DNA of 45,949 bases, from positions 1 to 45,949 of the forward strand of contig LCRX01000008.1 in the NCBI GenBank assembly GCA_001004885.1, read 5' to 3'. The notes under the pieces are model-generated. The model saw only the letters and a program-made list of their open reading frames with translations. It did not search any database and had not been told where the DNA came from. The position numbers and the translations under genes were made by a program. Below are positions 1 to 45,949 of this stretch, in pieces; positions within the stretch are counted from its first letter, which is position 1, and every line of letters starts with the position of its first letter. This DNA is from Candidatus Magasanikbacteria bacterium GW2011_GWA2_56_11. Lineage in GTDB: Bacteria > Patescibacteriota > Patescibacteriia > Magasanikbacterales > UBA922.

Positions 1-47
1 TTTTTATTTTTTGGTTTCATTAGAAAAAGTGTACCATTTTTCTTTAA

Positions 48-87
48 GAAAGAAAAGAGGCCGTCCCGACGCGATGTCGGGGCGGCC
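48..87 (-). terminator. Intrinsic terminator of add
   Basis: On the minus strand, just after the add stop codon, a 12-pair stem (positions 59-70 with 75-86, one G-T pair) closes a short loop and is followed by a T-rich tract (complement of gaaagaaaagagg). This is a standard rho-independent terminator. Confidence 0.8.
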
Positions 88-97
88 CGTAATTAAC

Positions 98-1216
98 CTA
101 CTTCATGAGCAATGACCGATCAAGCCCCTGCTTCACAAAAAGCTGTTGTACTCGTTTTTTCTGCGCCGCGCTACGAAAAAATCCGTGGTTTACGGCGTTG
201 GCCGTTAGTTGCCAGAACTCTTTGGCGCCGAAGTTGTGGTAGTTAAGCGCGGCCAGCCAGTTGTCGGTGAGTGATGCCCGCATTAGCACCGGATCGTCGG
301 AGGTAATCACCACCGGCACTTTATAGTCTAACAATACATCCAGATGTCCGTCTGCCAGTGAACAGCCATCAACCGGACTTAGCGGTGTGCGTTCAATGCG
401 AATGTTTTTTGTTCTGGCCCAGGCCATCAAATAATCTGATTGCCAAATCGGCAGGGCATGACCAAGTCCATCGGCATGAAGCTGGGTGATGCAGGCTTGA
501 ATGCAATCTAGCCGGTAGGCATCCACACCCATTTCACCGGCGTGCGGGTTGCGGCGAATCCGCGAACCAATGGTGGAACGAAAAGCTTGAGCGTAATGGT
601 AGGGTGAATGGGAAAGTTCATCACAGGCCAAATCAATAGCCACGATGCCCCAGTCTTGAAACTCTACCGCCAGTTTCGCGATATCGGCCACGCTTTTTGG
701 TCCATGCGCAAAAAGCGATTCTCGGGGTATGCAGAGCGTAAGGTTGACCTCAATACCGGTTTCTGCAATACCACTCGCCAGACCGCTGAGCACGTTTATG
801 ACGGCGTTCTCCAAAGACATTATTGGGAATAGAGGCTCTTCATATGCCGTGGGTTTGTACCAAGGCGCCGGATAGACGCCGTGGTATCCGGGAGCAAACC
901 TAATTTCGGCATACAAAATATTTTCGCGCGCCAGATCCAACACTTGTTCGTAGGCCGCCTGACAAAGTCCTTGTGGCGTGCGCATAACTGCAATCGCCCA
1001 AGCGAATCGTTGGAAAAGCTGATCAATGGGCATTCCCTTTGGTTCGGTAATTTGGTAGAGCTTCGTGAACTCGGCCAAGTCGTATGTCGGCAATTTTACG
1101 CCCAATTGTTTGGCGAGCTTTATCACCAGCTCCGGCTGAACCGCGCCGTCCAGATGGCGGTGAAGATCTGTTTTTGGCAAACGAAAAATTTCCTCGCGCG
1201 TTAGCGTTGTGGTCAT
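98..1216 (-). CDS. add: Adenosine deaminase
   Basis: Hydrolyses adenosine or deoxyadenosine to inosine or deoxyinosine and ammonia in the cytoplasm (purine salvage). The 372-residue protein has the normal length and every hallmark of the metal-dependent family: HRHLDG near the N-terminus (His19 and His21 as zinc ligands), HAGE at 225-228 with the catalytic glutamate, and SDDP at 306-309. The start is set by GGAGGT eight bases before the ATG, one of the few strong Shine-Dalgarno sites here. It is monocistronic, between its own promoter and terminator. Its composition (about 55% GC in sampled stretches) differs from the AT-rich DNA that follows. Adenine deaminase is a possible alternative within the family, but the overall motif set reads as adenosine deaminase. 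Confidence 0.93.
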   Translation of the reverse strand: MTTTLTREEIFRLPKTDLHRHLDGAVQPELVIKLAKQLGVKLPTYDLAEFTKLYQITEPKGMPIDQLFQRFAWAIAVMRTPQGLCQAAYEQVLDLARENILYAEIRFAPGYHGVYPAPWYKPTAYEEPLFPIMSLENAVINVLSGLASGIAETGIEVNLTLCIPRESLFAHGPKSVADIAKLAVEFQDWGIVAIDLACDELSHSPYHYAQAFRSTIGSRIRRNPHAGEMGVDAYRLDCIQACITQLHADGLGHALPIWQSDYLMAWARTKNIRIERTPLSPVDGCSLADGHLDVLLDYKVPVVITSDDPVLMRASLTDNWLAALNYHNFGAKEFWQLTANAVNHGFFRSAAQKKRVQQLFVKQGLDRSLLMK

Positions 1217-1231
1217 GGGTTGTACCTCCGT

Positions 1232-1259
1232 TTTAGAAGAGCTGTGGGGATGTTATCAA
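1232..1259 (-). promoter_or_regulatory. Possible sigma70-type promoter of add
   Basis: Minus strand: TTGATA (1254-1259), 16-base spacer, TCTAAA (1232-1237), placed so that transcription would start just ahead of the Shine-Dalgarno of add. The -10 match is only fair. Confidence 0.45.
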
Positions 1260-1292
1260 ATTTGTTGAGAGAAGACAAGGATCGGGTCTTGA

Positions 1293-1880
1293 TTATTTAG
1301 GCGTGGATTTTTTAAGTTCGCGTTGAGCCAACTCTTCCCAAGAATCATTAAGTTCACCATAAACGGCAAACAGCTCGCTTGAGCCGACCTTGCTAAAATG
1401 CGGCCTTAATTCAAAAGAACCGCGAAGGGTCAAGTCAAGTATTTTATATGTCTCTGGATCATCCGGATCGCTTGTGGGTTCCTTTCCTTCCCCTGTTAAG
1501 CTAATAATACTTTGTATCATCCCATCCATCTTTTGAATGCTTTTTTGAGCGTCGGAATACATGCTTGCTTCAACCCCAGCCAAACCCTTACCCTCGTCCA
1601 TAGAAATAGCAAGTTTAACTTTTTCCGAATAAGAGTCAACACGTTTTTTAAATTTTTTAATATAATCCGGCATTTCTGATCCCCAGTGTAAAAATTTTTG
1701 TTGTACCGATTCCATCCCATTTAAAAGTTCTATTCTGCGTTCTCCAGCTTGTTTTTTTAGCCTATTCACCTCTCTTGTCAGTTCAGTATCTTCCGGCCCT
1801 TTAGGCGTTTCTGGGGTTGGCGCCGCCGCGGTCTCTTTAGAATCCTTAACTTCAAACGTTGGCTTTTTTGATTCGCTCAT
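1293..1880 (-). CDS. Hypothetical hydrophilic protein
   Basis: I do not recognise this 195-residue protein. It starts MSESKKPTF; eight upstream in-frame residues are possible but less likely. The first 50 residues are low-complexity and charged (rich in E, K, T, P), followed by mostly helical, charged sequence with a possible coiled coil around RLKKQAGERRIELLNGM. It has no cysteine, signal peptide or membrane segment, so it is presumably a soluble cytoplasmic protein. No Shine-Dalgarno is visible before the ATG. It lies directly downstream, on the same strand, of the nested tRNA locus. It is AT-rich like its neighbours up to 5.4 kb. Confidence 0.6.
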   Translation of the reverse strand: MSESKKPTFEVKDSKETAAAPTPETPKGPEDTELTREVNRLKKQAGERRIELLNGMESVQQKFLHWGSEMPDYIKKFKKRVDSYSEKVKLAISMDEGKGLAGVEASMYSDAQKSIQKMDGMIQSIISLTGEGKEPTSDPDDPETYKILDLTLRGSFELRPHFSKVGSSELFAVYGELNDSWEELAQRELKKSTPK

Positions 1881-1953
1881 ATATAAATTTTTAATAATAA
1901 ACAAAGTTTAGTTTTGTGCGCCTGGATGGAATCGAACCATCTGCTTCCACCTT

Positions 1954-2117
1954 ATATCTACAGATATATTTACGTCACTCCTAGAAAATACAAACTCCTG
2001 GTGCGCCCGCTTGGACTTGAACCGAGGACCCCTGCCTTATAAGGGCAGTGCTCTAACCACTGAGCTACGGGCGCATTAGCGCACCGGGAATTTGTATTTT
2101 GCTACTCGCTAGTAAAT
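1954..2117 (-). other. 164-base insertion in tRNA anticodon loop carrying a tRNA
   Basis: The insertion sits in the anticodon loop of the outer tRNA and contains the inner tRNA. Its flanks are complementary: 2087-2100 pairs with 1985-1998 over 14 pairs (one G-U), and 2112-2120 pairs with 1965-1973 over 9 pairs (this second stem uses a few boundary bases), so the inner tRNA would sit at the tip of a long extension of the outer anticodon arm. Near the 3' boundary, 1955-1968 holds a self-complementary stretch. No candidate 3' joint leaves a G as the last intron base, and the free flank is only about 88 bases, so a group I intron core does not fit. Four bases (TATA) are repeated at the two edges, resembling a target duplication or a splice ambiguity. 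Confidence 0.7.
1999..2074 (-). tRNA. tRNA-Ile(UAU), nested inside another tRNA
   Basis: Complete cloverleaf on the minus strand: acceptor GCGCCCG/CGGGCGC, TA, D arm GCTC-AGTGGTTA-GAGC, anticodon stem CTGCC/GGCAG with loop CTTATAA (anticodon UAU, reading AUA), 5-base variable loop, T arm CTCGG-TTCAAGT-CCAAG (one C-A mismatch), discriminator A and an encoded CCA at 2001-1999. Encoded CCA is absent from the three other tRNA genes in the window (outer Ile, Arg, Lys), which suggests a separate origin. Bacteria usually read AUA with a lysidine-modified CAU anticodon, so UAU is unusual. Its identity as an isoleucine tRNA rests on the anticodon and A73. Confidence 0.88.
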
Positions 2118-2192
2118 ATAAGGGTGGCACTCTAACCGATGAGTTACAGGCGCGTTTATTGTTAGAAGTATACCATTATTTACAATTATTTC

Positions 2193-2316
2193 AACCCCCA
2201 TCCTTATCGGTCCCTCCCCTATAAGGGGAGGGGTAAGGGGTGGGGTTTTGTCGTTTTGGTATGACTCTCCCAACTATTAAACCCCCTCCTCTGTCCTCCC
2301 CCTTATATGGGGAGGA
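2193..2316. repeat. Paired inverted G/C-rich palindromes
   Basis: Two imperfect palindromes, one centred on CCCTATAAGGGG near 2221 and one on CCCTTATATGGGG near 2304, lie as inverted copies of each other separated by about 30 bases (left 2193-2249, right 2278-2316). This resembles a MITE-like or REP-like intergenic repeat. Together with the short stretches around it, it is all I see in the 229 bases between the tRNA locus and the PAP2 gene. Confidence 0.5.
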
Positions 2317-2382
2317 GTGCCAAACAAAACCGAACCATGTCATTGCCAAGTCAGATTTAAGCTGGTAGAATAAGGACTAATT

Positions 2383-2910
2383 ATGCCCGACATAAACACC
2401 AAAGTTTTTTTGAAAATCAACGCGCCAGTAGGCAAATCAAAACTACTGGATGCTTTTGGCCGCGCCGGCGCGGAATGGGCAATTTTGGCCATGCTGGGCT
2501 GGTATGTGGCCGGTGTTTTTATCAACGGCTTGCCGGAAAAATGGCTGATTTTGCCGCCCTTAGTCTTTTTTGTCGCCTCTTGGTGTGTGGGTTGGTTAAT
2601 TGGTCTGGGCATGGCTATCAACCTGCGCGAACCCAGACCGCATGTAAACAGTACGCAAGTCAAACTGCTGTTTTCACCGTTAATGAGTTGGAAGTCATTC
2701 CCATCCGACCACAGCATGTCCGCCGGGCTTTTGGTTTTTTTGTCCTTTATTTTTAATCTGCCCGGCGCTTGGGCTACTATTCCTATGGCTTTGTGGGTGA
2801 TGTGGGGCAGAGTGTACGCGGGTTTGCATTATCCATTGGATGTGCTGGGCGGAGTTAGTGTGGCTTTATTTGCATCGGCGGTTTCATATTATATCGTTAA
2901 GATGTTATAA
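2383..2910 (+). CDS. PAP2-family membrane phosphatase
   Basis: A 175-residue integral membrane phosphatase with the three-part PAP2 signature: LREPRP (residues 81-86), PSDH (107-110, histidine being the acid/base) and GRVYAGLHYPLDV (142-154, catalytic His149). Hydrophobic segments around 35-50, 58-78, 113-125, 131-141 and 155-172 fit the usual membrane fold. In bacteria such proteins dephosphorylate undecaprenyl diphosphate (BcrC-like) or phosphatidylglycerol phosphate; the choice cannot be made here, though mltG close by fits undecaprenyl recycling. AAGGA lies nine bases before the ATG. Confidence 0.85.
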   Translation: MPDINTKVFLKINAPVGKSKLLDAFGRAGAEWAILAMLGWYVAGVFINGLPEKWLILPPLVFFVASWCVGWLIGLGMAINLREPRPHVNSTQVKLLFSPLMSWKSFPSDHSMSAGLLVFLSFIFNLPGAWATIPMALWVMWGRVYAGLHYPLDVLGGVSVALFASAVSYYIVKML

Positions 2911-3111
2911 CATAAGCACCAAATTTAAAATTTCAAATCCTAAATAAATTATAATATCAAAATTCAAAACATTTTGTATTTGAGCATTGTAATTTATAAT
3001 CGAAATGAGCGAATAAAATATTTAGTTTGCTAAAATATTTCTGAGCGAATAAGATTATATGTGAAATGATATTTGGAGTTTGTAATTTTGAAATTGTAAT
3101 TTTATTGGTTT

Positions 3112-3798
3112 ATGAATGCGATAATCCTCTGCGGTGGCCTATCTACCCGTTTGGGAGATATTACCAAAACTATTCCCAAAGTTTTGCTGGAAATAAAAGG
3201 CAAAACGGTTTTGCAGTGGCAGTTGGAAAAATTAAAAAGTGTAGGCATTAATGAAGTTGTGCTGGCCGCGGGTCATTTGGCCGAAGTTTTGCATCAAAAT
3301 ATCGGTTTGCATAAAGATGGAGTAGATCTGATTTACGCTATTGAACAAGAAAGATTGGGCACTGGCGGCGCTATAAAGCACGCTTGGGAGTATGTGTCTA
3401 AACCGGCCGAACCAACAATAATTTTAAACGGAGACATTTTTACCACCATAGATTTGGCGGATATGGTAAAATATTTGCCTCCCGAAAGCGATGGAATTAT
3501 TTTGGGAGCCAAAGTAGAAGATGCCGCCACCTATGGCACGTTAGAATACGATAAAAATTATCATTTAAAACAATTCAAAGAAAAAGAAGGTTTGCATCAG
3601 CCGGGTTATATAAATGGCGGAGTTTATTTGTTTACCGCCACAGCGAAAAAATATTTTTCGGCCGAAAAATCTTTTAGCATTGAGTATGATGTTTTTCCCA
3701 AAATGAAAGATTTGTATGTGTATGAATCAGATAAGCCGTGGGTAGATATTGGCCTGCCGGAAAGATTGGCCTGGGCGAGAGAGAATTGGAAAGAATAG
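3112..3798 (+). CDS. Sugar-phosphate nucleotidyltransferase
   Basis: A 228-residue GT-A-fold enzyme of the NTP_transferase family, which joins an NTP and a sugar 1-phosphate to give an NDP-sugar. Visible features: the N-terminal nucleotide loop LCGGLSTRLGD with the later lysine IPK (residues 21-23), GTGGA at about 83-87, LNGDIF at about 98-103 with the metal-binding aspartate, and YINGGVYLF in the sugar pocket. It has only the catalytic domain, with no left-handed helix acyltransferase, like HddC, MurU and short mannose-1-phosphate guanylyltransferases. The specific sugar is unknown. The stop is two bases before mltG, so the two are probably co-transcribed. The ATG lies in a 200-base AT-rich spacer without an evident Shine-Dalgarno. 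Confidence 0.85.
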   Translation: MNAIILCGGLSTRLGDITKTIPKVLLEIKGKTVLQWQLEKLKSVGINEVVLAAGHLAEVLHQNIGLHKDGVDLIYAIEQERLGTGGAIKHAWEYVSKPAEPTIILNGDIFTTIDLADMVKYLPPESDGIILGAKVEDAATYGTLEYDKNYHLKQFKEKEGLHQPGYINGGVYLFTATAKKYFSAEKSFSIEYDVFPKMKDLYVYESDKPWVDIGLPERLAWARENWKE

Positions 3799-3800
3799 TT

Positions 3801-4640
3801 ATGTCTTTTAATCAAAAAACAAATTTAGTTTCGTTGTTAATTTGTTTAGCCATTGTTGGCGGTGGTGTTTGGTATTACAAAAAAACTCATCCGCGGTATA
3901 TTCCGCCACCATTAAAAGCCGAAGTTACCATTACCATTATTCCCGGATGGAATTTGCGGCAGGTGGCCGAGTATTTGGTAAAACAAGGTATTGCCTCCAG
4001 TACTGATGATGTTTATAAAATTACCGGCAAGCCTGCTTACGATTATCGTCGAGCGGCGTTTCTTTTACCACAAATTGAAGACCTAAAAATTTTGGCGGAA
4101 AAACCGGCCCATGTTTCTTATGAAGGATTTTTGGCGCCGGAAACTTACCGGGTTTTTAAAGACGCCGCTCTTTTGGATGTGATTAAAAAATTAATTAATC
4201 AGCGCGACAAAGAGATGGACGGCGCTATGTGGGATGATGTAAAAAATTCCGGTCATAGTTATTATGAAGTTTTGACCATGGCCAGCTTGCTGGAAGAAGA
4301 AGTGCAAAGTCCGGAGGACAAGGCCAAGGTAGCGGATATTTTGTGGCGCCGTTACAAAAATAATTGGGCGCTACAGTTGGATTCCAGCGTGCATTATGCC
4401 GTAAATAAAACCGGCAATGTTTTTACAACAAACAAAGAACGGGAGTTTAATTCTCTATGGAATACTTATAAGTACCCCGGACTGCCGCTTGGGCCAATAG
4501 CCAACCCGGGCTTGGATTCAATTAAGGCCGCGCTTCATCCGGAGAAAAACAGCTATTGGTATTTTTTAACCGCCAAAGACGGCACGGTTTATTACGGCAA
4601 AACTTTAGAGGAGCATAACGCGAATAAAATAAGGCTTTAG
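3801..4640 (+). CDS. mltG: Endolytic murein transglycosylase MltG
   Basis: Cleaves nascent peptidoglycan glycan strands at the membrane and so sets strand length. The 279-residue protein has a single N-terminal membrane anchor (about residues 8-26), a LysM-like region beginning near TIIPGWNLRQVAEYLV, and the YceG catalytic domain. The catalytic glutamate is the first E of ASLLEEE (Glu165, matching Glu218 of the E. coli enzyme by motif). LDSSVHYAV, YKYPGLPLGPIANPG and YWYFLTAKDG are the usual C-terminal family blocks. I chose ATG 3801 (MSFNQK) because an upstream in-frame start would overlap the preceding gene by 61 bases and add residues before the anchor. It sits between the nucleotidyltransferase and queA with gaps of two and one bases. 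Confidence 0.93.
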   Translation: MSFNQKTNLVSLLICLAIVGGGVWYYKKTHPRYIPPPLKAEVTITIIPGWNLRQVAEYLVKQGIASSTDDVYKITGKPAYDYRRAAFLLPQIEDLKILAEKPAHVSYEGFLAPETYRVFKDAALLDVIKKLINQRDKEMDGAMWDDVKNSGHSYYEVLTMASLLEEEVQSPEDKAKVADILWRRYKNNWALQLDSSVHYAVNKTGNVFTTNKEREFNSLWNTYKYPGLPLGPIANPGLDSIKAALHPEKNSYWYFLTAKDGTVYYGKTLEEHNANKIRL

Positions 4641-4641
4641 T

Positions 4642-5790
4642 ATGTTAACTTCTGGTTTTGATTACAATTTACCCAAACAATTAATCGCGCAAATTCCTTT
4701 GGAGCCGCGCGACAGTTCGCGTTTGATGGTTATAGAGAGAAAAGCAAAAAAAGTTGAAGATAAAAAATTTCATGATATTGTGGATTATTTACAGAAAGGT
4801 GATTTATTGGTTTGGAATAATACCAAAGTTTTTAAAGCTCGTTTGCGCGGCCAAATTATGTTGGATAAAGAAACAGATGGTTTGGAAAACGATATGATTA
4901 CCACCCGACTTCGCCAAGGCTCCGCCGGGCAAGCCGGAAAAATTTTAAACGCCGCGCCGGTAGAAATTTTTTTGATTAAGCCGATGGAAAATAACAAAGT
5001 TTGGAAAGCGCTGGCCAAGCCGGGCAGAAAATTGCGTTTGGGCATGAAAATAGTTTTTGCCGCAGATTTTAGCGCCGAAGTAATGCTGAAAGAAAATGAT
5101 GGAACTTATTTAATTCAGTTTGCCGAAGACGATATGTCGGTGCGGGCGAAGGCGAATAAATATGGCGAAGTGCCCACGCCGCCATACATTGTGAATGCAG
5201 AATTAAGAATTAAGAATGAAGAATTAAACGAACGATATCAGACAGTATACGCCAAAGAAGAAGGTTCGGTGGCTGCGCCCACGGCCGGGTTTCATTTCAC
5301 GCCCGAACTTATAGCCAAGTTAAAAGATAAAGGAGTGGAATTTGCGGAAGTAACTTTGCATGTGGGGCTGGGAACATTTTTGCCGGTGAAAACCGAACGG
5401 GTGGAGGACCACACTATGCATAGCGAATGGCTGGAGCTGTCCGAAGAGTCGGCGCAAAAGGTGAACCGGGCCAAAGCCGAGGGCCGGCGGGTGGTGGCGG
5501 TCGGTACGACCACGGTTCGTACGCTCGAGACAGTGGCCCGGCTCGGGGCCGGGGAGCGGCCCGGCCATCTGCTGCCGTATCAGGGCGAGAGCAGCCTGTT
5601 CATCACTCCGGGGTTCGAGTTCCGTATCGTGGATGCTCTGATTACGAACTTTCATTTGCCCAAATCCACCCTCCTCATGTTGGTGTCGGCCTTTGCCGGC
5701 GACAGCGAGTTCTTGCTTTCCTGTTATCGTCGGGCAGTGGCCGAGAAATACCGGTTTTACAGTTTTGGCGATGCAATGTTTTTGGCGTAA
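4642..5790 (+). CDS. queA: tRNA queuosine ribosyltransferase-isomerase QueA
   Basis: Transfers the ribosyl part of S-adenosylmethionine to preQ1 at tRNA position 34, giving epoxyqueuosine. Family blocks: FDYNLPKQLIAQIPLEPRD at the start, DLLVWNNTKV, AAPTAGFHFT, HVGLGTF, VAVGTTTVRTLE and FHLPKSTLLMLVSAFAG. At 382 residues it is longer than the usual 340-350 because of an in-frame insertion at about residues 71-106 between ARLRG and VEIFL, part of which resembles an interspersed repeat, and a smaller low-complexity insertion NAELRIKNEEL near residue 187. Base composition changes inside the gene: the first two thirds are AT-rich (14 of 60 bases G/C at 4741-4800), while 5521-5580 has 45 of 60. 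No other queuosine gene is visible. Confidence 0.93.
   Translation: MLTSGFDYNLPKQLIAQIPLEPRDSSRLMVIERKAKKVEDKKFHDIVDYLQKGDLLVWNNTKVFKARLRGQIMLDKETDGLENDMITTRLRQGSAGQAGKILNAAPVEIFLIKPMENNKVWKALAKPGRKLRLGMKIVFAADFSAEVMLKENDGTYLIQFAEDDMSVRAKANKYGEVPTPPYIVNAELRIKNEELNERYQTVYAKEEGSVAAPTAGFHFTPELIAKLKDKGVEFAEVTLHVGLGTFLPVKTERVEDHTMHSEWLELSEESAQKVNRAKAEGRRVVAVGTTTVRTLETVARLGAGERPGHLLPYQGESSLFITPGFEFRIVDALITNFHLPKSTLLMLVSAFAGDSEFLLSCYRRAVAEKYRFYSFGDAMFLA
4906..4941 (+). repeat. Repeat-like segment translated within queA
   Basis: The stretch around acttcgccaaggctccgccg encodes residues 89-100 (RLRQGSAGQAGK) of QueA inside a region absent from typical family members. From memory, near-identical 'cgccaaggct-cggcgggcaag' sequences are common intergenic repeats in Parcubacteria genomes; this needs a genome search. 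Confidence 0.4.
5199..5228 (+). repeat. Short A-rich direct-repeat tract in queA
   Basis: Tandem gaattaag-type units (gaattaagaattaagaatga followed by agaatta) add the peptide AELRIKNEEL just before the conserved ERYQTVYA of QueA. It is read in frame and looks like slippage-prone or repeat-derived DNA. Confidence 0.4.
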
Positions 5791-5831
5791 CCTGGTTGCC
5801 CCGGCAGCATGCATAAATGCTGAGTTCCTGG

Positions 5832-5860
5832 TTGACCCCTGGCCAGCTCCGTGTTATAAA
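5832..5860 (+). promoter_or_regulatory. Strong sigma70-type promoter
   Basis: TTGACC (5832-5837), exactly 17 bases, TATAAA (5855-5860). It lies between queA and the exported-protein gene starting at 5904, giving a leader of roughly 35-40 bases. Confidence 0.75.
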
Positions 5861-5903
5861 ACTATCAGCACATCCTAGTGATTTATCCTTAGCAATTATC
5901 CTT

Positions 5904-6830
5904 ATGAGCCTAAGACTTTTTTTGCACCGGGGCGCTCTCGCGGCAGTGCTCGCCGCCCTGGGTACCGCGGCCTGGCCGGCTTTGGTTTCGTCCGCGCCCG
6001 CAACCGGCTCCAATCTGGTCAACGTAACGGCTTGTACCCAGGTGGGCAAAGACATCCGGGTTAGGCGCGGCACCGGACCGGAGCGTTTGCTGACCAGCGC
6101 CTGCCGCGATGCCGGCCATGGTTTACGGGATTATACCCTCACCTGCGTTTCGCCGACTCAGTACCTGGTAAGCTGGAAGTCGTGCTCATCTTTGCCGACA
6201 ACCCCCGACACTAATTTGCCGTCCGGCAGTATCACGCTTGTAAAAAGCGATAAGTCCGGAACCGGCACGATTCTCACCCTTAGGGTTACGGGCACCGATG
6301 CTACCTCCGCTATCAAGAAAGTTATTGTTTCGATGCAAGGCGGTTCATTCGCGGTTTTCACGCCGATTCGCACGTTTACTTACACCTCGAGCGCCAACCA
6401 GACTGTTACTGAGACTTTCACTACGCCGGTTTTGGCAGCGGGGCAGACATTTAGTTTTCAGGCGCAGGTGTGGGACGCGGCCGGCAATACTGCTTTGGTG
6501 AATGTTTTTAGCTTTGTCGTACCGTCTGCCGCCGATACTATCGCCCCCCAGATAAGCCTGTTTGTTACTCCGACCAGCACCGGTTCTCCGGCTGCCCAGG
6601 CGACAGCCGTGGTAGCGGATGAAAGCGGTTTCGTAGACGCCATTAAATTATGGTGGGAGCAAACGGCCGGAGTGGTTTCTCCTCTTAAATTTTGCGCCGG
6701 TGGCCCCTCTCCCCGGGTCTGTAGCGTTAGCCTGGGCAGTATTACTACCGGCTCGATCTTTGCGACTGCCTCGGATAAAAGCGGCAATGTCCGCACATCG
6801 GCCAAACAGCCGGCGTCGGGCAGCAACTAA
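5904..6830 (+). CDS. Exported Ig-like domain protein
   Basis: A 308-residue secreted protein of unknown function. A Sec signal peptide runs from MSLRLFLHRG through an alanine/leucine core to about VSSAPA (residue 33). A cysteine-containing segment follows (pairs in VTACTQ, TSACRD, LTCVS, WKSCSS), then two beta-rich Ig-like stretches: one at about 100-195, and one starting near DTIAPQISLFVTPTS of the type often seen in bacterial surface Ig-like or cadherin-like repeats. No catalytic motif is evident. I chose ATG 5904 rather than an earlier in-frame ATG because it opens directly into the signal peptide and lies 43 bases downstream of a good promoter. No Shine-Dalgarno is visible. It ends at an intrinsic terminator, so it is probably monocistronic. 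Confidence 0.75.
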   Translation: MSLRLFLHRGALAAVLAALGTAAWPALVSSAPATGSNLVNVTACTQVGKDIRVRRGTGPERLLTSACRDAGHGLRDYTLTCVSPTQYLVSWKSCSSLPTTPDTNLPSGSITLVKSDKSGTGTILTLRVTGTDATSAIKKVIVSMQGGSFAVFTPIRTFTYTSSANQTVTETFTTPVLAAGQTFSFQAQVWDAAGNTALVNVFSFVVPSAADTIAPQISLFVTPTSTGSPAAQATAVVADESGFVDAIKLWWEQTAGVVSPLKFCAGGPSPRVCSVSLGSITTGSIFATASDKSGNVRTSAKQPASGSN

Positions 6831-6842
6831 GGACTAGTTTAA

Positions 6843-6885
6843 CCAACAAGCCCCCATAAAGGGCTTTTTGGTTTGGTTTTTTTTT
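6843..6885 (+). terminator. Intrinsic terminator
   Basis: Stem AAGCCC/GGGCTT (6848-6853 with 6861-6866), extendable by CCAA/TTGG, followed by a run of nine T at 6877-6885. It terminates the gene ending at 6830. Confidence 0.8.
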
Positions 6886-6893
6886 GCTACAAT
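6885..6893 (+). promoter_or_regulatory. Extended -10 promoter, near-leaderless
   Basis: TGCTACAAT (TGn plus TACAAT) sits directly after the previous terminator's T-run. The ATG at 6902 is only eight bases beyond the -10 box, so the transcript would be leaderless or nearly so. No good -35 is present, as expected for an extended -10 site. Confidence 0.55.
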
Positions 6894-6901
6894 CACGCCA
6901 T

Positions 6902-8035
6902 ATGAAAATCGGCATTGACGCCCGGCTTTGGGGGCCGTCCAATGGGGGATTGGGCCGGTACGTGGCCGAGCTTGTGGCGGCGCTTCAAATTCTCGACCGG
7001 AAGCATGAGTACGTGATTTTTTTGCGTCGAAATAATTTTTCCGCCTGCCCTCTGGATTTGGCCGCCCCAAATTTTACCAAAGTGGTCGCCGATATACCCT
7101 GGTACGGCTGGAAGGAACAGCTGGCTCTCACCCCGCTCATCAAGCGCGCCCGAGTAGACCTGATGCATTTTCCCCACTGGAACGTGCCATTTAGTTATCA
7201 CGATCCGTTTGTCGTTACCGTCCATGATTTAATTATGTACCATTACCCTCGGGCCGAGGCGAGCACGCTCGGTCCGGTCGGCTACTGGTGCAAAGACAAA
7301 GCGGCGCGTTTGGTTATTCGCCATGCCGTCCGCGGCGCGCGGCGTATTCTCACTACCAGTGAATTTACGCGCCGCGATATTCACGAGACTCTCGGCGTGC
7401 CGAGCGGCAAAATGACGGTAGCCTACCAGGCCCCGGCTACGTTTCGTTCGCCGGATGCGGGCGCGTCGTTTTCGGCCCCGGCCGCGCGGTCCGCGGAAAT
7501 GCCTTACGTCCTGTACGTCGGTTCGGCTTATCCGCACAAGAATTTGTCTGGTTTGCTGCGCGCCTGGCAGATTTTTTCTAAAAAAAGAGGCGCGAGCTGG
7601 CGTCTGGTGCTCGCCGGTCGGGAAGATTTTTTTTACCGGCAGCTCAAGGAGAGCGCGGCGGCAAAAGCGCTCCCCAACCTAGAGATGCTGGGGTTTGTCA
7701 GCGATCGGGAACTGCCGGCGCTGTATGCGAACGCCTCTGCGTACGTGTTTCCCAGTTTGTACGAGGGTTTCGGCCTGCCGCCGCTTGAGGCTATGCGCTA
7801 CGGAGTGCCGGTGGCAGCGGCCGATCGCGCCTGTTTGCCCGAGGTTCTCGGCGACGCCGCAGTTTACTTCAACCCGGAGGATGACCGCGAGCTGGCCGAG
7901 ACGATTGACAAACTTTTGACTGATGAGCCGCTGCGGCGGCGGCTCAAAGAAAGGGGACAAGAACGCCTAAAGCAGTATTCTTGGGGTAGATTGGCCGAGA
8001 TCACGCGTCAAGTATATGATCAAGCTCTGAAGTAA
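6902..8035 (+). CDS. Family 4 glycosyltransferase
   Basis: A 377-residue cytoplasmic or membrane-peripheral GT-B enzyme that transfers a sugar from an NDP-sugar, probably to a lipid-linked glycan or exopolysaccharide. The N-terminal half begins MKIGIDARLWGPSNGGLGRY, with the glycine-rich acceptor loop, and contains the VHDLIMYHYP block. The C-terminal half has YVLYVGSAYPHKNL and the GT4 donor-site signature EGFGLPPLE with the E-x7-E pair at residues 288 and 296. Length and layout match mannosyltransferase-like GT4 enzymes of the WbaZ/MtfB kind; donor and acceptor are not known. It has its own promoter and terminator. The start at 6902 gives the canonical N-terminus. Confidence 0.88.
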   Translation: MKIGIDARLWGPSNGGLGRYVAELVAALQILDRKHEYVIFLRRNNFSACPLDLAAPNFTKVVADIPWYGWKEQLALTPLIKRARVDLMHFPHWNVPFSYHDPFVVTVHDLIMYHYPRAEASTLGPVGYWCKDKAARLVIRHAVRGARRILTTSEFTRRDIHETLGVPSGKMTVAYQAPATFRSPDAGASFSAPAARSAEMPYVLYVGSAYPHKNLSGLLRAWQIFSKKRGASWRLVLAGREDFFYRQLKESAAAKALPNLEMLGFVSDRELPALYANASAYVFPSLYEGFGLPPLEAMRYGVPVAAADRACLPEVLGDAAVYFNPEDDRELAETIDKLLTDEPLRRRLKERGQERLKQYSWGRLAEITRQVYDQALK

Positions 8036-8060
8036 CACAGCCGTACGCTGGGCGAAGGTT

Positions 8061-8084
8061 CGGCCGCGCGGCGGCCGTTTTTTT
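8061..8084 (+). terminator. Intrinsic terminator of GT4 gene
   Basis: Stem CGGCCGC/GCGGCCG (8061-8067 with 8071-8077), loop GCG, then seven T. Confidence 0.85.
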
Positions 8085-8097
8085 GTCCGGTTTAATG

Positions 8098-8106
8098 TGT
8101 TATACT
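8098..8106 (+). promoter_or_regulatory. Extended -10 promoter
   Basis: TGTTATACT (TGn plus TATACT), just after the preceding terminator and upstream of the DUF4012 gene. It implies transcription from about 8113. Confidence 0.55.
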
Positions 8107-8142
8107 ACTCGTCAGAGTCGCTTCACGTTCAAATTTTTCTTT

Positions 8143-10632
8143 GTGGCCGTTCAGAGAGCAACAGCGCTTGTTTCCCGACGACGCGCGCCCGCAGCGCGGC
8201 GGTGTTCGCTGTGCCGCGAAACAGGACACAACAGACAAGCCCACTCGGCACCGGACCGGAGAGCCTCCGGGTATGTGGCGGTGCGGGTTAGTCCTTGCCT
8301 GCCGGTTTCGCCGCATGTGGTAGATACCGGCGCCTCCCAACCGGCGTCGGATTGGCGCGCCGCAGTGGTACCATATGCCGAACCGGTCGGTGTCGTTCGC
8401 CGGCGCGAGATAGTAGATTTGGCTGGGTTGGTGAGCCGGGCGAACCAGGAAAAGTCCGTGGCAGTTAAGCCGCCGGAGCGCAAGCGAATTGCTGTCGCCG
8501 TGGCATCATCGCTGGCGCGGGCCAGCGCCTGGCGTTTGGCATTTGCCGGTCGAATTCGAGGATTTTTTGGCATTTGCCAGGATAATTTTCAGCGCGGACT
8601 CACCGGCCGCTTGGACTGGCGCCGATGGGCCGCGAGCACTGCCATCTTACTCGTGGCCGCAACCCTGCCATTTCCGGCCATAGGGTACGTAGAGCGTATC
8701 AAGGCGGATACGCAGACGATAATAGAACACAGCACCAACGCCTTTCTCTCGCTCCAGTCGTCTACTGTGGCCGCGCTGTCCACCAATATTCCCCAGGCCG
8801 AGCACGACCTGAATGCCGCCTTAAAATCATTCGGCGATGCCGAAGAGCTCATTGACAAGGAATACCGGGCTTTGGTCTATGTGGCCAGTCTTTTGCCGGT
8901 AGTGGGTAAAAAGGTCTCTAGCCGTCAGCATCTGCTAACGGCCGGGCATCATGTAGCTTTGGGTAATACCTATCTCGTAAAAGGAGCGGACGAAGCCGTG
9001 CAATCCGCCGCCCAGCCCTTGGTAGACCGGCTCGCGCTGGTGCGCGCGCATATGCGCAGCGCGATCCCCCAGTATGAGGCGGCGCTCAACGAGCTGTCGC
9101 ATGTCGACTCCACCGCCCTTCCGGTCGAGTACCAGGATTCGTTTGCCGAATTTAAGGTGCTCTTCTCCACTTTCATTGACGATATGGGGGATCTGGCGGC
9201 AGTCATGTCCGGTTTGGAAACAATGCTCGGGAGTACGGATTTTAAGCGTTATTTGGTCGTCTTTCAGAATCATCACGAACTGCGACCGGCAGGCGGCTTT
9301 GTCGGCAGCTTTGCCGTGGTAGATATACAAAAAGGCAAGCTGCTTAACGTCGAAGTGCCTGGCGGCGGCAGCTATGATCTGCAGGGGCAGCTCAACGCCT
9401 TTATCAAACCGCCCATACCGCTTCAGTTGGTGAATTACCGGTGGGAATTTCAGGATGCCAACTGGTTTCCCGACTTTCCCTCTTCGGCCAAGAAGCTGGC
9501 CTGGTTTTACCAAGCTAGCCGCGGCACGACCGTGGACGGAGTAATCGCCGTCAACGCCTCGGTCTTGGAGCGCGTTCTCAAAATACTCGGGCCGGTCTAC
9601 AGCCAGGATTTCGATTTGCTGCTGAACTCGGACCAGGCGTTGCAAAATTTGCAGATGCAAGTTGAGTCGGACTATGACAAAGAAAAAAACCAACCGAAAG
9701 CGGCGGTAGCGGCGATCCTTTCGCAGCTCATTGACAGTTTGGGCGCGGTGAAACCCGACGAGATTCTGGGGTTGGTAACAGAACTCGATGAGGCGCTCGC
9801 GGGCAAAGAGATACAGGTGTACGCGGCCGATGAACAGGTACAGCGGGAGTGGCGCGAATTCGGCTGGACTGGAGAAATCGCGCCGGTCGCTCCGGCCCAG
9901 GATTATCTTTTGGTGGTCAACACCAACGTCGGCGGCGGTAAAAGCGACGCCAGAATGCAACAGACTGTAGAGCACGAGGCTTTGGTCCAGCCGAATGGCT
10001 CCATAATTGACACCGTCATCGTGCGCCGGCGTCATGAAGGCGACCGGGCCGAAGTTTTTTACGGACAACCGAATATTGATTATTTACGCTTGTATGTCCC
10101 GGCGGGGGCCGAGCTTATCGCGGCCGGCGGTTTTACTTTTCCGGAAGAGGAATCTTTTTTGGTGCCGGAAGAGTGGTACCAGGACGACAGCGATCTGGCG
10201 CAGCTCGAAGTTGACGAAGGCATCCACGTAGAAAGCGGGACTCGTCTAACGCGCGAATTCGGCAAAACTGTTTTTGGCAATTGGCTGGTCGTCGAGCCTG
10301 GAGAAGAAGCGGAAGTGTGGTTTACTTACCGGTTGCCTTTCTCCGCTTTTGACGCGAGTTCACAGGCGAGTCCGCGCTCCGAAAGCCCGTCATGGACGGC
10401 CGCGGGTTGGCGGCCAGGCAGGGCCGCCGCTTCGGCGACCTCCAGGTACAGTTTGGTGGTTCAAAAACAATCCGGCTCCGAGAGCGTTTTTTCCACTCAG
10501 ATCATTTATCCGTCCGGCTGGCAGCCAGTATGGCGCACGAGCGAGGACTTGGCGCTGGGCCGTAATGGCGCCGCTTTGTCGGCCAAATTAGAGAGTGATT
10601 TGGCCGTAGGCGTAGTCATGGAAAAAAAATAA
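8143..10632 (+). CDS. DUF4012 membrane protein
   Basis: A large DUF4012 protein, a family common in Patescibacteria and Actinobacteria and of unknown biochemical role. With a GTG start at 8143 it has 829 residues. An arginine- and proline-rich N-terminal region of low conservation is followed by one membrane segment (about residues 162-184, in WAASTAILLVAATLPFPAI) and a long extracytoplasmic part. The DUF4012 core starts near FKRYLVVFQNHHELRPAGGF (about residue 367). The start is uncertain: the reading frame is open back to before the -10 box, the region 8143-8330 has weak coding character, and no Shine-Dalgarno or ATG settles it. The stop is one base before the next start, so the two genes are co-transcribed. 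Confidence 0.8.
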   Translation: MAVQRATALVSRRRAPAARRCSLCRETGHNRQAHSAPDRRASGYVAVRVSPCLPVSPHVVDTGASQPASDWRAAVVPYAEPVGVVRRREIVDLAGLVSRANQEKSVAVKPPERKRIAVAVASSLARASAWRLAFAGRIRGFFGICQDNFQRGLTGRLDWRRWAASTAILLVAATLPFPAIGYVERIKADTQTIIEHSTNAFLSLQSSTVAALSTNIPQAEHDLNAALKSFGDAEELIDKEYRALVYVASLLPVVGKKVSSRQHLLTAGHHVALGNTYLVKGADEAVQSAAQPLVDRLALVRAHMRSAIPQYEAALNELSHVDSTALPVEYQDSFAEFKVLFSTFIDDMGDLAAVMSGLETMLGSTDFKRYLVVFQNHHELRPAGGFVGSFAVVDIQKGKLLNVEVPGGGSYDLQGQLNAFIKPPIPLQLVNYRWEFQDANWFPDFPSSAKKLAWFYQASRGTTVDGVIAVNASVLERVLKILGPVYSQDFDLLLNSDQALQNLQMQVESDYDKEKNQPKAAVAAILSQLIDSLGAVKPDEILGLVTELDEALAGKEIQVYAADEQVQREWREFGWTGEIAPVAPAQDYLLVVNTNVGGGKSDARMQQTVEHEALVQPNGSIIDTVIVRRRHEGDRAEVFYGQPNIDYLRLYVPAGAELIAAGGFTFPEEESFLVPEEWYQDDSDLAQLEVDEGIHVESGTRLTREFGKTVFGNWLVVEPGEEAEVWFTYRLPFSAFDASSQASPRSESPSWTAAGWRPGRAAASATSRYSLVVQKQSGSESVFSTQIIYPSGWQPVWRTSEDLALGRNGAALSAKLESDLAVGVVMEKK

Positions 10633-10633
10633 T

Positions 10634-12598
10634 ATGTCCCCTAAACCAAAAAGCAAACCAGCCGATCTTCCGCCCGATAAAGCAGCTATCCCCGCCGGCG
10701 AACGCCATTTTGTGAAAAAAACTCTATCGCCCGAGACCTCGGTGGAGGCGGCTGCCAAGGGCAGCCCGCGAGATGAAAGCCAGGGCGCGCCGCCGTCTTT
10801 GACTGTTAAAGGCCAGCGCAAGTCCGGCTCTTTTAGGGACGATCGGGTAACCGGGCAGCTGTTGTCCATCTATGAAAACAGCGACGGCACCTTGCCGGAT
10901 ATGAAAACGTTTGAAAAACGTGCGTCCCATTCGGTGTGGCGGGTTTTCGCCTTTGGGGTCGCGGCCTTTCTAACCGCGGCCGGGATTTATTTCGGCTGGC
11001 AGACATTTTTTTCACCGGGAACGAAATTTAGCGCCAACGACGTGCTTCTTTCGCTTATCGGACCGGAGAGAATCGCGGTCGCCGACGAGGTAACATTTCG
11101 GATACGGTACCGCAATTCTGAACGGGTGCCGCTCGATAGCGCGCAGCTTGAGGTGGCGTACCCGGCCGGGTTTGCCGTCTCCCGCGTCAGCTTACCGGCA
11201 GACAACGAAGCGCAGACCGTCTGGAAACTCGGCACTCTGGAAGCTGGCGCCGGGGGGGAAGTGGAAATTTCGGGCCGTCTTTACGGCAGTCTGGGCGAAA
11301 CGCAGTCGCTGCGGACTTTTTTGAATTATACTCCGAGCAATTTTAATTCGGAGTTCCAAAAAATAGCCACGCTGTCCGTAGCTTTGACCGAGAGCCCGAT
11401 CGAGTTTACCGTGAGCTCCCCAGAGTCTGTCGCCCCTGGTGAAGCGGCCCGTTTTGTCGTCTCTCTCAGACCGCGAGGCGCGTCCGCTGTGCCGCTTTTT
11501 CTCACTCTCGATCCCGGACCGCTATTCGAGAAGAAGCAGTCCTCCCTGGAGAGCGACCAAAACGAACCCTACCGCTGGACATTGGGATCTTTGAGCGAAG
11601 CCAAAGAAATAGATTTGTCCGGAGTATTTGCTCCGGCAGCGGCGGCTACAGAGCAAAAACTGACTTTTCAGGTGTTGGGCCGCCTGAGCGGCAAACCAGA
11701 CAGCGCCCCATTTGTCATGGCCAGCCTGGAGCGGCCGGTGCGCGTACTGGAGTCCTCGCTTGAAACCAAGCTCGCGATTAACGGCGCCACGGAGAAACTG
11801 GCGCTGTCTCCGGGCGATACTTTGAACGCCACTATAGCCGTAAAGAACAACGGCTCGAGCGACTTTCCCCATGCGCGGGTGCGTTTTGTGATCGACGCCC
11901 CAGCCTATAACGACAAGAGTATTCTTTACTGGAATAAATTGGAGGAGGCGCATAACGGCCAGGTCGTCGGGGAAAAAATAGATGACGCCACCCGGCGGGG
12001 GATTATTACCTGGAGCGAGGAACAGGTGCCGGAGCTGGCCCGGCTCAAGCCGGGGGAGGAAGTCGTTTTCGAGGTCGCGTTGCCCCTCAAAAGCGGCGTT
12101 GAAACGAGTCTGGTAAACTATGCGACGCATCGTTTGCTGGCGCAACTCGAGGTCCAATACGAGGGTGCCAACGCGCCCGAAGTGCGCCGCGGGGGCACTA
12201 TAGACATGACGCTTAATTCTGACCTGGCGATCGAGGTACGCGACGAGATCTCTGCCCTCGATTCGGATACTTATCGTGTTACCTGGCTGCTTACCAATAG
12301 TTTCCACGAGCTTAAGGACATAATACTAGAGGCCGAGGTCTACGGCGACGTTTCCGTCGCCGAGTCGGAGTTTGTCGTGCCGGCCGGTACGGCTGTCTTC
12401 GATCAAAAGACCGGGCGTCTAACTTGGCGCTTGGACAGCCTGCCGACCAGCGTTGACGTGGCCGCCTTGGAGTTTACCTTGAAGTTGAACCAAAAAAATC
12501 CGACCCAGGAGAATCTGACTTCCAAAGTCCGGGTAACGGCAACAGACGCGGTAACCGGGGAGACGGTTGAGAGGGCAGGGGAGGAGATACTGCTTTGA
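10634..12598 (+). CDS. Membrane-anchored repeat protein
   Basis: A 654-residue protein of unknown function, translated immediately after the DUF4012 gene (TAA, one base, ATG). A charged cytoplasmic N-terminus of about 100 residues precedes one membrane segment (about 101-123, VWRVFAFGVAAFLTAAGIYF). The rest is exported and built from several beta-sandwich repeats resembling DUF11/CARDB-like domains: phrases such as SPESVAPGEAARFVVSLR, LALSPGDTLNATIAVKNNG and YRVTWLLTNSFHELKDI recur at about 120-130-residue spacing. It has no cysteine in the exported part. Coupling to the DUF4012 protein suggests that the two act together at the cell surface. Confidence 0.75.
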   Translation: MSPKPKSKPADLPPDKAAIPAGERHFVKKTLSPETSVEAAAKGSPRDESQGAPPSLTVKGQRKSGSFRDDRVTGQLLSIYENSDGTLPDMKTFEKRASHSVWRVFAFGVAAFLTAAGIYFGWQTFFSPGTKFSANDVLLSLIGPERIAVADEVTFRIRYRNSERVPLDSAQLEVAYPAGFAVSRVSLPADNEAQTVWKLGTLEAGAGGEVEISGRLYGSLGETQSLRTFLNYTPSNFNSEFQKIATLSVALTESPIEFTVSSPESVAPGEAARFVVSLRPRGASAVPLFLTLDPGPLFEKKQSSLESDQNEPYRWTLGSLSEAKEIDLSGVFAPAAAATEQKLTFQVLGRLSGKPDSAPFVMASLERPVRVLESSLETKLAINGATEKLALSPGDTLNATIAVKNNGSSDFPHARVRFVIDAPAYNDKSILYWNKLEEAHNGQVVGEKIDDATRRGIITWSEEQVPELARLKPGEEVVFEVALPLKSGVETSLVNYATHRLLAQLEVQYEGANAPEVRRGGTIDMTLNSDLAIEVRDEISALDSDTYRVTWLLTNSFHELKDIILEAEVYGDVSVAESEFVVPAGTAVFDQKTGRLTWRLDSLPTSVDVAALEFTLKLNQKNPTQENLTSKVRVTATDAVTGETVERAGEEILL

Positions 12599-12641
12599 GA
12601 TTACTCTCCGACGGCAAAAATTGGCGCTGACAGGAACGGTG

Positions 12642-12713
12642 TGCCCTCGCCAGGAATCGAACCCGGATCAACAGCTTCGAAGGCTGCTGTGTTATCCGTT
12701 ACACCACGAGGGC
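12642..12713 (-). tRNA. tRNA-Arg(UCG)
   Basis: A 72-base cloverleaf: acceptor GCCCTCG/CGAGGGC, D arm GTGT/ACAC, anticodon stem GCAGC/GCTGT with loop CTTCGAA (anticodon UCG, reading CGA), 4-base variable loop, T arm CCGGG-TTCGATT-CCTGG, discriminator A. CCA is not encoded. Confidence 0.93.
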
Positions 12714-12724
12714 CGTAATATAGT

Positions 12725-12752
12725 ACGCCCAGCACGAAACCGTGCTGGGCGT
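12725..12752. other. Perfect 12-bp hairpin between two tRNAs
   Basis: ACGCCCAGCACG, loop AAAC, CGTGCTGGGCGT. There is no T-run on either side, so it is more likely an RNA-processing or stabilising hairpin between tRNA-Lys and tRNA-Arg in a common precursor than a terminator. Confidence 0.5.
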
Positions 12753-12755
12753 CTG

Positions 12756-12828
12756 TGGATCGGGTGGGGATCGAACCCACGACCGTTGGCTTAAGAGGCC
12801 ACTGCTCTACCAGCTGAGCTACCGATCC
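12756..12828 (-). tRNA. tRNA-Lys(CUU)
   Basis: A 73-base cloverleaf: acceptor GGATCGG/CCGATCC, D arm GCTC-AGCTGGTA-GAGC, anticodon loop CTCTTAA (anticodon CUU, reading AAG), T arm GTGGG-TTCGATC-CCCAC, discriminator A. The first anticodon-stem pair is a G-A mismatch. CCA is not encoded. It lies downstream of rnc on the same strand. Confidence 0.93.
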
Positions 12829-12854
12829 ATTCGTGCGCAGTTAAAGGATCAAGT

Positions 12855-13616
12855 TTACCCAATAGGATCCCCGGCCCGGCGTTCGATAATCGCCACCTTT
12901 GGTCCCTTCCAGCCCTTCATTCGGAGACCTTTTTCGGCCGCTTCGGTCTGGGCTTCCTGCTTGCTCATACCCTCGCCTTCGGCCACCTTTTCTTTGCCGA
13001 GATAGATGCCGACGATAAAATGTTTTTCGTGGTCCGGGCCTTCTTCTTTTAGGACCTTGTATGTCGGTGTAACGCCGACGATTTCTTGCGCCGCTTCCTG
13101 AAAGCGGGATTTGGGATCCATCCACAGACCCAGCTCAAGTACGGTGGGAAGCCGGGTGATCACCCAGCGCGTAATGAACTGCTTGGCGATGTCCATGCCC
13201 CGGTCCAGGTATACGGAGCCAATTACCGCCTCGAGCGCGTTGGCCAGAATGTAACCGCGCGCTTTCGTATTTACGTCTTTGGCCTCGCCGTGACTCAAAA
13301 AAAGGTAGGGTTCGAGGTCGATCTCTTGGGCTACGGCCGCGCAGGTGTTGGCGTTTACCAGCGCCGCGCGCCAGTTCGTGAGTTCGCCTTCCGGATTAAG
13401 ATAGTTCTCGAACAGGTATTCGGTAACTACGAGTTCCAAAACGGCGTCGCCCAAAAATTCGAGGCGTTCGTTATGGGCGAGGGGAAAGTCGCGGTTTTCG
13501 TTTAGATAAGAGCGGTGGACCAGAGCCTGCACCAATAAGTCCGAATTGACGAACTTAACGCCGATTTTATCCTCGAGAGCGGCGAAGTTTTTTTCCGTGT
13601 AAGCGGGATGGGGCAT
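12855..13616 (-). CDS. rnc: Ribonuclease III
   Basis: Cuts double-stranded RNA in rRNA precursors and structured transcripts. The 253-residue protein has the RNase III signature NERLEFLGDAVL (residues 49-60, catalytic Glu53 and Asp57) and a C-terminal double-stranded RNA-binding domain from about residue 170 (DPKSRFQEAAQEI ... SKQEAQTEAAEKGL). The second metal-binding block reads ILANALEAVIGSVYLD (123-138): Glu129 is kept, but the position equivalent to E. coli Asp114 is Asn126. It is the last protein gene of the minus-strand rpmF-nusB-rnc cluster, with two tRNA genes downstream. The start MPHPAY follows nusB by 25 bases. Confidence 0.94.
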   Translation of the reverse strand: MPHPAYTEKNFAALEDKIGVKFVNSDLLVQALVHRSYLNENRDFPLAHNERLEFLGDAVLELVVTEYLFENYLNPEGELTNWRAALVNANTCAAVAQEIDLEPYLFLSHGEAKDVNTKARGYILANALEAVIGSVYLDRGMDIAKQFITRWVITRLPTVLELGLWMDPKSRFQEAAQEIVGVTPTYKVLKEEGPDHEKHFIVGIYLGKEKVAEGEGMSKQEAQTEAAEKGLRMKGWKGPKVAIIERRAGDPIG

Positions 13617-13641
13617 AAATTGATAATTTTTGGCGCCGGAC

Positions 13642-14115
13642 TTACCCGGCCGCGGCCGGCTGGTTTTCTTTATCGTCGTTCGGCTTTATTTCGCCGCCCC
13701 TAATCATATCATTGTACATAGCGCCGAGAATCCCATTCACGAACTTGCCCGAACTCGGTCCGCCATATGATTTGGCCAGTTCGATGGCTTCGTTGATGGC
13801 CACCTTGGGCGGTATGTTTTCGGCAAATTTGAGTTCGTAGACTCCGGTTCGCAGAATGTTGCGATCCACGAGAGACATGTCCTCCATGGGCCAGCTCGGC
13901 GCGTACTCGCGGATGAGCGCGTCAATGTCGGCCCGGCGTTCGATAACACCTTCAAGCGTAGCCTTAATGTAGTCGGCGGTATCCTCTATACCGGCGCCAA
14001 ACTCGGCCATGATTTCGTCAAGAATGGCCGGAACCGCTGCCGTGGGCCCTCCGCGGAAATCCCACTGGTAAAGAGTCTGCATTATCACGGAGCGCGCCAA
14101 GTGCCGTTTGGACAT
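13642..14115 (-). CDS. nusB: Transcription antitermination factor NusB
   Basis: Binds boxA RNA together with ribosomal protein S10 and promotes read-through of rRNA operons. The 157-residue all-helical protein shows the family blocks SKRHLARSVIMQTLYQWDF at the N-terminus, LIREYAPSWPMEDMSLVDRNIL in the middle, and PPKVAINEAIELAKSYGG with SGKFVNGILGA at the C-terminus. A short charged tail (about 15 residues) extends beyond the usual end. It is placed between rpmF (13 bases away) and rnc, so translation and rRNA maturation functions are grouped. Confidence 0.94.
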   Translation of the reverse strand: MSKRHLARSVIMQTLYQWDFRGGPTAAVPAILDEIMAEFGAGIEDTADYIKATLEGVIERRADIDALIREYAPSWPMEDMSLVDRNILRTGVYELKFAENIPPKVAINEAIELAKSYGGPSSGKFVNGILGAMYNDMIRGGEIKPNDDKENQPAAAG

Positions 14116-14128
14116 ACGCTGAAGAGGT

Positions 14129-14338
14129 TTAGGCGCGTCGGCGCAGTTTTCGGTCGGCGCGTTTTTGCGTGTCCACTACCTTTCGCCCCCGGTATGATCC
14201 GCATTTGGGGCAGGCGTGGTGGGGGCGGACCGCGGCTCCGCACTCGGAGCATTTCCCAAACTCGGCCGGTTTGAGGGCGAAGTGGGCGGCGCGTTCACGT
14301 TTGGAGCGGGAAGTCCGGCGCTTGGAGGGAAGACCCAT
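14129..14338 (-). CDS. rpmF: 50S ribosomal protein bL32
   Basis: A 69-residue ribosomal protein. It begins MGLPSKRRTSRSKRERAAH and carries a zinc ribbon with cysteines at 30, 33, 43 and 46 (CSEC and CPKC), then a basic tail. I chose ATG 14338 over an in-frame ATG nine bases upstream because bL32 normally starts M-x-P-K-R-x-T/S-S. It is the first gene of the rpmF-nusB-rnc cluster, with a good promoter about 30 bases upstream. Confidence 0.94.
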   Translation of the reverse strand: MGLPSKRRTSRSKRERAAHFALKPAEFGKCSECGAAVRPHHACPKCGSYRGRKVVDTQKRADRKLRRRA

Positions 14339-14367
14339 AAAAAACAATTAGCAAGTAACTGCGGCTA

Positions 14368-14396
14368 AGTATACACGAACCGCCGGATAAAATCAA
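14368..14396 (-). promoter_or_regulatory. Promoter of rpmF-nusB-rnc
   Basis: Minus strand: TTGATT (14391-14396), 17-base spacer, TATACT (14368-14373); a leader of about 25 bases precedes rpmF. Confidence 0.75.
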
Positions 14397-14414
14397 GAGG
14401 ATCGGCTGCCCGGG

Positions 14415-14443
14415 TTGCCTGCCGGACGGTTTTTGGCTATTAT
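14415..14443 (+). promoter_or_regulatory. Possible promoter upstream of femAB
   Basis: TTGCCT (14415-14420), 17 bases, TATTAT (14438-14443). Transcription would begin near 14450, so the following 84-base pseudoknot-like repeat would form the 5' untranslated region of the femAB transcript. Confidence 0.55.
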
Positions 14444-14464
14444 ACACCCTATAGAGAACTCACA

Positions 14465-14548
14465 GTGAGTTCCCCCCTTTCGCCTCAAACATAGACTGGT
14501 TTTCACGGCCCCAAAACTCGCTCTTACAGGCTCAGACATTGGTGCCGT
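14465..14548 (+). repeat. 84-base pseudoknot-like repeat, copy 1
   Basis: It matches copy 2 (16144-16227) at 80 of 84 positions without gaps. GTGAGTT at its start can pair with AACTCGC inside the loop (one U-G), while AGACTGGTTTTCACGGC pairs only partly with the sequence after it (GCCGT and a run of A), so the second stem is degraded here. It directly precedes femAB on the same strand. Confidence 0.7.
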
Positions 14549-14570
14549 AAAAATCCGCCAGGCGAGTTTT

Positions 14571-15530
14571 TTGCAGTCCTGGGAATGGGGAGAATTCCAA
14601 ACAAGCGTGGGCCACCGGGCACGCCGTTTTTTGACGGGGAGCGATCCTCAGAGCCCGGTTTTGGTTCAAGGCCTCGAACATACTCTGCCCCTCCGGGCGT
14701 CTTTTTTATATATTCCTTTCAGTCCGGCCGGAGATAACTGCCGGCCGTTGATTAAATTTTTAGAACAGGAAAGAGCCTATTGTTTTGTCCGCTGGGAGCC
14801 TGGAACCGCGGCGGGCGATACCTGGAGGCCGTCTTTTGAACGCCTGCGCACGACTAGCCACCGCCAGCCGGGCACGACTTGGGTGCTCGATCTTTCTCGT
14901 CCCGAAACGGAACTGCTCGAGGCCATGCATCCGAAAACGCGCTATAATATCCGCCTGGCCGAACGCAAGGGCGTGGCGGTGCGCGCGGAAAAAAACAGTG
15001 AAGTTTTTATCGAGCTGGCGGCCGAGACTGCTAAGCGCGACGGCTTTAAGGGCCACAGGGCGGAATATTACCGCAAAATGATCGAACTGCCTCTGGCGCG
15101 GCAGCTCGTGGCTTATTACGGAAACGAACCGATAGCGTCAAACATAAATATTGTGTTCAACGGAACCTGCACTTATCTTCATGGCGCTTCGGCGAGCCGC
15201 GGCCGGTCGGTAATGGCGCCTTATCTTTTGCAATGGCGCTCTATTTTGGAGGCCCGGTCTCTGGGATGTCGGACATACGATTTTTGGGGTATTGCTCCGG
15301 CCACTTCCGAAAATTCTGGTGCCGGTCCCGTAACCTGTTTTCATGGATTTTGCTGGCGCGCCGGCCATTCCTGGACTGGAGTAACCAGATTTAAGGTCGG
15401 ATTTGGCGGCCGGGCGATAAATTATTCAGAGCCGTTTGAAGTTCCGTTGAAGCTCACGGCGTACAGGCTGTGGCAAACGGCCAAAGCAGCCAGGGAATTT
15501 TGGGGACATTATGCGAATCATCAAAGTTGA
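14571..15530 (+). CDS. FemAB/FemX-like peptidoglycan bridge aminoacyltransferase
   Basis: Probably adds amino acids from aminoacyl-tRNA to the lipid II stem peptide in the cytoplasm. The 319 residues read show the FemABX (GNAT-like) fold: QSWEWGEF at the start, MHPKTRYNIRLAERKGV, the acceptor block IASNINIVFNGTCTYLHGAS, and the C-terminal YDFWGIAP ... GVTRFKVGFGG. The family usually has 15-20 residues before FLQSWEWGEF. Here only TTG (14571) or a rarer codon is available, and the reading frame runs upstream into the 84-base repeat, so the N-terminus may have been trimmed when the repeat arrived. The 3' end overlaps tsaC by 20 bases, so the two are translationally coupled. Confidence 0.85.
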   Translation: MQSWEWGEFQTSVGHRARRFLTGSDPQSPVLVQGLEHTLPLRASFLYIPFSPAGDNCRPLIKFLEQERAYCFVRWEPGTAAGDTWRPSFERLRTTSHRQPGTTWVLDLSRPETELLEAMHPKTRYNIRLAERKGVAVRAEKNSEVFIELAAETAKRDGFKGHRAEYYRKMIELPLARQLVAYYGNEPIASNINIVFNGTCTYLHGASASRGRSVMAPYLLQWRSILEARSLGCRTYDFWGIAPATSENSGAGPVTCFHGFCWRAGHSWTGVTRFKVGFGGRAINYSEPFEVPLKLTAYRLWQTAKAAREFWGHYANHQS

Positions 15531-16116
15531 CAATATCAGTTTTTCAGAACTAGTCTCGGCGCTTCGCCGCGGCGAGACACTGGTATACCCGACTGAGACT
15601 TGCTATGGGCTCGGCTGCGATGCCACCAACGGCGAGGCAGTCGGCCGGGTGTTTGCTATCAAGCAGCGGGTAGAAAACAAGCCTCTTTTGGTGGTGGTCC
15701 CGGATATAGCCATGATTCTTGACTATGTCGTCTGGACCCCGGCCCTGGAGCGCCTGGCGAGGAAGTATTGGCCAGGTCCGTTGACGGTAGTAACTTATCT
15801 GCAGCCGGAGGTTCGCCTGCCTGCCGGCGTAGCCGGACCCGACGGCACGATCGCCTTCCGCGTTACCAGCCACCCTGTAGCCGCCGAACTGTCGCGCGGA
15901 TTGGGCGCGCCGCTCGTCTCTACGTCGGCCAACATAAGCGGCGGAGCCAATCCTTACACCACGGAGGCTGTGCTCGAAATTTACCGGAATGCGGCCGATC
16001 AGCCGGATATTATTATTGAGGCCGGCTCGCTGTCGGAAAAAAGTCCCTCGACGATCGTCCGCGTCGAAGGCGAGAGCATAACTGTCATTCGACAGGGGGA
16101 GATCGTGGTTTCTTGA
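15511..16116 (+). CDS. tsaC: Threonylcarbamoyl-AMP synthase (TsaC/Sua5/YrdC)
   Basis: Makes threonylcarbamoyl-adenylate from threonine, bicarbonate and ATP, the first step of t6A37 formation in tRNAs reading ANN codons. The 201-residue single-domain protein has the YrdC blocks LVYPTETCYGLGCDA (residues 26-40), FAIKQRVENKPLLVVV (with the conserved K-x-R), WPGPLTVV, IAFRVTSHP and STSANISGG. It lacks the extra C-terminal Sua5 domain. It overlaps femAB. No other t6A gene is visible in this window. t6A would be needed on the tRNA-Ile(UAU) and tRNA-Lys here. Confidence 0.92.
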   Translation: MRIIKVDNISFSELVSALRRGETLVYPTETCYGLGCDATNGEAVGRVFAIKQRVENKPLLVVVPDIAMILDYVVWTPALERLARKYWPGPLTVVTYLQPEVRLPAGVAGPDGTIAFRVTSHPVAAELSRGLGAPLVSTSANISGGANPYTTEAVLEIYRNAADQPDIIIEAGSLSEKSPSTIVRVEGESITVIRQGEIVVS

Positions 16117-16143
16117 TTCCGCTATGAGACGTATGAACCTATA

Positions 16144-16239
16144 GCGAGTTTCCCCCTTTCACCTCAAACATAGACTGGTTTTCACGGCCCCAAAACTCGC
16201 TCCTACAGGCTCAGACATTGGTGCCGTGAAAACCAGTCT
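16144..16239 (+). repeat. Pseudoknot-like repeat, copy 2
   Basis: GCGAGTTT (16144-16151) pairs with AAACTCGC (16193-16200). AGACTGGTTTTCACGGC (16172-16188) pairs perfectly over 17 bases with 16223-16239. The first helix's 3' strand lies in the loop of the second helix, an H-type pseudoknot. It ends about 50 bases before the next gene start, same orientation as copy 1. A weak -10 (TAGAAT, 16261-16266) follows. Confidence 0.7.
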
Positions 16240-16290
16240 CTGTTTCGGCTCGACTTAGGATAGAATTGTTAATAACCCACTATCAGTCCC

Positions 16291-17448
16291 ATGTCCTCTA
16301 CCGCCGCCCGGTTTTTACTTGCAACCTCGGCCAGTCTGGCCGTTATTCTTATCGTCTGGCAGTGGTCGGCAACTGTATCGGCCGCCGAGCGGTCTGTGAC
16401 GGCGCTGGATTTAACGGCGGCAGTTCAGCCGGATCCGGAGGGCAGACTTAAGCAAAAGCGCGCCAAGCCTCCGGCTCGGGAAGTGAAGGGTCTGTATCTA
16501 ACCGCCCAATCAGCCGCCAATCAGGCGAAACGGGACGAAATAATTGACCTCGTAAACCGTACCGAACTCAACGCGGTAGTGATAGACATCAAGGATTATT
16601 CAGGCAAGATACTCTATGACAGCGATTTGGATATGGTTGAGCGCTATGGGACGGAAAGTATTGTTATAAAAGATTTGCAGTCGGTAATAAAGAAACTCCA
16701 TGAGAACGGCATTTACGTCATCGCGCGCCAAACCGTCTTCCAAGATCCGCGGCTGGCCGAGCGGTACCCGGAAGTGGCGATAAGAAACACGGCGGGCGGA
16801 ATTTGGCGGGATCGGTCCGGTTTGGCCTGGGTTGACCCGGCTAACGAAGAGGTCTGGGGCTATAACGCGGCGATAGCCTCCGAGGCCATCAGGCTGGGTT
16901 TTGACGAGATAAACTTTGATTACGTGCGTTTCCCGTCCGACGGGGATCTTTCTCGGGCGGTTTTTACCAATGGCGCCCGGCCCAATTATGAAGTTTTGCA
17001 TGATTTTTTTCGGTTTTTGAACCAAAAACTGTCGCCGAAGCCGGCTTGGATCTCGATCGACATGTTCGGTTTCGTGATGGAGAGCCACGACGGCCTGGCG
17101 ATCGGCCAGCGTCTGTCCGATGCCCTCGACGAGGTCGATTATATTTCGCCCATGATTTATCCCTCGCACTACCCAGCCGGCTATTTGGGACTGAAAAATC
17201 CGGCGGCCGCCCCGGGTACCGTAATTGAACACAGTCTCGAAAAGGGGTTGCCGCATTTTGTCGGCCGGCGGGCCCAGGCGCGGCCCTGGCTGCAGGCATT
17301 TCACCTCGGGGCCTATTACGATGCGGCCAAGATACGCGCGCAGATAGACGCCGTGGAAAGCCGCACGACAGCCGGCTGGCTTTTGTGGAACGCCGCCAAT
17401 CGCTATAGCGACGCCGGTTTGAAGCTTGAGCCGGCGGCAGAAAATTAG
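16291..17448 (+). CDS. Exported DUF4015 putative glycoside hydrolase
   Basis: A 385-residue exported protein of the DUF4015 (putative glycosyl hydrolase, TIM-barrel) family. A signal peptide or anchor occupies residues 6-33 (ARFLLATSASLAVILIVWQW ... VSA). The barrel starts at VKGLYLTAQSAAN (about 64) and includes NAVVIDIKDYSGKILYDSD, YVIARQTVFQDPRLAERYP, WVDPANEEVWGYNAAIASEA and FDEINFDYVRFPSDG. The acidic residues in NFDYVRFP and the DMFG/YISPMIYPSHY strands are candidates for catalysis by family analogy. The substrate is unknown; peptidoglycan or surface glycan is a reasonable inference from the neighbours. It is preceded by a pseudoknot-like repeat and followed after five bases by a membrane glycosyltransferase gene. 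Confidence 0.85.
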   Translation: MSSTAARFLLATSASLAVILIVWQWSATVSAAERSVTALDLTAAVQPDPEGRLKQKRAKPPAREVKGLYLTAQSAANQAKRDEIIDLVNRTELNAVVIDIKDYSGKILYDSDLDMVERYGTESIVIKDLQSVIKKLHENGIYVIARQTVFQDPRLAERYPEVAIRNTAGGIWRDRSGLAWVDPANEEVWGYNAAIASEAIRLGFDEINFDYVRFPSDGDLSRAVFTNGARPNYEVLHDFFRFLNQKLSPKPAWISIDMFGFVMESHDGLAIGQRLSDALDEVDYISPMIYPSHYPAGYLGLKNPAAAPGTVIEHSLEKGLPHFVGRRAQARPWLQAFHLGAYYDAAKIRAQIDAVESRTTAGWLLWNAANRYSDAGLKLEPAAEN

Positions 17449-17453
17449 GACTT

Positions 17454-19055
17454 ATGCCGGTTTTCCTTATGGCTGTAAATTGGATTAAACGCCATCGTTA
17501 CGCGATGGCTCTGGCGGCTATTCTTACCCTCGCCCTTTGTCTGCGTCTCTGGCGGCTGGCGGCCGCTGACTCCTATACGGACGAAGTCTTGTATGCCTTT
17601 CGCGCTATCGGCCTGGTGGATTATGATACTTCGTCCGCCCAGACCACTCCCTGGCAGTGGTTTGCCGAAGTACCCTGGTGGGCGCGTCTTTCATTCCATG
17701 ATCACCCCCTGATTTTTTTTCTGGTCGAGCACTGGTCCATATCCCTGCTGGGCGTGAATTTATGGGCGGTGCGCCTGCCATCGGTTTTGGCCGGTCTCGC
17801 GACAATTTTTTTCACTTACCTGGTTGGGCGCGAAATCTCCGGACGCCGAACCGGATTGCTGGCGGCCTTGATTCTTTCTTTCCAATCGTACCATCTCTGG
17901 GTGTCGCGTTTGGGAATTCAGGACAGTTTGGCGCTCATGTGGGTGATGGGGGCGCTTGCCGCCGCCCTGCTGGCCCGCAGAAATCCGCGATTTTGGCTTC
18001 TCGCGGGAATTTGCATCGGCCTTGGCGTGGTTACCAAGTACACCACGCTCATTGCCGTTCCCTTGGTGTGCCTAGCGGCGATTATTTACCGGGTGCCGTG
18101 GCGCCGGACGCGAGCCTGGTGGTACGGTCTGGCCCTGGTCGCCGCCCTTGTTTTGCCGAGCGTGCTGTACAACATCTTTCTTTACCGCGCGCGCGGCCAT
18201 TTTGATTTTCAAATATCGGCGGCGCTCGGACAGCATGTTCCGGAGTGGACGTTCCGCCTGGGGCGTTTGCAGGTCGGAGATCTGTCGGATCGGTTCATAA
18301 ATTTTTGGAAAGCGCTGGTTTACGCGAACAGCCAAGCCTTCAATATTTTTTCGGTACTGGCCGTGGCGTGGGCGGGTGTTTGTTCCTGGCGTCGGCCTGA
18401 GCGCGGGCTCCGGCTTCTTTTGGCCGGGCTCCTGGCCATGGGGCTCTGGTTTTTGGCCATCGGTTCGGCTTACCGTTTCGTAGTCATGGCCGTACCCTTT
18501 TTGGCTCTGGCGGCCGCTTGTCTGTGGGCCGAGATGATTTTTTTGTCTCGGCGGCCTAGAGTTTACCTGGCTTTGTTTGCTCTCTGGTGCCTGTGGGAAT
18601 TAGGTTTTTCCGTGAACACTTTTCTCCGGCCGCGGCCGTGGGGACCGGTATTTGTTACCCAGGCGCGCATTAACGAAGAAACCAGGAATTACGGTTTTAA
18701 TCAGTTGGACACTTTTTTGTCGGCCGAGCTCGCCGGAAGTTTGAGCTATTTAATAGGCGATCCGGATTATAATTTTCTCGACCGTATTCTCGCCGCCGCG
18801 GTGAGGCGGCAGAAAGAGGCCGGAGCCGCGCCGCGGTCTCTCGTCATCGTATACGATAACCGTCTTAATTTTTTGGCCAGCCTCTGGACGCTTGACCGGC
18901 ATCTCCTGTACGAAGGCTGGCCAGTTATGGACGAGAACTTTTTTTCGCAGCTGACTGGCGCCGAGCGCGAAGAGTACTATCGCCGCCAAGGGGCAAAAGA
19001 ATTTATCTATATCGCCGCCGCCGGACCTCAGGTTTTGCGCTCCGGCATCATTTAA
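17454..19055 (+). CDS. PMT/ArnT-type membrane glycosyltransferase
   Basis: A 533-residue polytopic membrane enzyme of the dolichyl-phosphate-mannose mannosyltransferase-like (GT39/GT83, PMT_2) group, which moves a sugar from a polyprenyl-phosphate donor to protein or lipid on the outer face. About eleven hydrophobic segments are visible. The first extracytoplasmic loop has the acidic D-E pair after the first helix (ADSYTDEVLYAFRAIG, about residues 37-52) typical of catalytic loops in this superfamily, and LSFHDHPLIFFLVEHW follows as a second loop block. The C-terminal 120 residues are soluble. It is co-transcribed with the DUF4015 gene (five-base gap) and ksgA. Acceptor unknown. Confidence 0.83.
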   Translation: MPVFLMAVNWIKRHRYAMALAAILTLALCLRLWRLAAADSYTDEVLYAFRAIGLVDYDTSSAQTTPWQWFAEVPWWARLSFHDHPLIFFLVEHWSISLLGVNLWAVRLPSVLAGLATIFFTYLVGREISGRRTGLLAALILSFQSYHLWVSRLGIQDSLALMWVMGALAAALLARRNPRFWLLAGICIGLGVVTKYTTLIAVPLVCLAAIIYRVPWRRTRAWWYGLALVAALVLPSVLYNIFLYRARGHFDFQISAALGQHVPEWTFRLGRLQVGDLSDRFINFWKALVYANSQAFNIFSVLAVAWAGVCSWRRPERGLRLLLAGLLAMGLWFLAIGSAYRFVVMAVPFLALAAACLWAEMIFLSRRPRVYLALFALWCLWELGFSVNTFLRPRPWGPVFVTQARINEETRNYGFNQLDTFLSAELAGSLSYLIGDPDYNFLDRILAAAVRRQKEAGAAPRSLVIVYDNRLNFLASLWTLDRHLLYEGWPVMDENFFSQLTGAEREEYYRRQGAKEFIYIAAAGPQVLRSGII

Positions 19056-19083
19056 AGAGCGGCGGCCGGCAGGCACCGCCATT

Positions 19084-19953
19084 ATGGACTCTCGTTTATT
19101 GCAGCCGTCTTATATCAAAGAACTTTGCCGGCGCTATGGATTTTCGCCGCAAAAAAGTCTGGGACAGAATTATCTTGTCTCCGCTTTGCCGGTGAATGCC
19201 ATGATCGCGGCAGGCGAACTGACGCCGGATGATACGGTGATAGAAATCGGTCCGGGCTTCGGCGTTTTGACGCTCGCGCTCTCGCCTCTGGTCCGCCGGG
19301 TGGTGGCCTTTGAAATTGAACAGACTCTGAGGCCGTATTGGGAGGAGCGGTGCCGGGAATACCCCAATATCACAGTCATTTGGGGTGAGGCTATTTACGA
19401 GCTGGCTAAATATCAATCCGAGCTCCGCGGGCTGCGTTCGTATAAGGTGCTCGCGAATTTGCCCTATCAGATAACTTCCTACGCCCTGCGGACCGTGCTT
19501 GAACTTGAACCGCCGCCGGAGAGGGCGGTGGTCATGGTACAGCGCGAAGTAGCCGACCGACTCTCGGCCGGCCCCGGCGACATGAGCCTCCTTTCCGCTT
19601 CAGTGCAGTATTATGGGCAGCCCAGAATAACCGCGAGAGTACCGCGCGGTTCTTTTTGGCCACCGCCGCAGGTTGACTCGGCGATAGTAGCCATCGGCGG
19701 TATTGAAAAACGGCGTTCTGAAATCCGGTGCTCGGGAGTGGAACCGGCGGTTTTTTTCCGTTATATCCGAGCCGGCTTTGGCCATAAACGGAAGCAGCTG
19801 GCGAAAAATATCGCCGCGCAGTTGGCGCCCGATCCGGAGACGGTTAAAAAAGCGTTGCGGGCGCTCTCGCGCCCGGAGACAGTCCGGGCGGAGGAGCTGA
19901 GCGTGGGGGAGTGGCTGGAGCTGATCACGCTCCTCGAGGCTGCCGGCAGATAA
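19084..19953 (+). CDS. rsmA: 16S rRNA dimethyladenosine transferase RsmA (KsgA)
   Basis: Dimethylates the two adjacent adenosines (A1518/A1519 in E. coli numbering) of the 3' terminal hairpin of 16S rRNA during 30S assembly. The 289-residue protein has the SAM-binding block VIEIGPGFGVLTLAL (motif I), the acidic residue in VVAFEIE, the catalytic N-L-P-Y motif in VLANLPYQITS, and the C-terminal helical domain with AGFGHKRKQLAKNIA. QKSLGQNYLV near the N-terminus is the usual KsgA start block. It follows the glycosyltransferase after 28 bases; the downstream gene has its own promoter. Confidence 0.95.
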   Translation: MDSRLLQPSYIKELCRRYGFSPQKSLGQNYLVSALPVNAMIAAGELTPDDTVIEIGPGFGVLTLALSPLVRRVVAFEIEQTLRPYWEERCREYPNITVIWGEAIYELAKYQSELRGLRSYKVLANLPYQITSYALRTVLELEPPPERAVVMVQREVADRLSAGPGDMSLLSASVQYYGQPRITARVPRGSFWPPPQVDSAIVAIGGIEKRRSEIRCSGVEPAVFFRYIRAGFGHKRKQLAKNIAAQLAPDPETVKKALRALSRPETVRAEELSVGEWLELITLLEAAGR

Positions 19954-19987
19954 ACGCCGGGCAAGAGCCACTTATCCTCCGGCTTAA

Positions 19988-20016
19988 TTGTTGTCCGGAG
20001 CGTGATTTGGTATACT
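19988..20016 (+). promoter_or_regulatory. Promoter with extended -10
   Basis: TTGTTG (19988-19993), 17 bases, TATACT (20011-20016) preceded by TG at 20008-20009. The start at 20035 is about 12 bases past the expected transcription start. It drives the two-gene unit ending at 29320. Confidence 0.65.
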
Positions 20017-20034
20017 GATACCATCCTGTCGGCT

Positions 20035-20682
20035 ATGAATGAACTCCAACCGACTCACAGCTTCTCTCGCGAGCAGAAGATCGGCTTTATCTTTATGCTC
20101 ATTTTTGCTATACTCACGGTCAGTCTGGGCGCGTTGCAGTTGCGCAATACCATTTATGGCCCGTTCGTGATCAAACTGGCCGGGCGCACCGGTCTTGACA
20201 CGCTATTATCCGACGAAGACGCCCGGCTGGCGGCTATCGACACGGACCAAGACGGCATTAATGATTACAACGAAATAAAATTGTACGAAACAAGCGCCTA
20301 CCTGCCCGATACGGATTCCGACGGCATTGGCGACAAACAAGAAATCGAAGCCGGCACTGATCCGCTATGCCCCGAAGGCGCCGATTGCGCCGCCGAGAGC
20401 GAACTGCCGCCCGGCGCCACTTCCTCGCCCTTTGTCTCGCCGCTCCAGTCATCGGTGATTACCCCCGGCGATATTCTCGGCACCGGCTCGGCGCCGTCCG
20501 CGGCTGCCAGCACTTCGTTTGATATTACGTCCCTGGTGGACAACCCGGCCGACCTGCGCGCTTTGATTCTCGCGAGCGGCAAAATTGATCCTCAAGAGCT
20601 TGACAAAATAGACGACGCGACACTGGTCAAATTGGCCAAAGACCTGTTAAACCAATCCCAGACTGGGTCTAGCCCGCAATAG
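20035..20682 (+). CDS. Membrane-anchored thrombospondin type 3 repeat protein
   Basis: A 215-residue protein with one membrane helix near the N-terminus (about residues 15-36, IGFIFMLIFAILTVSLGALQL) and an exported part. At about 65-105 are two aspartate-rich calcium-binding repeats of the thrombospondin type 3/EF-hand-loop kind: DTDQDGINDYNE and DTDSDGIGDKQE followed by AGTDPL. A two-cysteine linker, a serine/proline/glycine-rich stretch and a short helical tail follow. Such repeats are structural and bind calcium; I know no specific role here. I chose ATG 20035 (MNELQ) because an upstream in-frame start lies inside the promoter. It ends ten bases before the giant exported protein gene, so the two are co-transcribed. 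Confidence 0.75.
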   Translation: MNELQPTHSFSREQKIGFIFMLIFAILTVSLGALQLRNTIYGPFVIKLAGRTGLDTLLSDEDARLAAIDTDQDGINDYNEIKLYETSAYLPDTDSDGIGDKQEIEAGTDPLCPEGADCAAESELPPGATSSPFVSPLQSSVITPGDILGTGSAPSAAASTSFDITSLVDNPADLRALILASGKIDPQELDKIDDATLVKLAKDLLNQSQTGSSPQ

Positions 20683-20692
20683 GGTACTATCT

Positions 20693-23600
20693 ATGTTTCG
20701 TCTTTTTACCCCCAAGAGACGCCGATTGGCGGCTATCGCCCTGGCGGCCCTGGTTATCGGTGTTGAGGTCGGGGTGTCGCTGCTGCGGCCGGAGCGCGCT
20801 TATGCTGTCGGCGCTCCGGACGTCGTGGCCGCCCTCACCGGCAAATGGAGTTCGGACAAGATCGCCGAAGGTTTGCTGGCGAGCACCTTGGGCGCGCTCG
20901 TGAACGGGGTATCCTATTTCATGCGTAAATTGGCCTATGACGGGGCGCAATACATCGCTTCCGGCGGCAAAGGGCAGGGGGCGTTGGCGTTCCAGGACGG
21001 GTTTGGGAAATACCTGCAAAATGAAATCGGCAACAGCGTTGCCTCGGCGGTAGACGAATTCGGCAAGCCGTTCGGACTGAATTTGTGCACGCCGCCGGAT
21101 GTTAATTTGCAAATATACCTGCAGGTGGGTATCCGCCGGCTTTACGCCGACCCCACGCTTGCGGGCAAGGGCGGACCGCAGCCCAACTGTACCTGGCAGC
21201 AGTTCAGCGACAGCTGGGGCGACCTGTCGGTCGAAAGTATCGCCGAGTCCGGGCGGGACGTGGTTTCACAAAGTTTCGCCAATGCCCTGCGCGTCAACCA
21301 GAGCGATTTTGGCGTTGCGCTGGGGTTTGCCGGCCAGGTGGACCGGCTGGTCGCCCAGGGTCAAGTGGGGGCCGATCGCGCCCGGCTCGAGGGCATGGGC
21401 TTTAAGTCGCTCACCGACCTTATCTCCGGAGATATCAAAACGCCGGCCACTATTATCCAGGAAGAGACCAAGGCCCTGACGGCCAAACATCAGGGAGAGA
21501 TCACCGCCGGCCAAATAGCCGGCATATACGGCGCCGGCATGTGGCAGGTAATACCCTCGGCCGCCAGCGTTTTTTTGAATACTTTGGTGTCGCAGGTGTT
21601 GCAGAATATGATGACCGACGGCTTGCTGCCTTCTCAGGCCAGCGTCGTCGAGAGCGGTACGGGCGACGTAGTACGTGAGTATTCCGGTGTTATCAATAAA
21701 AACCGCTTCGCCGCGGCGAATGCCTTTAACTTTCTTTTTACGGCCGTGCCGGCACAACAGCTGGATGATTACGCTTTGATCGAAGAGTACAACAACTGTC
21801 CCGATGTTCCGGGCATTAATAACTGTGTGGCCGATGCCGGTCTACTTCAGGCCGTCAAATTGTCGCGTACCGGTACGCCCTTGACTATTCAGGAGGCGAT
21901 GGACAAAACATTATTGCGCGAGGACTGGCCCCTTATTCCGCCGACCAGAGAGGACCTTAACGAGGATTTACGTCGCTGTTTTCTTAAGGGTTACTGCTAT
22001 TCGAATATTCAAAAATTGCGCAAAGTGCGCATCTTGCCGCTTGGCTTCGAAGTTGCCGCTCTAAAGGCCGATCCAGACCAGCTCCAAAATTGGACGCTTG
22101 GAAATATCGTTCGGGGATTCGAGCAGTGCGCTCAGAGCGGCCAACCTGATCCCAAATTTCCGTTTTGTCATCTTATAGACCCTAATTGGGTTATTCGTTT
22201 GCCGGAATCGCGCTGTGAATCAAAGGTTTTTGGTCCGAGTCTACTGAGCAGTAACAACCCGGCGCGTCGCGAAGAGTGCGTGGATATCTCTACCTGTATT
22301 GCCGAGGATAGCCAGGGCCAGTGCGTTGGGGACTATGGTTACTGTCTCAAAGAAAAAAATGTCTGGGCGATCGAAGCTAAGTCGTGCCCAGCTGAATATG
22401 GGACCTGCACCACTTACATCAACGATAAGGACGGCGGCCTAGCCTCGTATCTGTCCCGTACTGTGGAATACGGCGAGTGTACCCCGGAATCAGTCGGCTG
22501 CCGCGCTTACAGCGCCGAGCAGGTGAACGGGGAGTGGGTTAAAAGCGGCGTTCAGTTTAGCTTGGCAGCCAAGCGCCAGGGCCGGCCCCAGGCTTTATTC
22601 TTCAATGATGCCGCCAAGAGCTATCAAAACCAATGTTCACCGTCATCCGAGGGCTGCGGAGCTTTTTACCAAGTTTTGCCCGGCGGGCAAAAAGGCTCTC
22701 TTTTGGCACATGATCTGCGCAAGGCGCCGGATTACCTGTACAGCCAGTGTTACGACATGGATTTGGCCACCATCCCGGTCGAGTGGCCGAAGAGCCAGGC
22801 CGATATCGCGAAGCTCGATAACCGTCCGGGCGCGGAATCGTGCCTAAACTTTGCCCGGGCCTGTACCCCGGACGAGTCCGGTTGCGAGGCGTTTACGCCC
22901 CAGGACGAAAATAGCGGCCCGGCCGTTACGGGCGTGGTCGGCGCCAACGAGTGCGCTCCCGCCTGCGTCGGTTACGACACCTTTAAGCAAGAGGCGAGCG
23001 ATTTTGAACCGGCTAAGTTTCCCCTCCACTTCGTGGCCTCTGACGGGTCTTCCTGCCCGGCAGATTACGTCGGGTGCAGCGAATTCACCAATATCGAAGC
23101 CGCTGTCCAGGGCGGAGAGAGTTTGCGCTATTACAGTGGTATCCAGTATTGCCAAAAGCCGACGGGGCAAAATGAAAGCACTTACTACTCGTGGGAGGGC
23201 ACGGCCAAAGAAGGCTACGTGCTAAAGATCCACAAGATGCTTCCGGTCAACCAAAAGGAGCGCGAGTACCTGCTTAGCCTGCAGTTTGACGGCGTATACG
23301 CGTCGGCCGTGGACCAGTCTTTCCCGGTAGGTTCCCCGGCTTACGCGGATGACAGCCCCGAGGCTCTCGCCGCCGCCCACGACGACTGTAACCAGTATAA
23401 TTACCAGATCGCCCTCAATAACCCGCATGATCCGGCGGCGGCCGCGGCCAATTGCCGGGCGCTCTACAATGACGAGGGTACTGTCTTTTACCGTTTGTCG
23501 GGCCAGACCGTAACCGTGTCGCCGCTGTGTCTGACGCTGCGCAAAACCGAGACCAATCTGTATCCGGACGGCAATATCAAAACAGCGGCCATGTGCGCCG

Positions 23601-26600
23601 ACAGATCCGGCTTCTGGAATGGCGCTGCCTGCGAGCGCTGCTACAAAGGGGGCCAATATCAGGCTGGAGTTTGTATTTACAGTTCGATCGAGTCCGAAGC
23701 CAACCAGTGCGCCGGCCCTGCCGACGACCGCGGCCGCTACAACGGCTGCCGGGCATACACTGGCAATGCGGCCAGTAACATTGAAGAAGTGGTGGAGACG
23801 ATAGATTTTGAGCCGATGGGCCAGAGCAACGACGCCTTGAACCAAGCCAAAAAAGGCTGGCTGGCCGGGGCGGTAAAGCCTGAGTCAATGACGGTGGGGC
23901 AGTATTCCTTGGAAGTAAACGTCAATGAGGCCGATTACCTGCTTCCTGCCGGCACGCTTAGGCCCGGCGTCTGGTACGAACTCAGGTTCTGGGCGCGCGG
24001 GCAGAACCAGGTATTGGATGTCGGCCTGGCGCAAGGTGGAACAGTGGTAAATACCTTTACTATCAACCCGGTTACCGGCGACACCCTTCTCGCAAGCATT
24101 GGCCCGGCTTGGCAGGCTTACAAATTAGGTCCGATAGAATTCACCGGCTCGGCAGATTCAGACGTTCTGGTGCGTTTTAAACGCGGCGCGGTCGGCACCG
24201 GTCCGGTAGGTCCGTACTATCTAGATAATGTCGGCCTGACTAAACTCGATGAAACTACTCCGCTCATCAAGAACAGCTGGCGGCGCCAGGTTGACTACCC
24301 GGCAGAGGGGCAGACAGCAAGCGCGGACGTGGATTTGGCCTGCGACCAAAATCCGACGGACGCTTTTCCGGGAGAAGCGCTGGGTTGCCGGGCCTATAAA
24401 AACAGCGACGGCAGCCCGGTGTTCGCCACCGGCTTTGCCCGCCTGTGCCGTCCGGCCGCTGTGGGCTGCCGGCCTCTTGTGGACACCTTCAACACGGTTG
24501 AGACCGATGACGAGGCGCTCGCAGGTGCTTTCAACCTCTGGTGTGCCGGGGCTGCCGGCAAAAAATGCGAGCTGAAGACCGCTTCGGGCAATGCTGTTTT
24601 GGGCGCTTGCGACGTGCCGCTCGGCGCCTCTGGCTGCTATATAGCCCGCTCCAGCGCCCTCGAGGTAACCGATTTCCCGGCCGCGGGCATAGTTACCTCG
24701 ACAGTTATCGTGCCGGCCGATACGCCGGCTTCCGCCCCGGTTTATCTCACCGACAGCAAAGACTACCGTTGCACCGAATCCGAACGCGGTTGCCAGAAAG
24801 TCGCCCTCGAAGACCAGCTGTTGCCGGAGATCGGCCCCAGCTCTTCGGCGTTCAGCGAAACTATGGTTAAAAACGATCCGGCTCTCTACGGCCAGGTGTT
24901 GTGTATGCAAGAGCAACTAGGCTGTGGGGCTTACAAGGCGAACAGTGAAATTGTTTACTTCAAGGATCCTAAAGTAACTGGTAACAGGCTATGCAAATAT
25001 CGGACGACGGAAATTAACGGCCAAACCTATACTGGATGGTTCATGGATGGCGTCGGCCGCTGCGGCGCGGGCGGTCCGCTGTGCCGCAGCAGTGCCGAGT
25101 GCCAGAACAGCGAACAGTGTTCCGATATTGATCTGGTGCCCTGTTACAGCGGCTATTTGGCCGAAGGCCAATACGGCATTTGGTCGAACAAAACTCCGGC
25201 CTACCAGGGTTTTGTCGGCGTCTGTGAGAGCCAGTACAACCAGTGCACCGAGCTGGTCGACCCGGCGGACAGCTCGGGCGGGAACCCCGACGGCAAGCCT
25301 TATTACGTTATCCTGGATCAGAAGGCTAAAAACAAAGCCCAGGCGTGCAACCAGCAAGTGAGCCTTAAGGACGGCTGCGTGCTGTTTGACAAAACCGACG
25401 AGCCGACCAAGCTCTACGACAGCGCCGCTACCTACGCGGCCGCTGAAAATGAGGACCCTAAGTATGGTCCGACCGCGCCTTCCACCGCTGGTAACCTGGA
25501 CACGAATATTATCCTCAAAGCCGCGCGCAACCGCGCCTGCAGCGAGTGGCTGGCCTGTCGTGATTCCGTTCGCGTGATCGGCAGCAACGGCCAGCCGCGT
25601 AACATTTGCGCGCAGTACAAGTCGTGCCAGGCGTCAGCCAATGGTGGAGCGTGTTCTGATTGGACTGAATTCGATAAAGTTGACCTGTTTCCTTTGACCG
25701 AACAGGAATATATAAGCCGCGATACATCTTGGTTTGGCCGTGATTATTCCGGGTATTCTTTGTTTAATAAGTACCAAATTAATAACCTGAGCTATTTGAG
25801 CGACGCCGATACCGGCATCAACTATCTAGCCTATGAAGTCCCGCCAGCTTTTTTTAGCCCCAGCAGTCCGGCCGTGGGCCAAGGTTGTTCTGGCAAGCCG
25901 GACTGGTCCGGTAAATGCGGGCTTGATGGCGGCGGTCGTTGCTACAAAGGTAAATGCTACTACCCGCTCGACGGTAAGTTCCCAAACGGCATTGACCAGA
26001 AGAACGAGGCATTGCTGGAATTAGAGCCCGGTACCTGTAAGGCGTTCCCGGAGCAGATATCACCATACCCGGATTCTTACAGCGTTGAAGCAGACACCTA
26101 CGAACCACTAGATCCAGCCTATTTGGCGCGGCGCGAGTACCGCCAGAAGCGCTCCGGGTACGAGTCGGCCAATCTGTGCCAGAGCGGAAATTGTTCGTGC
26201 GAATATAAAAAAGTAACCTACAAGAATTCTCAGGTAGACTATTGGGATCGTTCAGTCGTCAAATATCCTCCTGGTATCTGCGAGGGCGGCGATTACGATG
26301 GGCGCGGTTGTTCCGAAGATAAGGACTGTGAAAAGCAGGATAAGGGTGTCCTCGTCTCTGCGGGAACGTGTTCTCGAGTCCGGGATATCGAACGCCGTCT
26401 GGGTCTTAGGGGCTTCTGTCTCGAGTACGACCTCAGCCGTCCGCTCAACAAGGATGCCGGCGAGTATGCCTGCCTTACCTGGCTTCCGGTAGACACCTCG
26501 GCTACAAGTCTTGATCAGTTCAACAACTTTTCTGACGCGGGGTATGACCCGGCTTTCGATGCTGTTACGGTTAGCAGTGACGGAACTAAGTCTAGCAATG

Positions 26601-29320
26601 GCGTTATTTACTGTGCGGAAGCAACCGGCAATAGTCTTGGCGCGTACGATGCCAATGCTTTCGTGGCCATTGATTCTTCGTGCACGGAAAGTCCCTTTAA
26701 ATGCAACAGTTATCTTTACCAGACTCTGTTTAACAAACACGGTGATTACATCGCTGGCGGCGGCTTTTACGGGGCGACCGGCGTCCAGTCGCAAGCTTGT
26801 TACGCTTGGAGTTGTTCTCCTGGAATTTTTTACTTTAAAGGTCTCAATTTGCAAACGCCCATACCCGCTCCAGGAGCGGGTATAACCGAGGATGAATACC
26901 GGAAAAAGGTATACTCGCTTATGCAGATGTGGGCCTGGGCCGGCGGCATGTACGGCAACGGCCTGTCGAGCATTCTTAGCCAGAATGGCGGCTATGCTTG
27001 GCAACCGTCGGGTGGGATGCCCGCGCCCAAATCTCTCGGGGAATACGAAAATGATGAGGAAGACAGCCAACTTTTTCTGCCGGACGATTTGAAGTATCCG
27101 AACGCGGTTGTTACCTTTGTTTCCGGCCACTATTACCGCAATTATTTATTTACCAGTATTGAACGATACGAAAAGGGTGGGTGCGGATCGGCCGGCGGCT
27201 TTAGCGGATCTTGCGGCAAGCTCTATTATTCTCACCAGCCGCTTTGGGTGGGCGTCGGAGATTTCGACGGGGATGTCCAGAACTTTTTCCAGCCCGGTCT
27301 CTACCAGGACTACGCCAGCGATTATCGGCAGATCGAATCCGAGATCAAGGCCTTGCATTTCGGCCCGGTAATGGGGCTGGTCCGGATGGCCAAAGTACTG
27401 ACGATTGACTTCGATAAACTGGCCAGCAAAGAATTCCTTTCCAAGACCACGCCGAACGGCCTTAAGTACAAAGTGCAGTTGGACGTCGATTCGGACAAGA
27501 ACGTGGTTACCTTCCGTTTGCGCGCCGATGACGGCCCGACGGCCGGCGAGACCAAGTACGCCGCCTACGCTTTCGCGCACAACAGCGCTCCGACCGCTGA
27601 CTTTTTTGCTGGCAAAAGTGCAGAGGTTTTCTTGCAGAAGAAGTTTGAAGAGCTCGCCGGTGACACGAGCGGTGGTAACTGGTACCAAGACGTGCAGAAT
27701 GCCTGGGCTCCGACACAAGGCGCGTTGGGTTTTTATTCAGTCACTGTTGGCTTTGGCCAAAATGGGGAGAAGAATTTTTGGGAAGAACACGGCCTGCTTA
27801 ACTCGGACAGCGCCGGTCTCGTAAACCACATCTTTCAGCACGGAGACAAATTCGCCACCTTTTATCTGGCCGAAGTCATGGAATTAAAGCCGCGCTGCAC
27901 TGCTTTTGTTCAAGTTTACACCGATACTCCGGCAGCCGATGGTACGACAGATAAAGCCTGGACCAACCGGGTTTGGGAGCGGGCCAGCGAGATCTGGAAG
28001 ACTCCCCCGACGCCCGCATTGACCCGCGGAACACCTTTGGTTTCCTACGGGTCAACCAATCTGGCCGCGACTCACCTTCTCAAGAGCAACTGGCCCGAAG
28101 TTTTAAGGCGGTATGTGTTCACGGACCCGCAATATGAAGGGGCGTTCTATGCCTGCGGCGGCCCGGTGCTTGAGCCGAAGGGTGAATTCGCCAAAGTCTT
28201 CAAAGAGGGAAGCATCGGTAAAACCAGTCCTGGAGATGGACAGATGGGGTTGTGGACGTTCTACAAATGCTACCAGAATAGCGGCACAGTTTACGATTCT
28301 ATCCCAAATGGCATTGCCACGAAGGTCGTGAGCGGACAGGTGAAGTTCGATTACTTCAATACTCCGGGGATGGACTATTTGCGCCAGTTATTTAAGAAGT
28401 CTTTTCGTACCATCGAGCACGACGCCGTCAATTCCACCTGGAAAGAGTCCACCGCGGATTTCGGCAATGATAACGAACCAGATCTTATTCCACCGCAGAT
28501 TTATTCACTTGATCCTTCTTGTTTCCTGACGACGGATAAGGTTATCCGCTGCCACGCCGCCGAGTCTAATAACGTGACCATTGACCGGCGCAACTTTACT
28601 ACCGCAGACTACGACGGCAACGGTCAGGCCGATGAGGACCTGGATTTCGATCAAATCCCCGATCCGATTATCAGCAAACGTTTTTACACCGCCAAACTTC
28701 AGTTCTTTGCCTTTGCCGACAAGAACCGCCTGCCGATACGCCGGGTCAAGGTCGATTGGGGCGACGGCACAGTTTTTAACGAGGATCGTTATGGCCGCTA
28801 CCGTAACAGCAAACCGTTTTGCATGGCAAGCGACGATCAGGAGAATCCGGATATCGGTGAATGCAAAAATTCTCCGCAGTTGACCTGTGAAAATGACAGC
28901 GACTGTCCTGGCGCCGACACTTGCCAGATCGGAGCCATCGCCCGGAACTTCGGCAACTCGCCGCGTGCTTGCACTGAGGGAGCTTTCGAATTTATACACG
29001 GTTACACCTGCTCGCAAATAGATATTGACCTGAACGCCACGTACGTGAAAGCTTTCGAGGCGCTTACCGCTTCGGAACAGAAGTGGTTGAACCAGCTCGG
29101 CTACAGCCAAGACAAGAACCCGAAAGTCTGCGTCTTTGAACCGCGCGTTCAGGTACTTGATAACTGGGGATGGTGCAGCGGTATGTGCGACGTTGATTAT
29201 AACAAAGATGGTAAGTTAGATCTTAAGGATGGTTGTTATCAGGATAAAATTTTTGCCTGCAATAAAGACAGCAATACATGGATAAAATATAACGGTCGGA
29301 TTATCGTGATTCCCAAATAA
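20693..29320 (+). CDS. Giant cysteine-rich exported protein (2875 aa)
   Basis: I do not recognise the full protein. An N-terminal Sec signal (LAAIALAALVIGVEVGVSLL ... AYA) precedes a helical region without cysteine to about residue 130. From there to the end I count about one hundred cysteines. In residues roughly 540-1420 a short motif recurs, G-C-x-A/x-Y/F: SVGCRAY, SEGCGAF, ESGCEAF, YVGCSEF, YNGCRAY, ALGCRAY, QLGCGAY. Compact C-x5-C-type knots occur later (GPLCRSSAECQNSEQC, GRGCSEDKDCEKQ, LTCENDSDCPGADTC). A PKD-like motif, VKVDWGDGT, lies near residue 2690, and a calcium-loop-like DVDYNKDGKLDLKDGC near the end. The protein is presumably surface-located with many disulfides. It follows the calcium-repeat gene after ten bases and ends at a strong terminator. 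Confidence 0.8.
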   Translation: MFRLFTPKRRRLAAIALAALVIGVEVGVSLLRPERAYAVGAPDVVAALTGKWSSDKIAEGLLASTLGALVNGVSYFMRKLAYDGAQYIASGGKGQGALAFQDGFGKYLQNEIGNSVASAVDEFGKPFGLNLCTPPDVNLQIYLQVGIRRLYADPTLAGKGGPQPNCTWQQFSDSWGDLSVESIAESGRDVVSQSFANALRVNQSDFGVALGFAGQVDRLVAQGQVGADRARLEGMGFKSLTDLISGDIKTPATIIQEETKALTAKHQGEITAGQIAGIYGAGMWQVIPSAASVFLNTLVSQVLQNMMTDGLLPSQASVVESGTGDVVREYSGVINKNRFAAANAFNFLFTAVPAQQLDDYALIEEYNNCPDVPGINNCVADAGLLQAVKLSRTGTPLTIQEAMDKTLLREDWPLIPPTREDLNEDLRRCFLKGYCYSNIQKLRKVRILPLGFEVAALKADPDQLQNWTLGNIVRGFEQCAQSGQPDPKFPFCHLIDPNWVIRLPESRCESKVFGPSLLSSNNPARREECVDISTCIAEDSQGQCVGDYGYCLKEKNVWAIEAKSCPAEYGTCTTYINDKDGGLASYLSRTVEYGECTPESVGCRAYSAEQVNGEWVKSGVQFSLAAKRQGRPQALFFNDAAKSYQNQCSPSSEGCGAFYQVLPGGQKGSLLAHDLRKAPDYLYSQCYDMDLATIPVEWPKSQADIAKLDNRPGAESCLNFARACTPDESGCEAFTPQDENSGPAVTGVVGANECAPACVGYDTFKQEASDFEPAKFPLHFVASDGSSCPADYVGCSEFTNIEAAVQGGESLRYYSGIQYCQKPTGQNESTYYSWEGTAKEGYVLKIHKMLPVNQKEREYLLSLQFDGVYASAVDQSFPVGSPAYADDSPEALAAAHDDCNQYNYQIALNNPHDPAAAAANCRALYNDEGTVFYRLSGQTVTVSPLCLTLRKTETNLYPDGNIKTAAMCADRSGFWNGAACERCYKGGQYQAGVCIYSSIESEANQCAGPADDRGRYNGCRAYTGNAASNIEEVVETIDFEPMGQSNDALNQAKKGWLAGAVKPESMTVGQYSLEVNVNEADYLLPAGTLRPGVWYELRFWARGQNQVLDVGLAQGGTVVNTFTINPVTGDTLLASIGPAWQAYKLGPIEFTGSADSDVLVRFKRGAVGTGPVGPYYLDNVGLTKLDETTPLIKNSWRRQVDYPAEGQTASADVDLACDQNPTDAFPGEALGCRAYKNSDGSPVFATGFARLCRPAAVGCRPLVDTFNTVETDDEALAGAFNLWCAGAAGKKCELKTASGNAVLGACDVPLGASGCYIARSSALEVTDFPAAGIVTSTVIVPADTPASAPVYLTDSKDYRCTESERGCQKVALEDQLLPEIGPSSSAFSETMVKNDPALYGQVLCMQEQLGCGAYKANSEIVYFKDPKVTGNRLCKYRTTEINGQTYTGWFMDGVGRCGAGGPLCRSSAECQNSEQCSDIDLVPCYSGYLAEGQYGIWSNKTPAYQGFVGVCESQYNQCTELVDPADSSGGNPDGKPYYVILDQKAKNKAQACNQQVSLKDGCVLFDKTDEPTKLYDSAATYAAAENEDPKYGPTAPSTAGNLDTNIILKAARNRACSEWLACRDSVRVIGSNGQPRNICAQYKSCQASANGGACSDWTEFDKVDLFPLTEQEYISRDTSWFGRDYSGYSLFNKYQINNLSYLSDADTGINYLAYEVPPAFFSPSSPAVGQGCSGKPDWSGKCGLDGGGRCYKGKCYYPLDGKFPNGIDQKNEALLELEPGTCKAFPEQISPYPDSYSVEADTYEPLDPAYLARREYRQKRSGYESANLCQSGNCSCEYKKVTYKNSQVDYWDRSVVKYPPGICEGGDYDGRGCSEDKDCEKQDKGVLVSAGTCSRVRDIERRLGLRGFCLEYDLSRPLNKDAGEYACLTWLPVDTSATSLDQFNNFSDAGYDPAFDAVTVSSDGTKSSNGVIYCAEATGNSLGAYDANAFVAIDSSCTESPFKCNSYLYQTLFNKHGDYIAGGGFYGATGVQSQACYAWSCSPGIFYFKGLNLQTPIPAPGAGITEDEYRKKVYSLMQMWAWAGGMYGNGLSSILSQNGGYAWQPSGGMPAPKSLGEYENDEEDSQLFLPDDLKYPNAVVTFVSGHYYRNYLFTSIERYEKGGCGSAGGFSGSCGKLYYSHQPLWVGVGDFDGDVQNFFQPGLYQDYASDYRQIESEIKALHFGPVMGLVRMAKVLTIDFDKLASKEFLSKTTPNGLKYKVQLDVDSDKNVVTFRLRADDGPTAGETKYAAYAFAHNSAPTADFFAGKSAEVFLQKKFEELAGDTSGGNWYQDVQNAWAPTQGALGFYSVTVGFGQNGEKNFWEEHGLLNSDSAGLVNHIFQHGDKFATFYLAEVMELKPRCTAFVQVYTDTPAADGTTDKAWTNRVWERASEIWKTPPTPALTRGTPLVSYGSTNLAATHLLKSNWPEVLRRYVFTDPQYEGAFYACGGPVLEPKGEFAKVFKEGSIGKTSPGDGQMGLWTFYKCYQNSGTVYDSIPNGIATKVVSGQVKFDYFNTPGMDYLRQLFKKSFRTIEHDAVNSTWKESTADFGNDNEPDLIPPQIYSLDPSCFLTTDKVIRCHAAESNNVTIDRRNFTTADYDGNGQADEDLDFDQIPDPIISKRFYTAKLQFFAFADKNRLPIRRVKVDWGDGTVFNEDRYGRYRNSKPFCMASDDQENPDIGECKNSPQLTCENDSDCPGADTCQIGAIARNFGNSPRACTEGAFEFIHGYTCSQIDIDLNATYVKAFEALTASEQKWLNQLGYSQDKNPKVCVFEPRVQVLDNWGWCSGMCDVDYNKDGKLDLKDGCYQDKIFACNKDSNTWIKYNGRIIVIPK

Positions 29321-29329
29321 TTCTAATCA

Positions 29330-29364
29330 AAAACAAAAAATGGCCAATGGCCATTTTTTGTTTT
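29330..29364. terminator. Bidirectional intrinsic terminator
   Basis: Perfect palindrome: AAAACAAAAAATGGCCA (29330-29346), one base, and its complement ending TTTTTTGTTTT at 29364. It has T-runs on both strands, so it can end the giant gene and the convergent lipoprotein gene. Confidence 0.85.
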
Positions 29365-29393
29365 CAAAACGTGCTAATGCTTATCACGTTTTG
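29365..29393. terminator. Second hairpin after the bidirectional terminator
   Basis: CAAAACGTG (29365-29373) pairs with CACGTTTTG (29385-29393), loop of 11 bases. It probably reinforces termination between two convergent genes. Confidence 0.5.
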
Positions 29394-29423
29394 TCTGGGC
29401 GAGGCGGGGGGGGGATAAGTAGG

Positions 29424-29933
29424 TCAGGGGACGGGGATGTAGCTCAGCGTGTAGTCTGAGCCGCCTTCTTCGGGGGTGAAGTCAGCGGACCAGACGTGCT
29501 GGTACAAAATGCCGGTCTCTTCGTCGACCCACGTTTCGAGCACGTGCCCTTCGACCTCAACCGTGAGCGGGAACTCAGTTCCGTAGAGGACGCCGCCGTA
29601 GGCAGTGCCGCTGCCGGAGTAGGTGACGGCACAAGTGTCGCCTTCGGGGAGCTTCTCGACGAACAGTTCGCCGTAGGCCTCGTATTGCATGTACTTCGGC
29701 GCGACGATGATTCCGTCGCACGGGTTGACGGTCTCCTCGGTGGCCCCATCATCGGAGCGCTGCTGCTGATACCCAGGATCCTCTTCCACCTGATCGGTGG
29801 ACGGCTTGCCGGGGTCGCGCGTGACGCTCCCGTTGATGTTGCTTGTCCCATCGTGGGATTGGCTAGGGTCCTCGCAACCGAGGACCACGTTGATGCCAGC
29901 CAGGAGGCTGGCGACGACGAGAAAGCTCCTCAT
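29424..29933 (-). CDS. Putative lipoprotein
   Basis: A 169-residue exported protein of unknown function. The signal peptide MRSFLVVASLLAGINVVLGC ends in a lipobox-like VLGC with Cys20 as the likely lipidation site. A hydrophilic linker rich in S, D, T, G, P and Q (about 21-68) is followed by a beta-rich domain with two cysteines (NPCDG and DTCAV) that may form a disulfide. The start is set by AGGAGG shortly before the ATG, unusual here. It lies alone on the minus strand between a bidirectional terminator and a 360-base gap, and convergent to the giant gene, which suggests a recent acquisition. No relative recognised. Confidence 0.7.
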   Translation of the reverse strand: MRSFLVVASLLAGINVVLGCEDPSQSHDGTSNINGSVTRDPGKPSTDQVEEDPGYQQQRSDDGATEETVNPCDGIIVAPKYMQYEAYGELFVEKLPEGDTCAVTYSGSGTAYGGVLYGTEFPLTVEVEGHVLETWVDEETGILYQHVWSADFTPEEGGSDYTLSYIPVP

Positions 29934-30231
29934 CTGATCCCTCCTGTAGACGACGATGTGGTGGTCCTGACTGGCGAATTGCCCGCCCGGATCACCGCAC
30001 CATCAGACTACAGGTTTGCCGCCTCAATTGAAAAAGAGCTGATTTGTTTAGGCACAATGTGCCACAATAGTATTAGAACATATTATGGATGAGCCGGCAA
30101 GTGCCGGCCTGTGTATAATTTATTGGGCTACCTATGCGCGGTCCGCATTTACCTGGTTCGGGGATAGGCCGTTGCCGTAGGAGAAGGTTTTTCTTGGGCT
30201 TATTCTTGGGACTGTCGCCGCCGCGGTAAGG
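29934..30231. other. Intergenic region with palindromes
   Basis: No convincing gene. It contains a 13-base perfect palindrome GGCACAATGTGCC (30051-30063), possibly an operator, a hairpin GCCGGC-AAGT-GCCGGC (30093-30108) and a TATAAT at 30114-30119 with no clear -35. The 110 bases after it are unexplained. Confidence 0.4.
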
Positions 30232-30259
30232 TTGCATAATTGCCTTAATTTGCTAAAAT
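30232..30259 (+). promoter_or_regulatory. Promoter of aspS-scpA-scpB-D,D-carboxypeptidase operon
   Basis: TTGCAT (30232-30237), 16 bases, TAAAAT (30254-30259) with an extended TG at 30251-30252. Confidence 0.6.
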
Positions 30260-30293
30260 ACTAGACATTAACCGGGCTGATATTTGTTTGGAT

Positions 30294-32066
30294 ATGCCAT
30301 ATCGAACCCACACGTGCGCAGAGCTAAGGGCGGAGAACGCCGGCGATAACGTCGTGCTCTCCGGCTGGGTGCACAAACGCCGCGATCTCGGCGGCCTGAT
30401 TTTTGTCGACTTGCGCGACCGCTACGGCCTGACCCAGGTGGTGTTTCATCCCGAGACGACCGCGGACTTCGCGGTGGCCGAGAGTTTGAAATACGAATAT
30501 GTAATCAAGGTTACTGGTGTGGTGGCCAAGCGCGACGCCAAAGCCGTAAACAGCGAGCTCGCGACTGGCGAGATCGAGGTCGTGGCCAACGCGGTTGAGA
30601 TTCTGAGCGCCGCCAAACCCATGCCTTTTGAAATCTTCGAGGCGCACAAAGCCGAAGAAGACGAGGAGCTGCGCCTTAAGTACCGCTTTCTGGAGCTGCG
30701 CCGCGAGCGGCTGAAAAACAATGTTATCTTTCGCGCGCGGATGATCCGCCATATCCGCGACTACATGGACGCCCGCGGATTTTTGGAAATCTCCACGCCG
30801 ATTCTGACCGTGTCCTCGCCCGAGGGCGCGCGCGATTTTTTGGTGCCGAGCCGCCTGCACCCGGGCAAATTCTATGCCTTGCCGCAGGCGCCGCAGCAGT
30901 ACAAGCAGCTGCTCATGGTCGCCGGGTTCGACCGCTATTACCAGATAGCGCCGTGCATGCGCGACGAAGATCCGCGCGCCGACCGCAGCCCCGGCGAGTT
31001 CTACCAGCTGGATGTGGAAACGAGTTTCCTCGAGCCCGACGAATTTTTCTCTCTTATGGAGCCGCTGTTCGTGGAACTCACCGAGACAGTGGCCGGTAAG
31101 CGGGTAATGCATAAACCTTTTCCCCGCATCCCGTATCGAGAAGTCATGGAAACTTACGGCACCGACCGGCCGGATTTGCGGTTCGGCCTGAAAATTCAGG
31201 ATGTCAGCGGCTGGGCCCGGGCGACCGGTTTCAAAGTTTTTTCCCAGGCCAAGTTTGTGCGCGCTCTCGCCGTACCCGGCGGCGCGGATTTTACCCGCAA
31301 GGAAATTGACGAGGAGTTTACCGCCGCGGCCAAACGGGCGCACGGCCAGGGGCTCGCCTGGCTCAAGTACGCCGGCGGCGCGTTCGAAGGCACGATAGCC
31401 AAATTCTTCACGCCGGAAGAATTCTCGGCCCTGCGTGAAAATCTCAAGCCGGAAGACGGGAGCATAATATTTTTCGCGGCCGACTCTTGGCAAGTGTCGT
31501 GCCAAGCGCTCGGCGCTGTCCGCGACCTGGCCGGAGCCAATCTCGGCCTGGCCGATCCGAATCTCGTCGCCTGGGCCTGGGTAGTGGACTTTCCGATGTA
31601 CGAATGGAACGATGCCGAAGGCAAGATAGATTTCGGGCACAATCCGTTTTCCCTGCCCCAGGGAGGGCTCGCGGCGCTCAACAACCAGGATCCGCTCAGC
31701 ATTTTGGCTTACCAGTACGACATTATCGCGAACGGACTCGAGCTCTCGTCCGGCGCGGTGCGCAACAAAGACCCCGAGGTTATGTACCGGGCTTTCGAGA
31801 TCGCGGGGTATACCCGCGCGCAGGTGGACCAGAAGTTCGGCCACATGATAAACGCTTTCGCGTACGGCGCGCCTCCGCACTGCGGCTTTGCTCCCGGTAT
31901 TGATCGCCTGCTCATGCTTCTTTTGGGCGAGAAAAACATCCGGAGCGTCATTCCGTTCCCCAAGAACCAGCGGGCCGAGGAACCCATGATGGGAAGTCCG
32001 AGCGAAGTGAGCGAGGGCCAGCTCCGTGAGCTGCGTTTGCAGATCGCAAAAGAAGGTCCGGTTTAA
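30294..32066 (+). CDS. aspS: Aspartate--tRNA ligase
   Basis: Charges tRNA-Asp (and possibly tRNA-Asn in bacteria with an amidotransferase). The 590-residue protein is of the bacterial type: N-terminal OB anticodon-binding domain starting PYRTHTCAELR, class II motif 2 MRDEDPRADR, the bacterial GAD insertion domain (about residues 300-420), and motif 3 GAPPHCGFAPGIDRLLMLL. ATG 30294 gives the canonical start MPYRTHT; a TTG six bases earlier is less likely. It is first in an operon with scpA (15-base gap), scpB and a carboxypeptidase gene. Whether it is discriminating cannot be told from what is visible here. Confidence 0.95.
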   Translation: MPYRTHTCAELRAENAGDNVVLSGWVHKRRDLGGLIFVDLRDRYGLTQVVFHPETTADFAVAESLKYEYVIKVTGVVAKRDAKAVNSELATGEIEVVANAVEILSAAKPMPFEIFEAHKAEEDEELRLKYRFLELRRERLKNNVIFRARMIRHIRDYMDARGFLEISTPILTVSSPEGARDFLVPSRLHPGKFYALPQAPQQYKQLLMVAGFDRYYQIAPCMRDEDPRADRSPGEFYQLDVETSFLEPDEFFSLMEPLFVELTETVAGKRVMHKPFPRIPYREVMETYGTDRPDLRFGLKIQDVSGWARATGFKVFSQAKFVRALAVPGGADFTRKEIDEEFTAAAKRAHGQGLAWLKYAGGAFEGTIAKFFTPEEFSALRENLKPEDGSIIFFAADSWQVSCQALGAVRDLAGANLGLADPNLVAWAWVVDFPMYEWNDAEGKIDFGHNPFSLPQGGLAALNNQDPLSILAYQYDIIANGLELSSGAVRNKDPEVMYRAFEIAGYTRAQVDQKFGHMINAFAYGAPPHCGFAPGIDRLLMLLLGEKNIRSVIPFPKNQRAEEPMMGSPSEVSEGQLRELRLQIAKEGPV

Positions 32067-32081
32067 TCAGATTCGCGCTCC

Positions 32082-32783
32082 ATGACTACGCATTTTACGC
32101 TCAAAGAGTTTTCCGGGCCGCTCGATTTATTGCTGTCGCTGATTGCGGAGAAAAAAATGGACGTGGGCGAGTTGGCCATCTCCGACGTAACCGAGCAGTT
32201 TTTGGCCTACCTCGATACGCTTGAGGAAAAGCGCCCGGAAGAAGTCGCTGATTTTTTGGTCATTGCCACCAGGCTTCTTCTGCTGAAAGCCAAAACCCTT
32301 CTGCCCCAGCTCTCCGCGGACGAAGATGCCGGGCCGAGTTTGGCGGATCAGCTGCGCCTGTACAAGCGGTTTGTCGAGGCCAGCCGGGAGCTCGATCGGC
32401 GCTGGCTCTCGCCAGAGCGTAGCGTCGGCCGCGTTGAGCCGCCTCGCGTGGTGGTCAGGCCGGAGCCGCCGGTTAATTTTTCCCCGTCGCATCTCGAGGA
32501 AGCTATGCGGCGGTTAGTGTCGCGCCTGCGCCTGCCCAAACCCTTGCCGCACACGACTATCGACCGGGCCGTTTCGCTCAAGGAAAAACTTGACGCCATA
32601 CGCACGCTTTTGACCGAGCGGCGGGCCTTTACCTTTTTTGGCGATATTGCCCACCGGCAGAACCGGACCGACCTTATCGTAAGTTTTCTGGCCCTGTTGG
32701 AGCTAATGAAACAGCGCCTGGTGGCGCTGGAGCAGCCGGCGCCTTTTGGCGACATTACCATTAACCGGGGCGGGGCGGCTTAA
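32082..32783 (+). CDS. scpA: Segregation and condensation protein A
   Basis: Kleisin subunit of the SMC-ScpAB condensin complex, bridging the SMC heads during chromosome segregation. The 233-residue protein has the N-terminal block FSGPLDLLLSLIAEKKMDV, the conserved helix VADFLVIATRLLLLKAKTLLP (about residues 55-75), a variable acidic/proline linker and a C-terminal winged helix ending FLALLELMKQRLVALEQ. The next gene is scpB after 23 bases, the usual pairing. Confidence 0.94.
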   Translation: MTTHFTLKEFSGPLDLLLSLIAEKKMDVGELAISDVTEQFLAYLDTLEEKRPEEVADFLVIATRLLLLKAKTLLPQLSADEDAGPSLADQLRLYKRFVEASRELDRRWLSPERSVGRVEPPRVVVRPEPPVNFSPSHLEEAMRRLVSRLRLPKPLPHTTIDRAVSLKEKLDAIRTLLTERRAFTFFGDIAHRQNRTDLIVSFLALLELMKQRLVALEQPAPFGDITINRGGAA

Positions 32784-32806
32784 ACAGGCAGGTATTAAAC
32801 AATTTT

Positions 32807-33349
32807 ATGACCCTACATAGCCAACTCGAGTCCGTCCTTTTTGTCGCCGGCAAACCTTTGTCCCCGGCGGAGCTGGCGCGTGCTCTCTGTACCGATGTCG
32901 CCGCCATTGGCGTCGCTCTCGAAGAGCTGAAACTGAAATTCAATGCTTTGGAGTCGGGCATTCACATTATCGACACCGGCAGCTCTGTCCAGATGACCAC
33001 CAACCCGGCAAACAGCCAGGCCGTGGATAAATTCACGACCGAAGAGATCAAAGGCGAATTGACGCGCGCGCAGCTGGAATCATTGACCGTGATCGCTTAC
33101 CAGGGGCCGATAACGCGTCCCGAACTGGAGGCCATTCGCGGCGTCAACTGCGCGATTATTCTGCGCAACTTGGAGTTGCGCGGTCTGGTTGAGGCGACGG
33201 ACGACGCGGATAAATTGTTGCCGGTTTACAGCCTGACAGTGGAAGCGTTGCGGCATCTGGGGCTGGCCAGCCCCTCTGATCTGCCGGGCTACTCCGAGTT
33301 GCACGACCATCCGCACGTGGCCGCTGTCGGCCAGCCGCAAGAGGATTAA
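32807..33349 (+). CDS. scpB: Segregation and condensation protein B
   Basis: Dimerising partner of ScpA in the condensin complex. The 180-residue protein has two winged-helix domains: LESVLFVAGKPLSPAELARAL at the N-terminus and, in the second, LTRAQLESLTVIAYQGPITRPELEAIRGVN, followed by LELRGLVEA and the C-terminal YSLTVEALRHLGL block. The normal G-R in the 'GR..PG.P..Y' turn is replaced by TDDADKLLPVY, a small divergence. It lies between scpA and the carboxypeptidase gene (seven-base gap). Confidence 0.93.
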   Translation: MTLHSQLESVLFVAGKPLSPAELARALCTDVAAIGVALEELKLKFNALESGIHIIDTGSSVQMTTNPANSQAVDKFTTEEIKGELTRAQLESLTVIAYQGPITRPELEAIRGVNCAIILRNLELRGLVEATDDADKLLPVYSLTVEALRHLGLASPSDLPGYSELHDHPHVAAVGQPQED

Positions 33350-33356
33350 CGCCCCC

Positions 33357-34388
33357 ATGTTTTTCGGTCCTACCCCACTACCAACCCGCGATCCCCGCCG
33401 CTCCGACCGTTGGCGCGTCGGCATTTTTTTGTTTGCCGCAGCATTTACTGTCGGGCTGGCCTACGCCGACGAAGCGGTCGCCCCGCGCTGGCGGCATTAC
33501 AAAGACCGGCTGGTTGGCCTTTACGACCGCGGCGGCGAAGCCTCGGCGCGCACCGGTGGCGACGCCGTGTTACCTCCGCCGGCGCCGCCCATTCCCCGTC
33601 CCGAAAAAAAGACAGACGCGCCGCCGCCCGGCGCCATAACCGCGCCGAGCGTGATTGTTAAGGATACTCTAAGCGGTGCCGTGCTCTTTGGCCGGGCGGA
33701 GTACGAGCCGCGTCCGCTGGCCAGCATTACCAAACTCATGAGCGCCCTTATCATCCTTGAAGGGACGCCCCGTTGGCTCGCGACCACCACGGCGGCCAGC
33801 GACGAGGTTTTTGACACTTTTGTCGTGCCGGGCGAAGATTACAGGACGATCGACCTCTGGCAGGCGGCGCTCGTCGGCTCATCCAACCGGGCGATCTTAA
33901 GCCTCGCCGACGCCTCGGGTCTGGCGCGCGGCGAGTTTGTCCGGCGGATGAACGAGAAAGCGAGGGAACTGGGCCTTTTGGACACCAGCTTTGCCGAACC
34001 GACCGGGCTCGACCCGGCTAATACATCCACCGCTTCGGACACCGCGCTGCTTCTCTCCGAAGCCCTCCGCCACGAGGAAATCGTGTCCGCCCTGGCGCTA
34101 AAAGAGCTCACGCTCCAGCCGGCCTCTGCCCAGAAACGTTCCGCGCACCTCTGGAACACAAACTGGCTGTTATTGCGGTGGATACCGCACGCCATTCCCG
34201 AACTCAAAGGCGGCAAGACCGGTTTTATTCCCGCCTCAGGCTACAATTTTGCGGTTCAGATAGGGGACGGTCAGGGCCATGCGCTGTCTCTGGTCATACT
34301 CGGAGCCCACACCAACGAGGCCCGTTTTGTCGAAGCCAGGGAGCTGGCTAAATGGGCGCTGGAGAACTTTGTCTGGCGGGCGGAGTGA
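33357..34388 (+). CDS. D-alanyl-D-alanine carboxypeptidase (S11, PBP5-like)
   Basis: Removes the terminal D-alanine from peptidoglycan stem peptides outside the membrane. The 343-residue protein has an N-terminal membrane anchor or signal (about residues 20-37, RVGIFLFAAAFTVGLAYA), a proline-rich linker, and all three penicillin-binding motifs: S-I-T-K (Ser123, Lys126), S-S-N (175-177) and K-T-G (287-289). The C-terminal domain of typical PBP5 is missing, so it is a short form. It is last in the aspS operon. Confidence 0.92.
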   Translation: MFFGPTPLPTRDPRRSDRWRVGIFLFAAAFTVGLAYADEAVAPRWRHYKDRLVGLYDRGGEASARTGGDAVLPPPAPPIPRPEKKTDAPPPGAITAPSVIVKDTLSGAVLFGRAEYEPRPLASITKLMSALIILEGTPRWLATTTAASDEVFDTFVVPGEDYRTIDLWQAALVGSSNRAILSLADASGLARGEFVRRMNEKARELGLLDTSFAEPTGLDPANTSTASDTALLLSEALRHEEIVSALALKELTLQPASAQKRSAHLWNTNWLLLRWIPHAIPELKGGKTGFIPASGYNFAVQIGDGQGHALSLVILGAHTNEARFVEARELAKWALENFVWRAE

Positions 34389-34400
34389 AAAACCAGCCTT

Positions 34401-34432
34401 AAAAAAACAGAGACCGCGGCCGGTTTCTGTTT
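34401..34432 (-). terminator. Intrinsic terminator, minus strand
   Basis: The 12-pair stem 34405-34416 with 34421-34432 (one G-U) is followed on the minus strand by a run of T (complement of 34401-34407). It fits the end of the small minus-strand gene at 34493 and may also stop the plus-strand operon. Confidence 0.65.
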
Positions 34433-34492
34433 AATGATTGTTGGAACCCGCGACAGATCATAGGCGCGGGTGTGGCAGGGGGTGGGCGTCAG

Positions 34493-34696
34493 CTAGGATC
34501 CGATTCCCCGGGTGTTACCACCCACGTCGGCGATAGACCGCAGCGCCCATCCGTAGGCCACCCGAACAGGCCGAGGCGGCGGTTGTGGCTTGCGGTAGGG
34601 CTTCTTGCCCGGGTTGGCCGGCGTCATGTTGACCCGCCGGGCGAGCCGGATCTTCCGTGCGGTGCACTTCTTTCTGTATCGTCGTCCTCGTCCCAC
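34493..34696 (-). CDS. Small basic protein, unknown
   Basis: A 67-residue protein beginning with GTG (MGRGRRYRKK), strongly basic in its first 25 residues and proline-rich in the middle (KKPYRKPQPPPRPVRV), with a less charged end. I recognise no family. All expression signals are present: promoter TTGACA-17-TAAATT, a short hairpin CTTGGC/GCCAAG in the leader, GGAGG six bases before GTG, and a terminator downstream. It may bind nucleic acid, but that is only inference from charge. It is transcribed divergently from the toxin leader. Confidence 0.6.
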   Translation of the reverse strand: MGRGRRYRKKCTARKIRLARRVNMTPANPGKKPYRKPQPPPRPVRVAYGWALRSIADVGGNTRGIGS

Positions 34697-34738
34697 TGCG
34701 ATCCTCCTTGCTTGGCAAGTTTGCGCCAAGGCACAAGG

Positions 34739-34767
34739 AATTTACTCTGCTTTAGTATTTTTGTCAA
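34739..34767 (-). promoter_or_regulatory. Promoter of the small basic protein gene
   Basis: Minus strand: consensus TTGACA (34762-34767), 17-base spacer, TAAATT (34739-34744). Confidence 0.65.
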
Positions 34768-34873
34768 CGTAATGTACTAGACGTGTAATGTTGTCCGTTT
34801 ATCCTACACATCGTGTTGCAGGTATCTGCAGCTCAGCGGTCAGGGGGGTTGGAGGAGATACTAACACCATCTC

Positions 34874-34901
34874 TTGACAACTGGCCGCGACCCGGTATAG
34901 T
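34874..34901 (+). promoter_or_regulatory. Promoter of toxin gene leader
   Basis: Consensus TTGACA (34874-34879), 16 bases, TATAGT (34896-34901). A 14-base near-palindrome TGCAG-GTAT-CTGCA (34818-34831) lies upstream. Confidence 0.7.
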
Positions 34902-34907
34902 ACCTCT

Positions 34908-35106
34908 ACCGTAAATGATGGTTAGCGAACATTTTGGCGAGTCTCCGGTCTCTGGCACAGCTAAACACACAAGGGAGTATGCACACGTCCGCGCAGACAA
35001 TCTACCCGAGCGTGCGACAGGCGAAAGGAACTCTTGGCGTGTGCGCGTTTGCCTGTTTCTCCCCGATGTTTCAAGTTTAGCCCGCAGCGCCGCTGCGGGT
35101 TTTTTA
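34908..35106 (+). ncRNA. Structured leader or small RNA upstream of toxin gene
   Basis: From the expected transcription start to the terminator is about 200 bases, ahead of the toxin start codon at 35127. GCACACG (34981-34987) can pair with CGTGTGC (35038-35044), enclosing about 50 bases with further pairing potential. I recognise no known riboswitch, SRP RNA or 6S RNA. It is either a stand-alone small RNA or an attenuated 5' leader of the toxin gene. Confidence 0.5.
35081..35106 (+). terminator. Intrinsic terminator before the toxin start codon
   Basis: Stem CCCGCAGC (35081-35088) with GCTGCGGG (35092-35099), loop of 3, then seven T (35100-35106). It lies 20 bases before the toxin ATG. Confidence 0.85.
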
Positions 35107-35126
35107 TTCTTCAAATCGCTTGCCGT

Positions 35127-38100
35127 ATGCGCCGTGCTATTATCAGTTTCCTGGCTCTGCTCATGGTGCTGCCTACGCCGCTGTCCGCACTGGCCCAGAC
35201 GAGCACCGATGAATCCCAGATTCTGCCGCCGCCGGCAGAATCTGCGGTCGTTCCTGCCGGCCCGCTTATGGGGCCTGAAAGCGAGTCGGCAGATACCACG
35301 GAGCCGCAACCGGGCGAGACAGCGGCCGCCCCGGCAGCAGAAACCGCAGCGACCCCGGGGCGCCGGCGCCACTATCCGGAGTTCATGCGCGCGCTGTCCG
35401 CCAGTCGGCGCGCCAAAACCGTATTTTCAGACACCGAACGGACAGAGCTCAAAAGCGACTTCGAGGCCTTTGTGGCGGCCGAGCAGGAACGGCTGGATAA
35501 ATTGTCCGTCCCGGCCAGCCGGGAGCGCGCTTACCTGAAACGGTTACAAAAAATGCACGGCGCCGTGGATAATACCCAAGTCGGACGCCTGGGTAGTTTG
35601 TGGCAGAAAGTGCGCGAGGCTGTCGGTCTCGATGCCGACGGCGCTGTTTTTGAAGAGGAAGAGCCGCGCGGATACCGGATCCCGGCGCAGCCCGCCCGGT
35701 TTTCTTTTCCGTTTGAAACGGCCAGAGTTGAGTCGCTTCGCGATGTGACTGTCAGTCACGAGCCGAGCCAGAATACATCCGGTCTGCTCGAGTCCCTCAG
35801 CGGGCGCGTGCGTATCCAGCCGGTTTCGGCCGAGGACGACGATCCTTATTTGCCGACGCTCTCCGACGTGCAGGCCGACGACGGGGAAATAACAATCACC
35901 AACGAGATCAGGGATCTGGCCCGGGCGCTGGAATTTAACCCGGTGAAGATTTTTAATTTTGTCCGGACTAATATCCGCTACGAGCCGTACTTTGGGGCCA
36001 AAAAGGGGAGCGCCGGCTGTCTCGCCGAGGGTATCTGCAACGACACGGACGCGGCCTCGCTCACCATCGCTCTTCTGCGCGCCGCCGGCATCCCGGCGCG
36101 GTACAAGAAAAGCATCGTCGTGGTCGAAACCGCGCGACTCAAGGAGCTTTTGGGCGTGGATGAGGTAAAGACGGTTTACGCCGCTTTCGCGGGCAATAAA
36201 GTGCCCATTTTCACTCTGGGAGATACGCCGCAGCCGGAAATGCTGGACGAGGCTAACTTGGAGAGCGAAACCCATCTCGCGCTGGAGTGGACATTTCCGG
36301 TTGCGTTTTACGACTATGACGAGCGCGGCGGCAATTTTTCCAATTCCTTATCCCTCGATGAGCTGTCATCCACGGCTGAGCTCCAGGCATTATTGGGGAG
36401 TTTCCCGGCCAAGCAGTGGATTCCTCTCGACATCTTAATCAAGCCCTATGCCAGAACTAAAAATGAAATCGTCGCCGACTCTGCCGGGTGGGGAGCCCAA
36501 TCTTTCTTTGCTTCGTATTTGCAGTACCAGGGCGGCCTCTCCCCGCTGGCTAAATATGCGGCCGATCTGAAAACTCAGACCGGTAAAGACATTGCCGTTG
36601 CCGCCTACCAATCGGACCGCACAGGCGCAACGTCGGCTTTCGCTGTCCTGCCGCCCTCCTTGCCGTATGTGCTTGGCACCGGAGAAACCGGCGGCACGGT
36701 TATCGCGCCCGAGACCTGGTCGGTTTTGCCGTCCGCCCGGCGCTTTGAGATAACTCTCACGATCAAACGCGAATCGAACAACGAGACAGTGCTCGCCCAC
36801 ACCTGGTTTGCGAGTGCCATCGCCAACGTGCCGGTTGACCTGGTCTATGCCGGTTTTAACGCCGCTGACGAGGCTGTTATCGCGAGTTATGGCGGTATTC
36901 ATGCCACCCCGGCCGAGCTGGCGCAGCTAAAGCCGGCCATTACCACTCAAACCGAGCGCTACGAGGGCGGAAGCCCGCTTTCTATCGGCGAGAACCTGGT
37001 GATGGAGTTCCGTTACAGCCGCGGCGGCGCGACAATTCATACTGACGAGAAGTTTTCGGCGGCCGGCAATCACGAGGGCATCTACATGGTCGTTTCGCGC
37101 GTGCTCGCCGACACTCTTTTGGACGACGACAGCGACCAGGACTACGCTTCGCGAGTGCTTCTCTCCGGCAATGCCGCGATCGCCAGAAGTTATCTGAAGC
37201 GCATCGAGGAAAGTGCCGAGACGATCGCCAAATCACTCGATTACAGCTACGCGACAGAGTTCGCCCGCGCGGTTATTACCCAAAATCGCCTGTTAAATCC
37301 AGTCAATGGGGTTCCCTCCACCTTTGACTTCGAAGGACTGACTATAGACGCCGCGAGCTATATCAACGACTATTCGAACCGCGGCCACTACAAGACCCAC
37401 CGCGACGCCTTCCGTCTGCTCTGGGGCCTCGAGGCCTCATACTACGAGGGTCGGCAGTTTACCGATTTGGCCGGCCTCGATGCGATCTCGACCGTGATCG
37501 GTCTGCAGTATGTCTCTGCCAATCCTGGCGCTTACACTTTGCACACTATCAACCAGGCGAACGAAAGCGTGATCGATACTCTGGGCCTTTCGGATAACAC
37601 CAAAGCCAACTTGCACGCGGACGTGGCTAAGGGCAATACCATTTACACGCCGGACCGGCCGGTAGAAAAAGGCGCGTTTACCGGTATTCTTTATATTTCA
37701 CTCGATCCGAATTGGACCGGAACATACGCGATCGGAGAACAAGTAGGACAGAACGGGGGATGGACGATTGACGATTACCAGGTGGCCAGTTATCAGGCGG
37801 ACGGCTGGTTCCGGGAATTTTTGTTCAAATATCAGCCGGGGGCAACCGACAAGAATCGTTTTGTCTATCAGGATATGCCGGCGGCGACGGCTAGCGTGCT
37901 GTGTACTCTCAGCGAGGCCACGTATAACGCGATAAAATCAGATTCCGGCTGGAATGATGCGTACGGACACCCTTGCGCCAAAGAAACAAAACAGTTCGGT
38001 TTGGTGTCCCACACTTATATTCTCGCTACTGACGGGGCCAAGTTTTTCGCTCCCGAAAAGTATAACTACTGGGTAACTAGGGATGCGGCGCAAGCTATTG

Positions 38101-39686
38101 TCCAAAGTCAAGTGTCAAAACCCGACGGCAGCAAATTTAAATTCAATCCGATTGCCGGCACTTACTTCTATGGGGCGTCATTCGCCGTGTACTACCAGCC
38201 GACCGCGGCCGGCAGCGGAGCGGCGTGGAAAGTGCAGGATAAAATTCTGGCCAAGCTATCCGAAATCCATTACGATCCGCAGCTATATTACTGTGCGCCG
38301 GCCAATGCTTATTGCGTGGGCGGCAAGAAAAACTGGGTGCTCGACAAGCTGGGCTACCCCACCGAGCCGCAAAAGTCCGGGGCCGTCAGTTTGGCCGGTA
38401 CCGGCGGATATTATCAGACGTTTATCGGCGGGCAGGTATACGTCGAAACGGATTGGTTCGACGAGGCCTACTATGTGCCGGGGGAAATAGCCCAGGTGTT
38501 CAACAGTCCACAGTACGAGCTGGACGGAGAGGTCGGTACCGGCGGGACTTTCGGTTGGCCGCTTGGAGATCCGAAAAAAGTGGCTGGTACCCTCTACCAA
38601 GATTTCGAAAGCGGACACCGTATCAGTTCGATCGGCGGACTGCAAGATAAGGCTTATAAAATCGTCGTCGAGATAGATTATGGCGCCGGCGAGTACCAGG
38701 ATATTTTTCTTGACGGCTTCATGGACGCTTTCCGTGAAGCCGATTTCTACGGCTTTGCCGTGGCTTTCGGGGAGGGCGTCGTGATCAACGAAGTAGTCAA
38801 ACAGGTGGTGAAAAAGTTTAAAGGAAAAGTGGTTACCCGCGTTGCCGTCCGCTGGGTGCCTTTCTTGGGCTGGACTATCGCCGGGCTGGAGACGCTGGCG
38901 TTTGCCCAGCAGAATAAACCGCTCTACGACGCCTGCCAGGCAGACCCTTATACAAATCCTCCCAGTCCGATCCTCGCTGGGGCTAAACCGGCGTACTACT
39001 GCGGCAAGCTCGGGGCCCAGGCGGTGATCGTCGCTCTGGGGGCGGCCTCGGATTATGTCGGGACAAAGATTAACCGGCTCTATGTAACGTCCAAGGCGGC
39101 GCGGCTAGGTAAAAATAAACTGTTCGCCAAGATTACCGACGAGAGCAAAGGGACCCTTGTCCGGGGAGCTTTTGAAAGCAACCCTGATACGCGTACATCT
39201 GTCGCCCAGTTGGCGGACAGGCTCGGCGACAGCGACCTGGTAAAATTGGCCAACGACCCCAAATTAGTCAAGCGCCTGCTCACGGACCAAGATTTTCTCA
39301 TTTTCAATACCGCCAGCCGCGACCTTGGCCGCTATGAGCATATATTCATGGGTGATGCGGCCGGGGGCTGGCATTACTATCCCTTAGGCCGACCAGGGAG
39401 CAAAATAACCAATAAAGTTACGGGTAAAAATGGCGTGTATAAAGGAACGGTAGAGATTGCGGTAAACGGTCAGCCGGTGGAACCAAAGCTTAGCACTTTT
39501 TTTCCGGATAGCTGGACCGAAAAGGATGTCCTTACGGCAATTAACCAAGCCTACAATAAAAGAGTAAGAAAACCGAATACGCCGAACAGTTTTGTCGCGA
39601 CTGTCAACAACGTGGAAATTGAGATGTACATCGAGCTGAACACGAATAAAATTATCAGCGCTTTTCCCTCGAATAATAATTTTTAA
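35127..39686 (+). CDS. Exported polymorphic toxin with C-terminal EndoU-like RNase
   Basis: A 1519-residue exported protein. Signal peptide MRRAIISFLALLMVLPTPLS to about ALAQ; alanine/proline-rich linker; transglutaminase-like domain at about 265-395 (FNFVRTNIRYEPYFGAKKGS, LTIALLRAAGIPARYKK); a long beta-rich region; LGFP-type wall-binding repeats at about 1050-1170 (FGWPLGDPKKV, LYQDFESGHRI); a hydrophobic pre-toxin stretch near 1220-1310; and at 1404-1519 a domain matching bacterial EndoU nucleases: EHIFMGD and GGWHYYP (His1405, His1416), LSTFFPDSW (1455-1463), KIISAFP at the end. EndoU toxins cut RNA. In the transglutaminase part, cysteine is two residues from the expected place (Cys304), so its activity is doubtful. 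The next gene, one base away, fits an immunity gene. Confidence 0.82.
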   Translation: MRRAIISFLALLMVLPTPLSALAQTSTDESQILPPPAESAVVPAGPLMGPESESADTTEPQPGETAAAPAAETAATPGRRRHYPEFMRALSASRRAKTVFSDTERTELKSDFEAFVAAEQERLDKLSVPASRERAYLKRLQKMHGAVDNTQVGRLGSLWQKVREAVGLDADGAVFEEEEPRGYRIPAQPARFSFPFETARVESLRDVTVSHEPSQNTSGLLESLSGRVRIQPVSAEDDDPYLPTLSDVQADDGEITITNEIRDLARALEFNPVKIFNFVRTNIRYEPYFGAKKGSAGCLAEGICNDTDAASLTIALLRAAGIPARYKKSIVVVETARLKELLGVDEVKTVYAAFAGNKVPIFTLGDTPQPEMLDEANLESETHLALEWTFPVAFYDYDERGGNFSNSLSLDELSSTAELQALLGSFPAKQWIPLDILIKPYARTKNEIVADSAGWGAQSFFASYLQYQGGLSPLAKYAADLKTQTGKDIAVAAYQSDRTGATSAFAVLPPSLPYVLGTGETGGTVIAPETWSVLPSARRFEITLTIKRESNNETVLAHTWFASAIANVPVDLVYAGFNAADEAVIASYGGIHATPAELAQLKPAITTQTERYEGGSPLSIGENLVMEFRYSRGGATIHTDEKFSAAGNHEGIYMVVSRVLADTLLDDDSDQDYASRVLLSGNAAIARSYLKRIEESAETIAKSLDYSYATEFARAVITQNRLLNPVNGVPSTFDFEGLTIDAASYINDYSNRGHYKTHRDAFRLLWGLEASYYEGRQFTDLAGLDAISTVIGLQYVSANPGAYTLHTINQANESVIDTLGLSDNTKANLHADVAKGNTIYTPDRPVEKGAFTGILYISLDPNWTGTYAIGEQVGQNGGWTIDDYQVASYQADGWFREFLFKYQPGATDKNRFVYQDMPAATASVLCTLSEATYNAIKSDSGWNDAYGHPCAKETKQFGLVSHTYILATDGAKFFAPEKYNYWVTRDAAQAIVQSQVSKPDGSKFKFNPIAGTYFYGASFAVYYQPTAAGSGAAWKVQDKILAKLSEIHYDPQLYYCAPANAYCVGGKKNWVLDKLGYPTEPQKSGAVSLAGTGGYYQTFIGGQVYVETDWFDEAYYVPGEIAQVFNSPQYELDGEVGTGGTFGWPLGDPKKVAGTLYQDFESGHRISSIGGLQDKAYKIVVEIDYGAGEYQDIFLDGFMDAFREADFYGFAVAFGEGVVINEVVKQVVKKFKGKVVTRVAVRWVPFLGWTIAGLETLAFAQQNKPLYDACQADPYTNPPSPILAGAKPAYYCGKLGAQAVIVALGAASDYVGTKINRLYVTSKAARLGKNKLFAKITDESKGTLVRGAFESNPDTRTSVAQLADRLGDSDLVKLANDPKLVKRLLTDQDFLIFNTASRDLGRYEHIFMGDAAGGWHYYPLGRPGSKITNKVTGKNGVYKGTVEIAVNGQPVEPKLSTFFPDSWTEKDVLTAINQAYNKRVRKPNTPNSFVATVNNVEIEMYIELNTNKIISAFPSNNNF

Positions 39687-39687
39687 T

Positions 39688-40086
39688 ATGCAGTACCACT
39701 TTGAAGTCCATGATTACCCGGGCAGTTTGGGTCCGAGTTTATCCATCGGTTTTGATCCGGAAAACGCCGTTCTGAGTGGCGCGATTATGGATGTGGGCGG
39801 GGGCGAAGATCTCCTAAAATTCATTAATCAAGTCGTCAGCGCCAACGAGCAAAAAAATGAATATTGGACTAACGGCTATACCGTGCAAGCCGGCGAAGAG
39901 AATGGAAGAAAAAATATCAAAATTTATTTTCGTCTGGCGGATGGTTACGAGCCATGCAATATAGAGCCAGAACTTTTTAAAAAGTTACTCGAGTCCTGGC
40001 AGCGGGAAAAAGAAAAATTTGGTCAAGACCCTGAGGCGTATAAAAAAGAATTAAAATGGCGTGGAGGAAAGAAAGAGACGGCGTAA
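39688..40086 (+). CDS. Candidate immunity protein to EndoU toxin
   Basis: A 132-residue soluble protein with no signal peptide, starting one base after the toxin stop codon. Position, size and cytoplasmic nature are as expected for the cognate immunity protein of a polymorphic toxin. Acidic in its first two thirds (DVGGGEDLL, EENGRKN, CNIEPELF) and charged and helical at the end. I recognise no named immunity family. Its codon usage (more A/T, tracts such as aaaaaatgaatattg) differs from the toxin's body but resembles the toxin's last 110 codons, suggesting that toxin tip and immunity gene arrived together. Confidence 0.7.
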   Translation: MQYHFEVHDYPGSLGPSLSIGFDPENAVLSGAIMDVGGGEDLLKFINQVVSANEQKNEYWTNGYTVQAGEENGRKNIKIYFRLADGYEPCNIEPELFKKLLESWQREKEKFGQDPEAYKKELKWRGGKKETA

Positions 40087-40215
40087 AAGAAATACCGCCA
40101 GATACGATTAAAATTTAAATATTCAGGTTGTTTCAGCCGCCGTCATGGACAGCAAAAGACAAGATGTCGAACGTCGTAAAGAGTTAATCCGAATTAAACC
40201 CTTATAGCGACTAGT

Positions 40216-43200
40216 ATGTTCCGTCCCGCTAAACCCCTCTTAATTCTGGTCGTCGGCCTCATGGCCCTTTTGGAGTTTGCTCCGGCCTTGGCCGCTACCA
40301 GAGCGCCGGCCGCACCTGTTCCCGTGTCGTTCGGGGCAGATCAGACGGCCGATTTACCTAAACCGGCCGTATCGGTTACTACCGTCTGGTCAGCCGTCAA
40401 CTGGGATGCCGAAGTAGTGCTTTTGCCGGCGCTGGAAGAGACGGCTCGCGGACGGAGGGTCCTGCTTGATGCAGGGCGAAACGCGGAGGCGGCGGCCCTA
40501 TCTCCGGAGCGTGTCAGCCTGAGCGACGAGCGGGCGCTGGAGTACTACCGCGTGCCTGGAGATATCCGCGCGCTGGTACGGGAATACCGTAAATCCGCTG
40601 CCGGCTTGATGGGCGAGGCGCGGACAAGACGCTTGGAGGCTCTTCAGTCAGAGATCAAGGCCCGGACGGCGCCCGGTCGAGCGGCACCGTCGCCGGTCAT
40701 GCAAGATCTCTCAGCCGATGCGGGCGCCATGATCGATGTTGGATCCGCCTCGCAGCTTAAGGGGCTGCAGCTGATCGGGGGGCGAGAAGCGCGGTTGTTG
40801 AAAGAAGGTGTCAGCGTCCGCCTCAACGCGCCGGGTACAGCCGACAGGCACCCGCTCCTGCGCGTAACACTGCCGGCCATACAAAAAGCGCAACGTCAAT
40901 CAACCGCGGACCGAGAGAACCAGGACGCGGCAGGACGCGTCAGCTGGTATGATCGGGCAGTTAGCTACGTCAAGGGCCTTTTTATCGCCGCACCGGTATT
41001 GGCGGATGATCCCACGCCGATTATGGCGTATTACGCCGGCATCGAGGAGCGGACGATGGACTACATTTTGTATCATCTCGCGCAAACCCAAAATGCCGAC
41101 GGCAGTTTCGGGGCGTATAACCAGTATGAATTGACCGGTAATGTTGTCCTTCTCCTGTCTGAATTCGGGCGCACCGCGAGCGGCCAGTACAGTCTGGCGC
41201 TTAACTATTTGAAGACGGCTACCCCGCAAAACAATCGCGAAAAGGCGCTCAAAGCGCGGCTTATGTATGGCTTGGGCGAACCGTACCAGGCCATCCTCGA
41301 CGAGCTCGCGTCCGAACAGAACGCCGAGAACGGCGGTTGGGGGCTTACGCCGGGCTACGAGAGCGATGTCTTGACGACGCTCGAGGTCGTGATCGCGTAC
41401 GCGGTCTCGAACTACGGAGTTTCCGACAAACTGCCGGCCGGGCTCGCGTACGTGTCCAACCGGATTGGTTCCGACGGCGCTATGCATTACACGCCTGGCA
41501 GCCAGCCGAGTTATTATCTTATGAGTGAGACGCTCCGCTATCTCGCGCCGTTTGCCGATTATACTGTTTCGGACGGCGTGAATCAGGTGAGCATCCAAAG
41601 TAAAATTGACGCCATTTTAAATTTTTTGAAAGCGCATTACGATGAGGCCGCGGGTACGCTCGATTATTCGAGCGGTCTCGGCGACAAACTGGCGGTCCTC
41701 GACGCTCTGCAGACTTACGACACGGCGCCGGGCAAGCAGCAAGCGCTCTGGGACGAGACCATAGAGCAGCAAAGCGGTGATGGCAGCTTCGGAGACTCGC
41801 TTTATGACACGATATTAGCGCTGCGCTCGTTTCCCGAACCGGACTTGGAGATTACGACCGTAACGCCGAACGGACAGCTCGCTAATTACGCCCCGCTCAG
41901 CCTCACCTTTACTGTCAAAAATGTCGGCTATGCCCCTTCTGGCCAGTCTTTTATTTATTCTTTTGTCGACAAGGTGAGGATAGGCGACTCCATTGACTGC
42001 CTGGCTAACGGGCTAGTCTTAGAGCCCAACGCTGTCGGCACTCTGACTGCGGGTTACAGTACCGACAGCTTTATCGGCGATACAAACTTTTTGTTTTATG
42101 TTGAGGGCGCGGAAGACGCCGATCATGGTAACGACTGGCACGAAACAACTCTGGCTTTTGCCGGCGGGCAAAACGGCCAGCCGGCCCTGCCGATGTACTA
42201 CATCGCCCAGCAGTACGACAACGGCGGCGCGCCCGGTCTCAATGTCCGCTGGGCCACGAAATCCGATCCCAACCGCCTGAACTATGTGATCATGTTCCGG
42301 CCGCAAGGCACGAGCGGGTGGAGTTACTACGGGATAAGCAACTCGTGGAATGGAGCTTTTTTGACTGGCGCTTTTGCCGAAGGGGCGGTTTATGAAGTAA
42401 CGGCCGGCGTTCTCCACCAGGATGGGGCCACGGTTACCTATTTTACCAATCCGACTTCGGTCAAGGTAACCGGCAGCGAGACGCTTTATCGCGGCGGCGC
42501 GACCGGCCAAGTCACGCTGGACAGCGGGCCGACCGCCGATGTTTCCACCTGGGGTTACTCGGTTTCGGACAGAGCCGACGCTGCCGGCGTTGTGGAATAC
42601 GCCAATGTCCCCAACGGGACAACCGCGATCCGCGCGTACGAGTATCACCTGGATTCGCTCTGGACAAGAATCGCGGTTCCTGTATCGGCCACTACGACCG
42701 GCGCGCGGATTTTTACGCGTTTGAAGCCGGATACGGCGCCGCCTGTGGTGGATGGTTTTGAAATTCGGTATAAGAGCAACTTGATAGTGAAAAATAAAAA
42801 GGAAGTCGAGTTGTTCGTCTGGGGCTCGGATGACGTGGCGATAAAAGAGGCTGCATTTTATTTGTGGGACCCGGCCGAGAGCGCCTGGCAGTTTTTGGGT
42901 GCGTACGCCATGCAGAATAGTTACCAGGCTCTATTCCCATGGTATGTCCCGGAGGGCTTATTGGGCTCTGGTTATAAGGTAAAGGCTGTTTTACGAGACT
43001 ACCAGGGCAATCTGTCCGCCGAAAAAGAATGGGGACCGTTTACCGTTATTGACGGCGCGCCGCCAGCGTTTGCCTTTACCTCGCCCGTTGGGGGCGAGAA
43101 TTTGGCCCTGGGATCGGAGGCAGCGATTACCTGGGCTACCCAAGCGGTAAATAACGTATCCAAAGTAAGCCTTTATCTGCTGCGCGAGGACGGCTATGTC

Positions 43201-45456
43201 ATGCAGAACAAGTCCGATATCTCCAACACCGGCTCGTATCTCTGGAAGCTGCCGGCAGAGGCGAATTTTGCCGGGGAGAACATGCGTTGGCGTATCTTGG
43301 GCAGCGATGACGTGAACTACGAGACCGGACAGACCGAAAGTGCTTCATTTAATTTGGTGGACGTTTCGGCGCAACCGCCGGCTCCGTGGGGTTCTGTCAC
43401 CATTCCTTTCGCCTCGACCGCTTACACGCCGGCCGGCGGCGACATCCAGCGGGCAGAATTGGCTGTCGGCAGCGATGGCCGGCTGCATGCGCTTTACCGG
43501 TATACGCATGATATTATCGCCGAGCCGAGAATATTTACCGAGCAGCTGTACTACGCCGTGCGCAGTTTGTCCGGTGAGTGGGGGAACCCCGAGCTGGTTT
43601 ACGAGAAAGTGTGGACGACCGATTATAGTTTCACCGGCGTTCGCTCCATTTACGATTTCAAGTTCGCTCTTGACGCATCCGACCGGCCGCATATTGTCTG
43701 GCAGGATAGCTCCAGCGGCGGCTGTTCCGGCTTTAACAGCCAGGAGATATGGTATCGTTCGTTTTCCGGCGCTGCCTGGTCGGAGCCGTTATCCTTGTCG
43801 GCCAATGAAACCGAATCCCTGTTTCCTGATTTTTCTTTGGACAGCCAGGGACAAGTTCATGTAGCGTGGCTTGACGGGCTGGTTTGGGATGGCAATTGCA
43901 ACGCCAGCGGTTCCCACACTCTGCGCTACCGCGTCCGCTCCGAAACCGGAAACTGGAGCGGTACGGAGACTTTGAGTCCAGACCCATATCCTGGAGAACC
44001 GCAAATAACAGCGACGAGTGACGGAACCGTACACCTCGTATCCGGTCTGGGTAGTTTGTCAGAAACCGGATACCTGCGCCGCGTTAATGGCGTCTGGTCT
44101 GCACCGGTGAGCATCGCCCCAGTTTACCCAAATTGGCCGGAATTAGAAAAAGGCGCCACTTCCACCTGGCATTATGTTTATCGGCAATACTACAGCGACC
44201 CGGTTACCGGAGTCGGCCGTTCGCGGTTGATGTATGTATTTTTCAACGGTACGGATTGGCTTCCGGCGGTCGAGGTAACGCCGAACAGCGGCGGTTACAC
44301 TGGCGAATATCCGGCTTTGGCCGTGGACGCGGCGAACAACCCGCAAATATTGTACGAGAATAACACGAATCTGCCGACCGGATCGGAGCGCTCGGTTAAA
44401 TGGGTAACACGAAATGCGGACGGACTCTGGACCAGTCCTGTGCCAGCCAGTCGGCCAAGCCAGTATGTGGGCAGCGACAGCTTAAGAGCGGCTTACGTGA
44501 AAAATACAGAAGAACTCGCCGTGGTGTGGGCAAGCGGCTACAATTATTCGCAACAACTGCATTTCAACCGGGCCGACTTAAATGGGCCTCCCGCCATATC
44601 AGGCCTGTCATCGTACCCGTCAGTACTCGCGGCCGGAGAGACCCAGGTGACGGTAACGGCTACGTTTAACGACGCGGGGTCTAACATCCTCAAGGCTGAG
44701 TATTATTACACCAACAGCGTCGGAGCGTCCTCGACGCCCGCGGCTATGAGTCCGGTAGACGGCGCTTATGACAGTCAGTTGGAAACCGTCCGGGCGGTCG
44801 TTGACACCTCTATGTGGACGACTGCCGCCGGTCCGTATACTATTTTTGTCCGCGCTCGCGATGCTACCGGCAAGTGGTCGGAGTATACGGCCTTGGATAT
44901 TAAGGTGCCGACCGGGAATACCATGTACGGCGTCGGGCTCGGACATTGGCAGTTCGATGAACTTGATTGGAAGGGCACGAAAGGAGAAGTTCTGGATGTT
45001 TCCGGCAGCAATAACCACGCGACCGCGACAGGCGGATCTTTGACCACAACTACTCCAGAGGTGGCGCCGGGCAGGGTAGCCTATCTCGATGGCATTGATG
45101 ACGGCATCGCTACCCTGATTCCCTATACAAACGGCACAGACCTAACCGTGAGCGCTTGGTATAAGATGATGTCGCCGGTGCCGTCCAGGCTGGCGCTCGT
45201 GGGCGGCACGAATGGCGGCCGGTTTGAAGCGTATGTTGATAACGGTAAGCCTGGTTGCCGCGTCTGGGACACTGCCGACCGGTCGATTTTTGCCGATGAG
45301 CCGGCGGTCGGCGGGTGGCACCAGGTAACCTGCGTCCAGGTCTACGGCGCTAACCCCAGCACCAAGCTCTACGTTGACGGCGTGCTCAAGAAAACCGTGC
45401 CGTACGCATCGGTAGCAGTTTACCCTGCAGAAAGGTATTTACGGAACGGTAACTGA
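40216..45456 (+). CDS. Giant exported surface protein (frameshifted)
   Basis: The 1746 residues read before a stop include a signal peptide (LLILVVGLMALLEFAPALA), a 250-residue N-terminal region, terpenoid-cyclase/prenyltransferase-like helical repeats at about 275-540 (QTQNADGSFGAY, NAENGGWGL, QQSGDGSFGDS), a CARDB-type domain (about 550-640, LSLTFTVKNVGYAPSG), FN3/Ig-like segments, a region of repeated 'sequence W-hydrophobic' blades at about 1070-1460 suggestive of a beta-propeller, and a LamG/concanavalin-type domain (about 1570-1740, HWQFDELDWKG ... LYVDGVLKKTV). No enzyme motif is evident. The stop at 45454-45456 follows a likely one-base insertion; translation in the next frame continues into a second LamG domain. 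Adhesion or binding is inferred. Confidence 0.75.
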   Translation: MFRPAKPLLILVVGLMALLEFAPALAATRAPAAPVPVSFGADQTADLPKPAVSVTTVWSAVNWDAEVVLLPALEETARGRRVLLDAGRNAEAAALSPERVSLSDERALEYYRVPGDIRALVREYRKSAAGLMGEARTRRLEALQSEIKARTAPGRAAPSPVMQDLSADAGAMIDVGSASQLKGLQLIGGREARLLKEGVSVRLNAPGTADRHPLLRVTLPAIQKAQRQSTADRENQDAAGRVSWYDRAVSYVKGLFIAAPVLADDPTPIMAYYAGIEERTMDYILYHLAQTQNADGSFGAYNQYELTGNVVLLLSEFGRTASGQYSLALNYLKTATPQNNREKALKARLMYGLGEPYQAILDELASEQNAENGGWGLTPGYESDVLTTLEVVIAYAVSNYGVSDKLPAGLAYVSNRIGSDGAMHYTPGSQPSYYLMSETLRYLAPFADYTVSDGVNQVSIQSKIDAILNFLKAHYDEAAGTLDYSSGLGDKLAVLDALQTYDTAPGKQQALWDETIEQQSGDGSFGDSLYDTILALRSFPEPDLEITTVTPNGQLANYAPLSLTFTVKNVGYAPSGQSFIYSFVDKVRIGDSIDCLANGLVLEPNAVGTLTAGYSTDSFIGDTNFLFYVEGAEDADHGNDWHETTLAFAGGQNGQPALPMYYIAQQYDNGGAPGLNVRWATKSDPNRLNYVIMFRPQGTSGWSYYGISNSWNGAFLTGAFAEGAVYEVTAGVLHQDGATVTYFTNPTSVKVTGSETLYRGGATGQVTLDSGPTADVSTWGYSVSDRADAAGVVEYANVPNGTTAIRAYEYHLDSLWTRIAVPVSATTTGARIFTRLKPDTAPPVVDGFEIRYKSNLIVKNKKEVELFVWGSDDVAIKEAAFYLWDPAESAWQFLGAYAMQNSYQALFPWYVPEGLLGSGYKVKAVLRDYQGNLSAEKEWGPFTVIDGAPPAFAFTSPVGGENLALGSEAAITWATQAVNNVSKVSLYLLREDGYVMQNKSDISNTGSYLWKLPAEANFAGENMRWRILGSDDVNYETGQTESASFNLVDVSAQPPAPWGSVTIPFASTAYTPAGGDIQRAELAVGSDGRLHALYRYTHDIIAEPRIFTEQLYYAVRSLSGEWGNPELVYEKVWTTDYSFTGVRSIYDFKFALDASDRPHIVWQDSSSGGCSGFNSQEIWYRSFSGAAWSEPLSLSANETESLFPDFSLDSQGQVHVAWLDGLVWDGNCNASGSHTLRYRVRSETGNWSGTETLSPDPYPGEPQITATSDGTVHLVSGLGSLSETGYLRRVNGVWSAPVSIAPVYPNWPELEKGATSTWHYVYRQYYSDPVTGVGRSRLMYVFFNGTDWLPAVEVTPNSGGYTGEYPALAVDAANNPQILYENNTNLPTGSERSVKWVTRNADGLWTSPVPASRPSQYVGSDSLRAAYVKNTEELAVVWASGYNYSQQLHFNRADLNGPPAISGLSSYPSVLAAGETQVTVTATFNDAGSNILKAEYYYTNSVGASSTPAAMSPVDGAYDSQLETVRAVVDTSMWTTAAGPYTIFVRARDATGKWSEYTALDIKVPTGNTMYGVGLGHWQFDELDWKGTKGEVLDVSGSNNHATATGGSLTTTTPEVAPGRVAYLDGIDDGIATLIPYTNGTDLTVSAWYKMMSPVPSRLALVGGTNGGRFEAYVDNGKPGCRVWDTADRSIFADEPAVGGWHQVTCVQVYGANPSTKLYVDGVLKKTVPYASVAVYPAERYLRNGN
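45316..45414 (+). repeat. 99-base perfect direct repeat, copy 1
   Basis: Identical over 99 bases to 45851-45949. Encodes the end of a LamG domain. Confidence 0.95.
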
Positions 45457-45949
45457 ACCGGTATCAGCTGTCGTCGGGTACTGGAAGTTTGATGACGCAG
45501 TGTGGAGCGGAGCCAAAGGAGAAGTAAAAGACAGTTCTCTGCTTGGCAGCCATGGCACGGCCGGGGGCGGGGCCAATACCACCACCACTCTTAGCCTGGC
45601 CGACAATCGCGCGGGTGCATTTGACGGAGTGGACGATTATGTGGCTACACCGGTGAGTTATTCGGGCCAAACTCCGGTTAGCGTGTCTGCCTGGTATGCC
45701 ACCGAGAACACCAGCGCTTCGCGCATGGCTCTGGTAGGCGGTAACAACGGCGGCCGGTTTGAAGTCTATGTTCATCAGGGCCGTCCAGGTTGCCGCGTCT
45801 GGGACACTGCCGACCGGTCTATTTATACCGATGAAATTTATGCCGGTAGTTGGCACCAGGTAACCTGCGTCCAGGTCTACGGCGCTAACCCCAGCACCAA
45901 GCTCTACGTTGACGGCGTGCTCAAGAAAACCGTGCCGTACGCATCGGTA
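45434..45949 (+). pseudogene. Continuation of the giant surface protein in another frame, partial
   Basis: The +1 frame from 45434 is open to the window end (172 codons) and encodes a second LamG domain (GYWKFDDAVWSGAKGEVKDS ... LYVDGVLKKTVPYASV) closely like the one before the stop. Dropping one A from the run gcagaaagg at 45427-45435 joins the two frames. It is either a real disabling frameshift or an assembly/sequencing indel; the gene runs off the window. Confidence 0.7.
45851..45949 (+). repeat. 99-base perfect direct repeat, copy 2, at window end
   Basis: The window's last base is the last base of the match to 45316-45414, which points to an assembly break at an unresolved repeat. Confidence 0.95.

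Follow-up and report, generated by a model that had tools for sequence, protein, structure and literature searches.

A complete tRNA-Ile(UAU) gene lies inside the anticodon loop of a second tRNA-Ile(UAU) gene in Candidatus Magasanikbacteria bacterium GW2011_GWA2_56_11, where it forms the middle of a 164-nt insertion (outer locus 2153–1917, minus strand). The window, by which we mean the whole stretch of 45,949 nt analysed here, corresponds to contig C8 in a Patescibacteria (CPR) genome (G000) of 1.25 Mb and 99% completeness. Such nests recur in other Patescibacteria genomes, and this points to a tRNA gene architecture without earlier description in the literature searched; a search for nested tRNA genes found no description, most subscription journals being outside its reach. 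On balance, we lean towards regarding the insertion as a tRNA cassette that is mobile, palindrome-armed and self-replacing, and not as a proven intron.

A first-pass annotation had placed a complete tRNA within the anticodon loop of another, the two outer halves being separated by 164 nt, and its coordinates proved exact. ARAGORN and Rfam (tRNA, 68.3 bits) both identify the inner gene at 2074–1999 on the minus strand, and at this locus they detect that gene alone, missing the interrupted outer tRNA. Joining the outer halves gives a sequence that ARAGORN recognizes as an intact tRNA-Ile(TAT), with anticodon CTTATAAGG and variable loop AAGCA, which bears out the claim that they form a perfect tRNA; outer and inner tRNAs are the same isoacceptor. 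Because TATA is present at both insertion junctions, the exact position of the break, after base 35 or base 37, is ambiguous. The features of the locus are as follows.

2117–2153, minus strand: 5' half of the outer tRNA-Ile(UAU), GCGCCTGTAACTCATCGGTTAGAGTGCCACCCTTATA, with the 5' strand of the acceptor stem, the D arm, the 5' strand of the anticodon stem and CTTATA
2075–2116, minus strand: 5' arm (x) of the insertion, 42 nt, which pairs with the 3' arm
1999–2074, minus strand: inner complete tRNA-Ile(UAU) with encoded CCA (ARAGORN, Rfam; 95% identity to the solo gene of genome G044)
1953–1998, minus strand: 3' arm (y) of the insertion, 46 nt
1917–1952, minus strand: 3' half of the outer tRNA-Ile(UAU), AGGTGG...CAGGCGCA, with the 3' strand of the anticodon stem, the variable loop, the T arm, the 3' strand of the acceptor stem and discriminator A
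2112–2120, minus strand: 5' strand of helix P1, TATATTTAC, starting within the anticodon (bases TATA)
1965–1973, minus strand: 3' strand of helix P1, GTAAATATA
2101–2111, minus strand: 5' side of the internal loop, TAGCGAGTAGC, including NNNN-GA, from sequence comparison with G054, G064, L138 and L142
1974–1984, minus strand: 3' side of the internal loop, CTAGGAGTGAC, including GA-NNNNN
2087–2100, minus strand: 5' strand of helix P2, AAAATACAAATTCC
1985–1998, minus strand: 3' strand of helix P2, GGAGTTTGTATTTT
1954–1967, minus strand: 5-bp hairpin ATATC-TGTA-GATAT directly before the outer 3' half, read from the sequence

The complementarity of 14 and 9 pairs proposed for the flanks of the insertion was found at 2100–2087/1998–1985 (P2, 14 pairs including one G-U) and at 2120–2112/1973–1965 (P1, 9 bp), with an 11/11 internal loop between them. 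The predicted minimum free energy (MFE) structure of a 251-nt segment shows the outer cloverleaf together with P1 and P2, and it keeps the greater part of the inner tRNA. At −93.1 kcal/mol, as compared with −67.7 ± 4.3 for shuffled sequences (z = −5.9; 0/200 as low), it is consistent with the earlier proposal that the whole transcript could fold as a tRNA whose anticodon arm is lengthened and capped by another tRNA. The hairpin at 1967–1954 competes with P1, which its 5' strand overlaps, and comparable hairpins were seen by eye in G064, L138, L142, L170 and G054. Immediately upstream of the nest (2190–2330) are two palindromes of the CCCCTCCCCTTATAGGGGAGGG type that resemble dispersed repeats. 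The window also contains three very long ORFs, at 20693–29320 (2875 codons), 35034–39686 (1550) and 40216–45456 (1746).

In pattern searches, ~5–9% of sampled Patescibacteria genomes had a tRNA 5' half immediately preceding a complete tRNA, nearly all of the genomes named here being metagenome assemblies. A generic pattern (GGTTAGAG..TA[AG]CTCAG, ~62-nt span) matched in 33 of 381 genomes of the class and, in a slightly narrower form, in 18 of 380 genomes of the phylum, while a second generic pattern matched in 19 of 286 class genomes; these counts include a few chance matches, and the patterns are biased to intact D arms and short 5' arms. Phyla beyond Patescibacteria were sampled through a scan of GTDB r220 for a tRNA-Ile(UAU) 5' half with a complete gene. 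It returned 39 stretches, nine of them nested; seven of these nine carry Patescibacteria-group names, and L165 belongs to the same class. The remaining stretches were ordinary tandem genes, with one chance match in Nitrospira.

Nests were recovered for Ile(UAU), Ile(GAU), Val (three anticodons), Met, Ala, Thr and Phe. An apparently strong restriction to tRNAs having A35 was dropped, as the pattern GGTTAGAG itself selects Ile and Val and the second pattern gave nests of Ala, Thr and Phe. Where the outer half is identifiable, inner and outer isotypes are nearly always equal, and every well-preserved outer half can be aligned to its inner tRNA and shares the isotype. Breaks concentrate at two positions, base 35 and base 37, which account for 26 of 51 well-aligned cases, and some insertions are exact, with nothing lost or duplicated, as in a tRNA-Met (CTCA^TAA, L315) and a tRNA-Ile (CTGA^TAA, L293). 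Two loci (L165, L299) are doubly nested, and G273 is a four-level nest in which three successive 5' halves precede a complete tRNA-Ile(UAU). A full tRNA with a 3' half, or a 5' half with a full tRNA, is a common arrangement among relatives. Because the architecture recurs in many independent assemblies, several times on long contigs (L021, 474 kb; L170, 463 kb; L298, 769 kb), chance and the assembly error raised at first pass are both very unlikely.

The longest perfect Watson–Crick stem between the flanks had a median of 9 bp in 70 loci and 6 bp in 58 control tRNAs (Mann–Whitney P = 2.6e-9), some of the control windows being shorter than the locus windows; this test was preferred to RNA duplex z-scores, which are uneven for AU-rich arms. 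Arms differ in sequence between most lineages. Arm families in other isotypes (TTCACCC..GGGCAAG, CCTGCCCGCC..GGCAGGCGGG and TCCCG..CGGGA) recur across genera and isotypes, and dispersed tRNA-less arm palindromes of the form CCCGCAC..GTGCGGG were found 49 times, as against 5 for reversed controls, in 21 genomes. A 9-bp P1 is common to five Ile(UAU) loci (the window, G054, G064 and two Nomurabacteria), which were picked and aligned by hand and of which the window and G054 are close relatives; five of the nine pairs covary and none is broken. In four or five divergent Ile(UAU) loci the GA/GA internal loop keeps a fixed spacing, with NNNN-GA after P1 on one strand and GA-NNNNN before it on the other. 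As comparative evidence, covariation and spacing together suggest selection on the structure, short of proof. Of the nine loci folded, most are predicted to combine outer cloverleaf, helix arm and inner tRNA in the MFE structure. In broken tRNA-Ile copies (L083, L072, L073, L066, L016, L082), palindromes of the form TCCCGATnnnATCGGGA replace the 5' strand of the anticodon stem, and others stand in the T loop, repeatedly, in tandem copies.

Judged from one insert pair (window and G054) and from empty sites in G058, G065 and G071, the insert moves between tRNA genes, since its closest relative occupies another outer tRNA and the window's outer gene has homologues without an interruption. The relative was the second copy found among 59 relatives searched. 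It belongs to another family of the same order, its insert and inner tRNA are 82% identical to those of the window, and its outer tRNA, which differs from the window's, is identical to its own inner tRNA. Over 37 nt, the 5' half of the window's outer tRNA is 97% identical to a tRNA that is uninterrupted in G058, and the outer tRNA as a whole has three to five differences from the uninterrupted genes of G058, G065 and G071, none of which breaks a stem. The inner tRNA has four differences from the solo gene of G044 (family f8), which make up two compensated T-stem pairs. Because the differences from solo genes are compensated or stem-neutral, both tRNAs of the window look recently functional. 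A solo, uninterrupted tRNA-Ile(UAU), closer to that of other family members, is present on contig C5 of the window genome (L341, G000:C5:25259-25332), so either of the two nested copies is dispensable there.

According to the cassette reading, a DNA segment consisting of a complete tRNA gene and complementary arms would enter a same-isotype tRNA gene at its anticodon loop. The resident tRNA would be split and an intact copy supplied by the insert, at no cost to the cell, and an essential tRNA gene would retain only those cassettes that carry the matching tRNA. The inner tRNA would be the working gene, while the displaced outer tRNA would go unspliced, at first intact and later decaying. Invasion of the inner gene in its turn would build serial, Russian-doll nests, and recombination between direct repeats would leave a full gene with a 3' half, or a 5' half with a full gene, as relics.

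Replacement is favoured because isotypes match, inner genes are intact, outer tRNAs often cannot be rejoined and nests are serial. Of 68 testable loci, 46 have outer halves that ARAGORN does not recognize as a tRNA with the same anticodon, whichever of the junctions tried is used; the other 22 can be rejoined, some of the joins perhaps being accidental. The inner gene is intact in every locus, its intactness being how loci were called. In L332 the outer tRNA has lost its anticodon arm, in L165 the outer 3' half is lost at both levels, and in L007, L145, L319 and L293 palindromes occupy the D, T or variable loop of the outer tRNA. The first-pass annotation had left open whether the insertion was an intron with a cargo tRNA or had replaced the gene that it broke. 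Across relatives, in many of which the outer halves are decayed, replacement is the better supported; the intron is less so, yet the outer tRNA of the window genome is intact.

Several observations weaken the cassette reading. Among strict-pattern Ile(UAU) loci, the joined outer tRNA is intact in 11 of 12, above expectation for dead genes unless all are young, although the strict pattern is biased to intact 5' halves. The P1 covariation and the kept GA/GA spacing suggest selection on structure. Finally, given the solo tRNA-Ile(UAU), a matching isotype was not required for rescue in the window genome.

The candidate mover would be a homing endonuclease that cuts the anticodon loop, such as a free-standing GIY-YIG enzyme, or a single-strand transposase that recognizes hairpins. 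No transposase, integrase or nuclease tied to the insert was found, which also counts against the cassette, and the 164-nt insert contains no gene. A homing endonuclease is plausible because GIY-YIG genes lie between complete and broken tRNA-Ile(UAU) copies in several family members, and T4 SegB and a tRNA-fMet-specific endonuclease provide precedents. GIY-YIG genes number 1–12 per genome, some of them beside tRNA genes and none inside the nested loci seen. At five loci of the same family (L016, L082, L058, L072, L026), a small GIY-YIG nuclease gene directly follows a complete tRNA-Ile(UAU) and is itself followed by a broken tRNA-Ile copy.

The alternative that survives best, to which we give a minority share of belief, is a new class of tRNA intron, in which the arms and the GA/GA loop would hold the exons, the outer halves would be spliced by the RNA itself or by a ligase, and RNase P, with 3' processing, would release the inner tRNA, so that each transcript gives two tRNAs. 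The intact outer tRNAs of the window and of 11 of the 12 strict-pattern loci speak for it, as do L298, Ile(GAT), and L331, Val(CAC), each of which becomes a perfect gene again once the insert is taken out at 37/38. So do the exact insertions at 35/36 or 37/38 (L315 Met, L293 Ile), the covariation of P1 with its kept GA/GA spacing, and the joint folds predicted for most of the nine loci. Covariation between outer and inner tRNAs was rejected as proof of outer function, as both may have diverged before insertion.

Against an intron, neither the RtcB ligase (PF01139) nor the EndA splicing endonuclease (PF01974) was found in the 99% complete window genome, control archaea being positive for EndA, and splicing by EndA and RtcB was therefore rejected. 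The insert gave no match in Rfam to group I, group II or other introns or to ribozymes. For the group I core (RF00028) there was none either at the gathering threshold or at E ≤ 10; this model does detect three introns at other sites in the window genome. In group I introns the 5' exon ends in U and the intron in G; with junctions placed exactly so as to restore the loop, the last base of the window insert would be A or T. A group I identity, which the first-pass annotation had already doubted, was thus rejected. Nor does the window contain a strict bulge-helix-bulge (3-nt bulges around 4 bp), having the 9-bp P1 and the 11/11 internal loop instead, and no catalytic core is conserved across isotypes. 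Furthermore, most loci have a broken outer tRNA although the arms persist, the match of isotype between cargo and target has no reason if the outer tRNA is spliced, and the window genome has its solo tRNA-Ile(UAU). It seems unlikely to us that the insert is a tRNA-cored bacterial intron whose arms and GA/GA loop form a conserved splicing structure giving two mature tRNA-Ile(UAU) per transcript with no need of RtcB, EndA or a group I core; a splicing function retains a real but minor chance in the Ile(UAU) subset.

The group I introns of the same genome lie in tRNA-Phe(GAA), tRNA-Thr(UGU) and the 16S rRNA gene (loci L303, G000:C10:30654-30897; L305, G000:C15:46523-46863; L304, G000:C9:17256-17542), those of the two tRNA genes interrupting the anticodon loop at 33/34. 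The 16S rRNA intron is apparently followed by a reading frame resembling a homing endonuclease, and tRNA-Thr(UGU) is present in intron-bearing and intron-free copies.

We think it distinctly improbable that nests are by-products of local duplication, in which fold-back or template switching at tRNA hairpins would copy a gene and an inverted flank into its own anticodon loop with no element involved. Such an origin would suit G054, L153 and L169, whose outer and inner tRNAs are equal or nearly so, and also the difference of arm sequences between most lineages; in L153 the 5' arm resembles, by eye, the native upstream flank, and the 3' arm its partial inverse. It does not suit the insert that the window has in common with G054, yet in a different outer tRNA, the arm families that recur in different genera and isotypes, or the conserved spacing of the GA/GA loop.

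Anticodon loops are known attachment sublocations, and classical integration leaves a full gene and one partial copy. Although remnants with a full tRNA and a 3' half occur, some with a GIY-YIG gene between (L016, L082, L058), the footprint of a site-specific plasmid or phage integration at the anticodon loop, the element since deleted, is a very remote explanation, because here a complete gene stands between both halves with complementary arms, the 164-nt insert has no integrase gene, and all 112 stretches of viral contigs that match the Ile(UAU) pattern are ordinary tandem tRNAs. A phage source was rejected on this last count. A generic viral scan gave three matches, of which only L306 resembles a 5' half with a full tRNA-Val, and the lack of any long, integrase-bearing version of the insert was already seen in part.

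Known tRNA genes are intact, intron-bearing, split or permuted. Integrative elements that target tRNA genes restore the gene entered by carrying part of the tRNA; the nested insert is like them in that it brings the missing sequence along, so that its entry does no harm, and unlike them in that a whole gene lies in mid-insert and both old halves remain. T4 SegB mediates homing of the T4 tRNA region, and an endonuclease of this kind would give specificity for the anticodon site and copying of a tRNA-bearing segment; nested loci, in contrast, contain no endonuclease gene, GIY-YIG genes being found only beside some related tRNA-Ile copies. With REP and MITE palindromes moved by Y1 transposases (IS200/IS605, RAYT), the cassettes share hairpin arms, the lack of a clear target duplication and dispersed palindromes, but they carry a complete tRNA and have no transposase tied to them. 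An endonuclease for the anticodon region of tRNA-fMet is cited in PMC3984707.

Group I introns interrupt anticodon loops of bacterial tRNAs, as in Azoarcus pre-tRNA-Ile (reviewed in PMC3984707). They are mobile, as the insert appears to be, and two reside in tRNA genes of the window genome, tRNA-Phe(GAA) and tRNA-Thr(UGU); they have a catalytic core, whereas the insert has no Rfam match, 88 nt outside the inner tRNA, no terminal G and a tRNA cargo. The bulge-helix-bulge introns of archaea and eukaryotes, processed by TSEN or EndA, resemble it in a site at or beside 37/38 in some loci, a helix between intron and anticodon and spread between tRNA genes (transposition of archaeal tRNA introns is cited in PMC10714607), but here the host is a bacterium without EndA or RtcB and the insert contains a complete tRNA of the same isotype. 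Archaeal split tRNA genes with complementary leaders, such as tri-split tRNA (cited in PMC10714607), likewise have halves that complementary flanks could hold together; the nested halves differ in being cis-located, on either side of a further tRNA gene.

Nesting that recurs in Patescibacteria would extend the known tRNA gene architectures by one. Gene finders detect only the inner gene, which is a warning for annotation of these genomes, and the nests explain tRNA fragments found around their genes. If the outer tRNA were spliced, a bacterial splicing route without known enzyme or ribozyme would be involved. If, instead, the cassette reading is true, these mobile DNAs compensate for their damage with a copy of the gene that they destroy. 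The nests give a testable system for the invasion of essential tRNA genes.
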